Shown piece by piece: positions 1-44,165 of a stretch of DNA of 44,165 bases; the stretch's first letter is position 1, and each line of letters opens with the position of its first letter. The position numbers and the translations under genes are program-made. This stretch comes from Alphaproteobacteria bacterium (lineage in GTDB: Bacteria; Pseudomonadota; Alphaproteobacteria; Caulobacterales; Hyphomonadaceae): contig WGLW01000001.1 of assembly GCA_016125405.1 (NCBI GenBank), positions 1 to 44,165 of the forward strand, written 5' to 3'. The notes under the pieces were generated by a model, which was not told the DNA's origin, did no database searches, and saw nothing but the letters and a program-made list of their open reading frames with translations.

Positions 1-140
1 ATTGCGAAAGCTGGCGCAGCGAAACGTCAACGGCCTCCGCCGCGCCATCGCCCGCTTCGTCCCAACTGTCAGCACAAACGAGGCCCGCGCTTACTTCCGC
101 CACGCCGGCTATGGTGCAACTTGAGCGGAATCTGCTTTAG
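1..140 (+). mobile_element. 3' end of an IS630-like insertion sequence
   Basis: Inferred from the transposase tail at 2-124. The bases right after its stop, ending in CTTTAG near 140, could be the terminal inverted repeat, with TA or CTAG as target as is usual for IS630. The other end is outside the window, so neither the inverted repeat nor the target duplication can be confirmed, and the exact boundary is a guess. Confidence 0.4.
2..124 (+). CDS. IS630-family transposase, C-terminal end (partial)
   Basis: Forty codons in frame 2, open at the window edge and ending in TGA. The tail ends in YFRHAGYGAT, which resembles the C-terminus of DDE transposases of the IS630 group found in alphaproteobacteria (they commonly end in a YFRHAGY-like motif). 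The catalytic DDE residues lie outside the window, so activity cannot be judged. The neighbouring minus-strand membrane protein gene stops 13 bp further on, so the element end lies directly against it. The family call rests on a short tail only. Confidence 0.6.
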   Translation: MRKLAQRNVNGLRRAIARFVPTVSTNEARAYFRHAGYGAT

Positions 141-544
141 TGGTAGGCCAGAACCGCGAAGATCACCGCCGCGACAAGTGACAGGCCGGCCAGCGGTCCC
201 AGGCTGGCCAGCAGGCCGCCGGCCTGTTTCGACTTGCGCGCATGGATCGTCTCGATCCCGGCGACAGCCAGGGTCAGGATCACCGCGAAGACCAACTTCA
301 TCCAGAACATCGAATCCGGCACGCGGACGCCGGACTCCATCGTCATCATCGCAAGGCCGCTCGCCCAGAGAAGGGCGATCCCCACGGCCGCCAGCTGGGC
401 ATAGGCTCGGCCGGGCCGGCGCGCGCGTCCCTTCTTCTGCCGCGCTTCGGGTTTGACGCTGGCCAGCGCCACGACGCTGCCGAGCACGCCCGCTGCAGCC
501 AGCATCAGCCCCATGAAATGCAGAATCAGCAGCCCGTCCGCCAT
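137..544 (-). CDS. Small four-helix integral membrane protein, unknown function
   Basis: 135 residues with four hydrophobic segments: about 4-28, 48-68, 80-100 and 112-133. The loop between helices 1 and 2 is rich in Lys/Arg (RQKKGRARRPGR), which suggests it faces the cytoplasm. The protein ends right at helix 4. The architecture resembles small CopD- or DUF2214-like membrane proteins, but I recognise no signature. It starts 35 bp after the ankyrin protein stop on the same strand, so the two are probably co-transcribed. Its TAA stop lies next to the presumed IS630 end, so the original C-terminus may have been cut by the insertion. Confidence 0.65.
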   Translation of the reverse strand: MADGLLILHFMGLMLAAAGVLGSVVALASVKPEARQKKGRARRPGRAYAQLAAVGIALLWASGLAMMTMESGVRVPDSMFWMKLVFAVILTLAVAGIETIHARKSKQAGGLLASLGPLAGLSLVAAVIFAVLAYH

Positions 545-579
545 CCTCGCGGAATAAGGCGCAGCCGTGCGCTGGGCAA

Positions 580-2310
580 TCAGGCGCGGCGGCGGGCTTC
601 CGCAGCCTCGTCCAGCAGCTCCGCCAGATCGTCAAATCCGCGCAAACGCGCTGCATCGGCCGGAGTCTGGCCAAGCGGGTTGCGGAAGCCGGGGTCGGCT
701 CCAAATGCCAGCAAGAGGTCCGCCAGCTCGATCGCCCTCTCTTCATTGTCGCAGAAGCAGAACAGCGCCGGCTCTCCAGGACGATCCTCGCGGTTCGCCC
801 GATCAGGCGCCTCTTCGAGCAGTTCTTGCACTCGACCTATGGCGCCGGCAAAGCAGAGGCCCCGGAAGTTGCGGCTGACCGGGGCAAGCAGCGCAACCAT
901 TTCCGGGCGATTGTTGTAGCTGGCATGGGTGAGCGGCGTGCCGCCGTAGCGCTGTTCAAATGGATCGATCTCCGCGCCGCGCGCGATGAGCAGGGCGGCG
1001 ATTTTCTCCGCGCCGCAATGTGTCGTGAGGTGCAGTGCGCGAAAGTTCTTTTCGTCGCCCACATTCGGCGACATGCCCAGATCGAGCAGTAGCTTAGCGA
1101 TGTCCACGCGGTTCTGGCGAATGGCGGCGAACATCGGCTCGGGGTCGCGCAGGCAGTCGGGATTTGACGCCGCCAGACGCCGAAGTGCATCCAAATCTGC
1201 CGTGGCGGCGGCAAGAAACTGCTCCTGCTGGCTCAACTCCGGCAATCGGGCTCCGTGAGCAAGCAAAAGATCCACGACGTCCTGCCGCCCGGCGAGCATT
1301 GCATGTTTTATAACTGGCAAGCGCGAATAGAAATTGACGCCATTTGCGTCTGCCCCGTGTTGCAACAGCCATGCGGCCTGGACAGGATGGTTTGGCACGG
1401 CATTGCCAAGCAGATAGGCGAGCGCGTTGGGGATCCTGTCGCCTCCAAGCGCTTTGGGCGATGAACCGGTCCACTTTTGCGTCTCGCCGCGCTTTTTGGA
1501 TTCGGACCACAAGAGGTCGAGCCAGAAGGTGGAGTCAGGGCCAAGGGAAATGTTGTAAAGCGCCTGCGCATCGAACGGATCGGCGCCGCGGCTGATAAGC
1601 AGACGGGCGAAAGCCTCCGCTTCCGGGTGTGGCGACTGGCCGCCTTCACCCTCGCCGATCACGCCCGTCAACGCTTTGAACTCGCTATTTGTATCAGACC
1701 AGCCGGCGTTGGGATCGGCGCCATTATCGAGCAGGAGCGTCGCGATGGGCAGGACATTTCTGAGGCGGTCGCCCAACGGCAGTCTGGCGTAGGCGAGGCG
1801 ATGGAGCGGCGCCCAGCCGTCAATCCAGTCGCGCCGGTGGGCCAATGCCGGCTCCTTGGCCAGAAACCGCCGCACGGCCTCGATGTCATGTGCGAGCACG
1901 GCCGTATGCATGCCGTCGCTCGCGATCTCCGGATGGTTGGATAGAATCCGCGCTGCGAGGGCGCCACGCTGGGGTCCGTCACGGTCATAGTCGCCCCAAG
2001 CCTCAGTCCTGGGATCGACGCCATATCTATGCACGCCTTTTTCCAGGAACAGACCGACGCGGTCGGCATGGCTGCGCTGGCGATCTTCGACATCCTTTTT
2101 CAGCAACGCCCAGCTTGCGTGGCCATAGTCCAGCGCCAGCGCGTGTTGCACGTCGCGGAGTCCGATCCGTGCCGCGCCTGCGCCCCGGGGGGCCAGGCTA
2201 TCGAAGCGGGCAATAGCGCCCGGGTCGTCGGCCGCGATCTGTTTCAGCCAGCGTTTGGCTTCGCGCCGCAGGCCTTCGAGTGACGAATTATCGGATAGTT
2301 TTCGGGACAT
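580..2310 (-). CDS. Ankyrin-repeat protein
   Basis: 576 residues. The ATG at 2310 is chosen because GGAAGGAAGG lies just upstream; the frame is open further upstream but without a comparable site. The first ~75 residues (LRREAKRWL, then LRDVQHALALDYGHASW) match an N-terminal segment often seen ahead of bacterial ankyrin repeats. Repeats follow, with helices ending in patterns such as LLLDNGADPN, LLISRGADP, LLQHGADANG, LLLDLGMSPN, LLIARGAEID and LLLAFGADPG. No signal peptide is visible, so a cytoplasmic protein-binding role is likely. The partner is unknown; the downstream membrane protein at 137-544 is a candidate by operon context. Confidence 0.85.
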   Translation of the reverse strand: MSRKLSDNSSLEGLRREAKRWLKQIAADDPGAIARFDSLAPRGAGAARIGLRDVQHALALDYGHASWALLKKDVEDRQRSHADRVGLFLEKGVHRYGVDPRTEAWGDYDRDGPQRGALAARILSNHPEIASDGMHTAVLAHDIEAVRRFLAKEPALAHRRDWIDGWAPLHRLAYARLPLGDRLRNVLPIATLLLDNGADPNAGWSDTNSEFKALTGVIGEGEGGQSPHPEAEAFARLLISRGADPFDAQALYNISLGPDSTFWLDLLWSESKKRGETQKWTGSSPKALGGDRIPNALAYLLGNAVPNHPVQAAWLLQHGADANGVNFYSRLPVIKHAMLAGRQDVVDLLLAHGARLPELSQQEQFLAAATADLDALRRLAASNPDCLRDPEPMFAAIRQNRVDIAKLLLDLGMSPNVGDEKNFRALHLTTHCGAEKIAALLIARGAEIDPFEQRYGGTPLTHASYNNRPEMVALLAPVSRNFRGLCFAGAIGRVQELLEEAPDRANREDRPGEPALFCFCDNEERAIELADLLLAFGADPGFRNPLGQTPADAARLRGFDDLAELLDEAAEARRRA

Positions 2311-2425
2311 GGAACCTTCCTTCCGAAATGCGCCTGATGTCCGCTCACAGGCCGGAAGAAGGTGTGAGGTATGTCGGTCAAAACCAGTTGGGTGGGAGCG
2401 AGGCTCCCTTGCCGCGGACAGGTGG

Positions 2426-2446
2426 CGCCCCAAGCGCACTGGGGCG
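2426..2446. other. Perfect 7-bp stem hairpin between two minus-strand genes
   Basis: Arms CGCCCCA (2426-2432) and TGGGGCG (2440-2446) enclose a 7-base loop. On the plus strand the stem is followed by ATTTTC, but both flanking genes run on the minus strand, where no T-run follows. It is therefore not a standard terminator for the lipoprotein gene. It may be a transcript-stability element or have no role. Confidence 0.35.
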
Positions 2447-2494
2447 ATTTTCGGATGGATGCCGATGGCTTGTTAACGGGACCGAAAAGATCGT

Positions 2495-2935
2495 TTAGCT
2501 ATGCGACGCGCAGCGCACCAGTTCGACGGGGCGGTTGTCGTTGAAGGTCACGCGCATTTCCCGCAGGTTGGGTTTGACGCGGAAGAACACGAATTCTCTC
2601 GATTCATGTCCATCAGCCAGGCAGTCGGCGGCGGCCGACCAGACGGCGTCCTTCGTATCCTCGGCTTCGCTGACATAGATAGATTTGAACGCGCAGAAGC
2701 GCGCCGCCTCAATCCCCATGCGATGAGGTTCGATGGTCCAGGTCTTCTTGTCGTCTCCGCAGTTGCTTGCGGACTCGGCCCATTCGCCGGCGTAGGGGCT
2801 ATGCGGGTTCACCTCGGCGCGAAGCTCCCCGCCGATTGAGGCTCTGCCCGCCGATCCCGACGGCCTGTCGCATCCGCAAAGCAGGACGCCGCCAAGCGCC
2901 GCCGTCACGAGCAACCTCCGCACGCTGGTTTCCAT
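2495..2935 (-). CDS. Small lipoprotein, unknown function
   Basis: 146 residues. The N-terminus (METSVRRLLVTAALGGVLLCGC) has Arg residues, a hydrophobic stretch and a lipobox-like LLCGC, so it should be a lipid-modified periplasmic or outer-membrane protein. The mature part holds several cysteines (SNCGDDKKTW, RFCAFKS, ADCLADG, VRCASHS) that could form disulphides. I recognise no family. The gene stands alone and is divergent from the TPR gene at 3053. No strong ribosome-binding site precedes the ATG. Confidence 0.65.
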   Translation of the reverse strand: METSVRRLLVTAALGGVLLCGCDRPSGSAGRASIGGELRAEVNPHSPYAGEWAESASNCGDDKKTWTIEPHRMGIEAARFCAFKSIYVSEAEDTKDAVWSAAADCLADGHESREFVFFRVKPNLREMRVTFNDNRPVELVRCASHS

Positions 2936-3052
2936 ATCGGGCCGCCCAATAAACGCAGACTACCCCCCAAAGATAACTTCGGCCTGACTTGGGCCGGTTG
3001 CGTCAAGGGGCCGGAACGCTTCATGATGAAATATCACCAAGGAGTTGCAGAG

Positions 3053-3832
3053 ATGCGTTTCGCGCGCGTCAGGCACGTCGGGGGGCTTGTGGCGTTGAGC
3101 CTGGCCTTGACCTCGGCCGCTAGCGCGCGACCGGCGCCGCCCGATCTGGCGGCGATGTTCGCCAGCGGCCAATACATGGACGCAGCGGAGCGCGCCGAAG
3201 TGGCCCATACGGCAGATGATCTTGCCTTCGCCGCACGCTCCTTGCTGGCGCGCTGCATGACGGGCGATCACGAACCAGACCCGTCAATGGTCGACCGGGC
3301 GGCGGCGGACGCCCGGGAGGCGCTGAAGCTCGACCCGCAGCACGAAGAAGCCCGCCTTCAGCTTGCCATCGCCATTTCCCTGAAGAGCCGGGCGATGTCG
3401 CTGATGGATGCCTGGTATGCCGGATATGGCGGCGAGGGCCGGAAACTGGCGGAGGAAGTGCTCGCCACGGATCCGGGTAATTACTACGCTCACGGTTTCC
3501 TCGCCGTATGGAATGTCGAAGTCCGTCGCCGGGGCGGCGTATTGGGGGCAGGTCTGCTCAAGGCCAGCGTCGAGGCGGGCCGCAGGCAATATGAGCAAGC
3601 GGCGCGGCTCGCCCCGGACGATGTCGGCATTCACTGGCAATTCGCCCGGGCCCTGACAGCGCTCGACGCCGACAGGTACGGCGATGAAGCCTCGGCGATC
3701 CTCGACCGGGCGCTGGCGGCGACGGCCAGCGACCATGTTGAGATGGTCATGCAGGCGCGCGCGGCGCAACTCGCCGAAGCGCTCAAGGAAAACCGCCGCG
3801 CGGCGCAGGCGCTGGCCCGGCAAATGCTGTGA
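3053..3832 (+). CDS. Secreted tetratricopeptide-like protein
   Basis: 259 residues from the ATG at 3053, chosen over the in-frame ATGs at 3023 and 3026 because AAGGAG sits about 8 bases upstream and because this start gives a clean signal peptide (RFARVRHVGG, then a hydrophobic core ending SAASARP). Helical repeat units follow with TPR-like spacing around ALKLDPQHEEARLQLAIA, LATDPGNYYAHGFLAVW and ARLAPDDVGIHWQFARAL. A periplasmic scaffold or protein-interaction role is likely. The membrane protein gene at 3855 begins 22 bp downstream, so they form an operon. Confidence 0.75.
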   Translation: MRFARVRHVGGLVALSLALTSAASARPAPPDLAAMFASGQYMDAAERAEVAHTADDLAFAARSLLARCMTGDHEPDPSMVDRAAADAREALKLDPQHEEARLQLAIAISLKSRAMSLMDAWYAGYGGEGRKLAEEVLATDPGNYYAHGFLAVWNVEVRRRGGVLGAGLLKASVEAGRRQYEQAARLAPDDVGIHWQFARALTALDADRYGDEASAILDRALAATASDHVEMVMQARAAQLAEALKENRRAAQALARQML

Positions 3833-3854
3833 GTCGGGACGAAAGGGGGAGGTG

Positions 3855-4331
3855 ATGCCGGGACCGAATGAGCTGAGTTTTGACCGGGCCATCGAGATCG
3901 CGTCCCGCCGGGCGGAAGAGTGGTTCAAGGTGCACGCTGACCAGCGTCTCAGGCTTTTCAACTTTTATGTTATTCTTATGGGCGCAGCGCTCGGCGGCTT
4001 CGGCGCGGCGTTCGGGCAGGGGCTTTATCTGCTCGCCATTGCGGTCTCGATGCTGGTTCTGGTGGTGACGCTTGCCTTCAAGAGGCTCGACATGCGCGTC
4101 GCGCGTCTGGTGAAGGACGCCGAAGCCGCGCTTGGGAGGGTCGATGACCTTGTCGCGCGAGTTACGGGCATCGAAGAGGCAAGGTTGTCTCAGGCGGCCG
4201 AAAGGAAAGACGACGTGAAGTCGTATCGCCAGTCCTTCAACCTTATCTTCCTATTCGGTGCGCTGTTGGGGCTTTCGACACTGGTCGTCGCCGTCTGGAA
4301 GGCGTGGCCGTTACTCGACTTGCCCTACTGA
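3855..4331 (+). CDS. Small membrane protein with a coiled-coil-like loop
   Basis: 158 residues from the ATG at 3855, which follows a strong GGGGGAGG site; the longer open frame upstream overlaps the TPR gene and is rejected. Two hydrophobic segments lie at about 37-70 (NFYVILMGAALGGF onward, possibly two passes) and one at about 130-150 (FNLIFLFGALLGLSTLVV). The region between is charged and helical (ARLVKDAEAALGRVDDLVARV), compatible with a coiled coil. I recognise no named family with confidence. It overlaps the convergent S24 repressor gene by 7 bp at the 3' end. Confidence 0.7.
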   Translation: MPGPNELSFDRAIEIASRRAEEWFKVHADQRLRLFNFYVILMGAALGGFGAAFGQGLYLLAIAVSMLVLVVTLAFKRLDMRVARLVKDAEAALGRVDDLVARVTGIEEARLSQAAERKDDVKSYRQSFNLIFLFGALLGLSTLVVAVWKAWPLLDLPY

Positions 4332-4942
4332 CTGGCCCAGAGGATACGGGCCATCCACGCGAGTTCCGTTCGCGGGATTTCCCGGGGCGGGTAGGCCGGG
4401 TTCAGCGAAAGCAGTTCGACCATCCGTTCAGTGGCGCGGCCAAGCACCTTGGCCAGCACTTCGCCCTCGTGCGTTTTCGCCACCACGCGATCTCCCCGTC
4501 GGACAGGGGCGCCGGGAGCCACGACGATGCGGTCGCCCTTGCGATAGACGGGCTCCATGGAGTCGCCGGCGATCTCGAGCGCATAGACCGCATCCGTTTC
4601 CAGGCCGGGGAAGCGCACCTGCTCCCAGCCGTCGCCAACCGGGAAGCCGGCGTCGTCGAAGAACCCGTCGCTGCCTGCCTTGGCGAAGCCGAGCAAAGGC
4701 GCCGTCCGCCCCTGCCGTCCTTCGGCAAGCGCGGCAAAATCTTCAAGCGAAGCGCCAACCGCTTCCAGCGCCTTGTTCAGGCTTTCGGTGGAGAGCCAGC
4801 GGGGGCTGCCGTCGGCCGCCTTGCGCTTCGACTTGTTGAAGGCTGTGGGATCCAGTCCCGCGCGTTTGGCGAGACCAGACGCTGACAGGCCATTGCGCGC
4901 CGCCAGTTCGTCGATGGCCTTCCAGATCGCTGAGTGTCGCAT
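4325..4942 (-). CDS. XRE-type transcriptional repressor with S24 (LexA-like) peptidase domain
   Basis: 205 residues. An N-terminal helix-turn-helix occupies about 1-65 (NGLSASGLAKRAGLDPTAFN). The C-terminal S24 domain has the nucleophile Ser in GDSMEP (Ser128) and the general-base Lys in RVVAKTHEG (Lys156). An Ala-Gly pair at 89-90 (GFAKAGSDGFF) is placed like the self-cleavage site of LexA/CI-type repressors. Family knowledge: such proteins repress stress or phage genes and some are inactivated by RecA-stimulated self-cleavage. No phage genes are nearby, so this looks like a chromosomal regulator. A palindrome at 4974-4995, 31 bp upstream of the ATG, could be its own operator. Confidence 0.88.
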   Translation of the reverse strand: MRHSAIWKAIDELAARNGLSASGLAKRAGLDPTAFNKSKRKAADGSPRWLSTESLNKALEAVGASLEDFAALAEGRQGRTAPLLGFAKAGSDGFFDDAGFPVGDGWEQVRFPGLETDAVYALEIAGDSMEPVYRKGDRIVVAPGAPVRRGDRVVAKTHEGEVLAKVLGRATERMVELLSLNPAYPPREIPRTELAWMARILWASQ

Positions 4943-4973
4943 GGCGGCGTCCGGCTGCGGAATTCATTCCCAC

Positions 4974-4995
4974 GTATAGGAATATTCTCCCATAC
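4974..4995. promoter_or_regulatory. Candidate operator upstream of the S24 repressor gene
   Basis: Inverted half-sites GTATAGGA (4974-4981) and TCCCATAC (4988-4995) match at 7 of 8 positions around a 6-base spacer. A third related sequence, TTCCCACGTAT, overlaps on the left. The site lies 31 bp upstream of the repressor ATG and overlaps the place where a minus-strand promoter would sit (TTGCGT on the far side). Autoregulation by the repressor is inferred from position and symmetry, not shown. Confidence 0.5.
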
Positions 4996-5082
4996 GCAAG
5001 CGCCAGCCACTGCGGGCGATTTGGCGCGTTAACGCCTCGCTAACCAAGGTGAACGGACGGTGTCTGTTCGAAAGGGCCGATC

Positions 5083-5865
5083 GTGATTGATTCCTCCAGC
5101 CCCCTCGCAAAGGCCGCCTCGCGCCCCGAGGTGATGGCGGCGCTGCGCGACGCGGCGAAGGCGACCGGCGCTGACTTCTCGTATCTTGTTCGCACGGCGC
5201 AACGTGAAAGCAATTTCGATACGACAGCCAAGGCGCCGACATCGACCGCAACGGGCTTGTTCCAGTTCACCAACGACACCTGGCTGCGCATGGTCGATCG
5301 CTATGGCGCGCAACACGGGCTGGCCGCCGAAGCCGCCGCCGTAAAGGTCGATGGCGATACGGTCACCGTCGGCAAGGGCATGACGCGCGACCAGATTCTG
5401 GATCTCCGAAACGATCCGGAACTGGCGGCCCGAATGGCCGGGGAGCTGGCTCAGGAAAACGCCAAAATTCTGGAGAAGAAGATCGGTCGGGCGCCCACGT
5501 CAGCAGAGCTCTATGCGGCGCACTTCATGGGCCCAACCGACGCCGCCCACCTGATCCAGGGCGCACGCCGCGACGATGCCGGTCCGGCCTCCAAAATCTT
5601 CCACAGCGCCGCTCTCGCCAACCCGAACGTCTTCTCGGGCAAGGACGGGCAGCAACTCACCGCCGCCCAGCTCTATGTGAAGCTGACCGGCGACCCGGTC
5701 ACCGATGTCGATGCTGGCAACGTAACGCCGGCCGCGTTTTCACTGCCGGACATGCCGACAACGCCCACGGAAGCGCTCTTGGCCGCCCGCAGCGGCGTCG
5801 CGCAATTGACCTCGACGCTTATGGCTGCGCTGTTCGATGTTCAGTCAAAGAGCGACAAGGCCTAG
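5083..5865 (+). CDS. Lytic-transglycosylase-like (SLT fold) protein
   Basis: 260 residues from a GTG start. Residues about 30-60 contain an SLT-type active-site pattern: RTAQRESNFD with the presumed catalytic Glu42, then TATGLFQFTNDTWL, which matches the GLFQ(I/F) substrate-groove motif. The downstream segment SAELYAAHFMGPTDAAHLI is also typical. No signal peptide is visible, which for this group suggests export by another route, as for flagellar or secretion-system muramidases, or action after lysis. The activity would be cleavage of the MurNAc-GlcNAc bond of peptidoglycan. Its stop overlaps that of the convergent CoA-transferase gene. Confidence 0.8.
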   Translation: MIDSSSPLAKAASRPEVMAALRDAAKATGADFSYLVRTAQRESNFDTTAKAPTSTATGLFQFTNDTWLRMVDRYGAQHGLAAEAAAVKVDGDTVTVGKGMTRDQILDLRNDPELAARMAGELAQENAKILEKKIGRAPTSAELYAAHFMGPTDAAHLIQGARRDDAGPASKIFHSAALANPNVFSGKDGQQLTAAQLYVKLTGDPVTDVDAGNVTPAAFSLPDMPTTPTEALLAARSGVAQLTSTLMAALFDVQSKSDKA

Positions 5866-7067
5866 GCCACGGTCTTGCTGGTCAGCGCGGCTTCGATCTG
5901 GGCGTCCGAGTATCCAACCGATTTCAGGATGTCCCGCGTGTGCTGGCCCAGCGCTGGCGCTGGCCCCTTCGGGCCGTCATCGACGCCGACGAAGCGGGCA
6001 GGCCCGCCCGGCGACGGCATTGTCTCCCCCGCGCGCGTCGGCAAATCGACGATCCCGCCGGCCGCCATCACCTGCGGATCTGCAGCGACCTCGGCCAGCG
6101 TCTGGGCGGGCGCCCAGGCGATTTCCTCAGCTGTAAGGCGCGCCGCCATTTCATCCTTGGTGAACTTCGCGAACGCCTCGTCGAACATCGAGGTTATCTC
6201 GGCCGCGTGATCGCGCCGGGCTTTACTGCCCAGGAACCGCGGGTCGGTATCGATGCCCGGCAGGTCGAAGGCTCGGGCCATGCGAGGCAGGTCGGCATTG
6301 CCGGCGCGGGCCACGATGCAGATCCAGGCATCATCCTTTGTGCGGAAGAAGTTGGTCAGCGGGTTGTAGGCTTGCGCGCGCGGCCGGGTAGATGCGTTTC
6401 GACCGAAGAAGAGCTGGATCGCGAAATCCGTGTGGATCGTATAGAGGCCCGTCCGCAGCAGGGAGACGTCGACGAGTTGCCCCTTGCCGGTTTTCAGCGC
6501 CTGGATCAGCGCCGCGTTGATGGCGGCGACGGCTGCAATAGAGGTGGTGTGGTCGCCCGCGGCGGTGCGTACGGGGAAGAGTTCCGAGCCTTTCGGCGCT
6601 GTCAGCCGGGCGAGTCCGGAGCGGGACCAGAAGCTGGCCACGTCGAATCCCGGCGCGTTGGCGTCCGGTCCGGAAAGGCCATAGCCGGTGAGGGCGCAAT
6701 AGACGAGCCTGGGGTTGCGTTTGGACAAGACATCGTAGCCCAGCCCGGACCGCTCTATGCCGCCCGGGCGAACGTTGGTCAGGAAGACATCGGCGGTATC
6801 GGCCAGCTTGCGGATGATCTCGCGCCCTTCCTCGGTACGGGCGTCGACCACGATTGATTTCTTGCCGCGATTGTCCCCGTCAAAGGCCGGGTTGTCGGTC
6901 AGATGTTCCTTTCCTGTTCCCTTGGTCGGAAAGTTGTTGCGGACGGGGTCGCCCCCCGGCGGCTCGATCTTGATTACCTCCGCGCCCCAGTCCGACAGGA
7001 TCCCCCCCGCTCCGGGGGCCGCGAAATAGGTTGCATGTTCGATGACCTTCACGCCCTGAAGCAACAT
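5862..7067 (-). CDS. Class III CoA-transferase (CaiB/BaiF family)
   Basis: 401 residues from the ATG at 7067, preceded by GGGGAG; the frame extends upstream but without a site. The N-terminus (LLQGVKVIEHATYFAAPGAG) and the segment GGILSDWGAEVIKIEPPGGDPVR are the family hallmark. The Asp in AAGDHTTSI is the likely catalytic Asp that forms the acyl intermediate. These cytoplasmic enzymes move CoA between carboxylic acids; the substrates cannot be told from sequence. No partner catabolic genes are adjacent. It is divergent from the DUF2336 gene. Confidence 0.92.
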   Translation of the reverse strand: MLLQGVKVIEHATYFAAPGAGGILSDWGAEVIKIEPPGGDPVRNNFPTKGTGKEHLTDNPAFDGDNRGKKSIVVDARTEEGREIIRKLADTADVFLTNVRPGGIERSGLGYDVLSKRNPRLVYCALTGYGLSGPDANAPGFDVASFWSRSGLARLTAPKGSELFPVRTAAGDHTTSIAAVAAINAALIQALKTGKGQLVDVSLLRTGLYTIHTDFAIQLFFGRNASTRPRAQAYNPLTNFFRTKDDAWICIVARAGNADLPRMARAFDLPGIDTDPRFLGSKARRDHAAEITSMFDEAFAKFTKDEMAARLTAEEIAWAPAQTLAEVAADPQVMAAGGIVDLPTRAGETMPSPGGPARFVGVDDGPKGPAPALGQHTRDILKSVGYSDAQIEAALTSKTVA

Positions 7068-7155
7068 CGAAAACACTCCCCGTTTTATGTGCTGGGTGCG
7101 CAATATGTTAGCGCCCCGCAATTTCCTGTTAACCCGGTGCAGCAATTGTCATTTT

Positions 7156-7169
7156 TTGAACCAGTTCAA
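7156..7169. promoter_or_regulatory. 14-bp perfect palindrome between divergent genes
   Basis: TTGAAC-CA-GTTCAA lies 31 bp upstream of the ATG at 7201 and about 90 bp upstream of the CoA-transferase start. A TTGTCA at 7146-7151 sits beside it but has no convincing -10 partner. It could be a regulator site; none is identified. Confidence 0.3.
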
Positions 7170-7200
7170 CCCCTGCCTTGCTGCCAAGAGGCTGGACGAA

Positions 7201-8349
7201 ATGACCCTGACCACCATGCGCTCATCACTGACCCAGGATGACATCCGTCGCTTGGTGCGGGGCGACAGCCCGGAAGAGCGGGCCCAGGCCGCGCAGAAAA
7301 TCTGCCGGCGGATCGACGCGGTGGACCTGACGGCGGGCGACCGCGAGAGCGCGCACGAAATTCTGGCGGTGATGGCCTCCGACGCGGCTGCCCTGGTGCG
7401 TCGCACGCTAGCCGTCACTCTGCGCAACTCACCCAACCTGCCGCGCGACATTGCCGTCAAGCTGGCGAACGATATCGAGGCCGTCGCTGTTCCCGTCCTC
7501 AAGAACTCGCCGGTTTTCACCGACACCGATCTTGTCGACATTCTTCTGGCCGCGTCCCCCGAAAAGCAGGTCGCTATCGCCGAACGTCCTGCGATCAGCG
7601 AGGATGTGACCGAGGTGATTGCTCTTTACGGCCACCAGACCGCCGTGGAAGCGGCCGCATACAACGAGGGCGCAGCGTTTTCTGAAGCGTCGTTTGCCGG
7701 TGTGCTCAACCGCTTCAGCGCCGACGATTCCATCAAGTCAGCTTTGATCTCCCGCTCGAAGTTGCCCGTGGGCGTCACCGAAAAACTGGTCGCGATCGTT
7801 ACGGGCGAACTCTTCGACCGTCTGGTCAATAAGCATGAACTGCCGCCACAACTTGCCATCGAGATCGCCTCAGGCGCGCGCGAGCGGGCCACTCTGGATC
7901 TGGTGGAGCAGGCGGGGCTCAGTTCCGATCCGGCGCGCTTCGTCCAGCAGCTTCATCTGAACGGCCGGCTGACCCCGTCGTTGATCATGCGCGGGCTTTG
8001 CCTCGGCCACATGTCGTTCGTCGAGCATTCGCTGGCGGAGCTGGCGGGCGTGCCACGGTCGAAGGCGTGGCTGATGATCCATGACGCCGGTACATTGGGC
8101 CTGAAAACCATTTTCGAACGGGCTGGACTGCCGGCCGGCATGTTCACAGCCTTCCGCATGGCGATCGAAGTCTACCACAACACCGAAATGGATGGAGCGC
8201 CGGGCGACCGGGAGCGGTTCCGCCAACGCATGGTCGAGCGCGTGCTGACCCAGTTCCAGGCCATACCGCGCGCGGATCTCGAATACCTGCTCGACAAGCT
8301 CAATGCGCTGGACGCGCATCGCCACAGCATCGCGGCGCCTGCTGCCTGA
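7201..8349 (+). CDS. DUF2336 family protein
   Basis: 382 residues from the ATG at 7201, after AAGAGG; the upstream in-frame extension has Cys/Phe-rich, non-family sequence. The protein is built of helical repeats (LVRRTLAVTLRNSPNLPRDI, FTDTDLVDILLAASPEKQVA, LISRSKLPVGVTEKLV), the HEAT-like pattern of DUF2336. That family is widespread in alphaproteobacteria and has no settled molecular function. No signal peptide or membrane segment is seen. It converges with a degenerate EAL protein gene, so the pair may belong to signalling, but this is only context. Confidence 0.8.
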   Translation: MTLTTMRSSLTQDDIRRLVRGDSPEERAQAAQKICRRIDAVDLTAGDRESAHEILAVMASDAAALVRRTLAVTLRNSPNLPRDIAVKLANDIEAVAVPVLKNSPVFTDTDLVDILLAASPEKQVAIAERPAISEDVTEVIALYGHQTAVEAAAYNEGAAFSEASFAGVLNRFSADDSIKSALISRSKLPVGVTEKLVAIVTGELFDRLVNKHELPPQLAIEIASGARERATLDLVEQAGLSSDPARFVQQLHLNGRLTPSLIMRGLCLGHMSFVEHSLAELAGVPRSKAWLMIHDAGTLGLKTIFERAGLPAGMFTAFRMAIEVYHNTEMDGAPGDRERFRQRMVERVLTQFQAIPRADLEYLLDKLNALDAHRHSIAAPAA

Positions 8350-8361
8350 AGTGCTGAGGCC

Positions 8362-9060
8362 CTAGCTGTCGGCTTTGGGCGCGACCGCGTAAGCGATGCC
8401 GGCATCCGCCAGCTTGGCGGCGTCACGCCAATGCACACCCTCTGCGATAAGGGCGACACCCTCCGCAGCCGTGACTTCCAGCCGCGACATGGGAATGTCC
8501 ATCGAGTGCAGCGCCATGGGATCGACGCGCACGGCTTCGAACGTCATCCGGGCGCGGCCATTCATCGGCGTGCGCCAGGAGCGCCGGGCGTCAAGACCCA
8601 CACGGAAGCCGCACCGACGCACGGCGTCGATCCGGTCGAGCGCCAGATCTTCCAGTTCGGACACCGAACCATCCGTGAAGTCGATACGGAACTCCTGGGG
8701 AAGGAGTTTCGAGCGCCGCGCCCCGGCTTCGCAGGCCATAGGCGTATCCGGATCGGCCAGCGCCGCCATGGGCGCGAGGATCGCGATCGGGCGCTGGCTG
8801 TAGTCGCCGTCTTGCGCCAGGTTTGCAGCCCGTTCGATCAGGTCGCCAAGCCAGGCAGCGACGGAGGGGTGTGCTGCGTCGGAAAGGTGGCGCGGTCGGA
8901 ACGTGTCCTCGAACCCGATGTCGGTTTCGACATTCAGGCCGAAAGCCGCTCCGTCGGCGAGACGCACGACAGGCTGGAACCGCAGGCGCGGAACACGGGT
9001 CGCAACGGGTTGCGGCTCGTTGACGACCAGCCTGAGATGTGAGGCGCGAACTTCCGCCAT
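8362..9060 (-). CDS. Degenerate EAL-domain protein
   Basis: 232 residues from the ATG at 9060, preceded by GGAG. The fold can be followed through LRFQPVVRLADGAAFGL (matching YQPIVDL..G...GFEAL), FRIDFTDGS, VRRCGFRVGLD, FEAVRVDPMAL and VALIAEGVHWRDAAKLADAG (matching viAEGVE). The EAL triplet itself is replaced (GLNVE) and the DDFGTG loop reads DARRSW, so the metal-binding residues of c-di-GMP phosphodiesterases appear lost. A role as a nucleotide sensor or protein scaffold is more likely than catalysis. It converges with the DUF2336 gene, 12 bp apart. Confidence 0.7.
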   Translation of the reverse strand: MAEVRASHLRLVVNEPQPVATRVPRLRFQPVVRLADGAAFGLNVETDIGFEDTFRPRHLSDAAHPSVAAWLGDLIERAANLAQDGDYSQRPIAILAPMAALADPDTPMACEAGARRSKLLPQEFRIDFTDGSVSELEDLALDRIDAVRRCGFRVGLDARRSWRTPMNGRARMTFEAVRVDPMALHSMDIPMSRLEVTAAEGVALIAEGVHWRDAAKLADAGIAYAVAPKADS

Positions 9061-9193
9061 GACCCGCTCCGGTTGTTTTCTTGATCTACCGGTGGAATAG
9101 CAGAACAGGCTGAAAGCTGGCCGAAACCCGACCTCGCAATTTTCACGAAATCGGCCAGTAATCCAAAGTACAGTTTGGTAAAGGGCAAGGTCA

Positions 9194-9976
9194 GTGACGG
9201 ACGAAAAACCCCCGCCATTGCTGGCATCCACAGTGCTTCTGGTCCGCGACGGCGAGGGGCTGGAAGTGTTAATGGTCCGTCGCAGCGCAGGCATGGCGTT
9301 CGGCGCCAGCGCATGGGTGTTCCCGGGCGGGAAGGTCGCCGCCACGGATGCGGATCCCGCATGGGACGGCCTGTCCAGCGGCGAATATTCCCACGATGAG
9401 CGAGCGCTGAGGATCGCCGCCGCGCGGGAAGTGTTTGAGGAATCGGGATTGCTCCTGGCCGTTCATGAAAGCGGCGAGCCGGTGAACGTCGAGGATGTTG
9501 AGCGCTACGGACCCCTGCGCGCCGAGGTCGAAGCCGAACCTGCACGGTTCATGGAGCTGATCCGCGATGCGGGTCTCATGCTGATCCTCGACCGCCTGGT
9601 TCCCTTCGCACACTGGATCACGCCCGAGTTCGAGCCCCGGCGCTACGATACTTATTTCTTTCTTGTGGCCGCCCCGACGGGTCAGCAGGCCAGACATGAC
9701 GGCCGCGAAGCGGTGGACCACGAGTGGGTGCAACCGGAGGCGCTGCTGGCGAAGCGGCTGCGCGGCGAGGCGAAGCTGATGTTCCCGACCCGGCTCAATC
9801 TTGAGAAGCTGGCCAAATCGGCGACGGCGGCTCAAGCGGCAGATGCGGCGGCAGCGGCGCGTGTGGTCACGGTGTCTCCAGTGGTCGCCGAGCGGGATGG
9901 CGTGCGCGTACTGCGCATTCCGGCCGAGGCGGGATATTCCGTGGTCGAGGAAACGATGGATCGCGTGATGCGCTAG
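9194..9976 (+). CDS. NUDIX hydrolase of the long-insert type
   Basis: 260 residues from a GTG start. The Nudix box is split: WVFPGGKV at about 37-44 is followed by a ~30-residue insert before AAAREVFEESGLLL, which carries the catalytic REVxEE core. This arrangement is typical of NUDT7/NUDT19-like members, some of which act on CoA derivatives; the substrate here is unknown. A C-terminal extension of about 60 residues is Ala-rich. No signal peptide. The stop overlaps that of the convergent HPt gene by 4 bp. Confidence 0.88.
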   Translation: MTDEKPPPLLASTVLLVRDGEGLEVLMVRRSAGMAFGASAWVFPGGKVAATDADPAWDGLSSGEYSHDERALRIAAAREVFEESGLLLAVHESGEPVNVEDVERYGPLRAEVEAEPARFMELIRDAGLMLILDRLVPFAHWITPEFEPRRYDTYFFLVAAPTGQQARHDGREAVDHEWVQPEALLAKRLRGEAKLMFPTRLNLEKLAKSATAAQAADAAAAARVVTVSPVVAERDGVRVLRIPAEAGYSVVEETMDRVMR

Positions 9977-10467
9977 CGCTCGGTCGCCGTCACGTATTTC
10001 TTCATTTGCGCCTCCAGTTCACTGGAAAGCGCCGTGGCGACCGGATCGTCAGCAGACGTCACCTTGCCCTTTACCGCAGCTTTAACGGCATCGACATGGG
10101 CCTTGAGAAGCGGCGCTGGGGGCTGCGTCTCCACGGTATCGTCACCCGTGAGTTTGCACAGCGAAGCGCAGAATCGCCCGACAAGAGGATAGCCATAGGT
10201 CGGCGCGAGCCCTTTGAGGTCGTGGGCGCGGCGGTGCAGCTCATCACGCGCCGCCGCCGTTCCGCCATCCGCCTCGAACCCGTCCCAGGCCGCCACCAGC
10301 TTGTCCAGCTCTTCGACGATCCACTCATTGAATTGCTCGGAAAGATCGGCAAGCGCTGCTTCGGCGCGTGCGATTGCGCCCTGGTCCAGCGCCGGGCGCT
10401 CATCGCCAACCTTCGCCCGCAACGCGTTTGGCGGCGTGATCATCTCGACTGGTTTTTCTCGAGTCAT
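9973..10467 (-). CDS. Stand-alone histidine phosphotransfer (HPt) protein
   Basis: 164 residues from the ATG at 10467. The HPt helix reads LHRRAHDLKGLAPTYGYP with the phospho-accepting His at about residue 82 in the H-D-L-K-G motif. Other helices flank it (ARAEAALADLSEQFNEWI before, LVGRFCASLCKL after), as in four-helix HPt bundles. It would relay phosphoryl groups between hybrid kinases and response regulators in the cytoplasm. No kinase or receiver gene is in the window, so its partners are elsewhere. The N-terminal ~25 residues look disordered. Confidence 0.8.
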   Translation of the reverse strand: MTREKPVEMITPPNALRAKVGDERPALDQGAIARAEAALADLSEQFNEWIVEELDKLVAAWDGFEADGGTAAARDELHRRAHDLKGLAPTYGYPLVGRFCASLCKLTGDDTVETQPPAPLLKAHVDAVKAAVKGKVTSADDPVATALSSELEAQMKKYVTATER

Positions 10468-10577
10468 AGCGTTCCGCCCCGATCGCCGCCCGCAAAGTCG
10501 CAGATGATCTTCCACACATTGCCGGGTTGATCGTTAACAAAGGTTTGGCCGGTCGCAAGGCCATCAGACCATCTGAT

Positions 10578-11351
10578 CTAGAGCGAAAACTGCTCCTGCA
10601 GGATACGCTCGTCCAGCGCGTGTCCCTCGTCGAACAGCATGGTCAGCGGTTTGGTGCGATCTTCCCGAATCTCCACCTTGCTGACCTCCCGCACTTCCTG
10701 CGTATCCGCAGACACCGCAACAAGCCGCCGTTCCGGTTCGATCACTTCGATCGACACCTTGGCGTCATGACGGAGAAGCGCTCCGCGCCACCGGCGTGGA
10801 CGGAATGGCGAGATCGGCGTCAGCGCGAGCAGGTTGGCGCCGATCGGCAGGATCGGGCCATGTGCCGAGAGGTTGTATGCGGTCGAGCCTGCCGGCGTGG
10901 CCACGAGCACGCCGTCCGCGGACAACTCGCTCAGCCGTTCACGCCCGTCGACAGAAATACGCAGCTTGGCTGTCTGCGCTGTCTGGCGCAGCAACGACGC
11001 TTCGTTGATCGCCAGCAGCGTTTCTGTGTCCCCGTTGATCCGTGTCGCCTTGACTTCGAGGGGGTGGATCACGGCGCGAACCGCCGCATCGAGTCGTTCC
11101 GGCAGGTTTTCCTCGGAATAGTCGTTCATCAGGAAGCCGACTGTTCCGCGGTGCATGCCATAAACGGGCAGATGATCCGCGTAGCGGTCGCGGAGCGTCT
11201 CCAGCATCCATCCATCGCCGCCCAGCGGCACGACGACATCGGCCGACTCGACCGGCGTCTGGCCATAGCGCCGCACGAGTCTCTCGAGCGCTTCGCGCGC
11301 CGAGGGCTTGGCGGACGCCGTGAAATGAATGCCGTGGCCGTCTGCGCTCAC
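10578..11351 (-). CDS. nadK: NAD kinase
   Basis: 257 residues from the GTG at 11351, chosen because ACGGAGG lies 7-8 bases upstream and the length fits the alphaproteobacterial family; a further in-frame GTG at 11405 has no site. The protein has VVVPLGGDGWML (the GGDG motif that binds ATP/NAD), YGMHRGTVGFLMNDY, LAINEASLLR and SADGVLVATPAGSTAY, all diagnostic. It phosphorylates NAD to NADP using ATP in the cytoplasm. It is divergent from the class II aldolase gene. Confidence 0.95.
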   Translation of the reverse strand: MSADGHGIHFTASAKPSAREALERLVRRYGQTPVESADVVVPLGGDGWMLETLRDRYADHLPVYGMHRGTVGFLMNDYSEENLPERLDAAVRAVIHPLEVKATRINGDTETLLAINEASLLRQTAQTAKLRISVDGRERLSELSADGVLVATPAGSTAYNLSAHGPILPIGANLLALTPISPFRPRRWRGALLRHDAKVSIEVIEPERRLVAVSADTQEVREVSKVEIREDRTKPLTMLFDEGHALDERILQEQFSL

Positions 11352-11555
11352 GTGCGCGCCTCCGTTGAAATCCAGGTCAACATAGGGCGGAAATGCTCCA
11401 GCCACGACAGAATGTTGGGCTTTGGCCCCCTGGAGGAGGTCGGGCCCTTCTCGCGCCCCGGCGGATACTCGGTTATAAACAGGGCCGAAATCGCATTAAC
11501 CGCTTCCGCGGCGGCCCGAAAGGCCCCGGGGAAGGCAGGCAAACGGGAGGCTGCC

Positions 11556-12326
11556 ATGGCCGACGATCTCAAGTCCATCAGTGTCAGGGAGCGGGTCAGC
11601 GAGGCGGAATGGAAGGTGCGGTGCGATCTCGCGGCTCTCTACCGCCTGGTCGCCCTCTGGGGGTGGGACGATCTCATCTTCACCCACATTTCCGCGCGCG
11701 TGCCGGGGCCTGAGCATCACTTCCTGATCAACCCGTACGGCCAGTTCTTTGGCGAGATCACGGCGTCTTCGCTTGTGAAGATCGACCTTGAGGGCAATAT
11801 CGTCGAACCAACCGATTATTTCATCAATCCCGCTGGCTTCACCATTCACTCCGCCATTCATGCGGCGCGCGAGGATGCGAAGTTCGTTCTGCATTTGCAC
11901 ACCGACAACGGCATTGCCGTGTCCGCGACCAAGGAGGGTTTGCTGCCCTTGAGCCAGACGGCGCTCACAGTGCTGCCGCGGCTGGCCTATCACGAGTATG
12001 AGGGTATCGCTCTTGATCTCGGTGAGCGCGAGCGGCTGGTGAAAGACCTCGGCGACAAGATGCTGATGATGCTCTGGAACCACGGCACGCTGGCCGTGGG
12101 GGAGACCGCCGGCCAGTGCTGGCTCGGCATCTACATGCTGGAACGCGCCTGTCAGATTCAGACCCTGGCTTCCAGTCAGGGGCGTGAGCACCTGCGCATG
12201 GCGCCGATCGAGGCCCAGGATACCGTCCGCCAGCAGGTCATGGCTGCGATGGGGATGGGCGCCGAACTGTCCTGGCCCGGCTGCCTGCGCAAGCTGGATC
12301 GTGAATCGCCGGGCTACGACAGCTAA
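11556..12326 (+). CDS. Class II aldolase/adducin family protein
   Basis: 256 residues from the ATG at 11556, directly after ACGGGAGG. The frame is open for 1 kb upstream, but that part is antisense to nadK and is not coding. Family features: FTHISARVPGPEHHFLINP (substrate/phosphate loop), VLHLHTDNGIAVSA (two of the His metal ligands) and LMMLWNHGTLAVG (the later metal-site His). These cytoplasmic zinc enzymes cleave or epimerise sugar phosphates, although many members are of unknown substrate and some are related to adducin. TATAAA at 11474-11479 may belong to its promoter. Confidence 0.88.
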   Translation: MADDLKSISVRERVSEAEWKVRCDLAALYRLVALWGWDDLIFTHISARVPGPEHHFLINPYGQFFGEITASSLVKIDLEGNIVEPTDYFINPAGFTIHSAIHAAREDAKFVLHLHTDNGIAVSATKEGLLPLSQTALTVLPRLAYHEYEGIALDLGERERLVKDLGDKMLMMLWNHGTLAVGETAGQCWLGIYMLERACQIQTLASSQGREHLRMAPIEAQDTVRQQVMAAMGMGAELSWPGCLRKLDRESPGYDS

Positions 12327-12349
12327 CAGGAACACAAGCGGGGGGTGAT

Positions 12350-13053
12350 GTGACTGAGGGGGGAGCGCGCGTTGCGCGCGGGTTAATCGCTGCCGCGGGC
12401 GCCGTGGCGGGAGCCGGGCAGGCGTTCGCCGGAGCTTGGGTGCAGGTTCCGGGGCATGCCAGCAGATCACTGACATATGGCGGGAGCGCGGCGATTTTGG
12501 CGAGACGTGGCACACCGACGTCTACGGCGAATACGGGCTCGCGAAAAACTGGGGCGGGACGCTCAAGCTGGACACGCAAATTCGCGAAGACCAGAACTAT
12601 GACGATCGCACATCGATGGAAGCAGGGCTTCAGCGCTCTTTCGCCATGAGCCCGCGCAGCGTCATTGCGATCAGCGCGTCTGTGCTTGCGGGGGAAGCGC
12701 TGGAAGGCCCGGAATGCCGGGGAACGGGATATGAGACCCGGGCTGGCTATGGCCGCTCGGCCAGCCTTGGCGGCCACAACGCGTTCGTGAATGTCGAGGC
12801 GGCGTTCCGGTCTCGCGGGTCCGATTGCGAACGCAATCTGGTCGAGGTTGCAGCCGGTGTGGACCTCACGCCAAAGCTTCACACCATTCTCAAGGCGTGG
12901 TCCGAAACGGGCGACAAGGCGCGCTCGGCGAAGATCGAGACTGACCTGCTCTACGACATCGGCAAGTACAGCGCCGGTATTGGATATCGTCAGGAAGTTT
13001 CCAACGCCTTCGACGAGAGCGGCATTGTCATTGCTGTGTGGCGGCGGTTTTAG
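12350..13053 (+). pseudogene. Outer-membrane beta-barrel-like protein, apparently frameshifted
   Basis: A signal peptide (GTG at 12350; ARVARGLIAAAGAVAGAG then AFAGAWVQVPGHA) is read in frame 2. The rest of the protein (QQITDIWRERGDFGETWH to the end at 13053) is read in frame 1. One extra base near 12459-12461 (GCC|AGCAG instead of GCCCAGCAG) would join them into about 235 residues. The mature part has alternating beta-strand patterns (DVYGEYGLAKNWGGTLKLD, AFVNVEAAFRSRG) and ends in VWRRF, with the terminal Phe typical of outer-membrane barrels. It is either a recent frameshift or a sequencing error. It lies 23 bp after the aldolase gene and overlaps the convergent cytochrome gene by 26 bp. 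Confidence 0.65.
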
Positions 13054-13519
13054 CCGCGTCGGCATTTTCCGATGCAATCATCAGGTAAGCGATTACATCC
13101 CGCCGGTCATTGGCGTCGTCGAGGCCGTTGAAGAACATCTTGGTGCCGGGCATGTAGTCCTTGGGCTTGGCGAGCCATTTATCGAGTTCGGCGCCCGTCC
13201 ACTTCTCGTCCTTGTCGCCCTGCAGGGCTTTCGAATACTTGAAATTCGCCTGCGTCGCCGGATGCCGGTCGAAGACACCATGAAGGTTCGGGCCGGTCTT
13301 GTTGCCCTCGGATGGCACGACCGAATGGCAATTGCGGCATTTGATGAAGATGGTCTGCCCGTTTGCGATATCCGCTTCGTTGTACGGCGGCGGCAGATCC
13401 GCCTTGGTGAGAATCTTTCCACCGGCTGCGGACGCGCCGGCCGTTCCCTCAGGTTTTGAACCACAGGCGGCGAGCGCCATGCAGACGGCAATAACGGCTG
13501 CAAATTGAAGTTTCGCCAA
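13028..13519 (-). CDS. Cytochrome c lipoprotein (class I, c2-like)
   Basis: 163 residues from a TTG at 13519, with GGAG 7 bases upstream. This start gives a lipoprotein signal (FAAVIAVCMALAAC, Cys at about 19). The haem site is CRNCH (61-65), followed by GNKTGPNLHGVFDR and a Met ligand in DYMPGTKMFF (Met123 or Met128). This is the order of a class I cytochrome c. It would be anchored to the membrane on the periplasmic side and carry electrons between a dehydrogenase and an oxidase. No oxidase genes are nearby. It is divergent from pgi. Confidence 0.88.
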   Translation of the reverse strand: MAKLQFAAVIAVCMALAACGSKPEGTAGASAAGGKILTKADLPPPYNEADIANGQTIFIKCRNCHSVVPSEGNKTGPNLHGVFDRHPATQANFKYSKALQGDKDEKWTGAELDKWLAKPKDYMPGTKMFFNGLDDANDRRDVIAYLMIASENADAAKTAATQQ

Positions 13520-13663
13520 TGTACCACTCCGAATGACGCATCCCAGACGTGACTGGGCTCTCGGTGCTCTGTTACATCCCACGATGCAACGCTTTGGGCC
13601 GGGCCGCCCGCCGGCCCGTTGTATGTCTCGCAGTCCACGGCATTCCGCAAGGGAATTGTATAC

Positions 13664-15253
13664 ATGGCGCCTGCAACCTGGACTCGTGTGGAGACCGAAG
13701 CCCGGCGTCTGGGCGCGCTCGACCTGCGAACAGTCGCGCAGCGCAGCGATCTCGACAGTTTCATATGGCGCGCGCCCCACCTGGAAGCCGATGTCGCCAA
13801 GCAGCCGATCGACGCTGGCGCCATGTCAGCCATGCTGGCGTTCGCGCGGGAACGGGATCTGGCTGGCCACATCGAAAAGCTGTTCGCCGGCGGCATTGTC
13901 AACGCTTCTGAAAACCGGCCAGCGCTGCACTGGGCGCTACGCGGCGGCGGTGAAGAGATTTCAGCCGTCGCCGACATGCGCCGGCAGCAAGCCGAGGCCA
14001 CGGCCTTCGCCAAATCCGCCCGCTCTGGAGGCCTTGGCTTCGAGGTGAAGACCATCCTTCACGTCGGCATCGGCGGATCGGATCTTGGTCCGCGTCTGGT
14101 GTGGGATGCGCTACGTAGTTATGGCGCAGCCGGCCCGGAAATCCGCTTCTGCGCCAACATCGATCCCGAGGATTTTCTGGAAGCGACGACCGGCGTCGAT
14201 CCGGCGACCACGCTGGTTCTTGTCGTATCGAAATCGTTCAAGACGCCGGAAACCGCATCCAACGCCAGGCTGGCGCGCGAGTGGCTTGTGAAGGCGCTTG
14301 GAGAAACCGCCGCCAACCAGCATCTCGCCGCAGTCTCGTCAGCGCCGGACAGGGCGAGGGCGTGGGGCGCCGGAGAGGATCGTATCTTTCCGATGGATGA
14401 GGCCGTCGGCGGCAGGTACTCGCTCTGGTCATCCGTCGGTTTGTCGCTGCAGATTGCCCTTGGACCAGACATTTGGGCCCGTCTTCTCGCCGGTGGCCGG
14501 GAGATGGACAACCATTTCAGAACAACCGGGCTGCAGGAAAATACACCCGCCCGGCTTGCCATGATGGACGTGTTTCTCGCCACGGCGCTCGACATTCCTA
14601 GTCGCCCGGTTCTGGCTTATGCCCATCGCCTGCGCCGACTGCCGGATTTCCTCCAGCAGCTGGAGATGGAGTCCAACGGAAAGTCAGCTGCGGATTCCGC
14701 GGACGGACGGGTCGGCGATACCGCGCCGGTCGTGTGGGGATCGGTCGGCACGCTGGGCCAGCATTCCTTCCATCAATTGCTGCATCAGGGCACGCGCCGC
14801 CATGCGATCGAGTTCGTCGCCGCGCTGGATGCCGGCGCCGGAGATACTGCGCGGGGCAGGGCGTTGCTCGCCAACGCGTTCGCCCAGGCGGAGGGCCTGC
14901 TCGCGGGTCGCTCAGCGGCCGAGGCAGAGGCTCAATTGCTGGCGCAAGGTGTTGATCCAGTGCGCGCCAGGAAACAGGCGCGTGACATGGACATGCCGGG
15001 TCAACATGGATCGACCACGCTGTTGCTGGACGCCCTTACGCCGGAAAGCCTCGGCGCACTCATAGCGCTCTACGAACACCGCACATTCGCCGCGGGCGTG
15101 TTGTGGGGCGTCAATCCGTTCGATCAGTGGGGCGTCGAACGCGGAAAGGTTCTGGCCGAGGAACTGGACGCTGCAATCGCCGGCGCCGATCCCGGCAATC
15201 GCGATCCGAGCACGCTGCGGCTTGTCCAGCAGGCGCGGAACGCGGCCCGCTAG
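13664..15253 (+). CDS. pgi: Glucose-6-phosphate isomerase
   Basis: 529 residues from the ATG at 13664, about ten bases after AAGGGA. Signatures: HVGIGGSDLGPRL (about 133-145), EAVGGRYSLWSSVGLS (PGI signature 1), MESNGKS with the catalytic Glu, GQHSFHQLLHQGTR with the catalytic His, and GVLWGVNPFDQWGVERGK (PGI signature 2 with the catalytic Lys). It interconverts glucose-6-phosphate and fructose-6-phosphate in the cytoplasm. Full length. A GC-rich hairpin (13596-13617) lies in the region shared with the divergent cytochrome gene. It ends 5 bp before the convergent pbpC stop. Confidence 0.97.
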   Translation: MAPATWTRVETEARRLGALDLRTVAQRSDLDSFIWRAPHLEADVAKQPIDAGAMSAMLAFARERDLAGHIEKLFAGGIVNASENRPALHWALRGGGEEISAVADMRRQQAEATAFAKSARSGGLGFEVKTILHVGIGGSDLGPRLVWDALRSYGAAGPEIRFCANIDPEDFLEATTGVDPATTLVLVVSKSFKTPETASNARLAREWLVKALGETAANQHLAAVSSAPDRARAWGAGEDRIFPMDEAVGGRYSLWSSVGLSLQIALGPDIWARLLAGGREMDNHFRTTGLQENTPARLAMMDVFLATALDIPSRPVLAYAHRLRRLPDFLQQLEMESNGKSAADSADGRVGDTAPVVWGSVGTLGQHSFHQLLHQGTRRHAIEFVAALDAGAGDTARGRALLANAFAQAEGLLAGRSAAEAEAQLLAQGVDPVRARKQARDMDMPGQHGSTTLLLDALTPESLGALIALYEHRTFAAGVLWGVNPFDQWGVERGKVLAEELDAAIAGADPGNRDPSTLRLVQQARNAAR

Positions 15254-15258
15254 CTCCG

Positions 15259-17415
15259 CTACTCGCCAGGAGTCTTGATCCGCACCCGCGACCGGGCGGT
15301 TCGTCCATCGTGATCAACGACTGCCAGCGTGTAGAACCCGGGTTGGGACGGGCGCCATACGGGCTCTCCCGCAAGGTTTTGGCCGAGCGGTTTGCCGTCC
15401 GCATACCAGGTGAGCTTGCCGCGGCCTTCCGCCGCCGGAACGAATTCGGGATGCTCGTCGTCAGCCCAGACTTCCGCGCCGTTCGGCGGAAAGAGGATAT
15501 GGGGCGGCAGGTTCTGGCGATCGAAATGCGCAAGCGGCTGGGGCGGATCAGTCTCCGTATCTTCGGCGACGCGCAGGGTCGGGCCCGAAGTCCGCGATGG
15601 AGTGGTCCGGCCGATTGCGTCAAACACATCGAAAAGAACCGGCAAGGCGCCTTCCCGCCCGGTGACGCCCGAGCGCGGCGCTCCATCCGCCCGGCCGGTC
15701 CACACCACGACGGCGTAGCCCCCGGAAACGCCGGCCGCCCAGGCATCGCGATAGCCGTAAGAGGTGCCGGTCTTGAACGCGATCTCCGGCGCTTCCTGTG
15801 TCAACTTTGCCGGCATCCGCCCGGGGGGCGTAGGCGCGCCAGCGAGGATTTTGAGGATCTGGCGCGCTGACGCGGGCGACATCAGGTGCGCGGGTTTTGG
15901 CGGATGCTTGCTTGCAGCCTCTGCCTCGGCCTTGAGCCACACCAGCGGGCGGGCCTCGCCGCCATCGCCAAGGGCCGCATAGAGCAGGGCGAGGTCGCGC
16001 ACAGTGAGACCGGCCCCGCCGAGCGCCACGGGCAGTCCGACATCATCGTCAGCGTTTAGCGGCAGCGCGAGGTCTGCGCCGGCGAAAGCCAGTGTCGCGG
16101 CAAAGCGTCGGGCGCCCACGGCATCGAGGGCTTCAACGGCCGGAACATTGAGCGAGTGTTGCAATGCCTTGGTGACCGTCACGTCGCCACGGAAGGTGCG
16201 GTCGAAATCTTCGGGACGATAGGTCGAGAAGCGGCGCGGCGCATCAGCGATAAGCGTGCCGCCGGAGGCGACGCCGTCATCGAAGGCGATGCCATAGATG
16301 AAGGGCTTCAACGTCGAGCCGGGCGAGCGTGGTCGGTTGGTTAGGTCGATCCAGCCTCCCTGGGCTTTTCGGTCGGCCGAGCCGACAGCGGCGCGCACGT
16401 CGTTGTTGGAAATATCGACCGCAAGGATGGCGAACTGAACATCCTTGCCGGCAGCGATGGCCGAGCGTCTCGCCAGGATTTCCAGTTCCGACTGCAACGG
16501 TCGGTCAATCGTCGTTTCAATGTCGCCCGGGACCCGTCCATGCTCGCCCGCTCGCGCAACGGCTTCCTCCGACGCGTGCCAGGCGGAAGACGGAAAGTCT
16601 CGCCGTTTCGGCGCCGGATATTCGGACGACTCTGACGCGAGGTCCGCCGCGAAAACGCCTTTCGACGCAAGGCGATCAAGCACGCGCTTGCGGGCAATGA
16701 TGGCGTTTCGCGGATGCAAGTCAGGACGCCGCGCTTCAGGAGACTGCGGCAACGCGATCAGCATGGCGATCTGGTCCGGCGAAAGATTGTCCGGTTCCTT
16801 GCCGAAATAGGCCCAGGATGCAGCCCGAACGCCTTCGAGGTTGCCGCCATAGGGCGCGAGCGTCAGATAGATGTTGAGTATCTCGTCCTTGGTGAGCCGT
16901 TCTTCGAGTTGCCACGCTCTCAGCGATTCAACGATCTTCGATCCGATATTGCGTGGCCGCGGCTCAAGCAGGCGAGCCGTCTGCATGGTGATCGTCGATC
17001 CACCTGAAACGATATGACCTGCTGATACAAACGATGCCGCCGCGCGGGCCATTGCCGCGAAATCGACGCCGCCATGCGATCGGAACCGTCTGTCCTCGTA
17101 CGCCAGCAACGCATCGACGAAATTGGGATCGATGCGGGCGACATCCGCCTTCAATCGCCACACGCCGCCGGAAACGGGAAAGATGCGCAAGACCGCCCCA
17201 TGCTGGTCGGCAACCACAGCCGAGGTGTCACGCATCTTCTGCAGTGGCGGCGGCAGCAGCACATCCGCCAGTTCAAGCGGACCGAGCAACGCGAGAGCGA
17301 CCAGTGCGAACCGCTGGACCGAGGTGATGCGGCGCCACAAGCTGGCGCCACGACCACCCAGCCGTCGCAGCGCCCGGGCGGCGCCGTCTCCTGCGCTGGC
17401 CAGCCCCTCCAGCAC
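15259..17415 (-). CDS. pbpC: Penicillin-binding protein 1C, bifunctional glycosyltransferase/transpeptidase-like
   Basis: 718 residues from a GTG. A membrane anchor lies at about 34-52. The GT51 glycosyltransferase domain has Glu107 in AYEDRRFRSHGG and GGSTITMQ (138-145). The transpeptidase domain has SPGSTLK (Ser367, Lys370), SLN (421-423) and KTG (548-550), so both active sites look intact. A C-terminal BiPBP_C-like domain follows (HILFPPNGAEVW, then LTWYADG). It begins 2 bp after the stop of the alpha-2-macroglobulin gene; this pairing is conserved in many Gram-negatives. It acts in the inner membrane and periplasm on peptidoglycan, probably in repair. Confidence 0.95.
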   Translation of the reverse strand: MLEGLASAGDGAARALRRLGGRGASLWRRITSVQRFALVALALLGPLELADVLLPPPLQKMRDTSAVVADQHGAVLRIFPVSGGVWRLKADVARIDPNFVDALLAYEDRRFRSHGGVDFAAMARAAASFVSAGHIVSGGSTITMQTARLLEPRPRNIGSKIVESLRAWQLEERLTKDEILNIYLTLAPYGGNLEGVRAASWAYFGKEPDNLSPDQIAMLIALPQSPEARRPDLHPRNAIIARKRVLDRLASKGVFAADLASESSEYPAPKRRDFPSSAWHASEEAVARAGEHGRVPGDIETTIDRPLQSELEILARRSAIAAGKDVQFAILAVDISNNDVRAAVGSADRKAQGGWIDLTNRPRSPGSTLKPFIYGIAFDDGVASGGTLIADAPRRFSTYRPEDFDRTFRGDVTVTKALQHSLNVPAVEALDAVGARRFAATLAFAGADLALPLNADDDVGLPVALGGAGLTVRDLALLYAALGDGGEARPLVWLKAEAEAASKHPPKPAHLMSPASARQILKILAGAPTPPGRMPAKLTQEAPEIAFKTGTSYGYRDAWAAGVSGGYAVVVWTGRADGAPRSGVTGREGALPVLFDVFDAIGRTTPSRTSGPTLRVAEDTETDPPQPLAHFDRQNLPPHILFPPNGAEVWADDEHPEFVPAAEGRGKLTWYADGKPLGQNLAGEPVWRPSQPGFYTLAVVDHDGRTARSRVRIKTPGE

Positions 17416-17417
17416 GG

Positions 17418-20400
17418 CTATTTCCCGGCGACCGTGATTTGCTGGGCCGACGTCCGGGCAAACGTGTCAGGGCGATACATGTCCTCCGCCACGGCGCCGG
17501 GCATGGCGAACGTGCCGGGCGTGACGGCGCGGACGACATAGGCCAGCGTCACCGGATCGCGATCATAAAGATCGATGGCTGCAACGAACCTGTCGTCGCG
17601 CGCTTCGGCCACGTTCGGAACGGCGACGTCGCCGAGGAACGCATATGGCCCGGTCTTGCCGGCGTCCTCCGGCCGCAGCACCGCCTCGATCTCGAAGCCG
17701 GCAGGCAGAAGGTCGGCGATGATGAGCGGTGTCGTGCGTTCCTGCGAGGATTTCACGGTGATACCAATGATCACGCGATCGCCCTGGTTGAAGGACGAGC
17801 CGTTGATGGCGCGGCCGTCTGGCGTCCACATCTGCTTGTTCATGGCCATTCCGTCCGAAACCGGCCTCGGGGCATCGATCGGCGAGCCGCGTGCAATCGA
17901 CGTCACCCACACCTGGCCGGATCCACGATTGGTGAAGCTGGGTGGCGTGCGGGCTTCGATATCCGTCAGCTTGAATACGCGGCCGGCCGTCACCTGGTCG
18001 GCGACGCCGGACACCTGCACGTTCACGGCCGCCTGCCCGCCGGAAAGTGCGTTGGCCGCGAGCAGGAGGAAGGCTTTCTCCTGAGTGGTCAGGCGATCCG
18101 GTTCCGGCAGGTCCTGGCTTACGCGGGCGGACAGGCGAGTCACGCGGTCCTGCATCTTGGCTTCCGCAGCCAAGGCCAGCACGCCGGCGAGGTCGCGCCG
18201 TTTTGTTGCGTAGTAGTCGCCCGCGTTTTCGTATCCAAGCGCCCGCTCGGCCTGGTCAAAGGCAGATTTGGCGCGGGAATTGTCGCCGATCATGTAGAGC
18301 GCGGTCCCGATCTGCGCGCGAGCCAGTGCGCTCGGTATGCGTGAGAGGCGCTCGTCATGCAGATAGCGCAGCCGCGACTTGTCCATCCGGCCGGCGCGGG
18401 CGAGCACATAGGCGCCGTAGGCGATGGAGCGATCTAGCAGAAGCTTGCGCGTGTCTGGATTGTACTTGCTCTCGTAAACCCGGAAGTCATAGCCCGCGCC
18501 GTAGGTGTTTTCGCGGACGGTGAAGGTTTCGAGCGCGTCGTAGGCCTTGTCGAGCGCCGCATCGGGCACGACGTAGCCGAGCGATTTGGCACGGGCGAGG
18601 AAGTCCGTGGCGTAAGCGCCGAGCCATGGCGTCGCCTCCTCGTCGCCAACGCGCCAAAGACCGATGGCGCCATCCGAACCCTGGCGATTCAGCAGCGTCG
18701 AAATCGCTTCCTGGATCTGCGTCTTGATTTCGGATGACGACTTGCGTCCCGCCAGCGCGGCCATCTGGTCTGCATAGAGCAGGGGCATGGCGCGGCTAAC
18801 GATCTGCTCGGTGCAGCCGTAAGGGTACTGGTCGAGCGAGTCGAACAGCGCGGCTGCATCCATCGGGATGGGCGAGAAGGAGATCTGGGTATAGCCCGAT
18901 CCCGGCACGAAGCTCGCCATTGCGCTGGTGTCGGGCGTCCAGCTCTGGCCGGGCTGCAGAATGCGACGCTCGACATAGCTGGCCGGCAGATAGGGCGAGC
19001 GAGTCTGGATGCCGTAGCTATGTGTGACCGAGAAATTGTTCGGCCCGGTCACCGCCATCGTGACGTTTGAAACGCCTTCCGCGGATGAGGAGACAGGCGC
19101 CGACAGGTCCTGCCGCTGGCCAGTAGACAGCCTCGCTGAAATGTTGGGCGTCGAAGTCGTGAACGGCCCGGTGGAAGCGATCGCTGCTGCGTACTGACCG
19201 GCGGCGCCTTCCACATTGTCCATTGTGATGGTCGCAACCGCCTTGTCTCCCGGCGCCAGGAAGCGCGGCAGGATCAGTTCGGTCGGCACGGGATCGCGCA
19301 CCGTCAGCGGTTGCGAGGCCGAGCCAAGTCCCGTGGCGGACCACGCCACGGCCATCAGGCGCAGTTCGCCGTTGAAATCCGGCACGTCGATGGTGACGGT
19401 CGCCTTGCCGTTCTTGAGTTCGACGGGACCGGAGAACAGCGCCACCGTCTTCGTCGGAACAACGGAGAGCCCCGCGCCGCCGATCGAGTCGCCGCCCTGA
19501 TGCACGGCCGCCGCCGCGCCCTGGTTGGGATCGAGCAAGCGACCGTAGTCGTCGCGTAGGTCAACGCCAAGACGCCGCTTGCCGAAGAAATACTTCACCG
19601 GATCTGGAGACTTGAAGCCGGTCAGAAGGAGGATGCCTTCATCGACCGCCGCGACCGTGACGTAGGTATTCTCCTTCACTGGGCCAGCCGTCGCCGACAC
19701 GTCGATGGTCAGCTTGCTCCGGGGACGCTGCACCTGCGGCGCCGTCATCGTCAGCTTGAATGTGCGCGGCGAGACGTCGACCGAGACGTGGGCAACGCCA
19801 ACGGCGCGGCGCGGTTTGGGGCGCTTCACGGCATCGCGTGGCGTATAGACGCTGGCCATCACATAGACGCCCGCGCCCCATTCCTTGGTAACCGGCAGGC
19901 GGATCTTGGTGGGCTCCGCCTTCACCGTCATCGTGCGGGTGAGGATGACGTTATCCGAGGCGACAACGATTTCCGCTTCGCCTGCGTAGGGCGGATTCAG
20001 CCCAATCTCGATGCTGCCGCCAACATCCGGCAACTTGTCCGGCACGCTCATGCGCACCTTGTCCGGCGCCTCGACATCTGAACTGGCCTGACCGCCATAG
20101 CCGGAAGCGAAATTGATGCTGGCTTCCGCGCCTGAGTCCGCTTCAGTGAGAAGCAATTCGTAGTCGCCCCAGTCGAGTTCGCGCGTGTTCAGCGTTGCGT
20201 GCTGGCCGGCGGGAATCCGGGTCTGGCCTTCCTGGATGTCGACCAGCTTGCGGGTGGAGCGCCACTGCCACTGGCCGCCGTCCGCGCGATACCAGTCATA
20301 TTTGTAGTCGATCCGCACCAGCCGCCAGTTCACCGACCCGGACATCTGGGCGCCAGTCCGGTCAACCGAAACAAGGTCGAACGTCGCCGGTTTGCCCTCC

Positions 20401-22331
20401 TGCGACGCGCCGCCTTCGAAGTCCGGCTTGACGCCTAGGTAGCGGTCGTTCGGGCGATAGGCGATGCGGATGTCGTCGCGCACGGGCCGCCCGCCGGGTT
20501 CGATGGCGCTCACCACGGCGCGAAGCCGTAGCGGATGCGAACTGTCTGCCTGGGATTGCCGGGGATCGATCACCAGCATCGCGTTTCCGGATCCATCGGT
20601 CGTTTCCGTTGGAAGGTCGAAGGTCAATTCGCGGAACGTCTCGTCCGAACGACCGAAATCGTACCCCTTCAAGGCGGAGAACGGGTTGGGATCGGGCTCA
20701 ACCCGCACATTGGTTTCCACAGGCAGGCCTGCGCCCGGCGCGCCATAGAGAAAGCGCACGTTGGCGTTGATCGTCCGCGTCTGTCCCCGCGCCAGCGGCG
20801 TATCCGTGTCAGCCTTGAGGTCGAGCTTGATGCGCTGCGGCACAAAGTCTTCGACAGTGAAGCCGACGCTGCCCACCTGGCCAACGCCATCCACCAGCGC
20901 CGCCATGCGCCAGGGCCCGCGTGCAGCAGCCTTTGGCAGGGTGAAGTCGAACCGGGTCGCGCCGGCTTCCGTGGCTTTCTCGAAGCGCTGGCGTCCGGCT
21001 TCCAGGCCATTGGGCCCATAGACCACCAGCGCACCCGGACGGTTGTCGATAGCGTTCGCAGCCGGATCACGGATCAGCGCTGTCGCCCTGACGGTCTCAC
21101 CCGGACGATAGACGCCTCGCTCGGTATAGACGAAGGCATCCGCAACATGCGCGGGATCGCGCCCGCCGACGTCACGGTCGGTGAGGTCGACCGGCGTGCG
21201 GTCGAGATCGAGCATGGTGAAATCGCCATTGTCCGCATAGGCCGTCAGCATCTTCGGCGAAGAGCTGTCGGCGCCGTGCATCACGGGTCCGGAGAACTGG
21301 ACATGCCCCGCAGCGTCGGTTTCACCACGGGCGAGGATGTCGTTGTTGTGGGCGACCAGCTCCAGCTTGACGCCGCGCATCGGTTTGGCCGTCTGCAGCG
21401 AGCGCACGGTGGCGGACATGCCGTCGAGGCCGGAATACGTCGTCAGGGCGAGGTCGGTGATGATCAGCCAGCGCTTGGCGTGCGCCCCTTGGTCCGGTTC
21501 CTTGCCAGCCTTGTTGAGCTGGTCGATCTCCACGAAATAGGCGCCGGGCTGAAGTTTCGGCACGGCGGTGGCGATCGGGAATACGGTCGTGGTCGCCACA
21601 TTGGGCGATCCGGTCGTATCCATTGTCCCGGTCCAGAGCTTTTCGGCCACATCGTCGGCGTTTGAGCCGTAATCCATGTAGCCGTAGCTGCCGGCCGCCG
21701 CCGAATAGCCGCTCGTGATCGTCTTGAAGGCCAGCGCGCGGTCGGTGATGCGCGAGATCGTTACCCGGACCTTTTCGACATTCACGGTCTGAATGCCAAG
21801 GCCATCGGCGTCGATGCGGGGCAGGATCACGCCATCGCCGTTGAACCCGACATAGGCGGGCCGGTCGCCGAACTCGACATCGACCGTTTCATCGAATGTC
21901 AGCGACCGCCCATCCGCTGCAGGCAGGCCCGAGCGAAGTGTCAATTCGTGGGGTGCGCCAAAGGTAAGTCCGCCCACGCACAGGTTTGCGCCATCGACAG
22001 ACAACGCGATCGGGGCGCTTGGCGAAATGGCGACGAAAGGCTTGTAGTCCTTCTGCGGGTCCAGTGTGGAGTTGAAGATCAGGCAGGCGCGGGGAAGGTC
22101 CTTGGATACGTCAATCGTGTAACGGACGAAGGAGAAATCCCTCGACGTGACCTCGCCCGAGCGCTTGGCGTTGGCCGGGCGGAGCGAGAGCTGGGGCCCG
22201 GTAGCCTTGTCGTTGACAACCTGGGCTTCGGGCGGATTGTCGGCCGGCCGGCCGCAACTGGCAAGGGTTAGAGACGCGAGGCCGGCGGCCACGATTACGG
22301 GCAGCACGCGCCAGAATGACTTCGTCCCCAC
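17418..22331 (-). CDS. Bacterial alpha-2-macroglobulin lipoprotein (YfhM-like)
   Basis: 1,637 residues from the GTG at 22331, preferred over the in-frame GTG at 22352 because AGGGAG precedes it at good spacing. The signal ends in LTLASC, a lipobox, so the protein is tethered on the periplasmic side. MG-type beta domains fill the N-terminal part (for example YTERGVYRPGETVRATALIR). The thioester motif YPYGCTEQ lies near residue 1,172, followed by the alpha-helical thioester domain. The bait-trap model (protease cleavage, thioester attack, entrapment) follows from the family. Encoded directly upstream of pbpC, it probably protects the periplasm when the wall is breached. Confidence 0.95.
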   Translation of the reverse strand: MGTKSFWRVLPVIVAAGLASLTLASCGRPADNPPEAQVVNDKATGPQLSLRPANAKRSGEVTSRDFSFVRYTIDVSKDLPRACLIFNSTLDPQKDYKPFVAISPSAPIALSVDGANLCVGGLTFGAPHELTLRSGLPAADGRSLTFDETVDVEFGDRPAYVGFNGDGVILPRIDADGLGIQTVNVEKVRVTISRITDRALAFKTITSGYSAAAGSYGYMDYGSNADDVAEKLWTGTMDTTGSPNVATTTVFPIATAVPKLQPGAYFVEIDQLNKAGKEPDQGAHAKRWLIITDLALTTYSGLDGMSATVRSLQTAKPMRGVKLELVAHNNDILARGETDAAGHVQFSGPVMHGADSSSPKMLTAYADNGDFTMLDLDRTPVDLTDRDVGGRDPAHVADAFVYTERGVYRPGETVRATALIRDPAANAIDNRPGALVVYGPNGLEAGRQRFEKATEAGATRFDFTLPKAAARGPWRMAALVDGVGQVGSVGFTVEDFVPQRIKLDLKADTDTPLARGQTRTINANVRFLYGAPGAGLPVETNVRVEPDPNPFSALKGYDFGRSDETFRELTFDLPTETTDGSGNAMLVIDPRQSQADSSHPLRLRAVVSAIEPGGRPVRDDIRIAYRPNDRYLGVKPDFEGGASQEGKPATFDLVSVDRTGAQMSGSVNWRLVRIDYKYDWYRADGGQWQWRSTRKLVDIQEGQTRIPAGQHATLNTRELDWGDYELLLTEADSGAEASINFASGYGGQASSDVEAPDKVRMSVPDKLPDVGGSIEIGLNPPYAGEAEIVVASDNVILTRTMTVKAEPTKIRLPVTKEWGAGVYVMASVYTPRDAVKRPKPRRAVGVAHVSVDVSPRTFKLTMTAPQVQRPRSKLTIDVSATAGPVKENTYVTVAAVDEGILLLTGFKSPDPVKYFFGKRRLGVDLRDDYGRLLDPNQGAAAAVHQGGDSIGGAGLSVVPTKTVALFSGPVELKNGKATVTIDVPDFNGELRLMAVAWSATGLGSASQPLTVRDPVPTELILPRFLAPGDKAVATITMDNVEGAAGQYAAAIASTGPFTTSTPNISARLSTGQRQDLSAPVSSSAEGVSNVTMAVTGPNNFSVTHSYGIQTRSPYLPASYVERRILQPGQSWTPDTSAMASFVPGSGYTQISFSPIPMDAAALFDSLDQYPYGCTEQIVSRAMPLLYADQMAALAGRKSSSEIKTQIQEAISTLLNRQGSDGAIGLWRVGDEEATPWLGAYATDFLARAKSLGYVVPDAALDKAYDALETFTVRENTYGAGYDFRVYESKYNPDTRKLLLDRSIAYGAYVLARAGRMDKSRLRYLHDERLSRIPSALARAQIGTALYMIGDNSRAKSAFDQAERALGYENAGDYYATKRRDLAGVLALAAEAKMQDRVTRLSARVSQDLPEPDRLTTQEKAFLLLAANALSGGQAAVNVQVSGVADQVTAGRVFKLTDIEARTPPSFTNRGSGQVWVTSIARGSPIDAPRPVSDGMAMNKQMWTPDGRAINGSSFNQGDRVIIGITVKSSQERTTPLIIADLLPAGFEIEAVLRPEDAGKTGPYAFLGDVAVPNVAEARDDRFVAAIDLYDRDPVTLAYVVRAVTPGTFAMPGAVAEDMYRPDTFARTSAQQITVAGK

Positions 22332-22510
22332 GACGATCTCCCTCTTCCCCACCCATCCCTGAACAGGCGTTCACCCTATCTGACCTGTAATGCCAAGGGG
22401 AAGGGCAGGAACATGGCGAACTGGTGCGCCTCGCCACAGGAACATGGCATTTCGCCGCCGCGCCGCAGGGCCGGCTCGCCACGACCGGCAACATCAATCG
22501 ATCCACAGGC

Positions 22511-22539
22511 TTGCCTGTCGCGCGCCGCATGCCTATTCC
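22511..22539 (+). promoter_or_regulatory. Possible promoter of tRNA-Thr
   Basis: TTGCCT (22511-22516) and TATTCC (22534-22539) are spaced by 17 bases, which would place the start about 14 bases before the tRNA. The -10 is a weak match. Confidence 0.35.
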
Positions 22540-22559
22540 GTTGCGGCCAACGCCTGCGT

Positions 22560-22635
22560 GCCGGCTTAGCTCAGTTGGTAGAGCACTTGATTTGTAATCA
22601 TGGGGTCCTCGGTTCGATTCCGGGAGCCGGCACCA
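22560..22635 (+). tRNA. tRNA-Thr(TGT)
   Basis: 76 bases with encoded CCA. The acceptor arms GCCGGCT and AGCCGGC pair fully. The D arm is GCTC-AGTTGGTA-GAGC and the T arm is CTCGG-TTCGATT-CCGGG. The anticodon loop TTTGTAA places TGT at 22593-22595, giving tRNA-Thr for ACA codons and wobble partners. The second pair of the anticodon stem (27-31 CTTGA with 39-43 TCATG) is a T-T mismatch. No integrase or attachment-site duplication is seen next to it. Confidence 0.95.
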
Positions 22636-22675
22636 CAAAATCAAGCACCTGCCGGGATGACTGTGTTGGGGGGCT

Positions 22676-22730
22676 ATTCGCTTGCGAATCAGGCTCGGCA
22701 CTCGCGCCGTATTGCGAATCCCGAATTCGC
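22676..22730. repeat. Four GCGAAT half-sites forming two inverted repeats
   Basis: ATTCGC-TT-GCGAAT (22676-22689) and GCGAAT-CCCGA-ATTCGC (22714-22730) lie between the tRNA and the end of the convergent MlaC-like gene. TTGCGAATC also occurs twice as a direct repeat. They may serve as transcript ends for the two converging units, but neither is followed by a T-run. Confidence 0.4.
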
Positions 22731-22757
22731 CGGGCGCTGGAATCTTCCAGGCGCATT

Positions 22758-23432
22758 TCAATCCAGTGCTTTGATATCCAGATTGCGAAGGTCCGAGGTT
22801 CCGGATTGAAATCCGGCTTTGATCTTGGCCGTCTTTTGTTCAAGCGAGGTGATCAGCGTATCGATTTCGCCGTTATGTCGATCCAGGTAGGCTTCGAACT
22901 GGGCCTGCTGATCTTGCGCCAGCCACAACACCGATCCGTTGAGGTCAATTCCGACATCGCGAACCCGGTAGCGCTTGCCATCCTCTGACATGAGCACGTC
23001 CCAGATCACGCGTGTCCCCTTTGCGGAGTCGCCGCTTTTCACCAGAGAGGTTACCAGGCTGCGGCGAGGCGCAGGATCTGTTGAGCCTTCAATCGTTATG
23101 GCGCTTCCGTGCATCTCGTTGAAGCGCTTCTGGTAAACAGCCACCGCAAATTCCTCGAATGCGGATTTATAGCGATCAAAGCTGGCTTCATCGAGTTCGC
23201 GTCCGCGCGCACCAAGGACGCGGCGGGCGATATCTGGCAGATAGGCAAACGAGTTCAGTGTTTCGCGGAACCGTTCTGTGCGGTCGGTGTCTGACAGCGA
23301 TTCGTCGCTGAGTAGAGTGAGAACTGCGTTCGCCTGGGCGGCGACGTAATCTTCAGATTTCTTGTCTGCAAATGCGACGGGGGCGAACGTGATCGCGGCG
23401 CAAAGCACCGCCGCGCAGACCTTAAATTTCAT
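22758..23432 (-). CDS. MlaC/Ttg2D-like periplasmic phospholipid-binding protein
   Basis: 224 residues from the ATG at 23432, chosen because GGAG lies 9 bases upstream; an ATG at 23447 is in frame with a weaker site. Signal peptide KFKVCAAVLCAAITFAPVAFA. The mature part follows the MlaC pattern: LLSDESLSDTDRTERFRETL, LPDIARRVLGARGRELDEASFDRYKSAFEEF, VIWDVLMSEDGKRYRVRDVGIDLNGSVLWLAQ. In the Mla system this protein carries phospholipids between the outer and inner membranes. The usual mlaFED partners are absent here, so it is an orphan copy; some orphans work in hopanoid transport, but no such genes are adjacent. Confidence 0.85.
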   Translation of the reverse strand: MKFKVCAAVLCAAITFAPVAFADKKSEDYVAAQANAVLTLLSDESLSDTDRTERFRETLNSFAYLPDIARRVLGARGRELDEASFDRYKSAFEEFAVAVYQKRFNEMHGSAITIEGSTDPAPRRSLVTSLVKSGDSAKGTRVIWDVLMSEDGKRYRVRDVGIDLNGSVLWLAQDQQAQFEAYLDRHNGEIDTLITSLEQKTAKIKAGFQSGTSDLRNLDIKALD

Positions 23433-23621
23433 TACGCGCATCTCCATCTCAGGCCACCGCGTTCGAGTGACGCTGTTAGTGAGACGCCGAAGAAGGGAAG
23501 GCGCCTCATGCGCGCCCGCCGACGATTTCCGGCCAGATATGCTACCCGAGACCTACTAGGCCGTGATGCCTTCTCGTTGAAGAAATCGCGCCGGGCTATC
23601 TATGGCCGGAAACCTGATCCA

Positions 23622-25241
23622 CTAGCCGTGGCTGACGGCGCGACCATAGGCTTCCTGCTGAGAACCGAACGCCAGCATCGTCTTGCGCTGTTCGGAGCGG
23701 GGATCGTCCAGCATCTTGCTGGTGTCATTTATGATCATCGTGGGTCGCGATTTCGAATCGTAGGGCGTCCATTCTGGAATCCCGGGCGCGCTGGGCACGC
23801 CATTGCGTGCAAAGTTGGCCCAGAGCGCAGAAACCTGATCGGCCAGATGCCGCGATTCCGGCGTGACCGGTCCCGCGATGACCGCCCCGTTCTTGAGGCT
23901 ATCGAATACGAACGGAATTTCCTCCGCGTGGGGCGCAAAGTACCGGCCGTCATCGACCGGCGTTTCGCGATAGAAGTTGTACATGAATGTGGGTCCGCCA
24001 CCGGCGTCGGCGCGCAGCGCCGCCTGGATGGTGGAATCGAGAAAATAGCTGCGGTCGGTGGCGGCCATGTAAAGCACTTCGGCGTTGCCGCTCTTGGGAT
24101 AGAGCCGGCGGTACATGGCGTAGAGATGTTCGCCTTCGCCGTGCTGCACCTTGTCCAGCCGCTCTTTGAGCTGCTCGTCCGTCAGCGTGTCCATGGCAGG
24201 ATCGACGCCGAGGAAACCCGATTGCTCTGTGCGGCATGTGCCGATCATCACCGGAATATCGCGTGACATGGTCGGCGCGGCGCCGTCGAAGGGTTGGGCG
24301 GGCAGACTGGGCGTACCGGCCACCGGCATCCACTGGGCGCCCGCGCCAGCCGCCTTGCCTTGCACCTTCTGGATATCTTTGAGCGGAACCTGCTGCAGCT
24401 TGTCGACATTCGTCGGTGCGATGTTCAGCGCATCCAGCAGGCGGCGCGCTTTCGCCTCTCCCGTTTCGAGCGTATCGACGCGCAGCTGCGATCCGCTCTG
24501 CACCACCGCTCGTTGATAGAGCCCCTGAGCCGGTGTTGTCGTCAGCACCATCGTCGTCTTGCGTCCGCCGCCGGACTGGCCATGCACCATCACCCGGTCG
24601 GGATCGCCGCCGAAGCGCTCGATGTTGTCCTTCACCCACTTCAGCGCGGCGATGCAATCCAGCGTGCCGTTGTTCGAGCTGTCAGCGTATTTCGGGCTGA
24701 ACGCGCCGAGATGGCAGTAGCCGAAAACGTTCAGGCGGTGATTGATCGTAACGACGACGACATCCTGCTTTCTCGCCACGTTGGTTCCGTCATACCAGGG
24801 CGACGAACCCGATCCGGTCGAAAATCCGCCGCCATGAATCCAGAAGAAGACGGGCCGCTTCTTGTTGTCGAGCGCGGGCGTCCAGACGTTGAGGATCAGG
24901 CAATCCTCGCTCTGTTCTTCCGGTCGTCCCGCATAAAGCTGCGTGTATTTGCTGGGACGGCGCACTACGGGCTCGCCATTGCCTTGCGGCGTCTGCGGGC
25001 CATAGGCGAGGCATTCCTTGACCCCCGTCCACGGCTTGGGCGGCTGAGGCGCCATGAACCGGTTGGCGCCGGTTGTCGTGTCACCGTACGGGATCGCCTT
25101 GAACACGTGCACGCCATTCTGGCTGACGCCGCGCACCTTGCCATAGGCCGTTTCCACGATGGGGCTGGCCTTTGCGAGGGCAGGAAGGGGAAGCAACAGC
25201 GCTCCGCCGGAAGCTATCAGCAGCCTGCGTGAAAGTTGCAT
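23622..25241 (-). CDS. Exported type-B carboxylesterase
   Basis: 539 residues from the ATG at 25241, preceded by GGAAGGA. The N-terminus SRRLLIASGGALLLPLPALA is Tat-like. The alpha/beta-hydrolase core shows FFWIHGGGFSTG (oxyanion hole), SEDCLILNVWTP (a family signature) and VMVHGQSGGG with nucleophile Ser about 223. The elbow is GQSGG rather than the usual GESAG. The His is probably that of PHAEEIPFVF. It would hydrolyse carboxylic esters in the periplasm; substrate unknown. It is the last gene of the minus-strand ester-processing cluster, separated from the previous esterase gene by 226 bp that hold a strong hairpin. Confidence 0.9.
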   Translation of the reverse strand: MQLSRRLLIASGGALLLPLPALAKASPIVETAYGKVRGVSQNGVHVFKAIPYGDTTTGANRFMAPQPPKPWTGVKECLAYGPQTPQGNGEPVVRRPSKYTQLYAGRPEEQSEDCLILNVWTPALDNKKRPVFFWIHGGGFSTGSGSSPWYDGTNVARKQDVVVVTINHRLNVFGYCHLGAFSPKYADSSNNGTLDCIAALKWVKDNIERFGGDPDRVMVHGQSGGGRKTTMVLTTTPAQGLYQRAVVQSGSQLRVDTLETGEAKARRLLDALNIAPTNVDKLQQVPLKDIQKVQGKAAGAGAQWMPVAGTPSLPAQPFDGAAPTMSRDIPVMIGTCRTEQSGFLGVDPAMDTLTDEQLKERLDKVQHGEGEHLYAMYRRLYPKSGNAEVLYMAATDRSYFLDSTIQAALRADAGGGPTFMYNFYRETPVDDGRYFAPHAEEIPFVFDSLKNGAVIAGPVTPESRHLADQVSALWANFARNGVPSAPGIPEWTPYDSKSRPTMIINDTSKMLDDPRSEQRKTMLAFGSQQEAYGRAVSHG

Positions 25242-25352
25242 TGCCTGTTTCCTTCCTGATTTTTTCTTTGCGTCGAGAACACCAGCGACGCCTGGCGGCG
25301 TCAATAATCCATGCGCCATAGGGTCCGCTGGCGTGGCGGTCGATCATAAGTC

Positions 25353-25387
25353 GCGGCCCATCTTTCCGATCCGGAAAAATGGGCCGC
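25353..25387. other. Strong 16-bp stem hairpin between two esterase genes
   Basis: GCGGCCCATCTTTCCG (25353-25368) and CGGAAAAATGGGCCGC (25372-25387) pair at 15 of 16 positions around a 3-base loop. It lies between the stop at 25468 and the start at 25241, both on the minus strand. No T-run follows on either strand, so it may be an attenuator, a processing or stability element, or an operator. A second GC-rich inverted pair (GAGGCGCG with CGCGCCTC) lies just to the right. Confidence 0.5.
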
Positions 25388-25467
25388 AAGGTGAAGAGGC
25401 GCGCTGACGAATCGGCTGCGTCCAACGCGCCTCTCGGGTCTTCTTTCCGGTTCCCCCGCCTTCCCCG

Positions 25468-26865
25468 TCAGCGACCGGATGGCCCGTTAGGTATGGTCTT
25501 CGATTTCACCACTTTCGGCGTTGCGCCAAACTCCATCGCCTGGTCGCCGGCGTTGGTGTAGGCTGGCCAGATGACGCCGTCGGCGCATGTGAACGATTTC
25601 GCCTTCGGATCCATCTTGTAGAAGGCGTCCCAGCAGGAGTTCACCTTCTTCGCCATTGCGCGGTCAGCCTCATCCGCCTTGCCGGAAGCGCTGGCGGCCC
25701 AGCTCGACGTGTCAATCGAGTTGAAGGCGAACATAAGTTCGGCGGAGTGAATCGCGCCCTTCGTCCATTCGGTTTTCCGGAAGGACGGAACATAGGCGAA
25801 GTGATAGAGCCAGGCGCCGGCGCCCGTGTCACCCGCTTTGCTGGCGATGGTGCGGGCGGCGTCGAAGCCCGGCTCGCCGCTGTTCGAGCCGATCAGCACC
25901 GGCACGTCAGTCTCTGTTCCAGCGTTGAGGGCGTCGACCGTGGAGGTCGTGATGAACTTGCCGTCGACAGGCGGGCTGAAGCCGCGCTGCGTCGCCTTGT
26001 TGGCCACGAGTGTTTGCGCGGAGATCGACCGCAACTGCGCCGCCGTGGCGTCTTTCCCGGGAAGCCCCAGCGCGGTCGCCGCCTTGGCGCCGTCCTCTTC
26101 CGCCTTCGCTTCCGGAATGCCGGGCCGCAGGAGAGCGCCGGATTCGACGACGGCTTTCTCGAACAATCCCTTGGCGGACGGGATCGACAGCAGGTTCACC
26201 ACCACCGCGGCGCCGGCCGACTGGCCCGCGACCGTGATGTTGTTCGGATCGCCTCCAAAGGCCGCGGCGTTCCGCTTGGCCCATTGCAGGGCGGCGACGG
26301 CGTCCATCAGCGCAAACCCGCCGGTCTCTCCGCCTTCCTTGGTAAGAGCGGGATGCGAGAATGTGCCCAGCGAGCCAAGGCGGTAGTTGATGGGGATCGT
26401 GATCACGCCGTTCTTGGCGTTGCCGGTTCCGTTGTACGAGCCGAGATGACCGGCGCCGAGGAATGACGCGCCGCCATAAAGCCAGACGACCACCGGCGCC
26501 TTCTTGGCGTTCGCCGGCGCATAGACGTTGAGATAGAGGCAGTCTTCGGACTGCACGCCCGCCACGCCGCCGCCGTTTGAGGTTTTCTGGTCGATGTTCA
26601 CGGGTTGCGGGCAGGGCGGCTCGAAGGCAACTGCGGCGCGTTCGCCCGGCCACTTGTCCGGTTTCTGGGGCGCCTTCCAGCGAAGATCGCCGACCGGAGG
26701 CTTGGCGAAAGGCACGCCCCGGAAGACGTTCACCCCGTCCGAGGATTCTCCGACCAGGACGCCGGTGTCGATCGTGGCCTTCACCGGCGTCGGAGCCGGC
26801 TCCTGCGCGACTGCCGGCGCTAGCATGGTTGCGGCCAGCAGCAATCCCATCGCGTAACGGGTCAT
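25468..26865 (-). CDS. Exported type-B carboxylesterase
   Basis: 465 residues from the ATG at 26865, 7 bases after a GGGAGGGA site (ATG 26868 is equally possible). Signal peptide MGLLLAATMLAPAVAQ. Core motifs: NVFRGVPFAKPPVGDLRW, SEDCLYLNVYAP, VVVWLYGGASFLG (an oxyanion loop with YGGAS in place of HGGG) and ITVAGQSAGAAVV with Ser about 216. Glu in SNSGEPGFD and His in IHSAELMFAFN complete a plausible triad. It is periplasmic or secreted, substrate unknown. It follows the VOC gene by about 64 bp and belongs to the DUF1592/DUF1552 run. Confidence 0.9.
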   Translation of the reverse strand: MTRYAMGLLLAATMLAPAVAQEPAPTPVKATIDTGVLVGESSDGVNVFRGVPFAKPPVGDLRWKAPQKPDKWPGERAAVAFEPPCPQPVNIDQKTSNGGGVAGVQSEDCLYLNVYAPANAKKAPVVVWLYGGASFLGAGHLGSYNGTGNAKNGVITIPINYRLGSLGTFSHPALTKEGGETGGFALMDAVAALQWAKRNAAAFGGDPNNITVAGQSAGAAVVVNLLSIPSAKGLFEKAVVESGALLRPGIPEAKAEEDGAKAATALGLPGKDATAAQLRSISAQTLVANKATQRGFSPPVDGKFITTSTVDALNAGTETDVPVLIGSNSGEPGFDAARTIASKAGDTGAGAWLYHFAYVPSFRKTEWTKGAIHSAELMFAFNSIDTSSWAASASGKADEADRAMAKKVNSCWDAFYKMDPKAKSFTCADGVIWPAYTNAGDQAMEFGATPKVVKSKTIPNGPSGR

Positions 26866-26929
26866 CATACTCCCTCCCATCCTCGCAGGTATCTTCCTGC
26901 TGAGTTTGTTTTCGGTCGGCGCGCGACGC

Positions 26930-27412
26930 CTAGGGCTTCGCCGCCGGACGTTGATACAGTTCGATCGTGTACCCGTCAGGGTCTTTCACGATGTTGGTTC
27001 CGTCAACGATCTTTGCCGGCGGATAACCTGCCGCGGCCAACCGCTCGGCCATCTTGCGGCCGCTCGGCACCACCAGCACGATCCGCCCAAACCGCGTCGC
27101 ATCGGGCACGACATCGCCTTGGCTGAGCACGATCAGAGTGTCGGCCTGCGTGTTTCCCGACATGCCGAGCAGGTACTCGACGATCTGGCCGGATTTGTTC
27201 GGCACCTTGGCGTCGATCTGGAGGCCCAGAACTTCGGTGTAGAACTTCACCGAGCGTTCCAGGTTCGAAACCCTGAGGCCAAGACCGGAAACCCGGATGG
27301 GCTTCACGTCTTCCGTCAGCGGGGGCGGCGAGGTCGTGGCCTGTGCGTGGGCAGCCGGGCAGGCGGCGGCCGCAACCATAACCGCGAGTGCGGCCAACAT
27401 GCGATGTGTCAC
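26930..27412 (-). CDS. Exported VOC-fold (glyoxalase-like) protein
   Basis: 160 residues from the GTG at 27412, with GGAG 9 bases upstream. Signal peptide MLAALAVMVAAAACPAAHAQ. One VOC module follows: VSGLGLRVSNLERSVKFYTEVLGL, then FGRIVLVVPSGRKMAERLAAAGY, then DPDGYTIELYQRP. In glyoxalase-type enzymes the first and third metal ligands are usually His (H.xLRV and GHxAxxV); here these positions read Gly and Arg, although the last Glu in IELY is kept. Metal binding is therefore doubtful. Export is unusual for this fold. It lies 16 bp after the 428-residue protein gene, so the two are co-transcribed. Confidence 0.8.
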   Translation of the reverse strand: MTHRMLAALAVMVAAAACPAAHAQATTSPPPLTEDVKPIRVSGLGLRVSNLERSVKFYTEVLGLQIDAKVPNKSGQIVEYLLGMSGNTQADTLIVLSQGDVVPDATRFGRIVLVVPSGRKMAERLAAAGYPPAKIVDGTNIVKDPDGYTIELYQRPAAKP

Positions 27413-27428
27413 GTTTTGATGCTCCGGG

Positions 27429-28715
27429 CTATTTGCGGCCGCTCGCAGGCGCCGCCGATGCGGCTTCGGAAACCTTGGCGGGAACCGGATAGACCTTGAG
27501 AGACTCGCCGAACGGAACCTTCGGGTCCGGCACGAGTCCGTCCACGACATAGATCTTCTTCTTTTCCGGCGGCTCCTTGGACGCCATCGCCTTGTATGAC
27601 GTGACTTCGGTCACCTGCTTGCTGGCGTCCGGCGTCATCACGAAGGCCGGGATGGCGTCGACCCGCTCGGCATATGAGATGTGGGTTTTCTCGCCGCCCG
27701 GTCCGGTCGGGCTGTAGTCCGCGCTGCGCTTCAGGGCGTAGTAGACGTCCGGCAGGCGCACCCAGGTGAGAGACTCAATCACCGGCCCCCGGGCCCTGAC
27801 CCAGCCATCGTAAACCGGCTTCCACGGCCGGTAGCCGCCAACATAGCCTTTCAGCGAGCCGTCCTTTTCCATCGTCAGGCTGACGCGGGCCCTCAAGAGC
27901 TGCAGCTCGCCTGTATAGCTGGGATCGCGCAACCACACTTCGTCGGCCGCCGTCCTCGACGTGATCACGCCGTCCTTCGTCTGGGCCTTGAACAGCGCTT
28001 CGAATTTTGCATCCGGCTTGATGCGGAACGTGTAGTCGCGAGCGATCTCGCCATTGCCGTCCTTCACCAGCTTGTCGCCGCTCATGTAGAAGCCGACGTC
28101 GACAGCCTTGTCGTTCATCGGATCGTCGCCCTTGCCGGCGACCACGATGACGACCGTCCACGCGCCCTCGCGCATCGAATCGTTGAAGGTCAGCGCTCCG
28201 CTGGAGAGGCGAGGCGGTCCGCGATAGGTCTTCCAGCAGCCCAGCGTTTTGTAGAACGTGTTGTCGATGCCTTTTTCGCCGGTCGGGCTGACGAAGCCGG
28301 TGGACGTGTCGCCGTCGAGGTTGATGCCCTCGGAGATCTTTCCCGACACGCCCACGAGGCCGTAGTCCTTGGTCGTCTCGGGGTGGATATAGACGTTCGC
28401 GCGGCCCTCGCCACGGAAGGCCATCTGGTTCTGGCCGTGCACCGGGCTGCGGCTTGGGTTTGCCGGGTCGCGAAGCCATTTTGCCTCGGCAGGCGTATAG
28501 CCTGCATCTTCCAGCAGCTTCACTTGATCGATCTCCGGGTTGGTGCCCTTCGGGCAGTCCGTCCCCGGGTCGGTGACGCCGGTCTTGGCCCCGTAGTACA
28601 TCGCCGCTTCATTCCATTCGACGACATAGGTTTTCGACCATTCCGCCGAAGCGGCGCCGCAGAAGCCGACCAGCGCTGCGGTCGTCGCGGCCAGTTCAAT
28701 CAGCCGGCGCTTCAT
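27429..28715 (-). CDS. Exported protein of unknown function, co-encoded with DUF1592/DUF1552 genes
   Basis: 428 residues. Signal peptide KRRLIELAATTAALVGFCGAASAEW; GAGGGGGAAAG precedes the ATG. I recognise no family. Visible features: PGTDCPKGTNPE near residue 53 and LGCWKTYRGPPR, which give two cysteines in the mature part; LSSGALTFNDSMREGAWTVVI; many Tyr/Trp-rich beta-like stretches (LKGYVGGYRPWKPVYDGW); and a conserved-looking DVYYALKRSADY. The C-terminus is Lys/Glu/Pro-rich and then Ala-rich. It starts 11 bp after the DUF1552 stop and ends 16 bp before the VOC start, so it is a core member of this operon and probably works with those proteins in the periplasm. Confidence 0.75.
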   Translation of the reverse strand: MKRRLIELAATTAALVGFCGAASAEWSKTYVVEWNEAAMYYGAKTGVTDPGTDCPKGTNPEIDQVKLLEDAGYTPAEAKWLRDPANPSRSPVHGQNQMAFRGEGRANVYIHPETTKDYGLVGVSGKISEGINLDGDTSTGFVSPTGEKGIDNTFYKTLGCWKTYRGPPRLSSGALTFNDSMREGAWTVVIVVAGKGDDPMNDKAVDVGFYMSGDKLVKDGNGEIARDYTFRIKPDAKFEALFKAQTKDGVITSRTAADEVWLRDPSYTGELQLLRARVSLTMEKDGSLKGYVGGYRPWKPVYDGWVRARGPVIESLTWVRLPDVYYALKRSADYSPTGPGGEKTHISYAERVDAIPAFVMTPDASKQVTEVTSYKAMASKEPPEKKKIYVVDGLVPDPKVPFGESLKVYPVPAKVSEAASAAPASGRK

Positions 28716-28726
28716 CTCTTTCCCCC

Positions 28727-30076
28727 TCAGGCCATGACTTCGGTGATCGGGCGCGACGTCTTCATGGCGCCCGTGCCGAACTCGCCGACCGGCGCGCCGA
28801 TGATCTGCTGCGCGGTCAGCGAAACGCGCGTGACGGATTCGCCTTCGCTCGAAATGTGCTGGCCCGCCTTGTGGCGTCCGCCCGCGCCGCCGGCGAGCAG
28901 CATCGGGATGTTCTCCAGCGAGTGGATTTTGGCGTAGCCCGTGTCGCTGAAGCCCATGATGAGGGAGTTGTCGAGCAACGTGCCGTCGCCTTCCTTCACC
29001 GCGTCCATTTCGGCGAGGAAGTCTCCGAAGCCTTGCATGACCATTCCGGCGAGCTTGCTGCTCATCGGCTGGTAGCCGAGCTTGGCGTCCGTCGGCTCGT
29101 CATGCGTGTACTGGTGATAGATCTTGGAATCGCCCGCGATATAGGTTTCCGAGGCCCCGGGCGTGTGCACGCAGTTGAAGACGCGCGTCTGGTTGCAGGC
29201 CATCGCCATCGCGAGCAGCTTCGCCATCGCCTTGTTGTTTTCGTTGACCACGTCGATCGAGGCCGACTTCTTGGCTTCGCCGGGGCGGCCCGGGACGACG
29301 CAGGCTTCGCACTTCTCCGGCTTCTGCAACTGAAGTTCGAGCTGGTTTTCCATCTCGCGGACCGACGTGAAGTATTGGTCGAGCTTCACCTTGTCCGCCG
29401 TGCCGACGTCCGCCATCAGCGCCTGGCGCTGGTCTGTCACCGCCGACAGGATGCTCTGCTTGAGCATGACTTTCGGATCGGGTTTCCAGTTCGGGTTGTT
29501 GGGGTCCTGGAAGCCTTCGCCATAGATGCGTTCGTAGAGTGAAACCGGCGTGATTTCCGGGGTCGAGAAGCTCTTGCCGGTGCGGGTCGAATAGCTGAGC
29601 GCCTTGCCGGAGGGCGAAATATCGATCGACTTGAAGCGGCTCGATGAGCCGATCGCGTCGGCGATGCGCGTATCGAAGGAGGGGCCGTCGAACGAGCCCG
29701 TGACTGCCGGCGCGATGCCCGACAGGATCGACGCGTGGCCGCTCCAGTGCACGACGTTGGGCCGGCCGTCGCCGATCGCACGGAAACCGGAGAAGACCGA
29801 AACCTTGTCCTTCACCGGCGCGAGCGACGCCAGCTCGGGCGTGATCTCGTAGCCCGGGCCCTTCTTTGTGGGCACCCAGCGCGTTCCGCCCGTGGGCGTG
29901 TCGGTCAGGCCAAGCCCCCAGAAGTAGGTGCCGAAGCGCACCGGCAGCTTGGTGCCATCGGCCCAGGCCTTGCCGTTCACATCCAGGAAGATGTCGAGGG
30001 CGGGCAGTCCAAGTCCGACCCCGGCGCCGCCCAGCAGGCCGCGGAGCATCGAACGACGGTTGAAACGCAGAGACAT
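28727..30076 (-). CDS. DUF1552 protein with Tat-type signal
   Basis: 449 residues, GGAGG upstream. The N-terminus NRRSMLRGLLGGAGVGLGLPAL is a twin-arginine signal, so it is probably exported folded. The body follows the DUF1552 pattern: RFGTYFWGLGL, PEVKDKVSVFSGF-like LAPVKDKVSVFSGFRA, VVHWSGHASIL, and LLDNSLIMGFSDTGYAKIHSLENIPMLLAG, which resembles the C-terminal part of the alkaline-phosphatase-like DUF1501/1552 group. CEACVVPG is a CxxC pair. The function of the family is not established; it is nearly always next to a DUF1592 gene, as here (22 bp apart). Confidence 0.88.
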   Translation of the reverse strand: MSLRFNRRSMLRGLLGGAGVGLGLPALDIFLDVNGKAWADGTKLPVRFGTYFWGLGLTDTPTGGTRWVPTKKGPGYEITPELASLAPVKDKVSVFSGFRAIGDGRPNVVHWSGHASILSGIAPAVTGSFDGPSFDTRIADAIGSSSRFKSIDISPSGKALSYSTRTGKSFSTPEITPVSLYERIYGEGFQDPNNPNWKPDPKVMLKQSILSAVTDQRQALMADVGTADKVKLDQYFTSVREMENQLELQLQKPEKCEACVVPGRPGEAKKSASIDVVNENNKAMAKLLAMAMACNQTRVFNCVHTPGASETYIAGDSKIYHQYTHDEPTDAKLGYQPMSSKLAGMVMQGFGDFLAEMDAVKEGDGTLLDNSLIMGFSDTGYAKIHSLENIPMLLAGGAGGRHKAGQHISSEGESVTRVSLTAQQIIGAPVGEFGTGAMKTSRPITEVMA

Positions 30077-30098
30077 GAGATCCTCCGATGCGCGGGTG

Positions 30099-31787
30099 TC
30101 AGCGTGTTGGGCTTGTTGGCGTGTCCGATTGGCTGGCGACCTTGACGCCAGCCGGTATTTTGACGGCGAAGAATTCCGGGCTGGTCGCCATTGCGGTCAG
30201 CAGTGCGGGAACCTGGTATCCTGATTTGGCGAACGCCTCGGTCTCGCGCGCGATATAGGACTGGTCGCGATAGCCCGCTGCACGACCAATGCTGTAGCCG
30301 TAAACCTGTTTCACCAGGCAGGCCGGAACATTGGGATCGTCGTGCATGAATTTGCCGAGGCCCTGCGCGCCCGAGAATTTCACGCCGTCAATGTCGGCGC
30401 TCACATCGATGGGCAGGCCGTTTTCGGTCGTGCGGAGTTGTCCCAGGCCATCAAAGTGCTCAAGCGTCAGGCCGGGCGGATCGCTGCTTTGGTGACAGAT
30501 CGAGCACCCCTCATTGGTCATGTGGTCAATCAGGCGTGTCCGCACGGTTCCGTTCTGGATCGCCTGCACCTTGGAGAAATCCACGTTGGCCGGCGGATCC
30601 GGGGTCGGCTGGCAGGTGAAGATCTCGTGCAGCTTGATCCCGCGGCGCGTCGGCGACGACCGGCCAGGGTGGGAGAACAGCGAGAGGAAAGTGACTTGAG
30701 TGAGAATGCCGGAACGCTCGGACGATTGGGGGAAGGTGTAGCGCGTCCATTCCTGCGAGGAGGCAAACGGCACCTTGTAGATCGACGCGAGGTAGCGATT
30801 GATGAAGGTCTCGTTCGAGGTGAAGATGTCGCGATAGTCGCCTTTCCGATCGATCAGCAGGTCGACAAGGGTCTTCAGCGTCTGTTCGCGCGCTGAATCT
30901 GCGACCGCCTGCGAAAACTTCGGATAGGTGGCCGCGTCCTTGTTAAGGCTTTCGAACTGGTCGAACTGCAGCATGTCGGTGAAGTAGGCGCGCACCCCGT
31001 CATCAAGGCGCGGCGACGCGGCGAGGCGCGCAACCTGCTTGTTCAATCCCGCGGGCGTTTGAAGGTCGCCGCTCGTGGCTGCGGCCAGCAGTTCGGCGTC
31101 CGGCGCGGTATCCCAGAAGAGGAAAGAGAGACGCGTCGCCTTGCTGTAGGCGTCCAGGCGGTATTGTCCGGGCGAGGCAGGGTCAGGCTCCGCCGTCTCC
31201 GTGCGGAACAGGAATTCGGGCGCAAGCAGCAAGCTCGTCAGCGAAAGCTGAAGACCAGAATAGAAGTCATGCGCCAGCGTCGCGCCGCGCTCTGCTGTCG
31301 TCAGCCGCGCAGATATCTCTCCCTCAGTGAGCGGACGACGGAACAGTTTTTGGCCGACCGTCGAGATGAATTCCCGGGCGCATTTGGCGTCGGGCTTGCC
31401 GGGGTCCGCCGGCTTGCATCCGATCTGCGTGTCACGCGATTTCGGGTCCATCACCTGTTCGGAAATGGATCCCCCGAGCGCGAAATACTGCTCAAGACCA
31501 GACGTTGTCACCGACAGGTCCGTGCTGCCAATCGCCAGAAGGCCGTCCTGGCGCCGCTCCGGCTCGAAGCGGGCGTTCACCTTGATATCAGGCCCGAAGA
31601 TGTCCGCGATCGTATGGCGGTACTGGCTTTCGGTGATTCTGCGTACGGCCGTCGTCACCGTGGCGGGCGGTTTCGCCTTCGGCGTTTTGGCGAGGGCAGG
31701 GTCGCCCAGTCCGCCCGCAAACAGAGTCGCGCCCGCGAGCGCAAGGCTGGCCGCCCCCGCGCAGGTAAATGCCCGAAATCGTCGCAA
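30099..31787 (-). CDS. DUF1587/1595/1592/1588/1585 multidomain exported protein
   Basis: 562 residues from a TTG at 31787. This start has GGGAG 7 bases upstream, gives a signal peptide (RRFRAFTCAGAASLALAGAT, then DPALAK) and lies about 50 bases after a good promoter; longer in-frame starts would lie at or upstream of that promoter. Domains in order: DUF1587 (VRRITESQYRHTIADIFG), DUF1595 (FISTVGQKLFRRPLTEGE), DUF1592 (ATRLSFLFWDTAPDAELL), DUF1588 (GILTQVTFLSLFSHPGRSSP through CSICHQSSDPPGLTLEHFD) and DUF1585 (CLVKQVYGYSIGRAAG). CSICH at 428-432 is a CxxCH haem-c-type motif. The family is best known from Planctomycetes; its biochemical role is unknown. Confidence 0.88.
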   Translation of the reverse strand: MRRFRAFTCAGAASLALAGATLFAGGLGDPALAKTPKAKPPATVTTAVRRITESQYRHTIADIFGPDIKVNARFEPERRQDGLLAIGSTDLSVTTSGLEQYFALGGSISEQVMDPKSRDTQIGCKPADPGKPDAKCAREFISTVGQKLFRRPLTEGEISARLTTAERGATLAHDFYSGLQLSLTSLLLAPEFLFRTETAEPDPASPGQYRLDAYSKATRLSFLFWDTAPDAELLAAATSGDLQTPAGLNKQVARLAASPRLDDGVRAYFTDMLQFDQFESLNKDAATYPKFSQAVADSAREQTLKTLVDLLIDRKGDYRDIFTSNETFINRYLASIYKVPFASSQEWTRYTFPQSSERSGILTQVTFLSLFSHPGRSSPTRRGIKLHEIFTCQPTPDPPANVDFSKVQAIQNGTVRTRLIDHMTNEGCSICHQSSDPPGLTLEHFDGLGQLRTTENGLPIDVSADIDGVKFSGAQGLGKFMHDDPNVPACLVKQVYGYSIGRAAGYRDQSYIARETEAFAKSGYQVPALLTAMATSPEFFAVKIPAGVKVASQSDTPTSPTR

Positions 31788-31844
31788 ATCCTCACTCCCA
31801 GGACAGAACTGCCCGTCTCCGGTCTCGCGCCGGAGCATTAAATG

Positions 31845-31873
31845 ACTAGAGCGCCATTTTTGTTTGCGGTCAA
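31845..31873 (-). promoter_or_regulatory. Sigma70-like promoter of the DUF1592-DUF1552 operon
   Basis: On the minus strand, TTGACC (31873-31868) and TCTAGT (31850-31845) are spaced by exactly 17 bases. Transcription would begin near 31838, leaving a leader of about 50 bases before the TTG start at 31787. The -35 overlaps the inverted repeats at 31862-31899. Confidence 0.6.
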
Positions 31874-31899
31874 CATAGACTGCAAACCCGGGTGCAGTC
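31862..31899. promoter_or_regulatory. Candidate TetR operator array (two overlapping inverted repeats)
   Basis: GTTTGCGGT (31862-31870) and ACTGCAAAC (31879-31887) match at 8 of 9 positions with an 8-base spacer. The right arm is shared with a second pair, GACTGCA (31878-31884) and TGCAGTC (31893-31899), a perfect match, also with an 8-base spacer. The array overlaps the -35 of the DUF1592 operon and lies about 110 bp upstream of the divergent TetR gene, so repression by that regulator is the simplest reading. Confidence 0.55.
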
Positions 31900-31983
31900 C
31901 GGCTCCCCCGCCAATTGATCGCCCTTGAGCGCAAATCCCGACAGGTTAGAAGGCGTTAGCGTCGCGCGGCCCTGCACGCGGCG

Positions 31984-31996
31984 GCAGTCGAACTGC
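31984..31996. promoter_or_regulatory. Second candidate TetR site, next to the tetR start
   Basis: GCAGT-CGA-ACTGC is a perfect inverted repeat that carries the same ACTGC core as the array at 31862-31899. It ends 10 bp before the ATG at 32007, so binding here would fit autoregulation. The short spacer differs from the other sites, so it may be only one half-site plus chance symmetry. Confidence 0.35.
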
Positions 31997-32006
31997 AGAT
32001 AACAGA

Positions 32007-32693
32007 ATGGCGATTGTGAGCGACCGGCGTACCCCCTCGAAGTCCAGCGGCAAATCCGGCGCAAACGCCGCGACCGTCCGCGGCCCGCACGCCAAGCGCT
32101 CGGCCGCGATGCGTGTCCGCGTGATCGATGCGGCCATCGACTGTCTCACCCGGCTTGGCTACAGCGCGACCACCCTCCAGGTCGTCATCGATACCGCAGG
32201 GGTAAGCCGGGGCGCCGTGCTTCACCACTTTCCGACGCGCGTGGACCTGATGATCGCCGTCGCCGAATACGCCGCCGGCAAACAGAACCGTCAGGTCGCC
32301 CGGCTGTTGGCCGATACCGTGCCGGGGATGGATCGTTTCGTGGCGCTTACCATGGCGACCTGGGACGCCATGGTTCGCCCTCCGTCAATCGCTCTCATCG
32401 AGATCATGATGGGATCGCGCAGCGACCCGGAGCTGGGCGCGCGGTTTCCCGCCGTGCACGAGGCGCTCGAGAGATACCAGCGCGAAGGCGTCTGGGAGAC
32501 GGCCAAGGAAGCCGGCATCACGGACAAGGCGTCGATCGAGGCGATGATCCATCTTCACAACGCGGCGATGCGGGGCCTTGTGCTGGACCTGATGTACTCC
32601 AAGGACCGCAAGCGCACCGATAGCGCCATGAAGCTCCTGCTGCGCTACAAGAAACAGCTGGCGGCCGATCTAACGAAGAAGTCTTCGAAGTAA
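32007..32693 (+). CDS. TetR-family transcriptional regulator
   Basis: 228 residues. After a Ser/Lys/Gly-rich N-terminal tail of about 34 residues comes the TetR helix-turn-helix: RVIDAAIDCLTRLGYSATTLQVVIDTAGVSRGAVLHHFPTRVDL is split here as VIDAAIDCLTRLGYSATTL and then AGVSRGAVLHHFPTRVDLM. The C-terminal helices form the ligand and dimer domain. The start is uncertain: no ribosome-binding site is visible before ATG 32007, and GTG 32016 is also possible. It is divergent from the DUF1592-DUF1552 operon across inverted repeats and is followed after about 100 bp by the CocE/NonD hydrolase, so it probably controls both arms. Confidence 0.88.
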   Translation: MAIVSDRRTPSKSSGKSGANAATVRGPHAKRSAAMRVRVIDAAIDCLTRLGYSATTLQVVIDTAGVSRGAVLHHFPTRVDLMIAVAEYAAGKQNRQVARLLADTVPGMDRFVALTMATWDAMVRPPSIALIEIMMGSRSDPELGARFPAVHEALERYQREGVWETAKEAGITDKASIEAMIHLHNAAMRGLVLDLMYSKDRKRTDSAMKLLLRYKKQLAADLTKKSSK

Positions 32694-32793
32694 TCCGCCC
32701 CGGACCGGGCCCTCCGCCCGCTGCGCCCATCGACAGCCAAACGCCCGATTGTAAAATCGACGCGTTCGGCGCCAGTTCAGGACCCATCCAGTC

Positions 32794-34860
32794 TTGCGAC
32801 ATTCCCTAACGTCCGTGCGTCCGGGCTCCACCCGCCGCAGCGTCCTGGCGAGCGGCCTGTCGGCGCCTCTGTTTGCTGCCTGTACGCAAACCCCGCACTC
32901 CGGCTGGAAGATGCCGCCGGAACAGCCTTACCGGATCGTCGAACACACCTGGATTCCGATGCGCGACAATGTCCGGCTTTCGGCGCGCATGTGGATACCC
33001 GAGGGCGGCTCTCCATCGCCTGCCGTTCTGGAGAGCATCCCCTATCGCAAGCGCGACCTGTACCGCCCCTATGACGATATCTGGGGAAAGGCGCTGGCCG
33101 CCGCCGGGATTGCCTTTGTCCGCGTCGACGTACGCGGCTCGGGAGACTCCGAAGGGGTCATGACCGACGAATACTCCGAGAACGAATTGCGCGATTGCGT
33201 CGAGGCGATCGCGTGGATCGCCAGCCAGCCCTGGTGCACGGGCGCGGTCGGCATGCGGGGCATTTCCTGGGGCGGCATCAACACGCTTCAGGTCGCCGCG
33301 CGACGCCCGCCCGAACTCAAGGCGATCGTGTCGATGGGAACCTGCGACCGGCGCTACACCGATGACGCACATTATATCGGAGGCAGCCTGGGGCGGACCA
33401 ATTTCCAGTGGGGCGTTCTCTTCAAGACGGTGATGGCCGGACCGCCCGACCCGGAAATCGTCGGGCCCGCCTGGCGCGACATGTGGCGCAAACGCCTCGA
33501 GGCGACGCCGCCCATCCTTACGACCTGGACGCAGCATCAGCGCGAGGACGCCTACTGGCGCCGCGGCTCGGTGGCCGAGGATTATACCTCGATCGATGTC
33601 CCGGCGCTGCTGGTCAGCGGATGGAGCGACACCTATTGCGTGCCGGTCCTCCGGCTGCTTGCCAGGCTCAAGAGTCCGGCGAGAGCATTGGTCGGTCCAT
33701 GGGGCCACACCTATCCCTACACGGCGCAACCCGTCGGCCTCGCATGGGCGCAGGAAGAGGTCCGCTGGTGGCGTCACTGGCTCGTCGGCGAACCGACGGG
33801 GTTCATGGCTGAACCCGCGCTGCGCGCCTTCATGCCCTATGCGACCGCCGCGGAAGCGCGCGGCAAGCCCATTCCCGGCCGCTGGGTCGCCGAACGCCAC
33901 TGGCCGCCGAAACGCGCCCATCGCCGGTTTTTCCTGAACGCCGGTTCGCTCGACGCCACGGCGGCTCCGCCGGTCATCGTCACGCACAACGACAAGGGCG
34001 TCGTTGGCACGACAAAGCCGGAGTGGCTGGATCGCCTGCCCATCGAGCAGTCGTATGACGACAAGCGCTCGACCGTCTTCGACAGCGCGGCGCTCGAAGC
34101 GCCGCTGGAAATTCTCGGATCGCCGGTTGTTCGTCTCAGGATTTCGTCGGACCAGCCGGTTGCGAAGGTGGCGCTGAGGCTCACCGAAGTGCGACCCGAC
34201 GGCTCAAGCCGGCTGGTGACCTGGGCGGTGCTGAACCTGACGCGCAGAAACTCCATGTCAGAGCCAGAGGCGCTTTCGCCGGGCAAGGCCTATGAGGTCC
34301 CTGTAACGCTGCGGACGATCGCCCACAGGTTCAGCGCGGGCTCGCGCATACGGCTGGCGCTTTCTGAAGCGCTGTGGCCAATGGTCTGGCCATCGCCCGT
34401 GCGGCCGACGCTTCATATCGAAACCGGCGTCTCGCATCTCGATCTGCCCGTGCGCATCGCCGAACGGCAGGCCCCGCCGTTTCCGGTTGATGAAGTCCGC
34501 TCTCAGGCGGAGCCGCCGCCCGTCTACGAACCCGGTTCGGCCGACGCCAGCGGCAGGATCAAGCTCATCAATGATGCGCCGTATTCTTCCTATCGTATCG
34601 ACGGCGCCGACGTTGAACTCTCCTCCGAGCGCGAAGAGGTTTGCGAGATCGACGAGACTGGACCGGGCCAGTCGCTCTGGCGCCAGCGCGTCCGGTCCGG
34701 CTGGCGCCGCGACGGATGGAATTGCGAGGTGGAGGCGTCCTACCAGCTTGAAGCCGACGCCGGAAATTTCCGGCTCAGCGAAACGCTCAAGGCCAGCGAG
34801 AATGGCAAGGAGACGTTTACGCGCACGTCCGAAACCGCCATCCCGCGAGACCTCATTTAG
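32794..34860 (+). CDS. Exported CocE/NonD-type serine hydrolase (X-Pro dipeptidyl-peptidase S15 fold)
   Basis: 688 residues from a TTG at 32794 (GTG 32815 is an alternative; neither has a strong site). The N-terminus STRRSVLASGLSAPLFAAC is a Tat-like signal with a lipobox-like Cys. The triad is visible: Ser158 in MRGISWGG, Asp279 in VSGWSDTYC and His305 in GPWGHTYP. RVDVRGSGDSEG is a family hallmark, and a C-terminal jelly-roll domain follows (SPVVRLRISSDQPVAKV). Members include cocaine esterase, alpha-amino-acid ester hydrolases and acylases; the substrate is unknown here. Its place after tetR links it to the ester cluster. Confidence 0.9.
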   Translation: MRHSLTSVRPGSTRRSVLASGLSAPLFAACTQTPHSGWKMPPEQPYRIVEHTWIPMRDNVRLSARMWIPEGGSPSPAVLESIPYRKRDLYRPYDDIWGKALAAAGIAFVRVDVRGSGDSEGVMTDEYSENELRDCVEAIAWIASQPWCTGAVGMRGISWGGINTLQVAARRPPELKAIVSMGTCDRRYTDDAHYIGGSLGRTNFQWGVLFKTVMAGPPDPEIVGPAWRDMWRKRLEATPPILTTWTQHQREDAYWRRGSVAEDYTSIDVPALLVSGWSDTYCVPVLRLLARLKSPARALVGPWGHTYPYTAQPVGLAWAQEEVRWWRHWLVGEPTGFMAEPALRAFMPYATAAEARGKPIPGRWVAERHWPPKRAHRRFFLNAGSLDATAAPPVIVTHNDKGVVGTTKPEWLDRLPIEQSYDDKRSTVFDSAALEAPLEILGSPVVRLRISSDQPVAKVALRLTEVRPDGSSRLVTWAVLNLTRRNSMSEPEALSPGKAYEVPVTLRTIAHRFSAGSRIRLALSEALWPMVWPSPVRPTLHIETGVSHLDLPVRIAERQAPPFPVDEVRSQAEPPPVYEPGSADASGRIKLINDAPYSSYRIDGADVELSSEREEVCEIDETGPGQSLWRQRVRSGWRRDGWNCEVEASYQLEADAGNFRLSETLKASENGKETFTRTSETAIPRDLI

Positions 34861-35042
34861 CCTCACCTCCGGTCCGGACGTGATCAGCGAACGCGCCTGA
34901 CGTAGCGGCCGCCAGCCCGGCCTTGCGGCAGCAACAGCGATTTTTGTCTGCCGCCAGACTGCAGGCCTTGCCGGGCATCGGCGACAGGCATTCCATGGAT
35001 CGTCGCTGGACACGCATTCGCGTCCAGACGCCGGAAGCTGTC

Positions 35043-36473
35043 ATGGGTGTCGGGGACGCCTCTGAACTCTTGCGGCAGGCCCAGCAGCTGAAGGCTGCAG
35101 GGCTGCTCGAGGAAGCTATCTCCTGCTATCAACGTTACGTGTCGGCCGCGCCGTTCAGCGCCGTGGCGGAACATAATCTCGCGGCGGCGCTTGGCGACGC
35201 CGGGCGCTGGACGGAAGCTGAAGAACACATCAGCCGGGCCTTCCTCAAGGGCGGGGATGCTCCGGAAAGCTGGCTGGTGTGCGCGCGGTGCCTGCAGATG
35301 CTCGCGCGCCTCGACGAAGCCGAGGCGGCCTTCCTTTCAGCCATTGCGCGCCGCCCGACTTACTACGACGCGCTGCGCGAACTTGCCCAGTTGCGGTGGA
35401 TGCGCACGGCGGACGTCAAGCGCGCGCTGGCGTGTGTCGACAGCGCCTTGCTCGCTTCGCCGGGCGAGGTGTCCCTGCAGGTCCTGAAGGCGCAAGTTCT
35501 TCGAGAGACGGGACAGCCGGCGTTGGCGCTTGAGGCGTTGGCGCCGGCAATGGCCGGGGCGTCTCCCGCCGTCGATATTCTTGTTCTCGCCGCTCAGTCT
35601 GCGCGGCAGGCAGGTCGCACAAATGTCGCTCTAAGCTTGGCCGAGCGAGCCGTGGCCGCAGCGCCTGGCAACCTCCTGTCACAGATCACGCTGGCGGAGG
35701 CCTGTCTTGCAACGGGCGCCGTGGAGCGCGCCGAGATGCTCGCCGGCGATGTCCGACAGCGCGCGCCGGACAATCAACACGCCATAGCCTTGCAGGCGAC
35801 AGCCTGGCGCATTCTGGGCGACGACCGGTATCGCAGCTTGTTCGACTATGGCGCGCTGGTTAACGTCGAATCGCTCCGTTGTCCGCCCGGCTGGTCCGAT
35901 CTGCACGCCTACCTCGCGGATGTCGCAACCGGATTGAAGGCCGTCCACCAGTTCAGAACGCACCCCTTCAACCAGTCCGTTCGTCATGGAAGTCAGGCGC
36001 CCGACATTCATGAAAGCACGCACCCCGCATTGCGCGCCCTGCCGTCTGCGCTGGAGCAACCGATCGCCGATTATCTCGCGTCGCTGGGCGAGGGAGATGA
36101 TCCCGTGCGAGCGCGCAACACGGGAGACTACGCTTTCAACGGCATGTGGTCGGTGCAACTGAAGGCGGGCGGTCATCTCGTGAACCACGTTCACCCGCAG
36201 GGCTGGATCTCGTCGGCCTGTTATATCGAGACGGTTGACGGGGAGGGTATGGCCGGCTGGCTGCAATTCGGCCAACCGGGCGTCGCCACCATCCCGCCGC
36301 TCGAACCTGAGCACTTCGTCAAGCCGGAGCCCGGACGCGTCGTCCTTTTCCCGTCCTACATGTGGCACGGAACGCGCCCGTTTTCCGGCGAAGCGACTCG
36401 GCTTTCGTTTGCGTTTGATCTGAAACCGAAGCTGCTTCGTCCAAACGTTAACGCAGGCTCACAAAGACCTTGA
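35043..36473 (+). CDS. TPR protein fused to a putative 2OG-Fe(II) oxygenase domain
   Basis: 476 residues from the ATG at 35043 (GGAAG a few bases before); the frame is open further upstream. Residues 1-260 are TPR units (AEHNLAAALGDAGRWTEAEEH, ARCLQMLARLDEAEAAFLSAI, SLAERAVAAAPGNLLSQITL). The C-terminal ~200 residues match the PF13759-type oxygenase: LVNHVHPQGWISSACYIET carries the first metal His, and PSYMWHGTRPF...RLSFAFDLKP carries the second His and the Arg that binds 2-oxoglutarate. A cytoplasmic hydroxylase acting on a TPR-bound partner is the likely role. No partner gene is adjacent. Confidence 0.82.
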   Translation: MGVGDASELLRQAQQLKAAGLLEEAISCYQRYVSAAPFSAVAEHNLAAALGDAGRWTEAEEHISRAFLKGGDAPESWLVCARCLQMLARLDEAEAAFLSAIARRPTYYDALRELAQLRWMRTADVKRALACVDSALLASPGEVSLQVLKAQVLRETGQPALALEALAPAMAGASPAVDILVLAAQSARQAGRTNVALSLAERAVAAAPGNLLSQITLAEACLATGAVERAEMLAGDVRQRAPDNQHAIALQATAWRILGDDRYRSLFDYGALVNVESLRCPPGWSDLHAYLADVATGLKAVHQFRTHPFNQSVRHGSQAPDIHESTHPALRALPSALEQPIADYLASLGEGDDPVRARNTGDYAFNGMWSVQLKAGGHLVNHVHPQGWISSACYIETVDGEGMAGWLQFGQPGVATIPPLEPEHFVKPEPGRVVLFPSYMWHGTRPFSGEATRLSFAFDLKPKLLRPNVNAGSQRP

Positions 36474-36558
36474 GCGCGCCACAATCGGCCATGATCGCGC
36501 CGTTGGAACGCCTGGCCGGGTTCTAGAGTTACTATCGGACCAGGCAGGGAGCACCCTC

Positions 36559-36954
36559 ATGAAAGCGATGATGGCGATTGCAGTGGGAATGGCGCTGGCC
36601 ACGATGGCGGGCGTTGAAGGCGTGGCGCATGCTGATTCGCCCTGCGCGAGCGAACAGGCTTCCATCTATTTCGAGAAGGATCGCAGCGACGTGACGCCGG
36701 CGTCACGTGAAATCGTTGACCGGCTTGCGGCCCAGGCGAAATCCTGCCGTCGCGCGCAGGTGGTCGCGGATGCGCCGCAGGGCGCGCTGCATGACGCTCG
36801 CGCCAACGCGTTGCGGCGCAGCTTCGCCCAGGCGGGCGTGCATGTCGTTCTCGCCAGCTCGTCTCCGCTTCAGGCGTCCGCTTCAATCGGCGAGGAGTTG
36901 GTCCTCGGCCGGTCCGCGGTCCTGCGCGTCGAGCCGTCGCCGCCAAGCAGCTAG
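36559..36954 (+). CDS. Small secreted protein with OmpA-like fold
   Basis: 131 residues, with AGGGAG 9 bases upstream of the ATG. Signal peptide MAIAVGMALATMAGVEGVAHA. The mature part has an OmpA-like order: SIYFEKDRSDVTPASREIVDRLAAQAK, a beta strand (RAQVVADAPQ), a helix with repeated Arg/Ala (HDARANALRRSFAQAGV) and a last strand. The NxxLSxxRA peptidoglycan-binding signature is only partly kept (LHDARANALRR), so binding to the wall is uncertain. The final strand runs into a Ser/Pro tail. It converges with the DUF1761 gene. Confidence 0.7.
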   Translation: MKAMMAIAVGMALATMAGVEGVAHADSPCASEQASIYFEKDRSDVTPASREIVDRLAAQAKSCRRAQVVADAPQGALHDARANALRRSFAQAGVHVVLASSSPLQASASIGEELVLGRSAVLRVEPSPPSS

Positions 36955-36968
36955 GCCAAACAGCTAGG

Positions 36969-37463
36969 TCAGGCCGTTGCGCCGCTGATCGCTTTCCGGT
37001 CGATCAGGAAGACCACGGCCGATGCGATCGTGTAGTCGAGAAACAGGTGCAGAAGGTCGATGCCGAAGGAGATCGGCGAGTTCGACGAATAGACGACGTT
37101 GTATGCCAGCGTCGTGGCGCCAAATCCGAACCACAGGACGAACCCGTAACCTATGGCCGCGCCGATCGAGGCTGGCTTCATCAGCCGCTGCGCAATGCAG
37201 ACGCCCAGCGCGGTCACGATTGAGATGACGGGCCCCAGGGACATCGACGTGGTGGTGTCCATCGCGCCTGGAATCGTCATCTTCTGAATGTCGGCCATGG
37301 TCAGCGAGGCTGCGGTCTCCTTCGTCGCCAGACCATGGTCGATCATCAATTGCTGCGCCCACAGCGTGCCGAATGTCACGCCGTAGATCAGGAAGCCGAT
37401 GAAATAGATCGCAATGGCGGCGGCCAGCCAGGCCACAGCGTTGACGCCCAGAATTCGCGGCAT
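36969..37463 (-). CDS. DUF1761-like membrane protein
   Basis: 164 residues from the ATG at 37463. Four hydrophobic segments: about 9-33 (AVAWLAAAIAIYFIGFLIYG), 75-90, 101-122 (IGAAIGYGFVLWFGFG) and 135-153 (GIDLLHLFLDYTIASAVVFL). The spacing and motifs (FGTLWAQQLM, WFGFGATTLAYN) match the DUF1761 family of small bacterial membrane proteins. The function is unknown. The region from 37464 to metG at 37748 is 284 bp and shows only a weak TATAAG near 37625. Confidence 0.75.
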   Translation of the reverse strand: MPRILGVNAVAWLAAAIAIYFIGFLIYGVTFGTLWAQQLMIDHGLATKETAASLTMADIQKMTIPGAMDTTTSMSLGPVISIVTALGVCIAQRLMKPASIGAAIGYGFVLWFGFGATTLAYNVVYSSNSPISFGIDLLHLFLDYTIASAVVFLIDRKAISGATA

Positions 37464-37747
37464 GTTCCGTGTCCCCAACGGTCCGTCGCTGGTGCGTGGC
37501 CGGCCCCGGCGGACCGATCCGAGAACGGTCAAACACTTGAATACTCAGTCATCATGCCACGCGTCGGGGCCGGGCGGGACCCCGTTTCGCGTCATGCGCG
37601 CGCTGGCCTTCGCGGGCCGGCTTGCTATAAGCCGCCAAAGCGGGGTCGCGTCAGGCAGGAATGCCCTCGGGCGGAATTTGTAGCTGGCTGATTCAACAAT
37701 ACTTTCCGGGCGGCCAACCCGGTCGAGCCAAGGGCGAACACTTTTTA

Positions 37748-39469
37748 ATGGCGCGCATTCTTATCACTTCGGCCCTGCCGTACATCAACGGCGTCAAGCA
37801 CCTCGGCAATCTCGCCGGCTCGATGCTGCCGGCGGACGTGTATGCGCGTTTCCAGCGCCTCCAGCCGGGCAACGAGGTGCTGTTCATCTGCGCCACGGAC
37901 GAGCATGGCACGCCGGCCGAACTGGCGGCGGCCGAAGCGGGGCAGGCGGTCGCCGACTATTGCCGCGAACAGCACGACATCCAGAAGCGCGTCGGCGAAG
38001 GCTTCTCGCTGTCGTTCGACTGGTTCGGCCGGTCGTCCAACCAGCCCAACCGCGAACTGACGCAGCACTTCGGCGATGTCCTTGAGGATCGCGGCCTGAT
38101 CGAGGAGCGCACCTCGCGCCAGGTCTATTCGGTCGACGACAAGCGCTTCCTGCCGGACCGCTATGTCGAGGGCACATGCCCGGTGTGCGGCTACGAAAAG
38201 GCGCGCGGCGACCAATGCGACAATTGCGGATCGCTGCTCGACCCCGTGGACCTCATCAATCCGTATTCGTCGGTCTCTGGCTCACGCAATGTCGAGATCC
38301 GCGACACGCGCCATCTCTTCCTGCTTCAATCGAAACTTCAGGACCGCATCCGCGCCTGGGTCGATTCACGTGCGGCTGAATGGCCGCAACTCACCTCGTC
38401 GATCGCATACAAATGGCTGGACGAGGGCCTGCAGGACCGCTCGATCACGCGCGATCTCTCATGGGGCGTGCCGGTGACGCGCCATGGCAAGCCGCGTCCG
38501 GGCTTCGAGGAGAAAGTCTATTACGTCTGGTTCGACGCGCCGGTCGAATACATCGGCTCGACCGTCGAATGGGCCGAGGCCAAGAATGAAAACTGGGAGC
38601 GCTGGTGGCGCACCGACAAGGGCGCGGAGGATGTCTCGTATGTCCAGTTCATGGGCAAGGACAACGTCGCCTTCCACACCGTCAGCTTCCCCGTCACCAT
38701 CCTCGGATCAGAAGAGCCGTGGAAACAGGTCGACAGGCTGAAGGCGTTCAACTGGCTCAACTGGTATGGCGGCAAGTTCTCCACCAGCCAGAAGCGCGGC
38801 GTCTTCATGGATACGGCGCTCGAGCTGCTGCCGTCGGACTACTGGCGCTGGTACCTGATCGCCAACTCGCCGGAAGGATCGGACACGGCCTTCACGTGGG
38901 AGAGTTTCCAGGCGTCGATCAACTCAGACCTCGCCAACGTGCTCGGCAACTTCGTCAACCGCATCACGAAATACGCGCAGTCGAAATTCGACGGCAAGGT
39001 TCCGGCCGAAGGGCAGGCGGGCGAGGCCGAAGCCTGGATGGTCAAGGAGTTGAAGACCCGCCTCCCGCAGTTGCAGGCCCACTACGAGGCGATGGAGTTC
39101 CGCAAGGCGGCCGCCGAAACGCGCGCTATCTGGGCGGCCGGCAACGAATACCTGACCAAGGCCGAGCCGTGGGTGAAGTACAAGACCAGCGTGGAGCAGG
39201 CGGCGGTCGGCGTCCGCGTCGGCCTCAACCTCGCGGCCCTGTTCGGCATTATTGCGCAACCAGTCATTCCCGACGCGGCGGGAAAAATCCTCGATGCGCT
39301 TGGTGTGCCTGCCGACAAACGGATGATGGGTTTTGGTGCGGCCACAGACTATGCAGGCCTGCTCGACGCCCTGCTGCACGGTCTCGCGATCACGCCGCCG
39401 CCCGTGCTGTTCGCCAAGATCGAGGATACGCAGGTCGCCGAATGGACGGAACGGTTCGGCGGCGGATGA
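37748..39469 (+). CDS. metG: Methionyl-tRNA synthetase
   Basis: 573 residues. Class I catalytic motifs: [12 protein letters not shown] (the HIGH-like HLGN at 18-21) and [11 protein letters not shown] (KMSKS variant KFSTS). A zinc knuckle CPVCG...CDNCG inserts at about 142-162. The catalytic half ends near [17 protein letters not shown] and the anticodon-binding helices follow ([18 protein letters not shown]). There is no C-terminal tRNA-binding (EMAP-like) domain, so this is the short form. It charges tRNA-Met with methionine in the cytoplasm. The start is the ATG at 37748; no strong ribosome-binding site is visible. Confidence 0.97.
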
Positions 39470-39472
39470 GGC

Positions 39473-39823
39473 TCAGCCGGCAGGCTGCGTCTTGGCGTCG
39501 AATGCATCGATCGTCCGCGCCGAATAGACCATCGCCGCGCCAGCATTGACCATGATCGCAACGCCGAGCGCATCGACGATTTCCTCCTTGGTGGCGCCGG
39601 CCTTGATCGCCGCATCGGTGTGGGCGTTGATGCAGCCGTCGCAACGCAACGAGACGGAAACGCCCAGGGCGATCAGTTCGCGTGTCTTCGCATCCAGCCG
39701 GGTCGAGGCCGAGTTGGCGTGATGCATGTCGACATAGGCCTTGAAGACGCCGGGGTTCGCGCCGGACATCTCCTTGAGCGCCGCGGCGATCTGTTTGCGA
39801 TAGGCGGCCCAGTCCATCATCAT
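39473..39823 (-). CDS. AhpD-like/carboxymuconolactone decarboxylase family protein
   Basis: 116 residues. The active-site motif CDGCINAHT (CxxC followed by a His) is that of AhpD-type peroxidase or disulphide-relay proteins, within the helical CMD fold (LIALGVSVSLRCDGC, then ATKEEIVDALGVAIMVNAGAAMVYSART). Three ATG codons in a row at 39823-39815 leave the start uncertain by two residues. It is cytoplasmic and probably works in peroxide or thiol chemistry. It starts 31 bp after the stop of the lipoprotein gene at 39855. Confidence 0.88.
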   Translation of the reverse strand: MMMDWAAYRKQIAAALKEMSGANPGVFKAYVDMHHANSASTRLDAKTRELIALGVSVSLRCDGCINAHTDAAIKAGATKEEIVDALGVAIMVNAGAAMVYSARTIDAFDAKTQPAG

Positions 39824-39854
39824 GGCGTCGGTTCCCGTTCAAAAAAGCTGATGC

Positions 39855-40634
39855 TCAGCGCGGCAGCAGAAGGCCGCGATAGAAATAGGCGCGCTGCCGG
39901 GCCGGCTCCCGCGCGATCTGTTCGAGGATGAACATCTCCGCATCGCAGATCTTGGTCGCCTGCTCGGGCGTCGGATCGTCGATGTCGAAATACTGGTTGC
40001 CCTGCAGCCGCGCCTCGTTGCCCTTGAACTTGCGCGCCTTCCATTCCTCGATCTCGGCCTGCGTCGCGCGTGGCGCCGTATCGCTGGACACGCGCAGCAC
40101 ACGCGCCTGAAGCCGGTTCTCGCGCGCCAGCAGGTCAGCCGGAACGTATTTGGCGAGCTGGCCGATATCCGCCTTGTCGCCCTTGGCGCAGAGCAGGGGC
40201 GCCGGACCGATCAGGGCCTTGTGGCTGGCGATCAGCGTGTCGATCAGTTCGCCAACCTCCGCGTCCGATGCAAACGGCGCCTTGCGGCTGAAAGCGGCGA
40301 GATAAAGCGGGCGCCCGATCACCATCGCGTCCGCCGGGGAGCCGGTCCAAGAGGGCGAGGCGGCGATCTGGACCAGCTTGTCATAGATCGCGGGTTCCGT
40401 GTCGCGGATGGCCGAGAGAAGGTCGGCCATATCCGTGCCCGTCGCTTCGAACGTCTCGAACTCGGAACGGACCACGGCGTCGGATCGGGGCGGCGCCGCG
40501 ACCGGCTCGGCCGCTGCGGCCTGCTTCGCCGGCGTATCGCCCGCCGAACAGGCCGTCGCCAGCAGCGCAGCGGCGGTCGCTGTCAGGGCCCCGCCCATCC
40601 ATCGCCGCCAATTGCCGATCTCCCAAGCCATCAT
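39855..40634 (-). CDS. Lipoprotein, unknown function
   Basis: 259 residues. Signal GGALTATAAALLATACS gives a lipobox with Cys at about 29. The mature protein begins with an Ala/Pro-rich linker and is then helical (TGTDMADLLSAIRDTEPAIYDKLVQIA, AEVGELIDTLIASHKALIG). LCAKGDKADIGQLAKYVPADLLAREN and the last part (ICDAEMFILEQIAREP) contain two Cys. It may be anchored to either membrane on the periplasmic side. I recognise no family. It is probably co-transcribed with the AhpD-like gene. Confidence 0.7.
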   Translation of the reverse strand: MMAWEIGNWRRWMGGALTATAAALLATACSAGDTPAKQAAAAEPVAAPPRSDAVVRSEFETFEATGTDMADLLSAIRDTEPAIYDKLVQIAASPSWTGSPADAMVIGRPLYLAAFSRKAPFASDAEVGELIDTLIASHKALIGPAPLLCAKGDKADIGQLAKYVPADLLARENRLQARVLRVSSDTAPRATQAEIEEWKARKFKGNEARLQGNQYFDIDDPTPEQATKICDAEMFILEQIAREPARQRAYFYRGLLLPR

Positions 40635-40695
40635 CGTCCTTCAACCGGCTCGTCCAGCGATCCTAAACCTTCATCGGCGCGATGACGACCGTGTT

Positions 40696-41322
40696 CTAGG
40701 CCGATGCGCTCGGCCGCGCCGAAACCCGCTCATGCCACGCCTTCACATTGCCGGCGTCCGGGGAAAGCTTGAGGCCGATCCAGTCCGCGAAATCCACCAG
40801 AGACAACAGGCAGATATCGGCGATGGTCAGGTCGTCGCCAGCGACAAAGATGCGCCCGCTCAATTCCTTGTCCAGCCATTTGACCGCGCTGTTGTAATGC
40901 TCACGGTTGGATTCGCCGAACTCCTTGTACTGCGGGACCACGACCTTCGCCGTGAACGGATGGGCGTGGCGCCAGAACATGCCGGCCGGCGTGCCGAGGC
41001 GCAGCTCCACCCGCCGCGTCCACTGGTCGATGAACGCCTGCTCCTTCGGGCTGCGGCCAAACATTGGCGGATCGGGAAACTCGCCCTCCAGGTAGCGGCA
41101 GATCGAAACCGTCTCCGAAAGGAACGTGCCATCGTTCAGCTCCAGCACCGGCACCTGGCCAACGGAATTGCGTGCCAGGTGCTCCGGCGTCCGCAGCCCG
41201 CCCTTCATGATGTCGACATCCACAAGCTCGACTGCCGCCACGGCTTTCGGGCCTTTCTCGGCGAGAAACATACGTACCCGGCGCGGATTCGGCGCAGGCA
41301 TGGCGGCATTGTAGAGCTTCAT
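40696..41322 (-). CDS. Glutathione S-transferase family protein
   Basis: 208 residues from the ATG at 41322, after GGGGAC; the frame extends 36 bases further. The N-terminal thioredoxin fold has NPRRVRMFLAEKG, VGQVPVLELNDGTFLSETVSICRYL (cis-Pro and the glutathione-binding ES-like pair), then a helical C-terminal domain with GDDLTIADICLLSLVDF (the N-capping box). It is cytoplasmic and would conjugate or isomerise electrophiles with glutathione; substrate unknown. It is divergent from the amidohydrolase gene. Confidence 0.92.
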   Translation of the reverse strand: MKLYNAAMPAPNPRRVRMFLAEKGPKAVAAVELVDVDIMKGGLRTPEHLARNSVGQVPVLELNDGTFLSETVSICRYLEGEFPDPPMFGRSPKEQAFIDQWTRRVELRLGTPAGMFWRHAHPFTAKVVVPQYKEFGESNREHYNSAVKWLDKELSGRIFVAGDDLTIADICLLSLVDFADWIGLKLSPDAGNVKAWHERVSARPSASA

Positions 41323-41424
41323 GGGCGTGTCCCCTGACTGGATTTTTGTAGCCGTCATTCATGCGGGATGACGTGCGATCCGCTAACCGTTATCACAGCC
41401 GGACGGCAGCGAAAGGATGGCACG

Positions 41425-42792
41425 ATGAAAACCCTCGCGACAGCTTTCGGAGCCCTCTGCGTGGCGGCGCTGGTTGGCCTTCCAGCCAGCGCGCAGGACT
41501 TCAGCGCGTCCGGCAAGTCGCTGCGCCAGATCTACGAATACCTGCACCGCAATCCAGAGCTTTCGCTGCAGGAGAAGAACACCTCCGCGATCCTCACCGC
41601 CGAGATGAAATCGCTGGGCTTTGACGTCACGACCGGCGTGGGCGACGCCTGGATCAAGGCCCGCGCCATGAAAGAGCACGGCAAGCTGGAAGACGGCGTC
41701 GGCGGCTACGGCATTGTCGCCGTCATGAAGAACGGCAAGGGCCCCACGGTGATGATCCGCACCGACATGGACGCGCTGCCCGTCGTCGAGAAAACCGGGC
41801 TGCCCTATGCCTCGACATTGCGTGACATATCATGGACCGGAGAAGACGGCGGCGTGATGCACGCCTGCGGCCACGACATTCATATGTCCGTCTGGATCGG
41901 CGTCGCCCGCGAGCTGGTGAAGCAGAAATCGAAATGGAAGGGCACGCTGGTGATGATCGCCCAGCCGGGCGAGGAGGTCGGCCTCGGCGCCAAGGCGATG
42001 ATCGAGGATGGCCTGTTCACCCGCTTCCCGCGCCCCGACTACAACCTCGCCCTGCACGACAACGCCGGCATGCCCGCCGGAACGGTTGGCTATGCGCCCG
42101 GCTATGCGATGGCCAATGTCGACAGCGTCGATCTCACCGTTCATGGCCGCGGCGGGCACGGCGCCTATCCGCAGGCTACGAAAGACCCGATCGTCGTCGC
42201 CGCCCGTATCGTCACGACCCTCCAGACGCTGGTGTCGCGCGAACTCGACCCGCAGGATTCCGGCGTCGTCACGGTTGGCTCGATCCATGGCGGCTTCAAG
42301 CACAACGTCATCCCTGACGAGGTGAAGCTCCAGCTCACCGTGCGGTCCTATTCCGACGCCACGCGCGAGAAACTTCTGTCCGGCATTGAGCGCATCGCAA
42401 AAGGCGAGGCGATGGCGGCGGGCATCGACGGCAAGCTGGCGCCGGAGATGACGGTGATGGATGACCATACGCCCTCCGTTTACAACAATCCGGCGCTGGT
42501 CACGCGCATCACCAAGGCGCTGGCGAAGGCGATGGGGGCTGAGTGCATATCGCAGGAAGAGCCCTCGATGGGCGGAGAGGATTTTGCCCGCTATGGCCGC
42601 GAGGAGTCGAAAATTCCGAGCTTCCTCTTCTGGATCGGCGCGGTGAAGCAATCGACCTACGACGCCTCGTTGAAGCCGGGTGCTACGCCGCTTCCGTCGC
42701 TCCATTCCTCCCTGTTCGCGCCCGATCCCGATCCCACCATCGCCACCGGCGTCACGGCGATGGTGACGGCGGCAGAAGACCTGCTGAAATAG
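41425..42792 (+). CDS. Exported M20-family amidohydrolase
   Basis: 455 residues from the ATG at 41425, eight bases after AAAGGA. Signal peptide TFAGAL-type ATAFGALCVAALVGLPASAQ. The M20D metal site is visible: MHACGHDIHM (Cys and His ligands), AQPGEEVGLGA (Glu), NLALHDN (His) and, near the end, LPSLHSSLFAPD (His). DLTVHGRGGHGAYPQATKDP is the family loop of the dimerisation domain. Relatives hydrolyse N-acyl amino acids, for example IAA-amino acid hydrolases. The signal peptide implies action in the periplasm. The nitroreductase gene starts 8 bp downstream. Confidence 0.92.
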   Translation: MKTLATAFGALCVAALVGLPASAQDFSASGKSLRQIYEYLHRNPELSLQEKNTSAILTAEMKSLGFDVTTGVGDAWIKARAMKEHGKLEDGVGGYGIVAVMKNGKGPTVMIRTDMDALPVVEKTGLPYASTLRDISWTGEDGGVMHACGHDIHMSVWIGVARELVKQKSKWKGTLVMIAQPGEEVGLGAKAMIEDGLFTRFPRPDYNLALHDNAGMPAGTVGYAPGYAMANVDSVDLTVHGRGGHGAYPQATKDPIVVAARIVTTLQTLVSRELDPQDSGVVTVGSIHGGFKHNVIPDEVKLQLTVRSYSDATREKLLSGIERIAKGEAMAAGIDGKLAPEMTVMDDHTPSVYNNPALVTRITKALAKAMGAECISQEEPSMGGEDFARYGREESKIPSFLFWIGAVKQSTYDASLKPGATPLPSLHSSLFAPDPDPTIATGVTAMVTAAEDLLK

Positions 42793-42800
42793 GGCGCGCC

Positions 42801-43505
42801 ATGTCTCCGAAAAACGAAAGTCGGCCCATGCTGTATGACGAGGTTGTTCAGGGTCGCCGTAGCATACGCGGCTACAAGCCCGATCCGGTTCCAAGGGAGC
42901 TGATCGAGGAGATCCTCGCGCTGGCGATGCGCGCGCCGTCGTCGATGAACACCCAGCCGTGGAATTTCTACGTCATTACCGGCGAGCCCCTGAACCGCAT
43001 CCGCGCCGGCAACACAGAGCGCATGGTCGCGGGCGTTCCACAGTCGCGCGAATTCCGTACTGGCCAACCTTTCGCGGGAAAGCATCGCGAGCGGCAGATC
43101 GGCGTCGCCAAGCAGCTATTTTCCGCCATGGGGATCGCGCGCGACGACAAGGAGATGCGTCAGGACTGGGTGTTGCGCGGTTTCCGGCAATTCGATGCGC
43201 CGGTGTGCGTCATCGTCACCTATGACCGTGAACTCGACGGCAGCGACGATACGCCGTTCGATTGCGGCGCCGTCGCGACCGCGCTGGTCAACGCCGCCTG
43301 GTCGCGCGGGCTGGGCGCCGTGATCAACAGCCAGGGCATCATGCAGTCGCCCGTGGTGCGCGAACACGCCGGCATCGCCGACGACCAGGTGATCATGAAA
43401 AGCATCGCCCTTGGCTGGCCCGACGAAACGTTCCCGGCGAACGCCGTCGTTTCCGAACGGAAGTCCGTCGATGAAGCCACGAAGTTCGTCGGTTTCGAAG
43501 ACTAG
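42801..43505 (+). CDS. Nitroreductase-family flavoprotein
   Basis: 234 residues from the ATG at 42801. FMN-binding motifs: GRRSIRGYKPDPVP at about 21-34 and RAPSSMNTQPWNFYVI, then DCGAVATALVNAAWSRGLG and SIALGWPDETFPAN in the C-terminal half. A homodimeric, NAD(P)H-dependent reductase of nitroaromatics or quinones is the family norm; the substrate here is unknown. It is cytoplasmic. It follows the amidohydrolase gene by 8 bp and is probably in the same transcript. Confidence 0.92.
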   Translation: MSPKNESRPMLYDEVVQGRRSIRGYKPDPVPRELIEEILALAMRAPSSMNTQPWNFYVITGEPLNRIRAGNTERMVAGVPQSREFRTGQPFAGKHRERQIGVAKQLFSAMGIARDDKEMRQDWVLRGFRQFDAPVCVIVTYDRELDGSDDTPFDCGAVATALVNAAWSRGLGAVINSQGIMQSPVVREHAGIADDQVIMKSIALGWPDETFPANAVVSERKSVDEATKFVGFED

Positions 43506-43534
43506 CCGTCCACCCCGGCAATAAGCCTCCTATG

Positions 43535-43605
43535 GTCATCCCGCCCAAAGCGCTGGGATCCATCAAGGAATGGTCCCGGATAACGCTGCGCGTTTCCGGG
43601 ATGAC
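43535..43605. repeat. REP-like composite palindrome
   Basis: Outer arms GTCATCCCG (43535-43543) and CGGGATGAC (43597-43605) enclose an inner hairpin TCCCGGATAACGC / GCGTTTCCGGGA (43574-43601) with one bulged base and a 3-base loop. A further GGGATGACA follows at about 43617. Elements of this type recur between genes in many alphaproteobacterial chromosomes. Confidence 0.65.
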
Positions 43606-43642
43606 ACCCTGGGCAGGGATGACAGCCATGGAGCGCCGCATC

Positions 43643-43659
43643 GCCGGCGAAGGCCGGGG
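43643..43659. repeat. Short palindromic repeat unit, copy 1
   Basis: GCCGGCGAAGGCCGGGG; a near-identical unit occurs at 44033-44050. The sequence forms a GC-rich stem around GAAG and is a common intergenic repeat in high-GC alphaproteobacteria. Confidence 0.6.
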
Positions 43660-43834
43660 CCCGGCGGCTCTATCCCCCGGCCAAACACCAGAATCCCGAG
43701 CAACCACCGCGCTCGAGAAAAAAGTTATCCGACACCCTTTGGGACGGCCCGATCATCGCGGGCATGACGCAAGCGCCTTCACAGTCATATCGGGGTTGGC
43801 TCCCCTCTTCGAACAAGCACTGGCTTGGCGGAGT

Positions 43835-44165
43835 GATGGCTGTGTGGGCCGAGCTTGCGCATCTTCTCGCGATGATCTGCGGATGGGTCTTCAACTGTCT
43901 CAGGCGTGATTGGCACACGCCCGCGACAGACGACGATCCCTCCCCCGAGCCACGCGACAATCAGGAGACAATACCGGCTGAACCACACAGCCACTCTTCC
44001 CACCGTACCTGCGCGCGCCCTCGCGTCCGCATCCCCGGCGAAGGCCGGGGTCCAGTTTTCCAGAACACGTCCAGCCCCCCTTCACCGGACTCATCCTTCG
44101 ACAGGCTCAGCGACTGTCTTGGATTTCAAGCGGGCTGCCATGGTTTTTTCTCCCTGAGGATGGCG
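43835..44165 (+). CDS. Possible small membrane-associated protein, runs off the window
   Basis: An ATG at 43835, right after GGCGGAG, opens a frame with no stop for 110 codons to the window end. Residues 2-20 (AVWAELAHLLAMICGWVF) are hydrophobic and NCLRRDWHTP follows, so the start could be real. From about residue 66 the frame reads through two repeat units (IPGEGRGP and SFDRLS), which suggests that either the gene absorbed repeats or the frame is open by chance. No homologue is recognised. Confidence 0.25.
44033..44050. repeat. Short palindromic repeat unit, copy 2
   Basis: CCCCGGCGAAGGCCGGGG, matching the unit at 43643-43659 with a one-base longer, perfect CCCCGGC/GCCGGGG stem. Confidence 0.6.
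44092..44110. repeat. CCTTCGACAGGCTCAG-type intergenic repeat
   Basis: CATCCTTCGACAGGCTCAG is a widely distributed intergenic repeat. A partner CTGAGGATG lies at about 44155-44163, so the unit is probably one arm of a palindrome whose end is near the window edge. Confidence 0.5.

Follow-up and report, generated by a model that had tools for sequence, protein, structure and literature searches.

The window, by which we mean the whole 44,165-nucleotide stretch analysed (positions 1 to 44,165 of contig WGLW01000001.1, assembly GCA_016125405.1, a member of the Hyphomonadaceae), carries a block of six genes on the minus strand and two divergent genes (Table 1). An earlier reading of the sequence alone had claimed this eight-gene block, and all eight genes were present at the positions first reported, with their ORFs and, for every product but U428, Pfam domains, requiring only small shifts of start site. 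Start sites were re-set by eye from start codons and Shine-Dalgarno-like sequences: the DUF1592 gene most likely starts at TTG 31787 (31838 was given earlier), the VOC gene is likely to start at GTG 27412 (27550 earlier), and the probable starts are about 26868 for CE470 and ATG 25241 for CE565. Co-transcription of CE565 is doubtful because this ATG sits 226 nt past the end of CE470. Export signals, judged by eye rather than by a signal-peptide program, were Sec-like in the DUF1592, U428, VOC and CE470 products, twin-arginine in DUF1552 and CE565, and twin-arginine with a lipobox in CocE, in keeping with the exported multi-gene system previously suggested. Shuffled sequence gave at least as many promoter- and terminator-like sites as the real one.

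Table 1. Genes and operator-like site of the locus, in window coordinates
Feature	Coordinates	Strand	Basis and remarks
DUF1592-type protein, short form	30099..31787	-	PSD3-PSD5-PSD4-PSCyt3-PSD2 (Pfam); ORF opens 31934
DUF1552 (HXXSHH family) protein	28727..30076	-	Pfam; twin-arginine signal by eye; motif variant HxxTHDE
U428, 428-residue protein, third core component	27429..28715	-	Unnamed exported family
VOC-fold protein, exported	26930..27412	-	Pfam; likely start GTG 27412
CE470, exported carboxylesterase (470 residues)	25468..26868	-	Pfam COesterase
CE565, second exported carboxylesterase	23622..25241	-	Pfam COesterase; outside conserved core
TetR-family regulator, divergent	32007..32693	+	Pfam
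CocE/NonD-family hydrolase	32794..34860	+	Peptidase_S15/PepX_C in Pfam; CocE/NonD in NCBIfam
Operator-like inverted repeat	31862..31887	.	TTGCGGTC-N6-GACYGCAA core at 31864-31885

A TetR homologue, 70% identical, adjoins the cassette at locus L038, where the operator-like motif of the window recurs, with identical spacing, at the DUF1592 start. This agrees with the local TetR control proposed earlier, and the divergent regulator probably controls the window cassette.

A recurrent three-gene core

The conserved part of the neighbourhood is the DUF1592, DUF1552 and U428 genes on one strand, with VOC and CE470 as companions in some loci. Among 249 genomes of the source order, all 11 that encode a short DUF1592 protein carry U428 nearby, while none of the four with only long DUF1592 proteins has it; in total U428 is present in 12 of the 249 and its distribution is patchy. 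The triad lies on a single strand in 21 of 24 named loci, which were selected by U428; two of the remainder have a contig that starts inside DUF1552 and one is a lone U428. The triad was found in both Alphaproteobacteria and Gammaproteobacteria, with 55-72% identity between the U428 copies of the two classes, and this recurrence indicates a linkage beyond chance. A phylum-wide search, in which at most four first-look candidates were scored per genome, gave a lower bound of at least 2 of 398 genomes with U428. Gene order and spacing of the core are tight across loci, and megaplasmid copies exist. Altogether 37 cassette loci were compiled, comprising 25 of type 1, eight of type 2 and four on sphingomonad plasmids.

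The neighbourhood search in related genomes thus found a recurring core, although the block first described was not supported as a single system. CE470 reaches at least 600 bits in 8 of the 37 cassette loci and is missing from the other 29, and it is 70-74% identical to the copies at four Steroidobacteraceae cassettes. VOC profile matches occur in 13 of the 37, and both VOC and CE470 were seen beside type-1 and type-2 cores alike. CocE and CE565 were rejected as core parts from the flanks of the 24 named loci, where no CocE homologue appears at E 1e-8 and the best matches of CE565, in L038, L039 and L042, are only 38-42% identical. Canonical VOC metalloenzymes carry metal-binding His/Glu residues; in the window protein, compared with the canonical motif by eye, the first His position reads as Gly and the C-terminal Glu is retained.

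Flank annotation covered 93 of 165 type-1 ORFs, hand-picked and de-duplicated. Among the 25 families listed of 95, these type-1 flanks hold TonB, TetR, esterase and acyl-CoA genes and no one common substrate pathway. For ten flank proteins from the Sphingobium TomTYG64 plasmid, NCBIfam gave matches to steroid-catabolism models only below the cut-offs, and the main text of the tomato-root Sphingobium paper uses none of the words cytochrome, DUF, hypothetical and TonB, nor the one TomTYG strain name looked for.

The three core proteins

PSD3, PSD5, PSD4, PSCyt3 and PSD2 all exceed the Pfam cut-offs in the window DUF1592 protein, and a DUF1800 match falls below threshold. The protein has one CxxCH motif (CSICH), within PSCyt3, at which a c-type haem is expected; the motif is present in 22/22 rows of the type-1 DUF1592 set and in 9/9 readable rows among 16 long DUF1592 proteins. 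Pfam detected neither a fused cytochrome nor a carbohydrate-binding module, the features sought in an X132-type LPMO redox partner.

The window DUF1552 protein matches PF07586 at 143.7 bits (cut-off 30). The HxxSHH signature is absent and HxxTHDE stands instead. HxxTH[D/E] was found in all 38 U428-type DUF1552 rows and HxxSH in 17 of 18 others, and the U428-type proteins form one clade (support 99/100); as judged from sequence, they are a variant subfamily of the HXXSHH family. When profiles were compared with hhalign, a pooled DUF1552 profile gave, over 91-101 columns, 73% to DUF1501 and 67% to sulfatases, the latter alignment spanning the C-terminal part only; with the type-1 DUF1552 profile alone the values were 31% for sulfatases and 0.7% for DUF1501. 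Six comparisons with U428 or DUF1592 profiles stayed below 1%, and DUF1501 to sulfatases gave 49%. An AlphaFold model of DUF1552 with 20 close homologues had a pLDDT of 31 and was discarded, hence the fold reading draws on hhalign with the pooled profile.

The window U428 protein has no match in Pfam, NCBIfam or PDB sequences, and 27 members of the family gave just three single weak matches (best E 0.027); a U428 profile also matched nothing in the PDB. The AlphaFold model is beta-rich (pLDDT 70). Foldseek returned nothing for it at E 0.001 (best 0.094), and for this reason no fold is claimed. Cys54 and Cys160 are invariant in 23 aligned rows.

Electron carriers and the proposed mechanism

The new point is the redox wiring of the cassette. 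An electron carrier lies in or adjoins the operon in 22 of the 37 loci (10/25 of type 1, 8/8 of type 2 and 4/4 sphingomonad plasmids), and the kinds vary: HiPIP, cytochrome c', cytochrome b561, class I cytochrome c, a triheme cytochrome and a PQQ dehydrogenase with a cytochrome domain. At E 1e-5 over 825,765 bases, all profile matches to cytochrome c', HiPIP and b561 lie no more than 1.2 kb from a core gene, with profiles trained on cassette members that account for 7/16 cytochrome c', 3/12 HiPIP, 3/7 b561 and 3/5 class I hits. Two HiPIP-like proteins score slightly below the Pfam cut-off. L038, L043 and L051 have a divergent class I cytochrome c gene (frame-broken in the last), and in L042 DUF1592 carries an in-frame fusion to a homologue of it. 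In L021 the PQQ dehydrogenase with a cytochrome domain precedes DUF1592 by 48 nt, and L184 encodes a giant DUF1592 protein with a fused PQQ-type GSDH and cytochrome. No carrier is visible at 15 of the 25 type-1 loci, four of which (L036, L047, L053 and L059) are broken or cut by a contig end. The window cassette is itself without one; a related class I cytochrome c comes no closer than 14 kb, and HiPIP was not found in the source genome at E 0.001. A redox role of the core, one of two options that the sequence-only reading had offered for the DUF pair, is well supported, and the carrier linkage places the hydrolase-only option second.

We consider it fairly probable that the core is an exported three-protein redox enzyme of the periplasm, haem-linked, fed by variable carriers and electron-consuming. 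The single c-type haem expected in DUF1592 would pass electrons to DUF1552, which is rich in His, resembles the alkaline-phosphatase/sulfatase superfamily by pooled profile and is taken here as the catalytic, metal-binding subunit. U428, tied to one DUF1552 clade, is most likely a substrate-binding or specificity subunit. Electrons would come from whatever carrier each lineage recruited (HiPIP with cytochrome c', membrane-bound b561, class I cytochrome c as neighbour or fusion partner, triheme cytochrome or PQQ dehydrogenase). PQQ dehydrogenases release electrons, so the flow is likely into the core, which would then be electron-consuming, i.e. oxygenase- or reductase-like. The substrate, probably a bulky hydrophobic natural product, would enter via TonB receptors, and the co-encoded exported esterase would handle product or precursor; the locus may also open an ester or amide. 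In the window, the cassette would stand under the divergent TetR with its carrier encoded elsewhere.

With b561, HiPIP or cytochrome c' the flow could run backwards, and an unlikely alternative makes the core a periplasmic dehydrogenase, which would oxidise a substrate such as an alcohol and send electrons out through these proteins to the respiratory chain. The three carriers suit an acceptor chain equally well, Ponticaulis flanks hold an aldehyde-dehydrogenase gene (Pfam) and an alcohol-dehydrogenase-like gene (by eye), and acyl-CoA dehydrogenase genes occur in further flanks, but the PQQ dehydrogenases, one adjacent and one fused, are themselves electron sources, and work on Cbp2D examined its X183 cytochrome, which is joined to a YceI-like (ubiquinone-type) domain, in the role of donor (PMC8981238). 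An extension of the electron-consuming reading, speculative and rather unlikely as a whole, would make DUF1552 a new oxygen-activating metallo-oxygenase family on an alkaline-phosphatase-like fold, with DUF1592 as its own haem reductase and U428 as specificity subunit, the exported enzyme acting LPMO-like on hydrophobic natural products whose oxidised forms the esterases cleave, and with the electron supply repeatedly swapped in evolution.

It is improbable that the neighbourhood is a mobile catabolic island in which redox cassette and esterases are independent co-travelling modules: the patchiness and alpha/gamma identity of U428, the megaplasmid copies and the unconserved CE565 and CocE would fit, but VOC and CE470 recur at both core types and the core keeps a tight gene order and spacing. 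Quite improbable is a hydrolytic system in which DUF1552, as an alkaline-phosphatase-superfamily hydrolase, works with exported esterases and the haem protein has a structural or sensory role. The pooled-profile score against sulfatases, the loci with CE470 and the flanking TonB receptors and esterases speak for it; against it, dedicated carriers and an in-frame cytochrome fusion fit hydrolysis poorly, most loci lack CE470 and the sulfatase-aligned stretch is C-terminal only.

Comparison with known systems

Cbp2D of Cellvibrio japonicus and TERTU_2913 and TERTU_3803 of Teredinibacter turnerae are described, in the accessible parts of the reports, as having the CxxCH domains X183 and X132 (PMC8981238, PMC10916295), which speaks for the preferred explanation. 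Like the window protein they are exported and combine a DUF1587-type domain with a CxxCH-bearing X132 domain; they also have cytochrome modules, PQQ-dehydrogenase-like ones in TERTU_3803, and electron transfer was proposed. A figure legend on the TERTU proteins gives DUF1687 where the comparison means the DUF1587-type domain. Unlike the window protein they are large and multidomain, Cbp2D and TERTU_3803 carry CBMs, and U428 is not described in those parts. From the domain order in L183, L184 and L186, X132 appears to equal DUF1595-1592-1588-1585, and the window DUF1592 protein would be the X132-like part alone. The authors who described X132 in T. turnerae knew of no homologue with a characterised structure or function (PMC10916295). 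In the same report, isolated T. turnerae X183 domains gave no electrons to its LPMO, which counts against our preferred explanation.

Planctomycete PSCyt/PSD proteins and long DUF1592-DUF1552 pairs share the Pfam domains of the window, and DUF1552 also adjoins DUF1592 in L183-L186; the window cassette differs in its short DUF1592, its HxxTH[DE] DUF1552 and the added U428. PSCyt/PSD proteins are frequent in some Verrucomicrobia genomes, with functions unassigned in the sections available (PMC5615132). DUF1800-DUF1501 pairs are an analogous exported pair, related through the pooled-profile match to DUF1501 although the families differ, and they accompany chitin synthase genes in some bacteria, according to the available part of that study (PMC5122149). 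We found no literature that names DUF1592 together with DUF1552, and the accessible texts on DUF1592/DUF1552, PSCyt and Cbp2D/Cbp2E/X132 give the pair no function.

A rare group of exported proteins, so far seen as a pair, is thus a three-protein unit, often beside electron carriers. With U428 named as the missing third component, the compact proteobacterial cassette shrinks the PSCyt/PSD problem to three small proteins and candidate carriers, a redox test becomes direct, and the cassette can be tested as a candidate redox enzyme of a new kind, located beyond the inner membrane. It occurs in isolates, e.g. Povalibacter uvarum and Phenylobacterium kunshanense.

Conservation of the three-gene core

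The neighbourhood proposed by the sequence-only reading is real, and it is stronger than first stated in having a conserved third component, the unnamed 428-residue protein (U428), and in the dedicated electron carriers that many relatives possess. The claim for the whole block is weakened, as the CocE/NonD hydrolase and the second esterase (CE565) are local only. A scan of the named genome contigs with U428 as query recovered 24 loci (L handles) in Hyphomonadaceae, Caulobacteraceae, Steroidobacteraceae, Pseudohongiella, SAR86, other Gammaproteobacteria and one unplaced MAG. These loci were selected by U428 itself, and 21 of the 24 hold a same-strand cluster of DUF1592, DUF1552 and U428 (frame-broken in L051 and L059); in L036 and L046 the contig start falls inside DUF1552, and L055 is U428 alone.

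A reverse count started from DUF1592 in genomes of the order (n=249; the U428 and PF07631 searches were taken as the same draw, judged by genome handles). PF07631 matches occurred in 15 genomes. The window's own genome (3.86 Mb) has a single PF07631 match. Eleven genomes have a short DUF1592 (open frame 562-618 aa) and U428 is present in all of them, adjoining the DUF1592-DUF1552 pair in 10 and lying ~1.6 kb off, measured between profile hits, in L029. The four genomes with only long DUF1592 (16 copies, 811-1105 aa) gave no U428 match. Genome G167 carries U428 seven times and one DUF1552 at a contig end, yet has no DUF1592 hit. In a phylum sample (n=398), with few candidates scored per genome, U428 was found in at least two genomes (the window's and G001) and DUF1592 in seven; the five besides the U428 carriers have frames of 858-2371 aa and, on the same scoring, no U428 match. 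One 3.2-Mb genome of the order sample, G223, has 11 long DUF1592 and 8 DUF1552 matches, a Planctomycete-like expansion.

The cassettes were divided into type 1, whose U428 closely resembles the window protein (window, L021, L036-L059), type 2, with a distant U428 (L022, L023, L026-L031), and four sphingomonad plasmids (L114-L117). Type-2 U428 is only 22-25% identical to the window protein, and the link between U428 and the cassette is therefore old. Four Ponticaulis cassettes (L044, L045, L046, L054) have a tandem extra U428 copy with 56-64% identity to the window protein. Type-2 neighbours include CoA-transferase-like genes (L023 and L026, by eye) and MmgE/PrpD and amidohydrolase genes (L030, Pfam).

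In a DUF1552 tree of 52 rows, one branch (99/100 support) sets apart all 34 U428-type rows, a label assigned by set that counts in L065 of G167 without U428 beside it; the tool warned of long branches among the rows outside this type. The motif HxxTH[D/E] occurs in U428-type DUF1552 of type 1 (25/25), type 2 (9/9, L065 included) and the plasmids (4/4), and HxxSH in 17 of the 18 other rows. Residues H321, H325 and H385 are invariant (48/48 rows).

The window cassette and a candidate operator

The gene positions and family labels of the earlier reading were borne out, and its start codons were revised by eye for DUF1592, VOC and CE565. The revised starts leave intergenic gaps of 22 nt (DUF1592-DUF1552), 11 nt (DUF1552-U428), 16 nt (U428-VOC), 61 nt (VOC to the first esterase, CE470) and 226 nt (CE470-CE565); because of the last gap, CE565 may be a separate unit from the rest of the run.

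Locations of features in the window and at related loci (window coordinates unless a locus is named)
Feature	Location	Strand	Remark
DUF1592	TTG 31787	-	likely start, by eye
VOC	GTG 27412	-	likely start, by eye
CE565	ATG 25241	-	likely start, by eye
Class I cytochrome c	13031-13537	-	lipoprotein-like by eye; kin of cassette carriers; 14 kb from cassette
Penicillin-binding protein with PBP C-terminal domain, adjoining bacterial alpha-2-macroglobulin	15259-22352	-	ordinary pair
TTGCGGTC-N6-GACYGCAA	31864-31885		one copy in window
TTGCGGTC-N6-GACYGCAA	L038:5932-5953		one copy in locus
Class I cytochrome c homologue-DUF1592	L042:6621-8603		fused in frame at DUF1592 N-terminus
Unknown 383-residue protein, PQQ dehydrogenase-cytochrome, DUF1592, DUF1552, U428	L021:9357-17049		G190; operon-like
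Two lone U428 copies around GDSL esterase and TonB receptor	L025:1708-11982		G167; GH106 alpha-L-rhamnosidase adjoins

The window TetR is 70% identical to the TetR beside the L038 cassette. The operator-like pattern in the table was derived from these two loci themselves, and both copies lie just ahead of DUF1592 with one mismatch to a palindrome. With up to three mismatches allowed, a match arose in 35/100 window and 15/200 L038 shuffles; the argument for an operator-like site therefore rests on position and recurrence, not on count.

Electron carriers and long DUF1592 proteins

A CxxCH was found in the PSCyt3 domain of DUF1592 in 22/22 type-1 rows and in all 9 long rows read, out of 16. In type-2 loci the core lies between genes for cytochrome c' and for a HiPIP-like protein that carries a Tat-like signal. 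The HiPIP matches of L031 (20.6 bits) and L022 (20.1) fall just below the Pfam cut-off of 22 bits, and those of L037 and L039 are over it. Profiles built from cassette members were searched over 44 loci (825,765 bases). At E 1e-5 there were 16 loci with cytochrome c', 12 with HiPIP and 7 with b561, of which 7, 3 and 3, respectively, belonged to the training sets; every match lies ≤1.2 kb from some core gene. A few weaker matches (E 0.009-0.5) lie elsewhere, including two in the window. Matched loci include L037, L039, L040 and L041 of Steroidobacteraceae and Ponticaulis L046. All four plasmids have cytochrome c' and b561 by the cassette, unannotated in L116 and annotated in the other three.

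L038, L043 and L051 encode a class I cytochrome c in its own divergent gene (frame-broken in L051). A triheme cytochrome gene shares 4 nt with the DUF1592 start in L029, and in L021 a PQQ dehydrogenase that bears a cytochrome domain lies 48 nt upstream of DUF1592. Carriers, counted without CxxCH proteins farther out in the flanks (e.g. L048, L049), are present at 22/37 cassette loci: 10/25 of type 1 (lone L055 excluded), 8/8 of type 2 and 4/4 plasmids. The carrier profiles found none in the seven lone-U428 loci (L024, L025, L032-L035, L055), and the window cassette has no carrier. The window's genome has five cytochrome c' matches on other contigs, four above cut-off, and no HiPIP was found in it at E 0.001.

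The long and giant DUF1592 proteins of L183-L186 are each adjoined by DUF1552 and have 2-4 CxxCH each. Pfam domains were determined for three of the four, and those of the L184 protein also include CBM26 modules and a GSDH domain of the PQQ type. This make-up resembles Cbp2D of Cellvibrio japonicus and TERTU_2913/3803 of Teredinibacter turnerae, whose X183 domain is a cytochrome and whose X132 domain, of no known function, contains another CxxCH (PMC8981238; PMC10916295; PMC12542752). One X183 slowly reduced an LPMO and the T. turnerae X183s did not (PMC10916295). From the way deletion strains of C. japonicus grew, the authors hypothesised in 2025 that Cbp2D/E cut cellulose, beyond electron transfer (PMC12542752). 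The compact cassette resembles this X132-DUF1552 core, but with separate genes for its electron supply.

Possible reaction and substrate

Electrons would pass from the carrier to the DUF1592 haem and on to DUF1552, and U428 may be the substrate-binding subunit. PQQ dehydrogenases are electron sources; this, and the study of Cbp2D X183 as a donor, argue for flow into the core. The pooled DUF1552 profile matched sulfatases at 67% and DUF1501 at 73%, dropping to 31% and 0.7% with the type-1 profile alone, and DUF1501 against sulfatases reached just 49%; against the U428 or DUF1592 profiles, all six comparisons gave <1%. Judged from these profiles, DUF1552 likely belongs to the alkaline-phosphatase/sulfatase superfamily. 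No relative of U428 is known, and the confidently modelled core of its predicted structure is beta-rich.

Names of the Sphingobium plasmid strains (Tom...) suggest tomato, and another plasmid belongs to a strain whose name refers to herbicide use. Sphingobium is enriched by steroidal saponins and degrades them (PMC10653915); these strain names were not found in that paper. The strain names, the saponin-degrading genus and the G167 esterase, TonB and rhamnosidase neighbours prompt the tentative and rather doubtful suggestion of a hydrophobic ester or glycoside as substrate.
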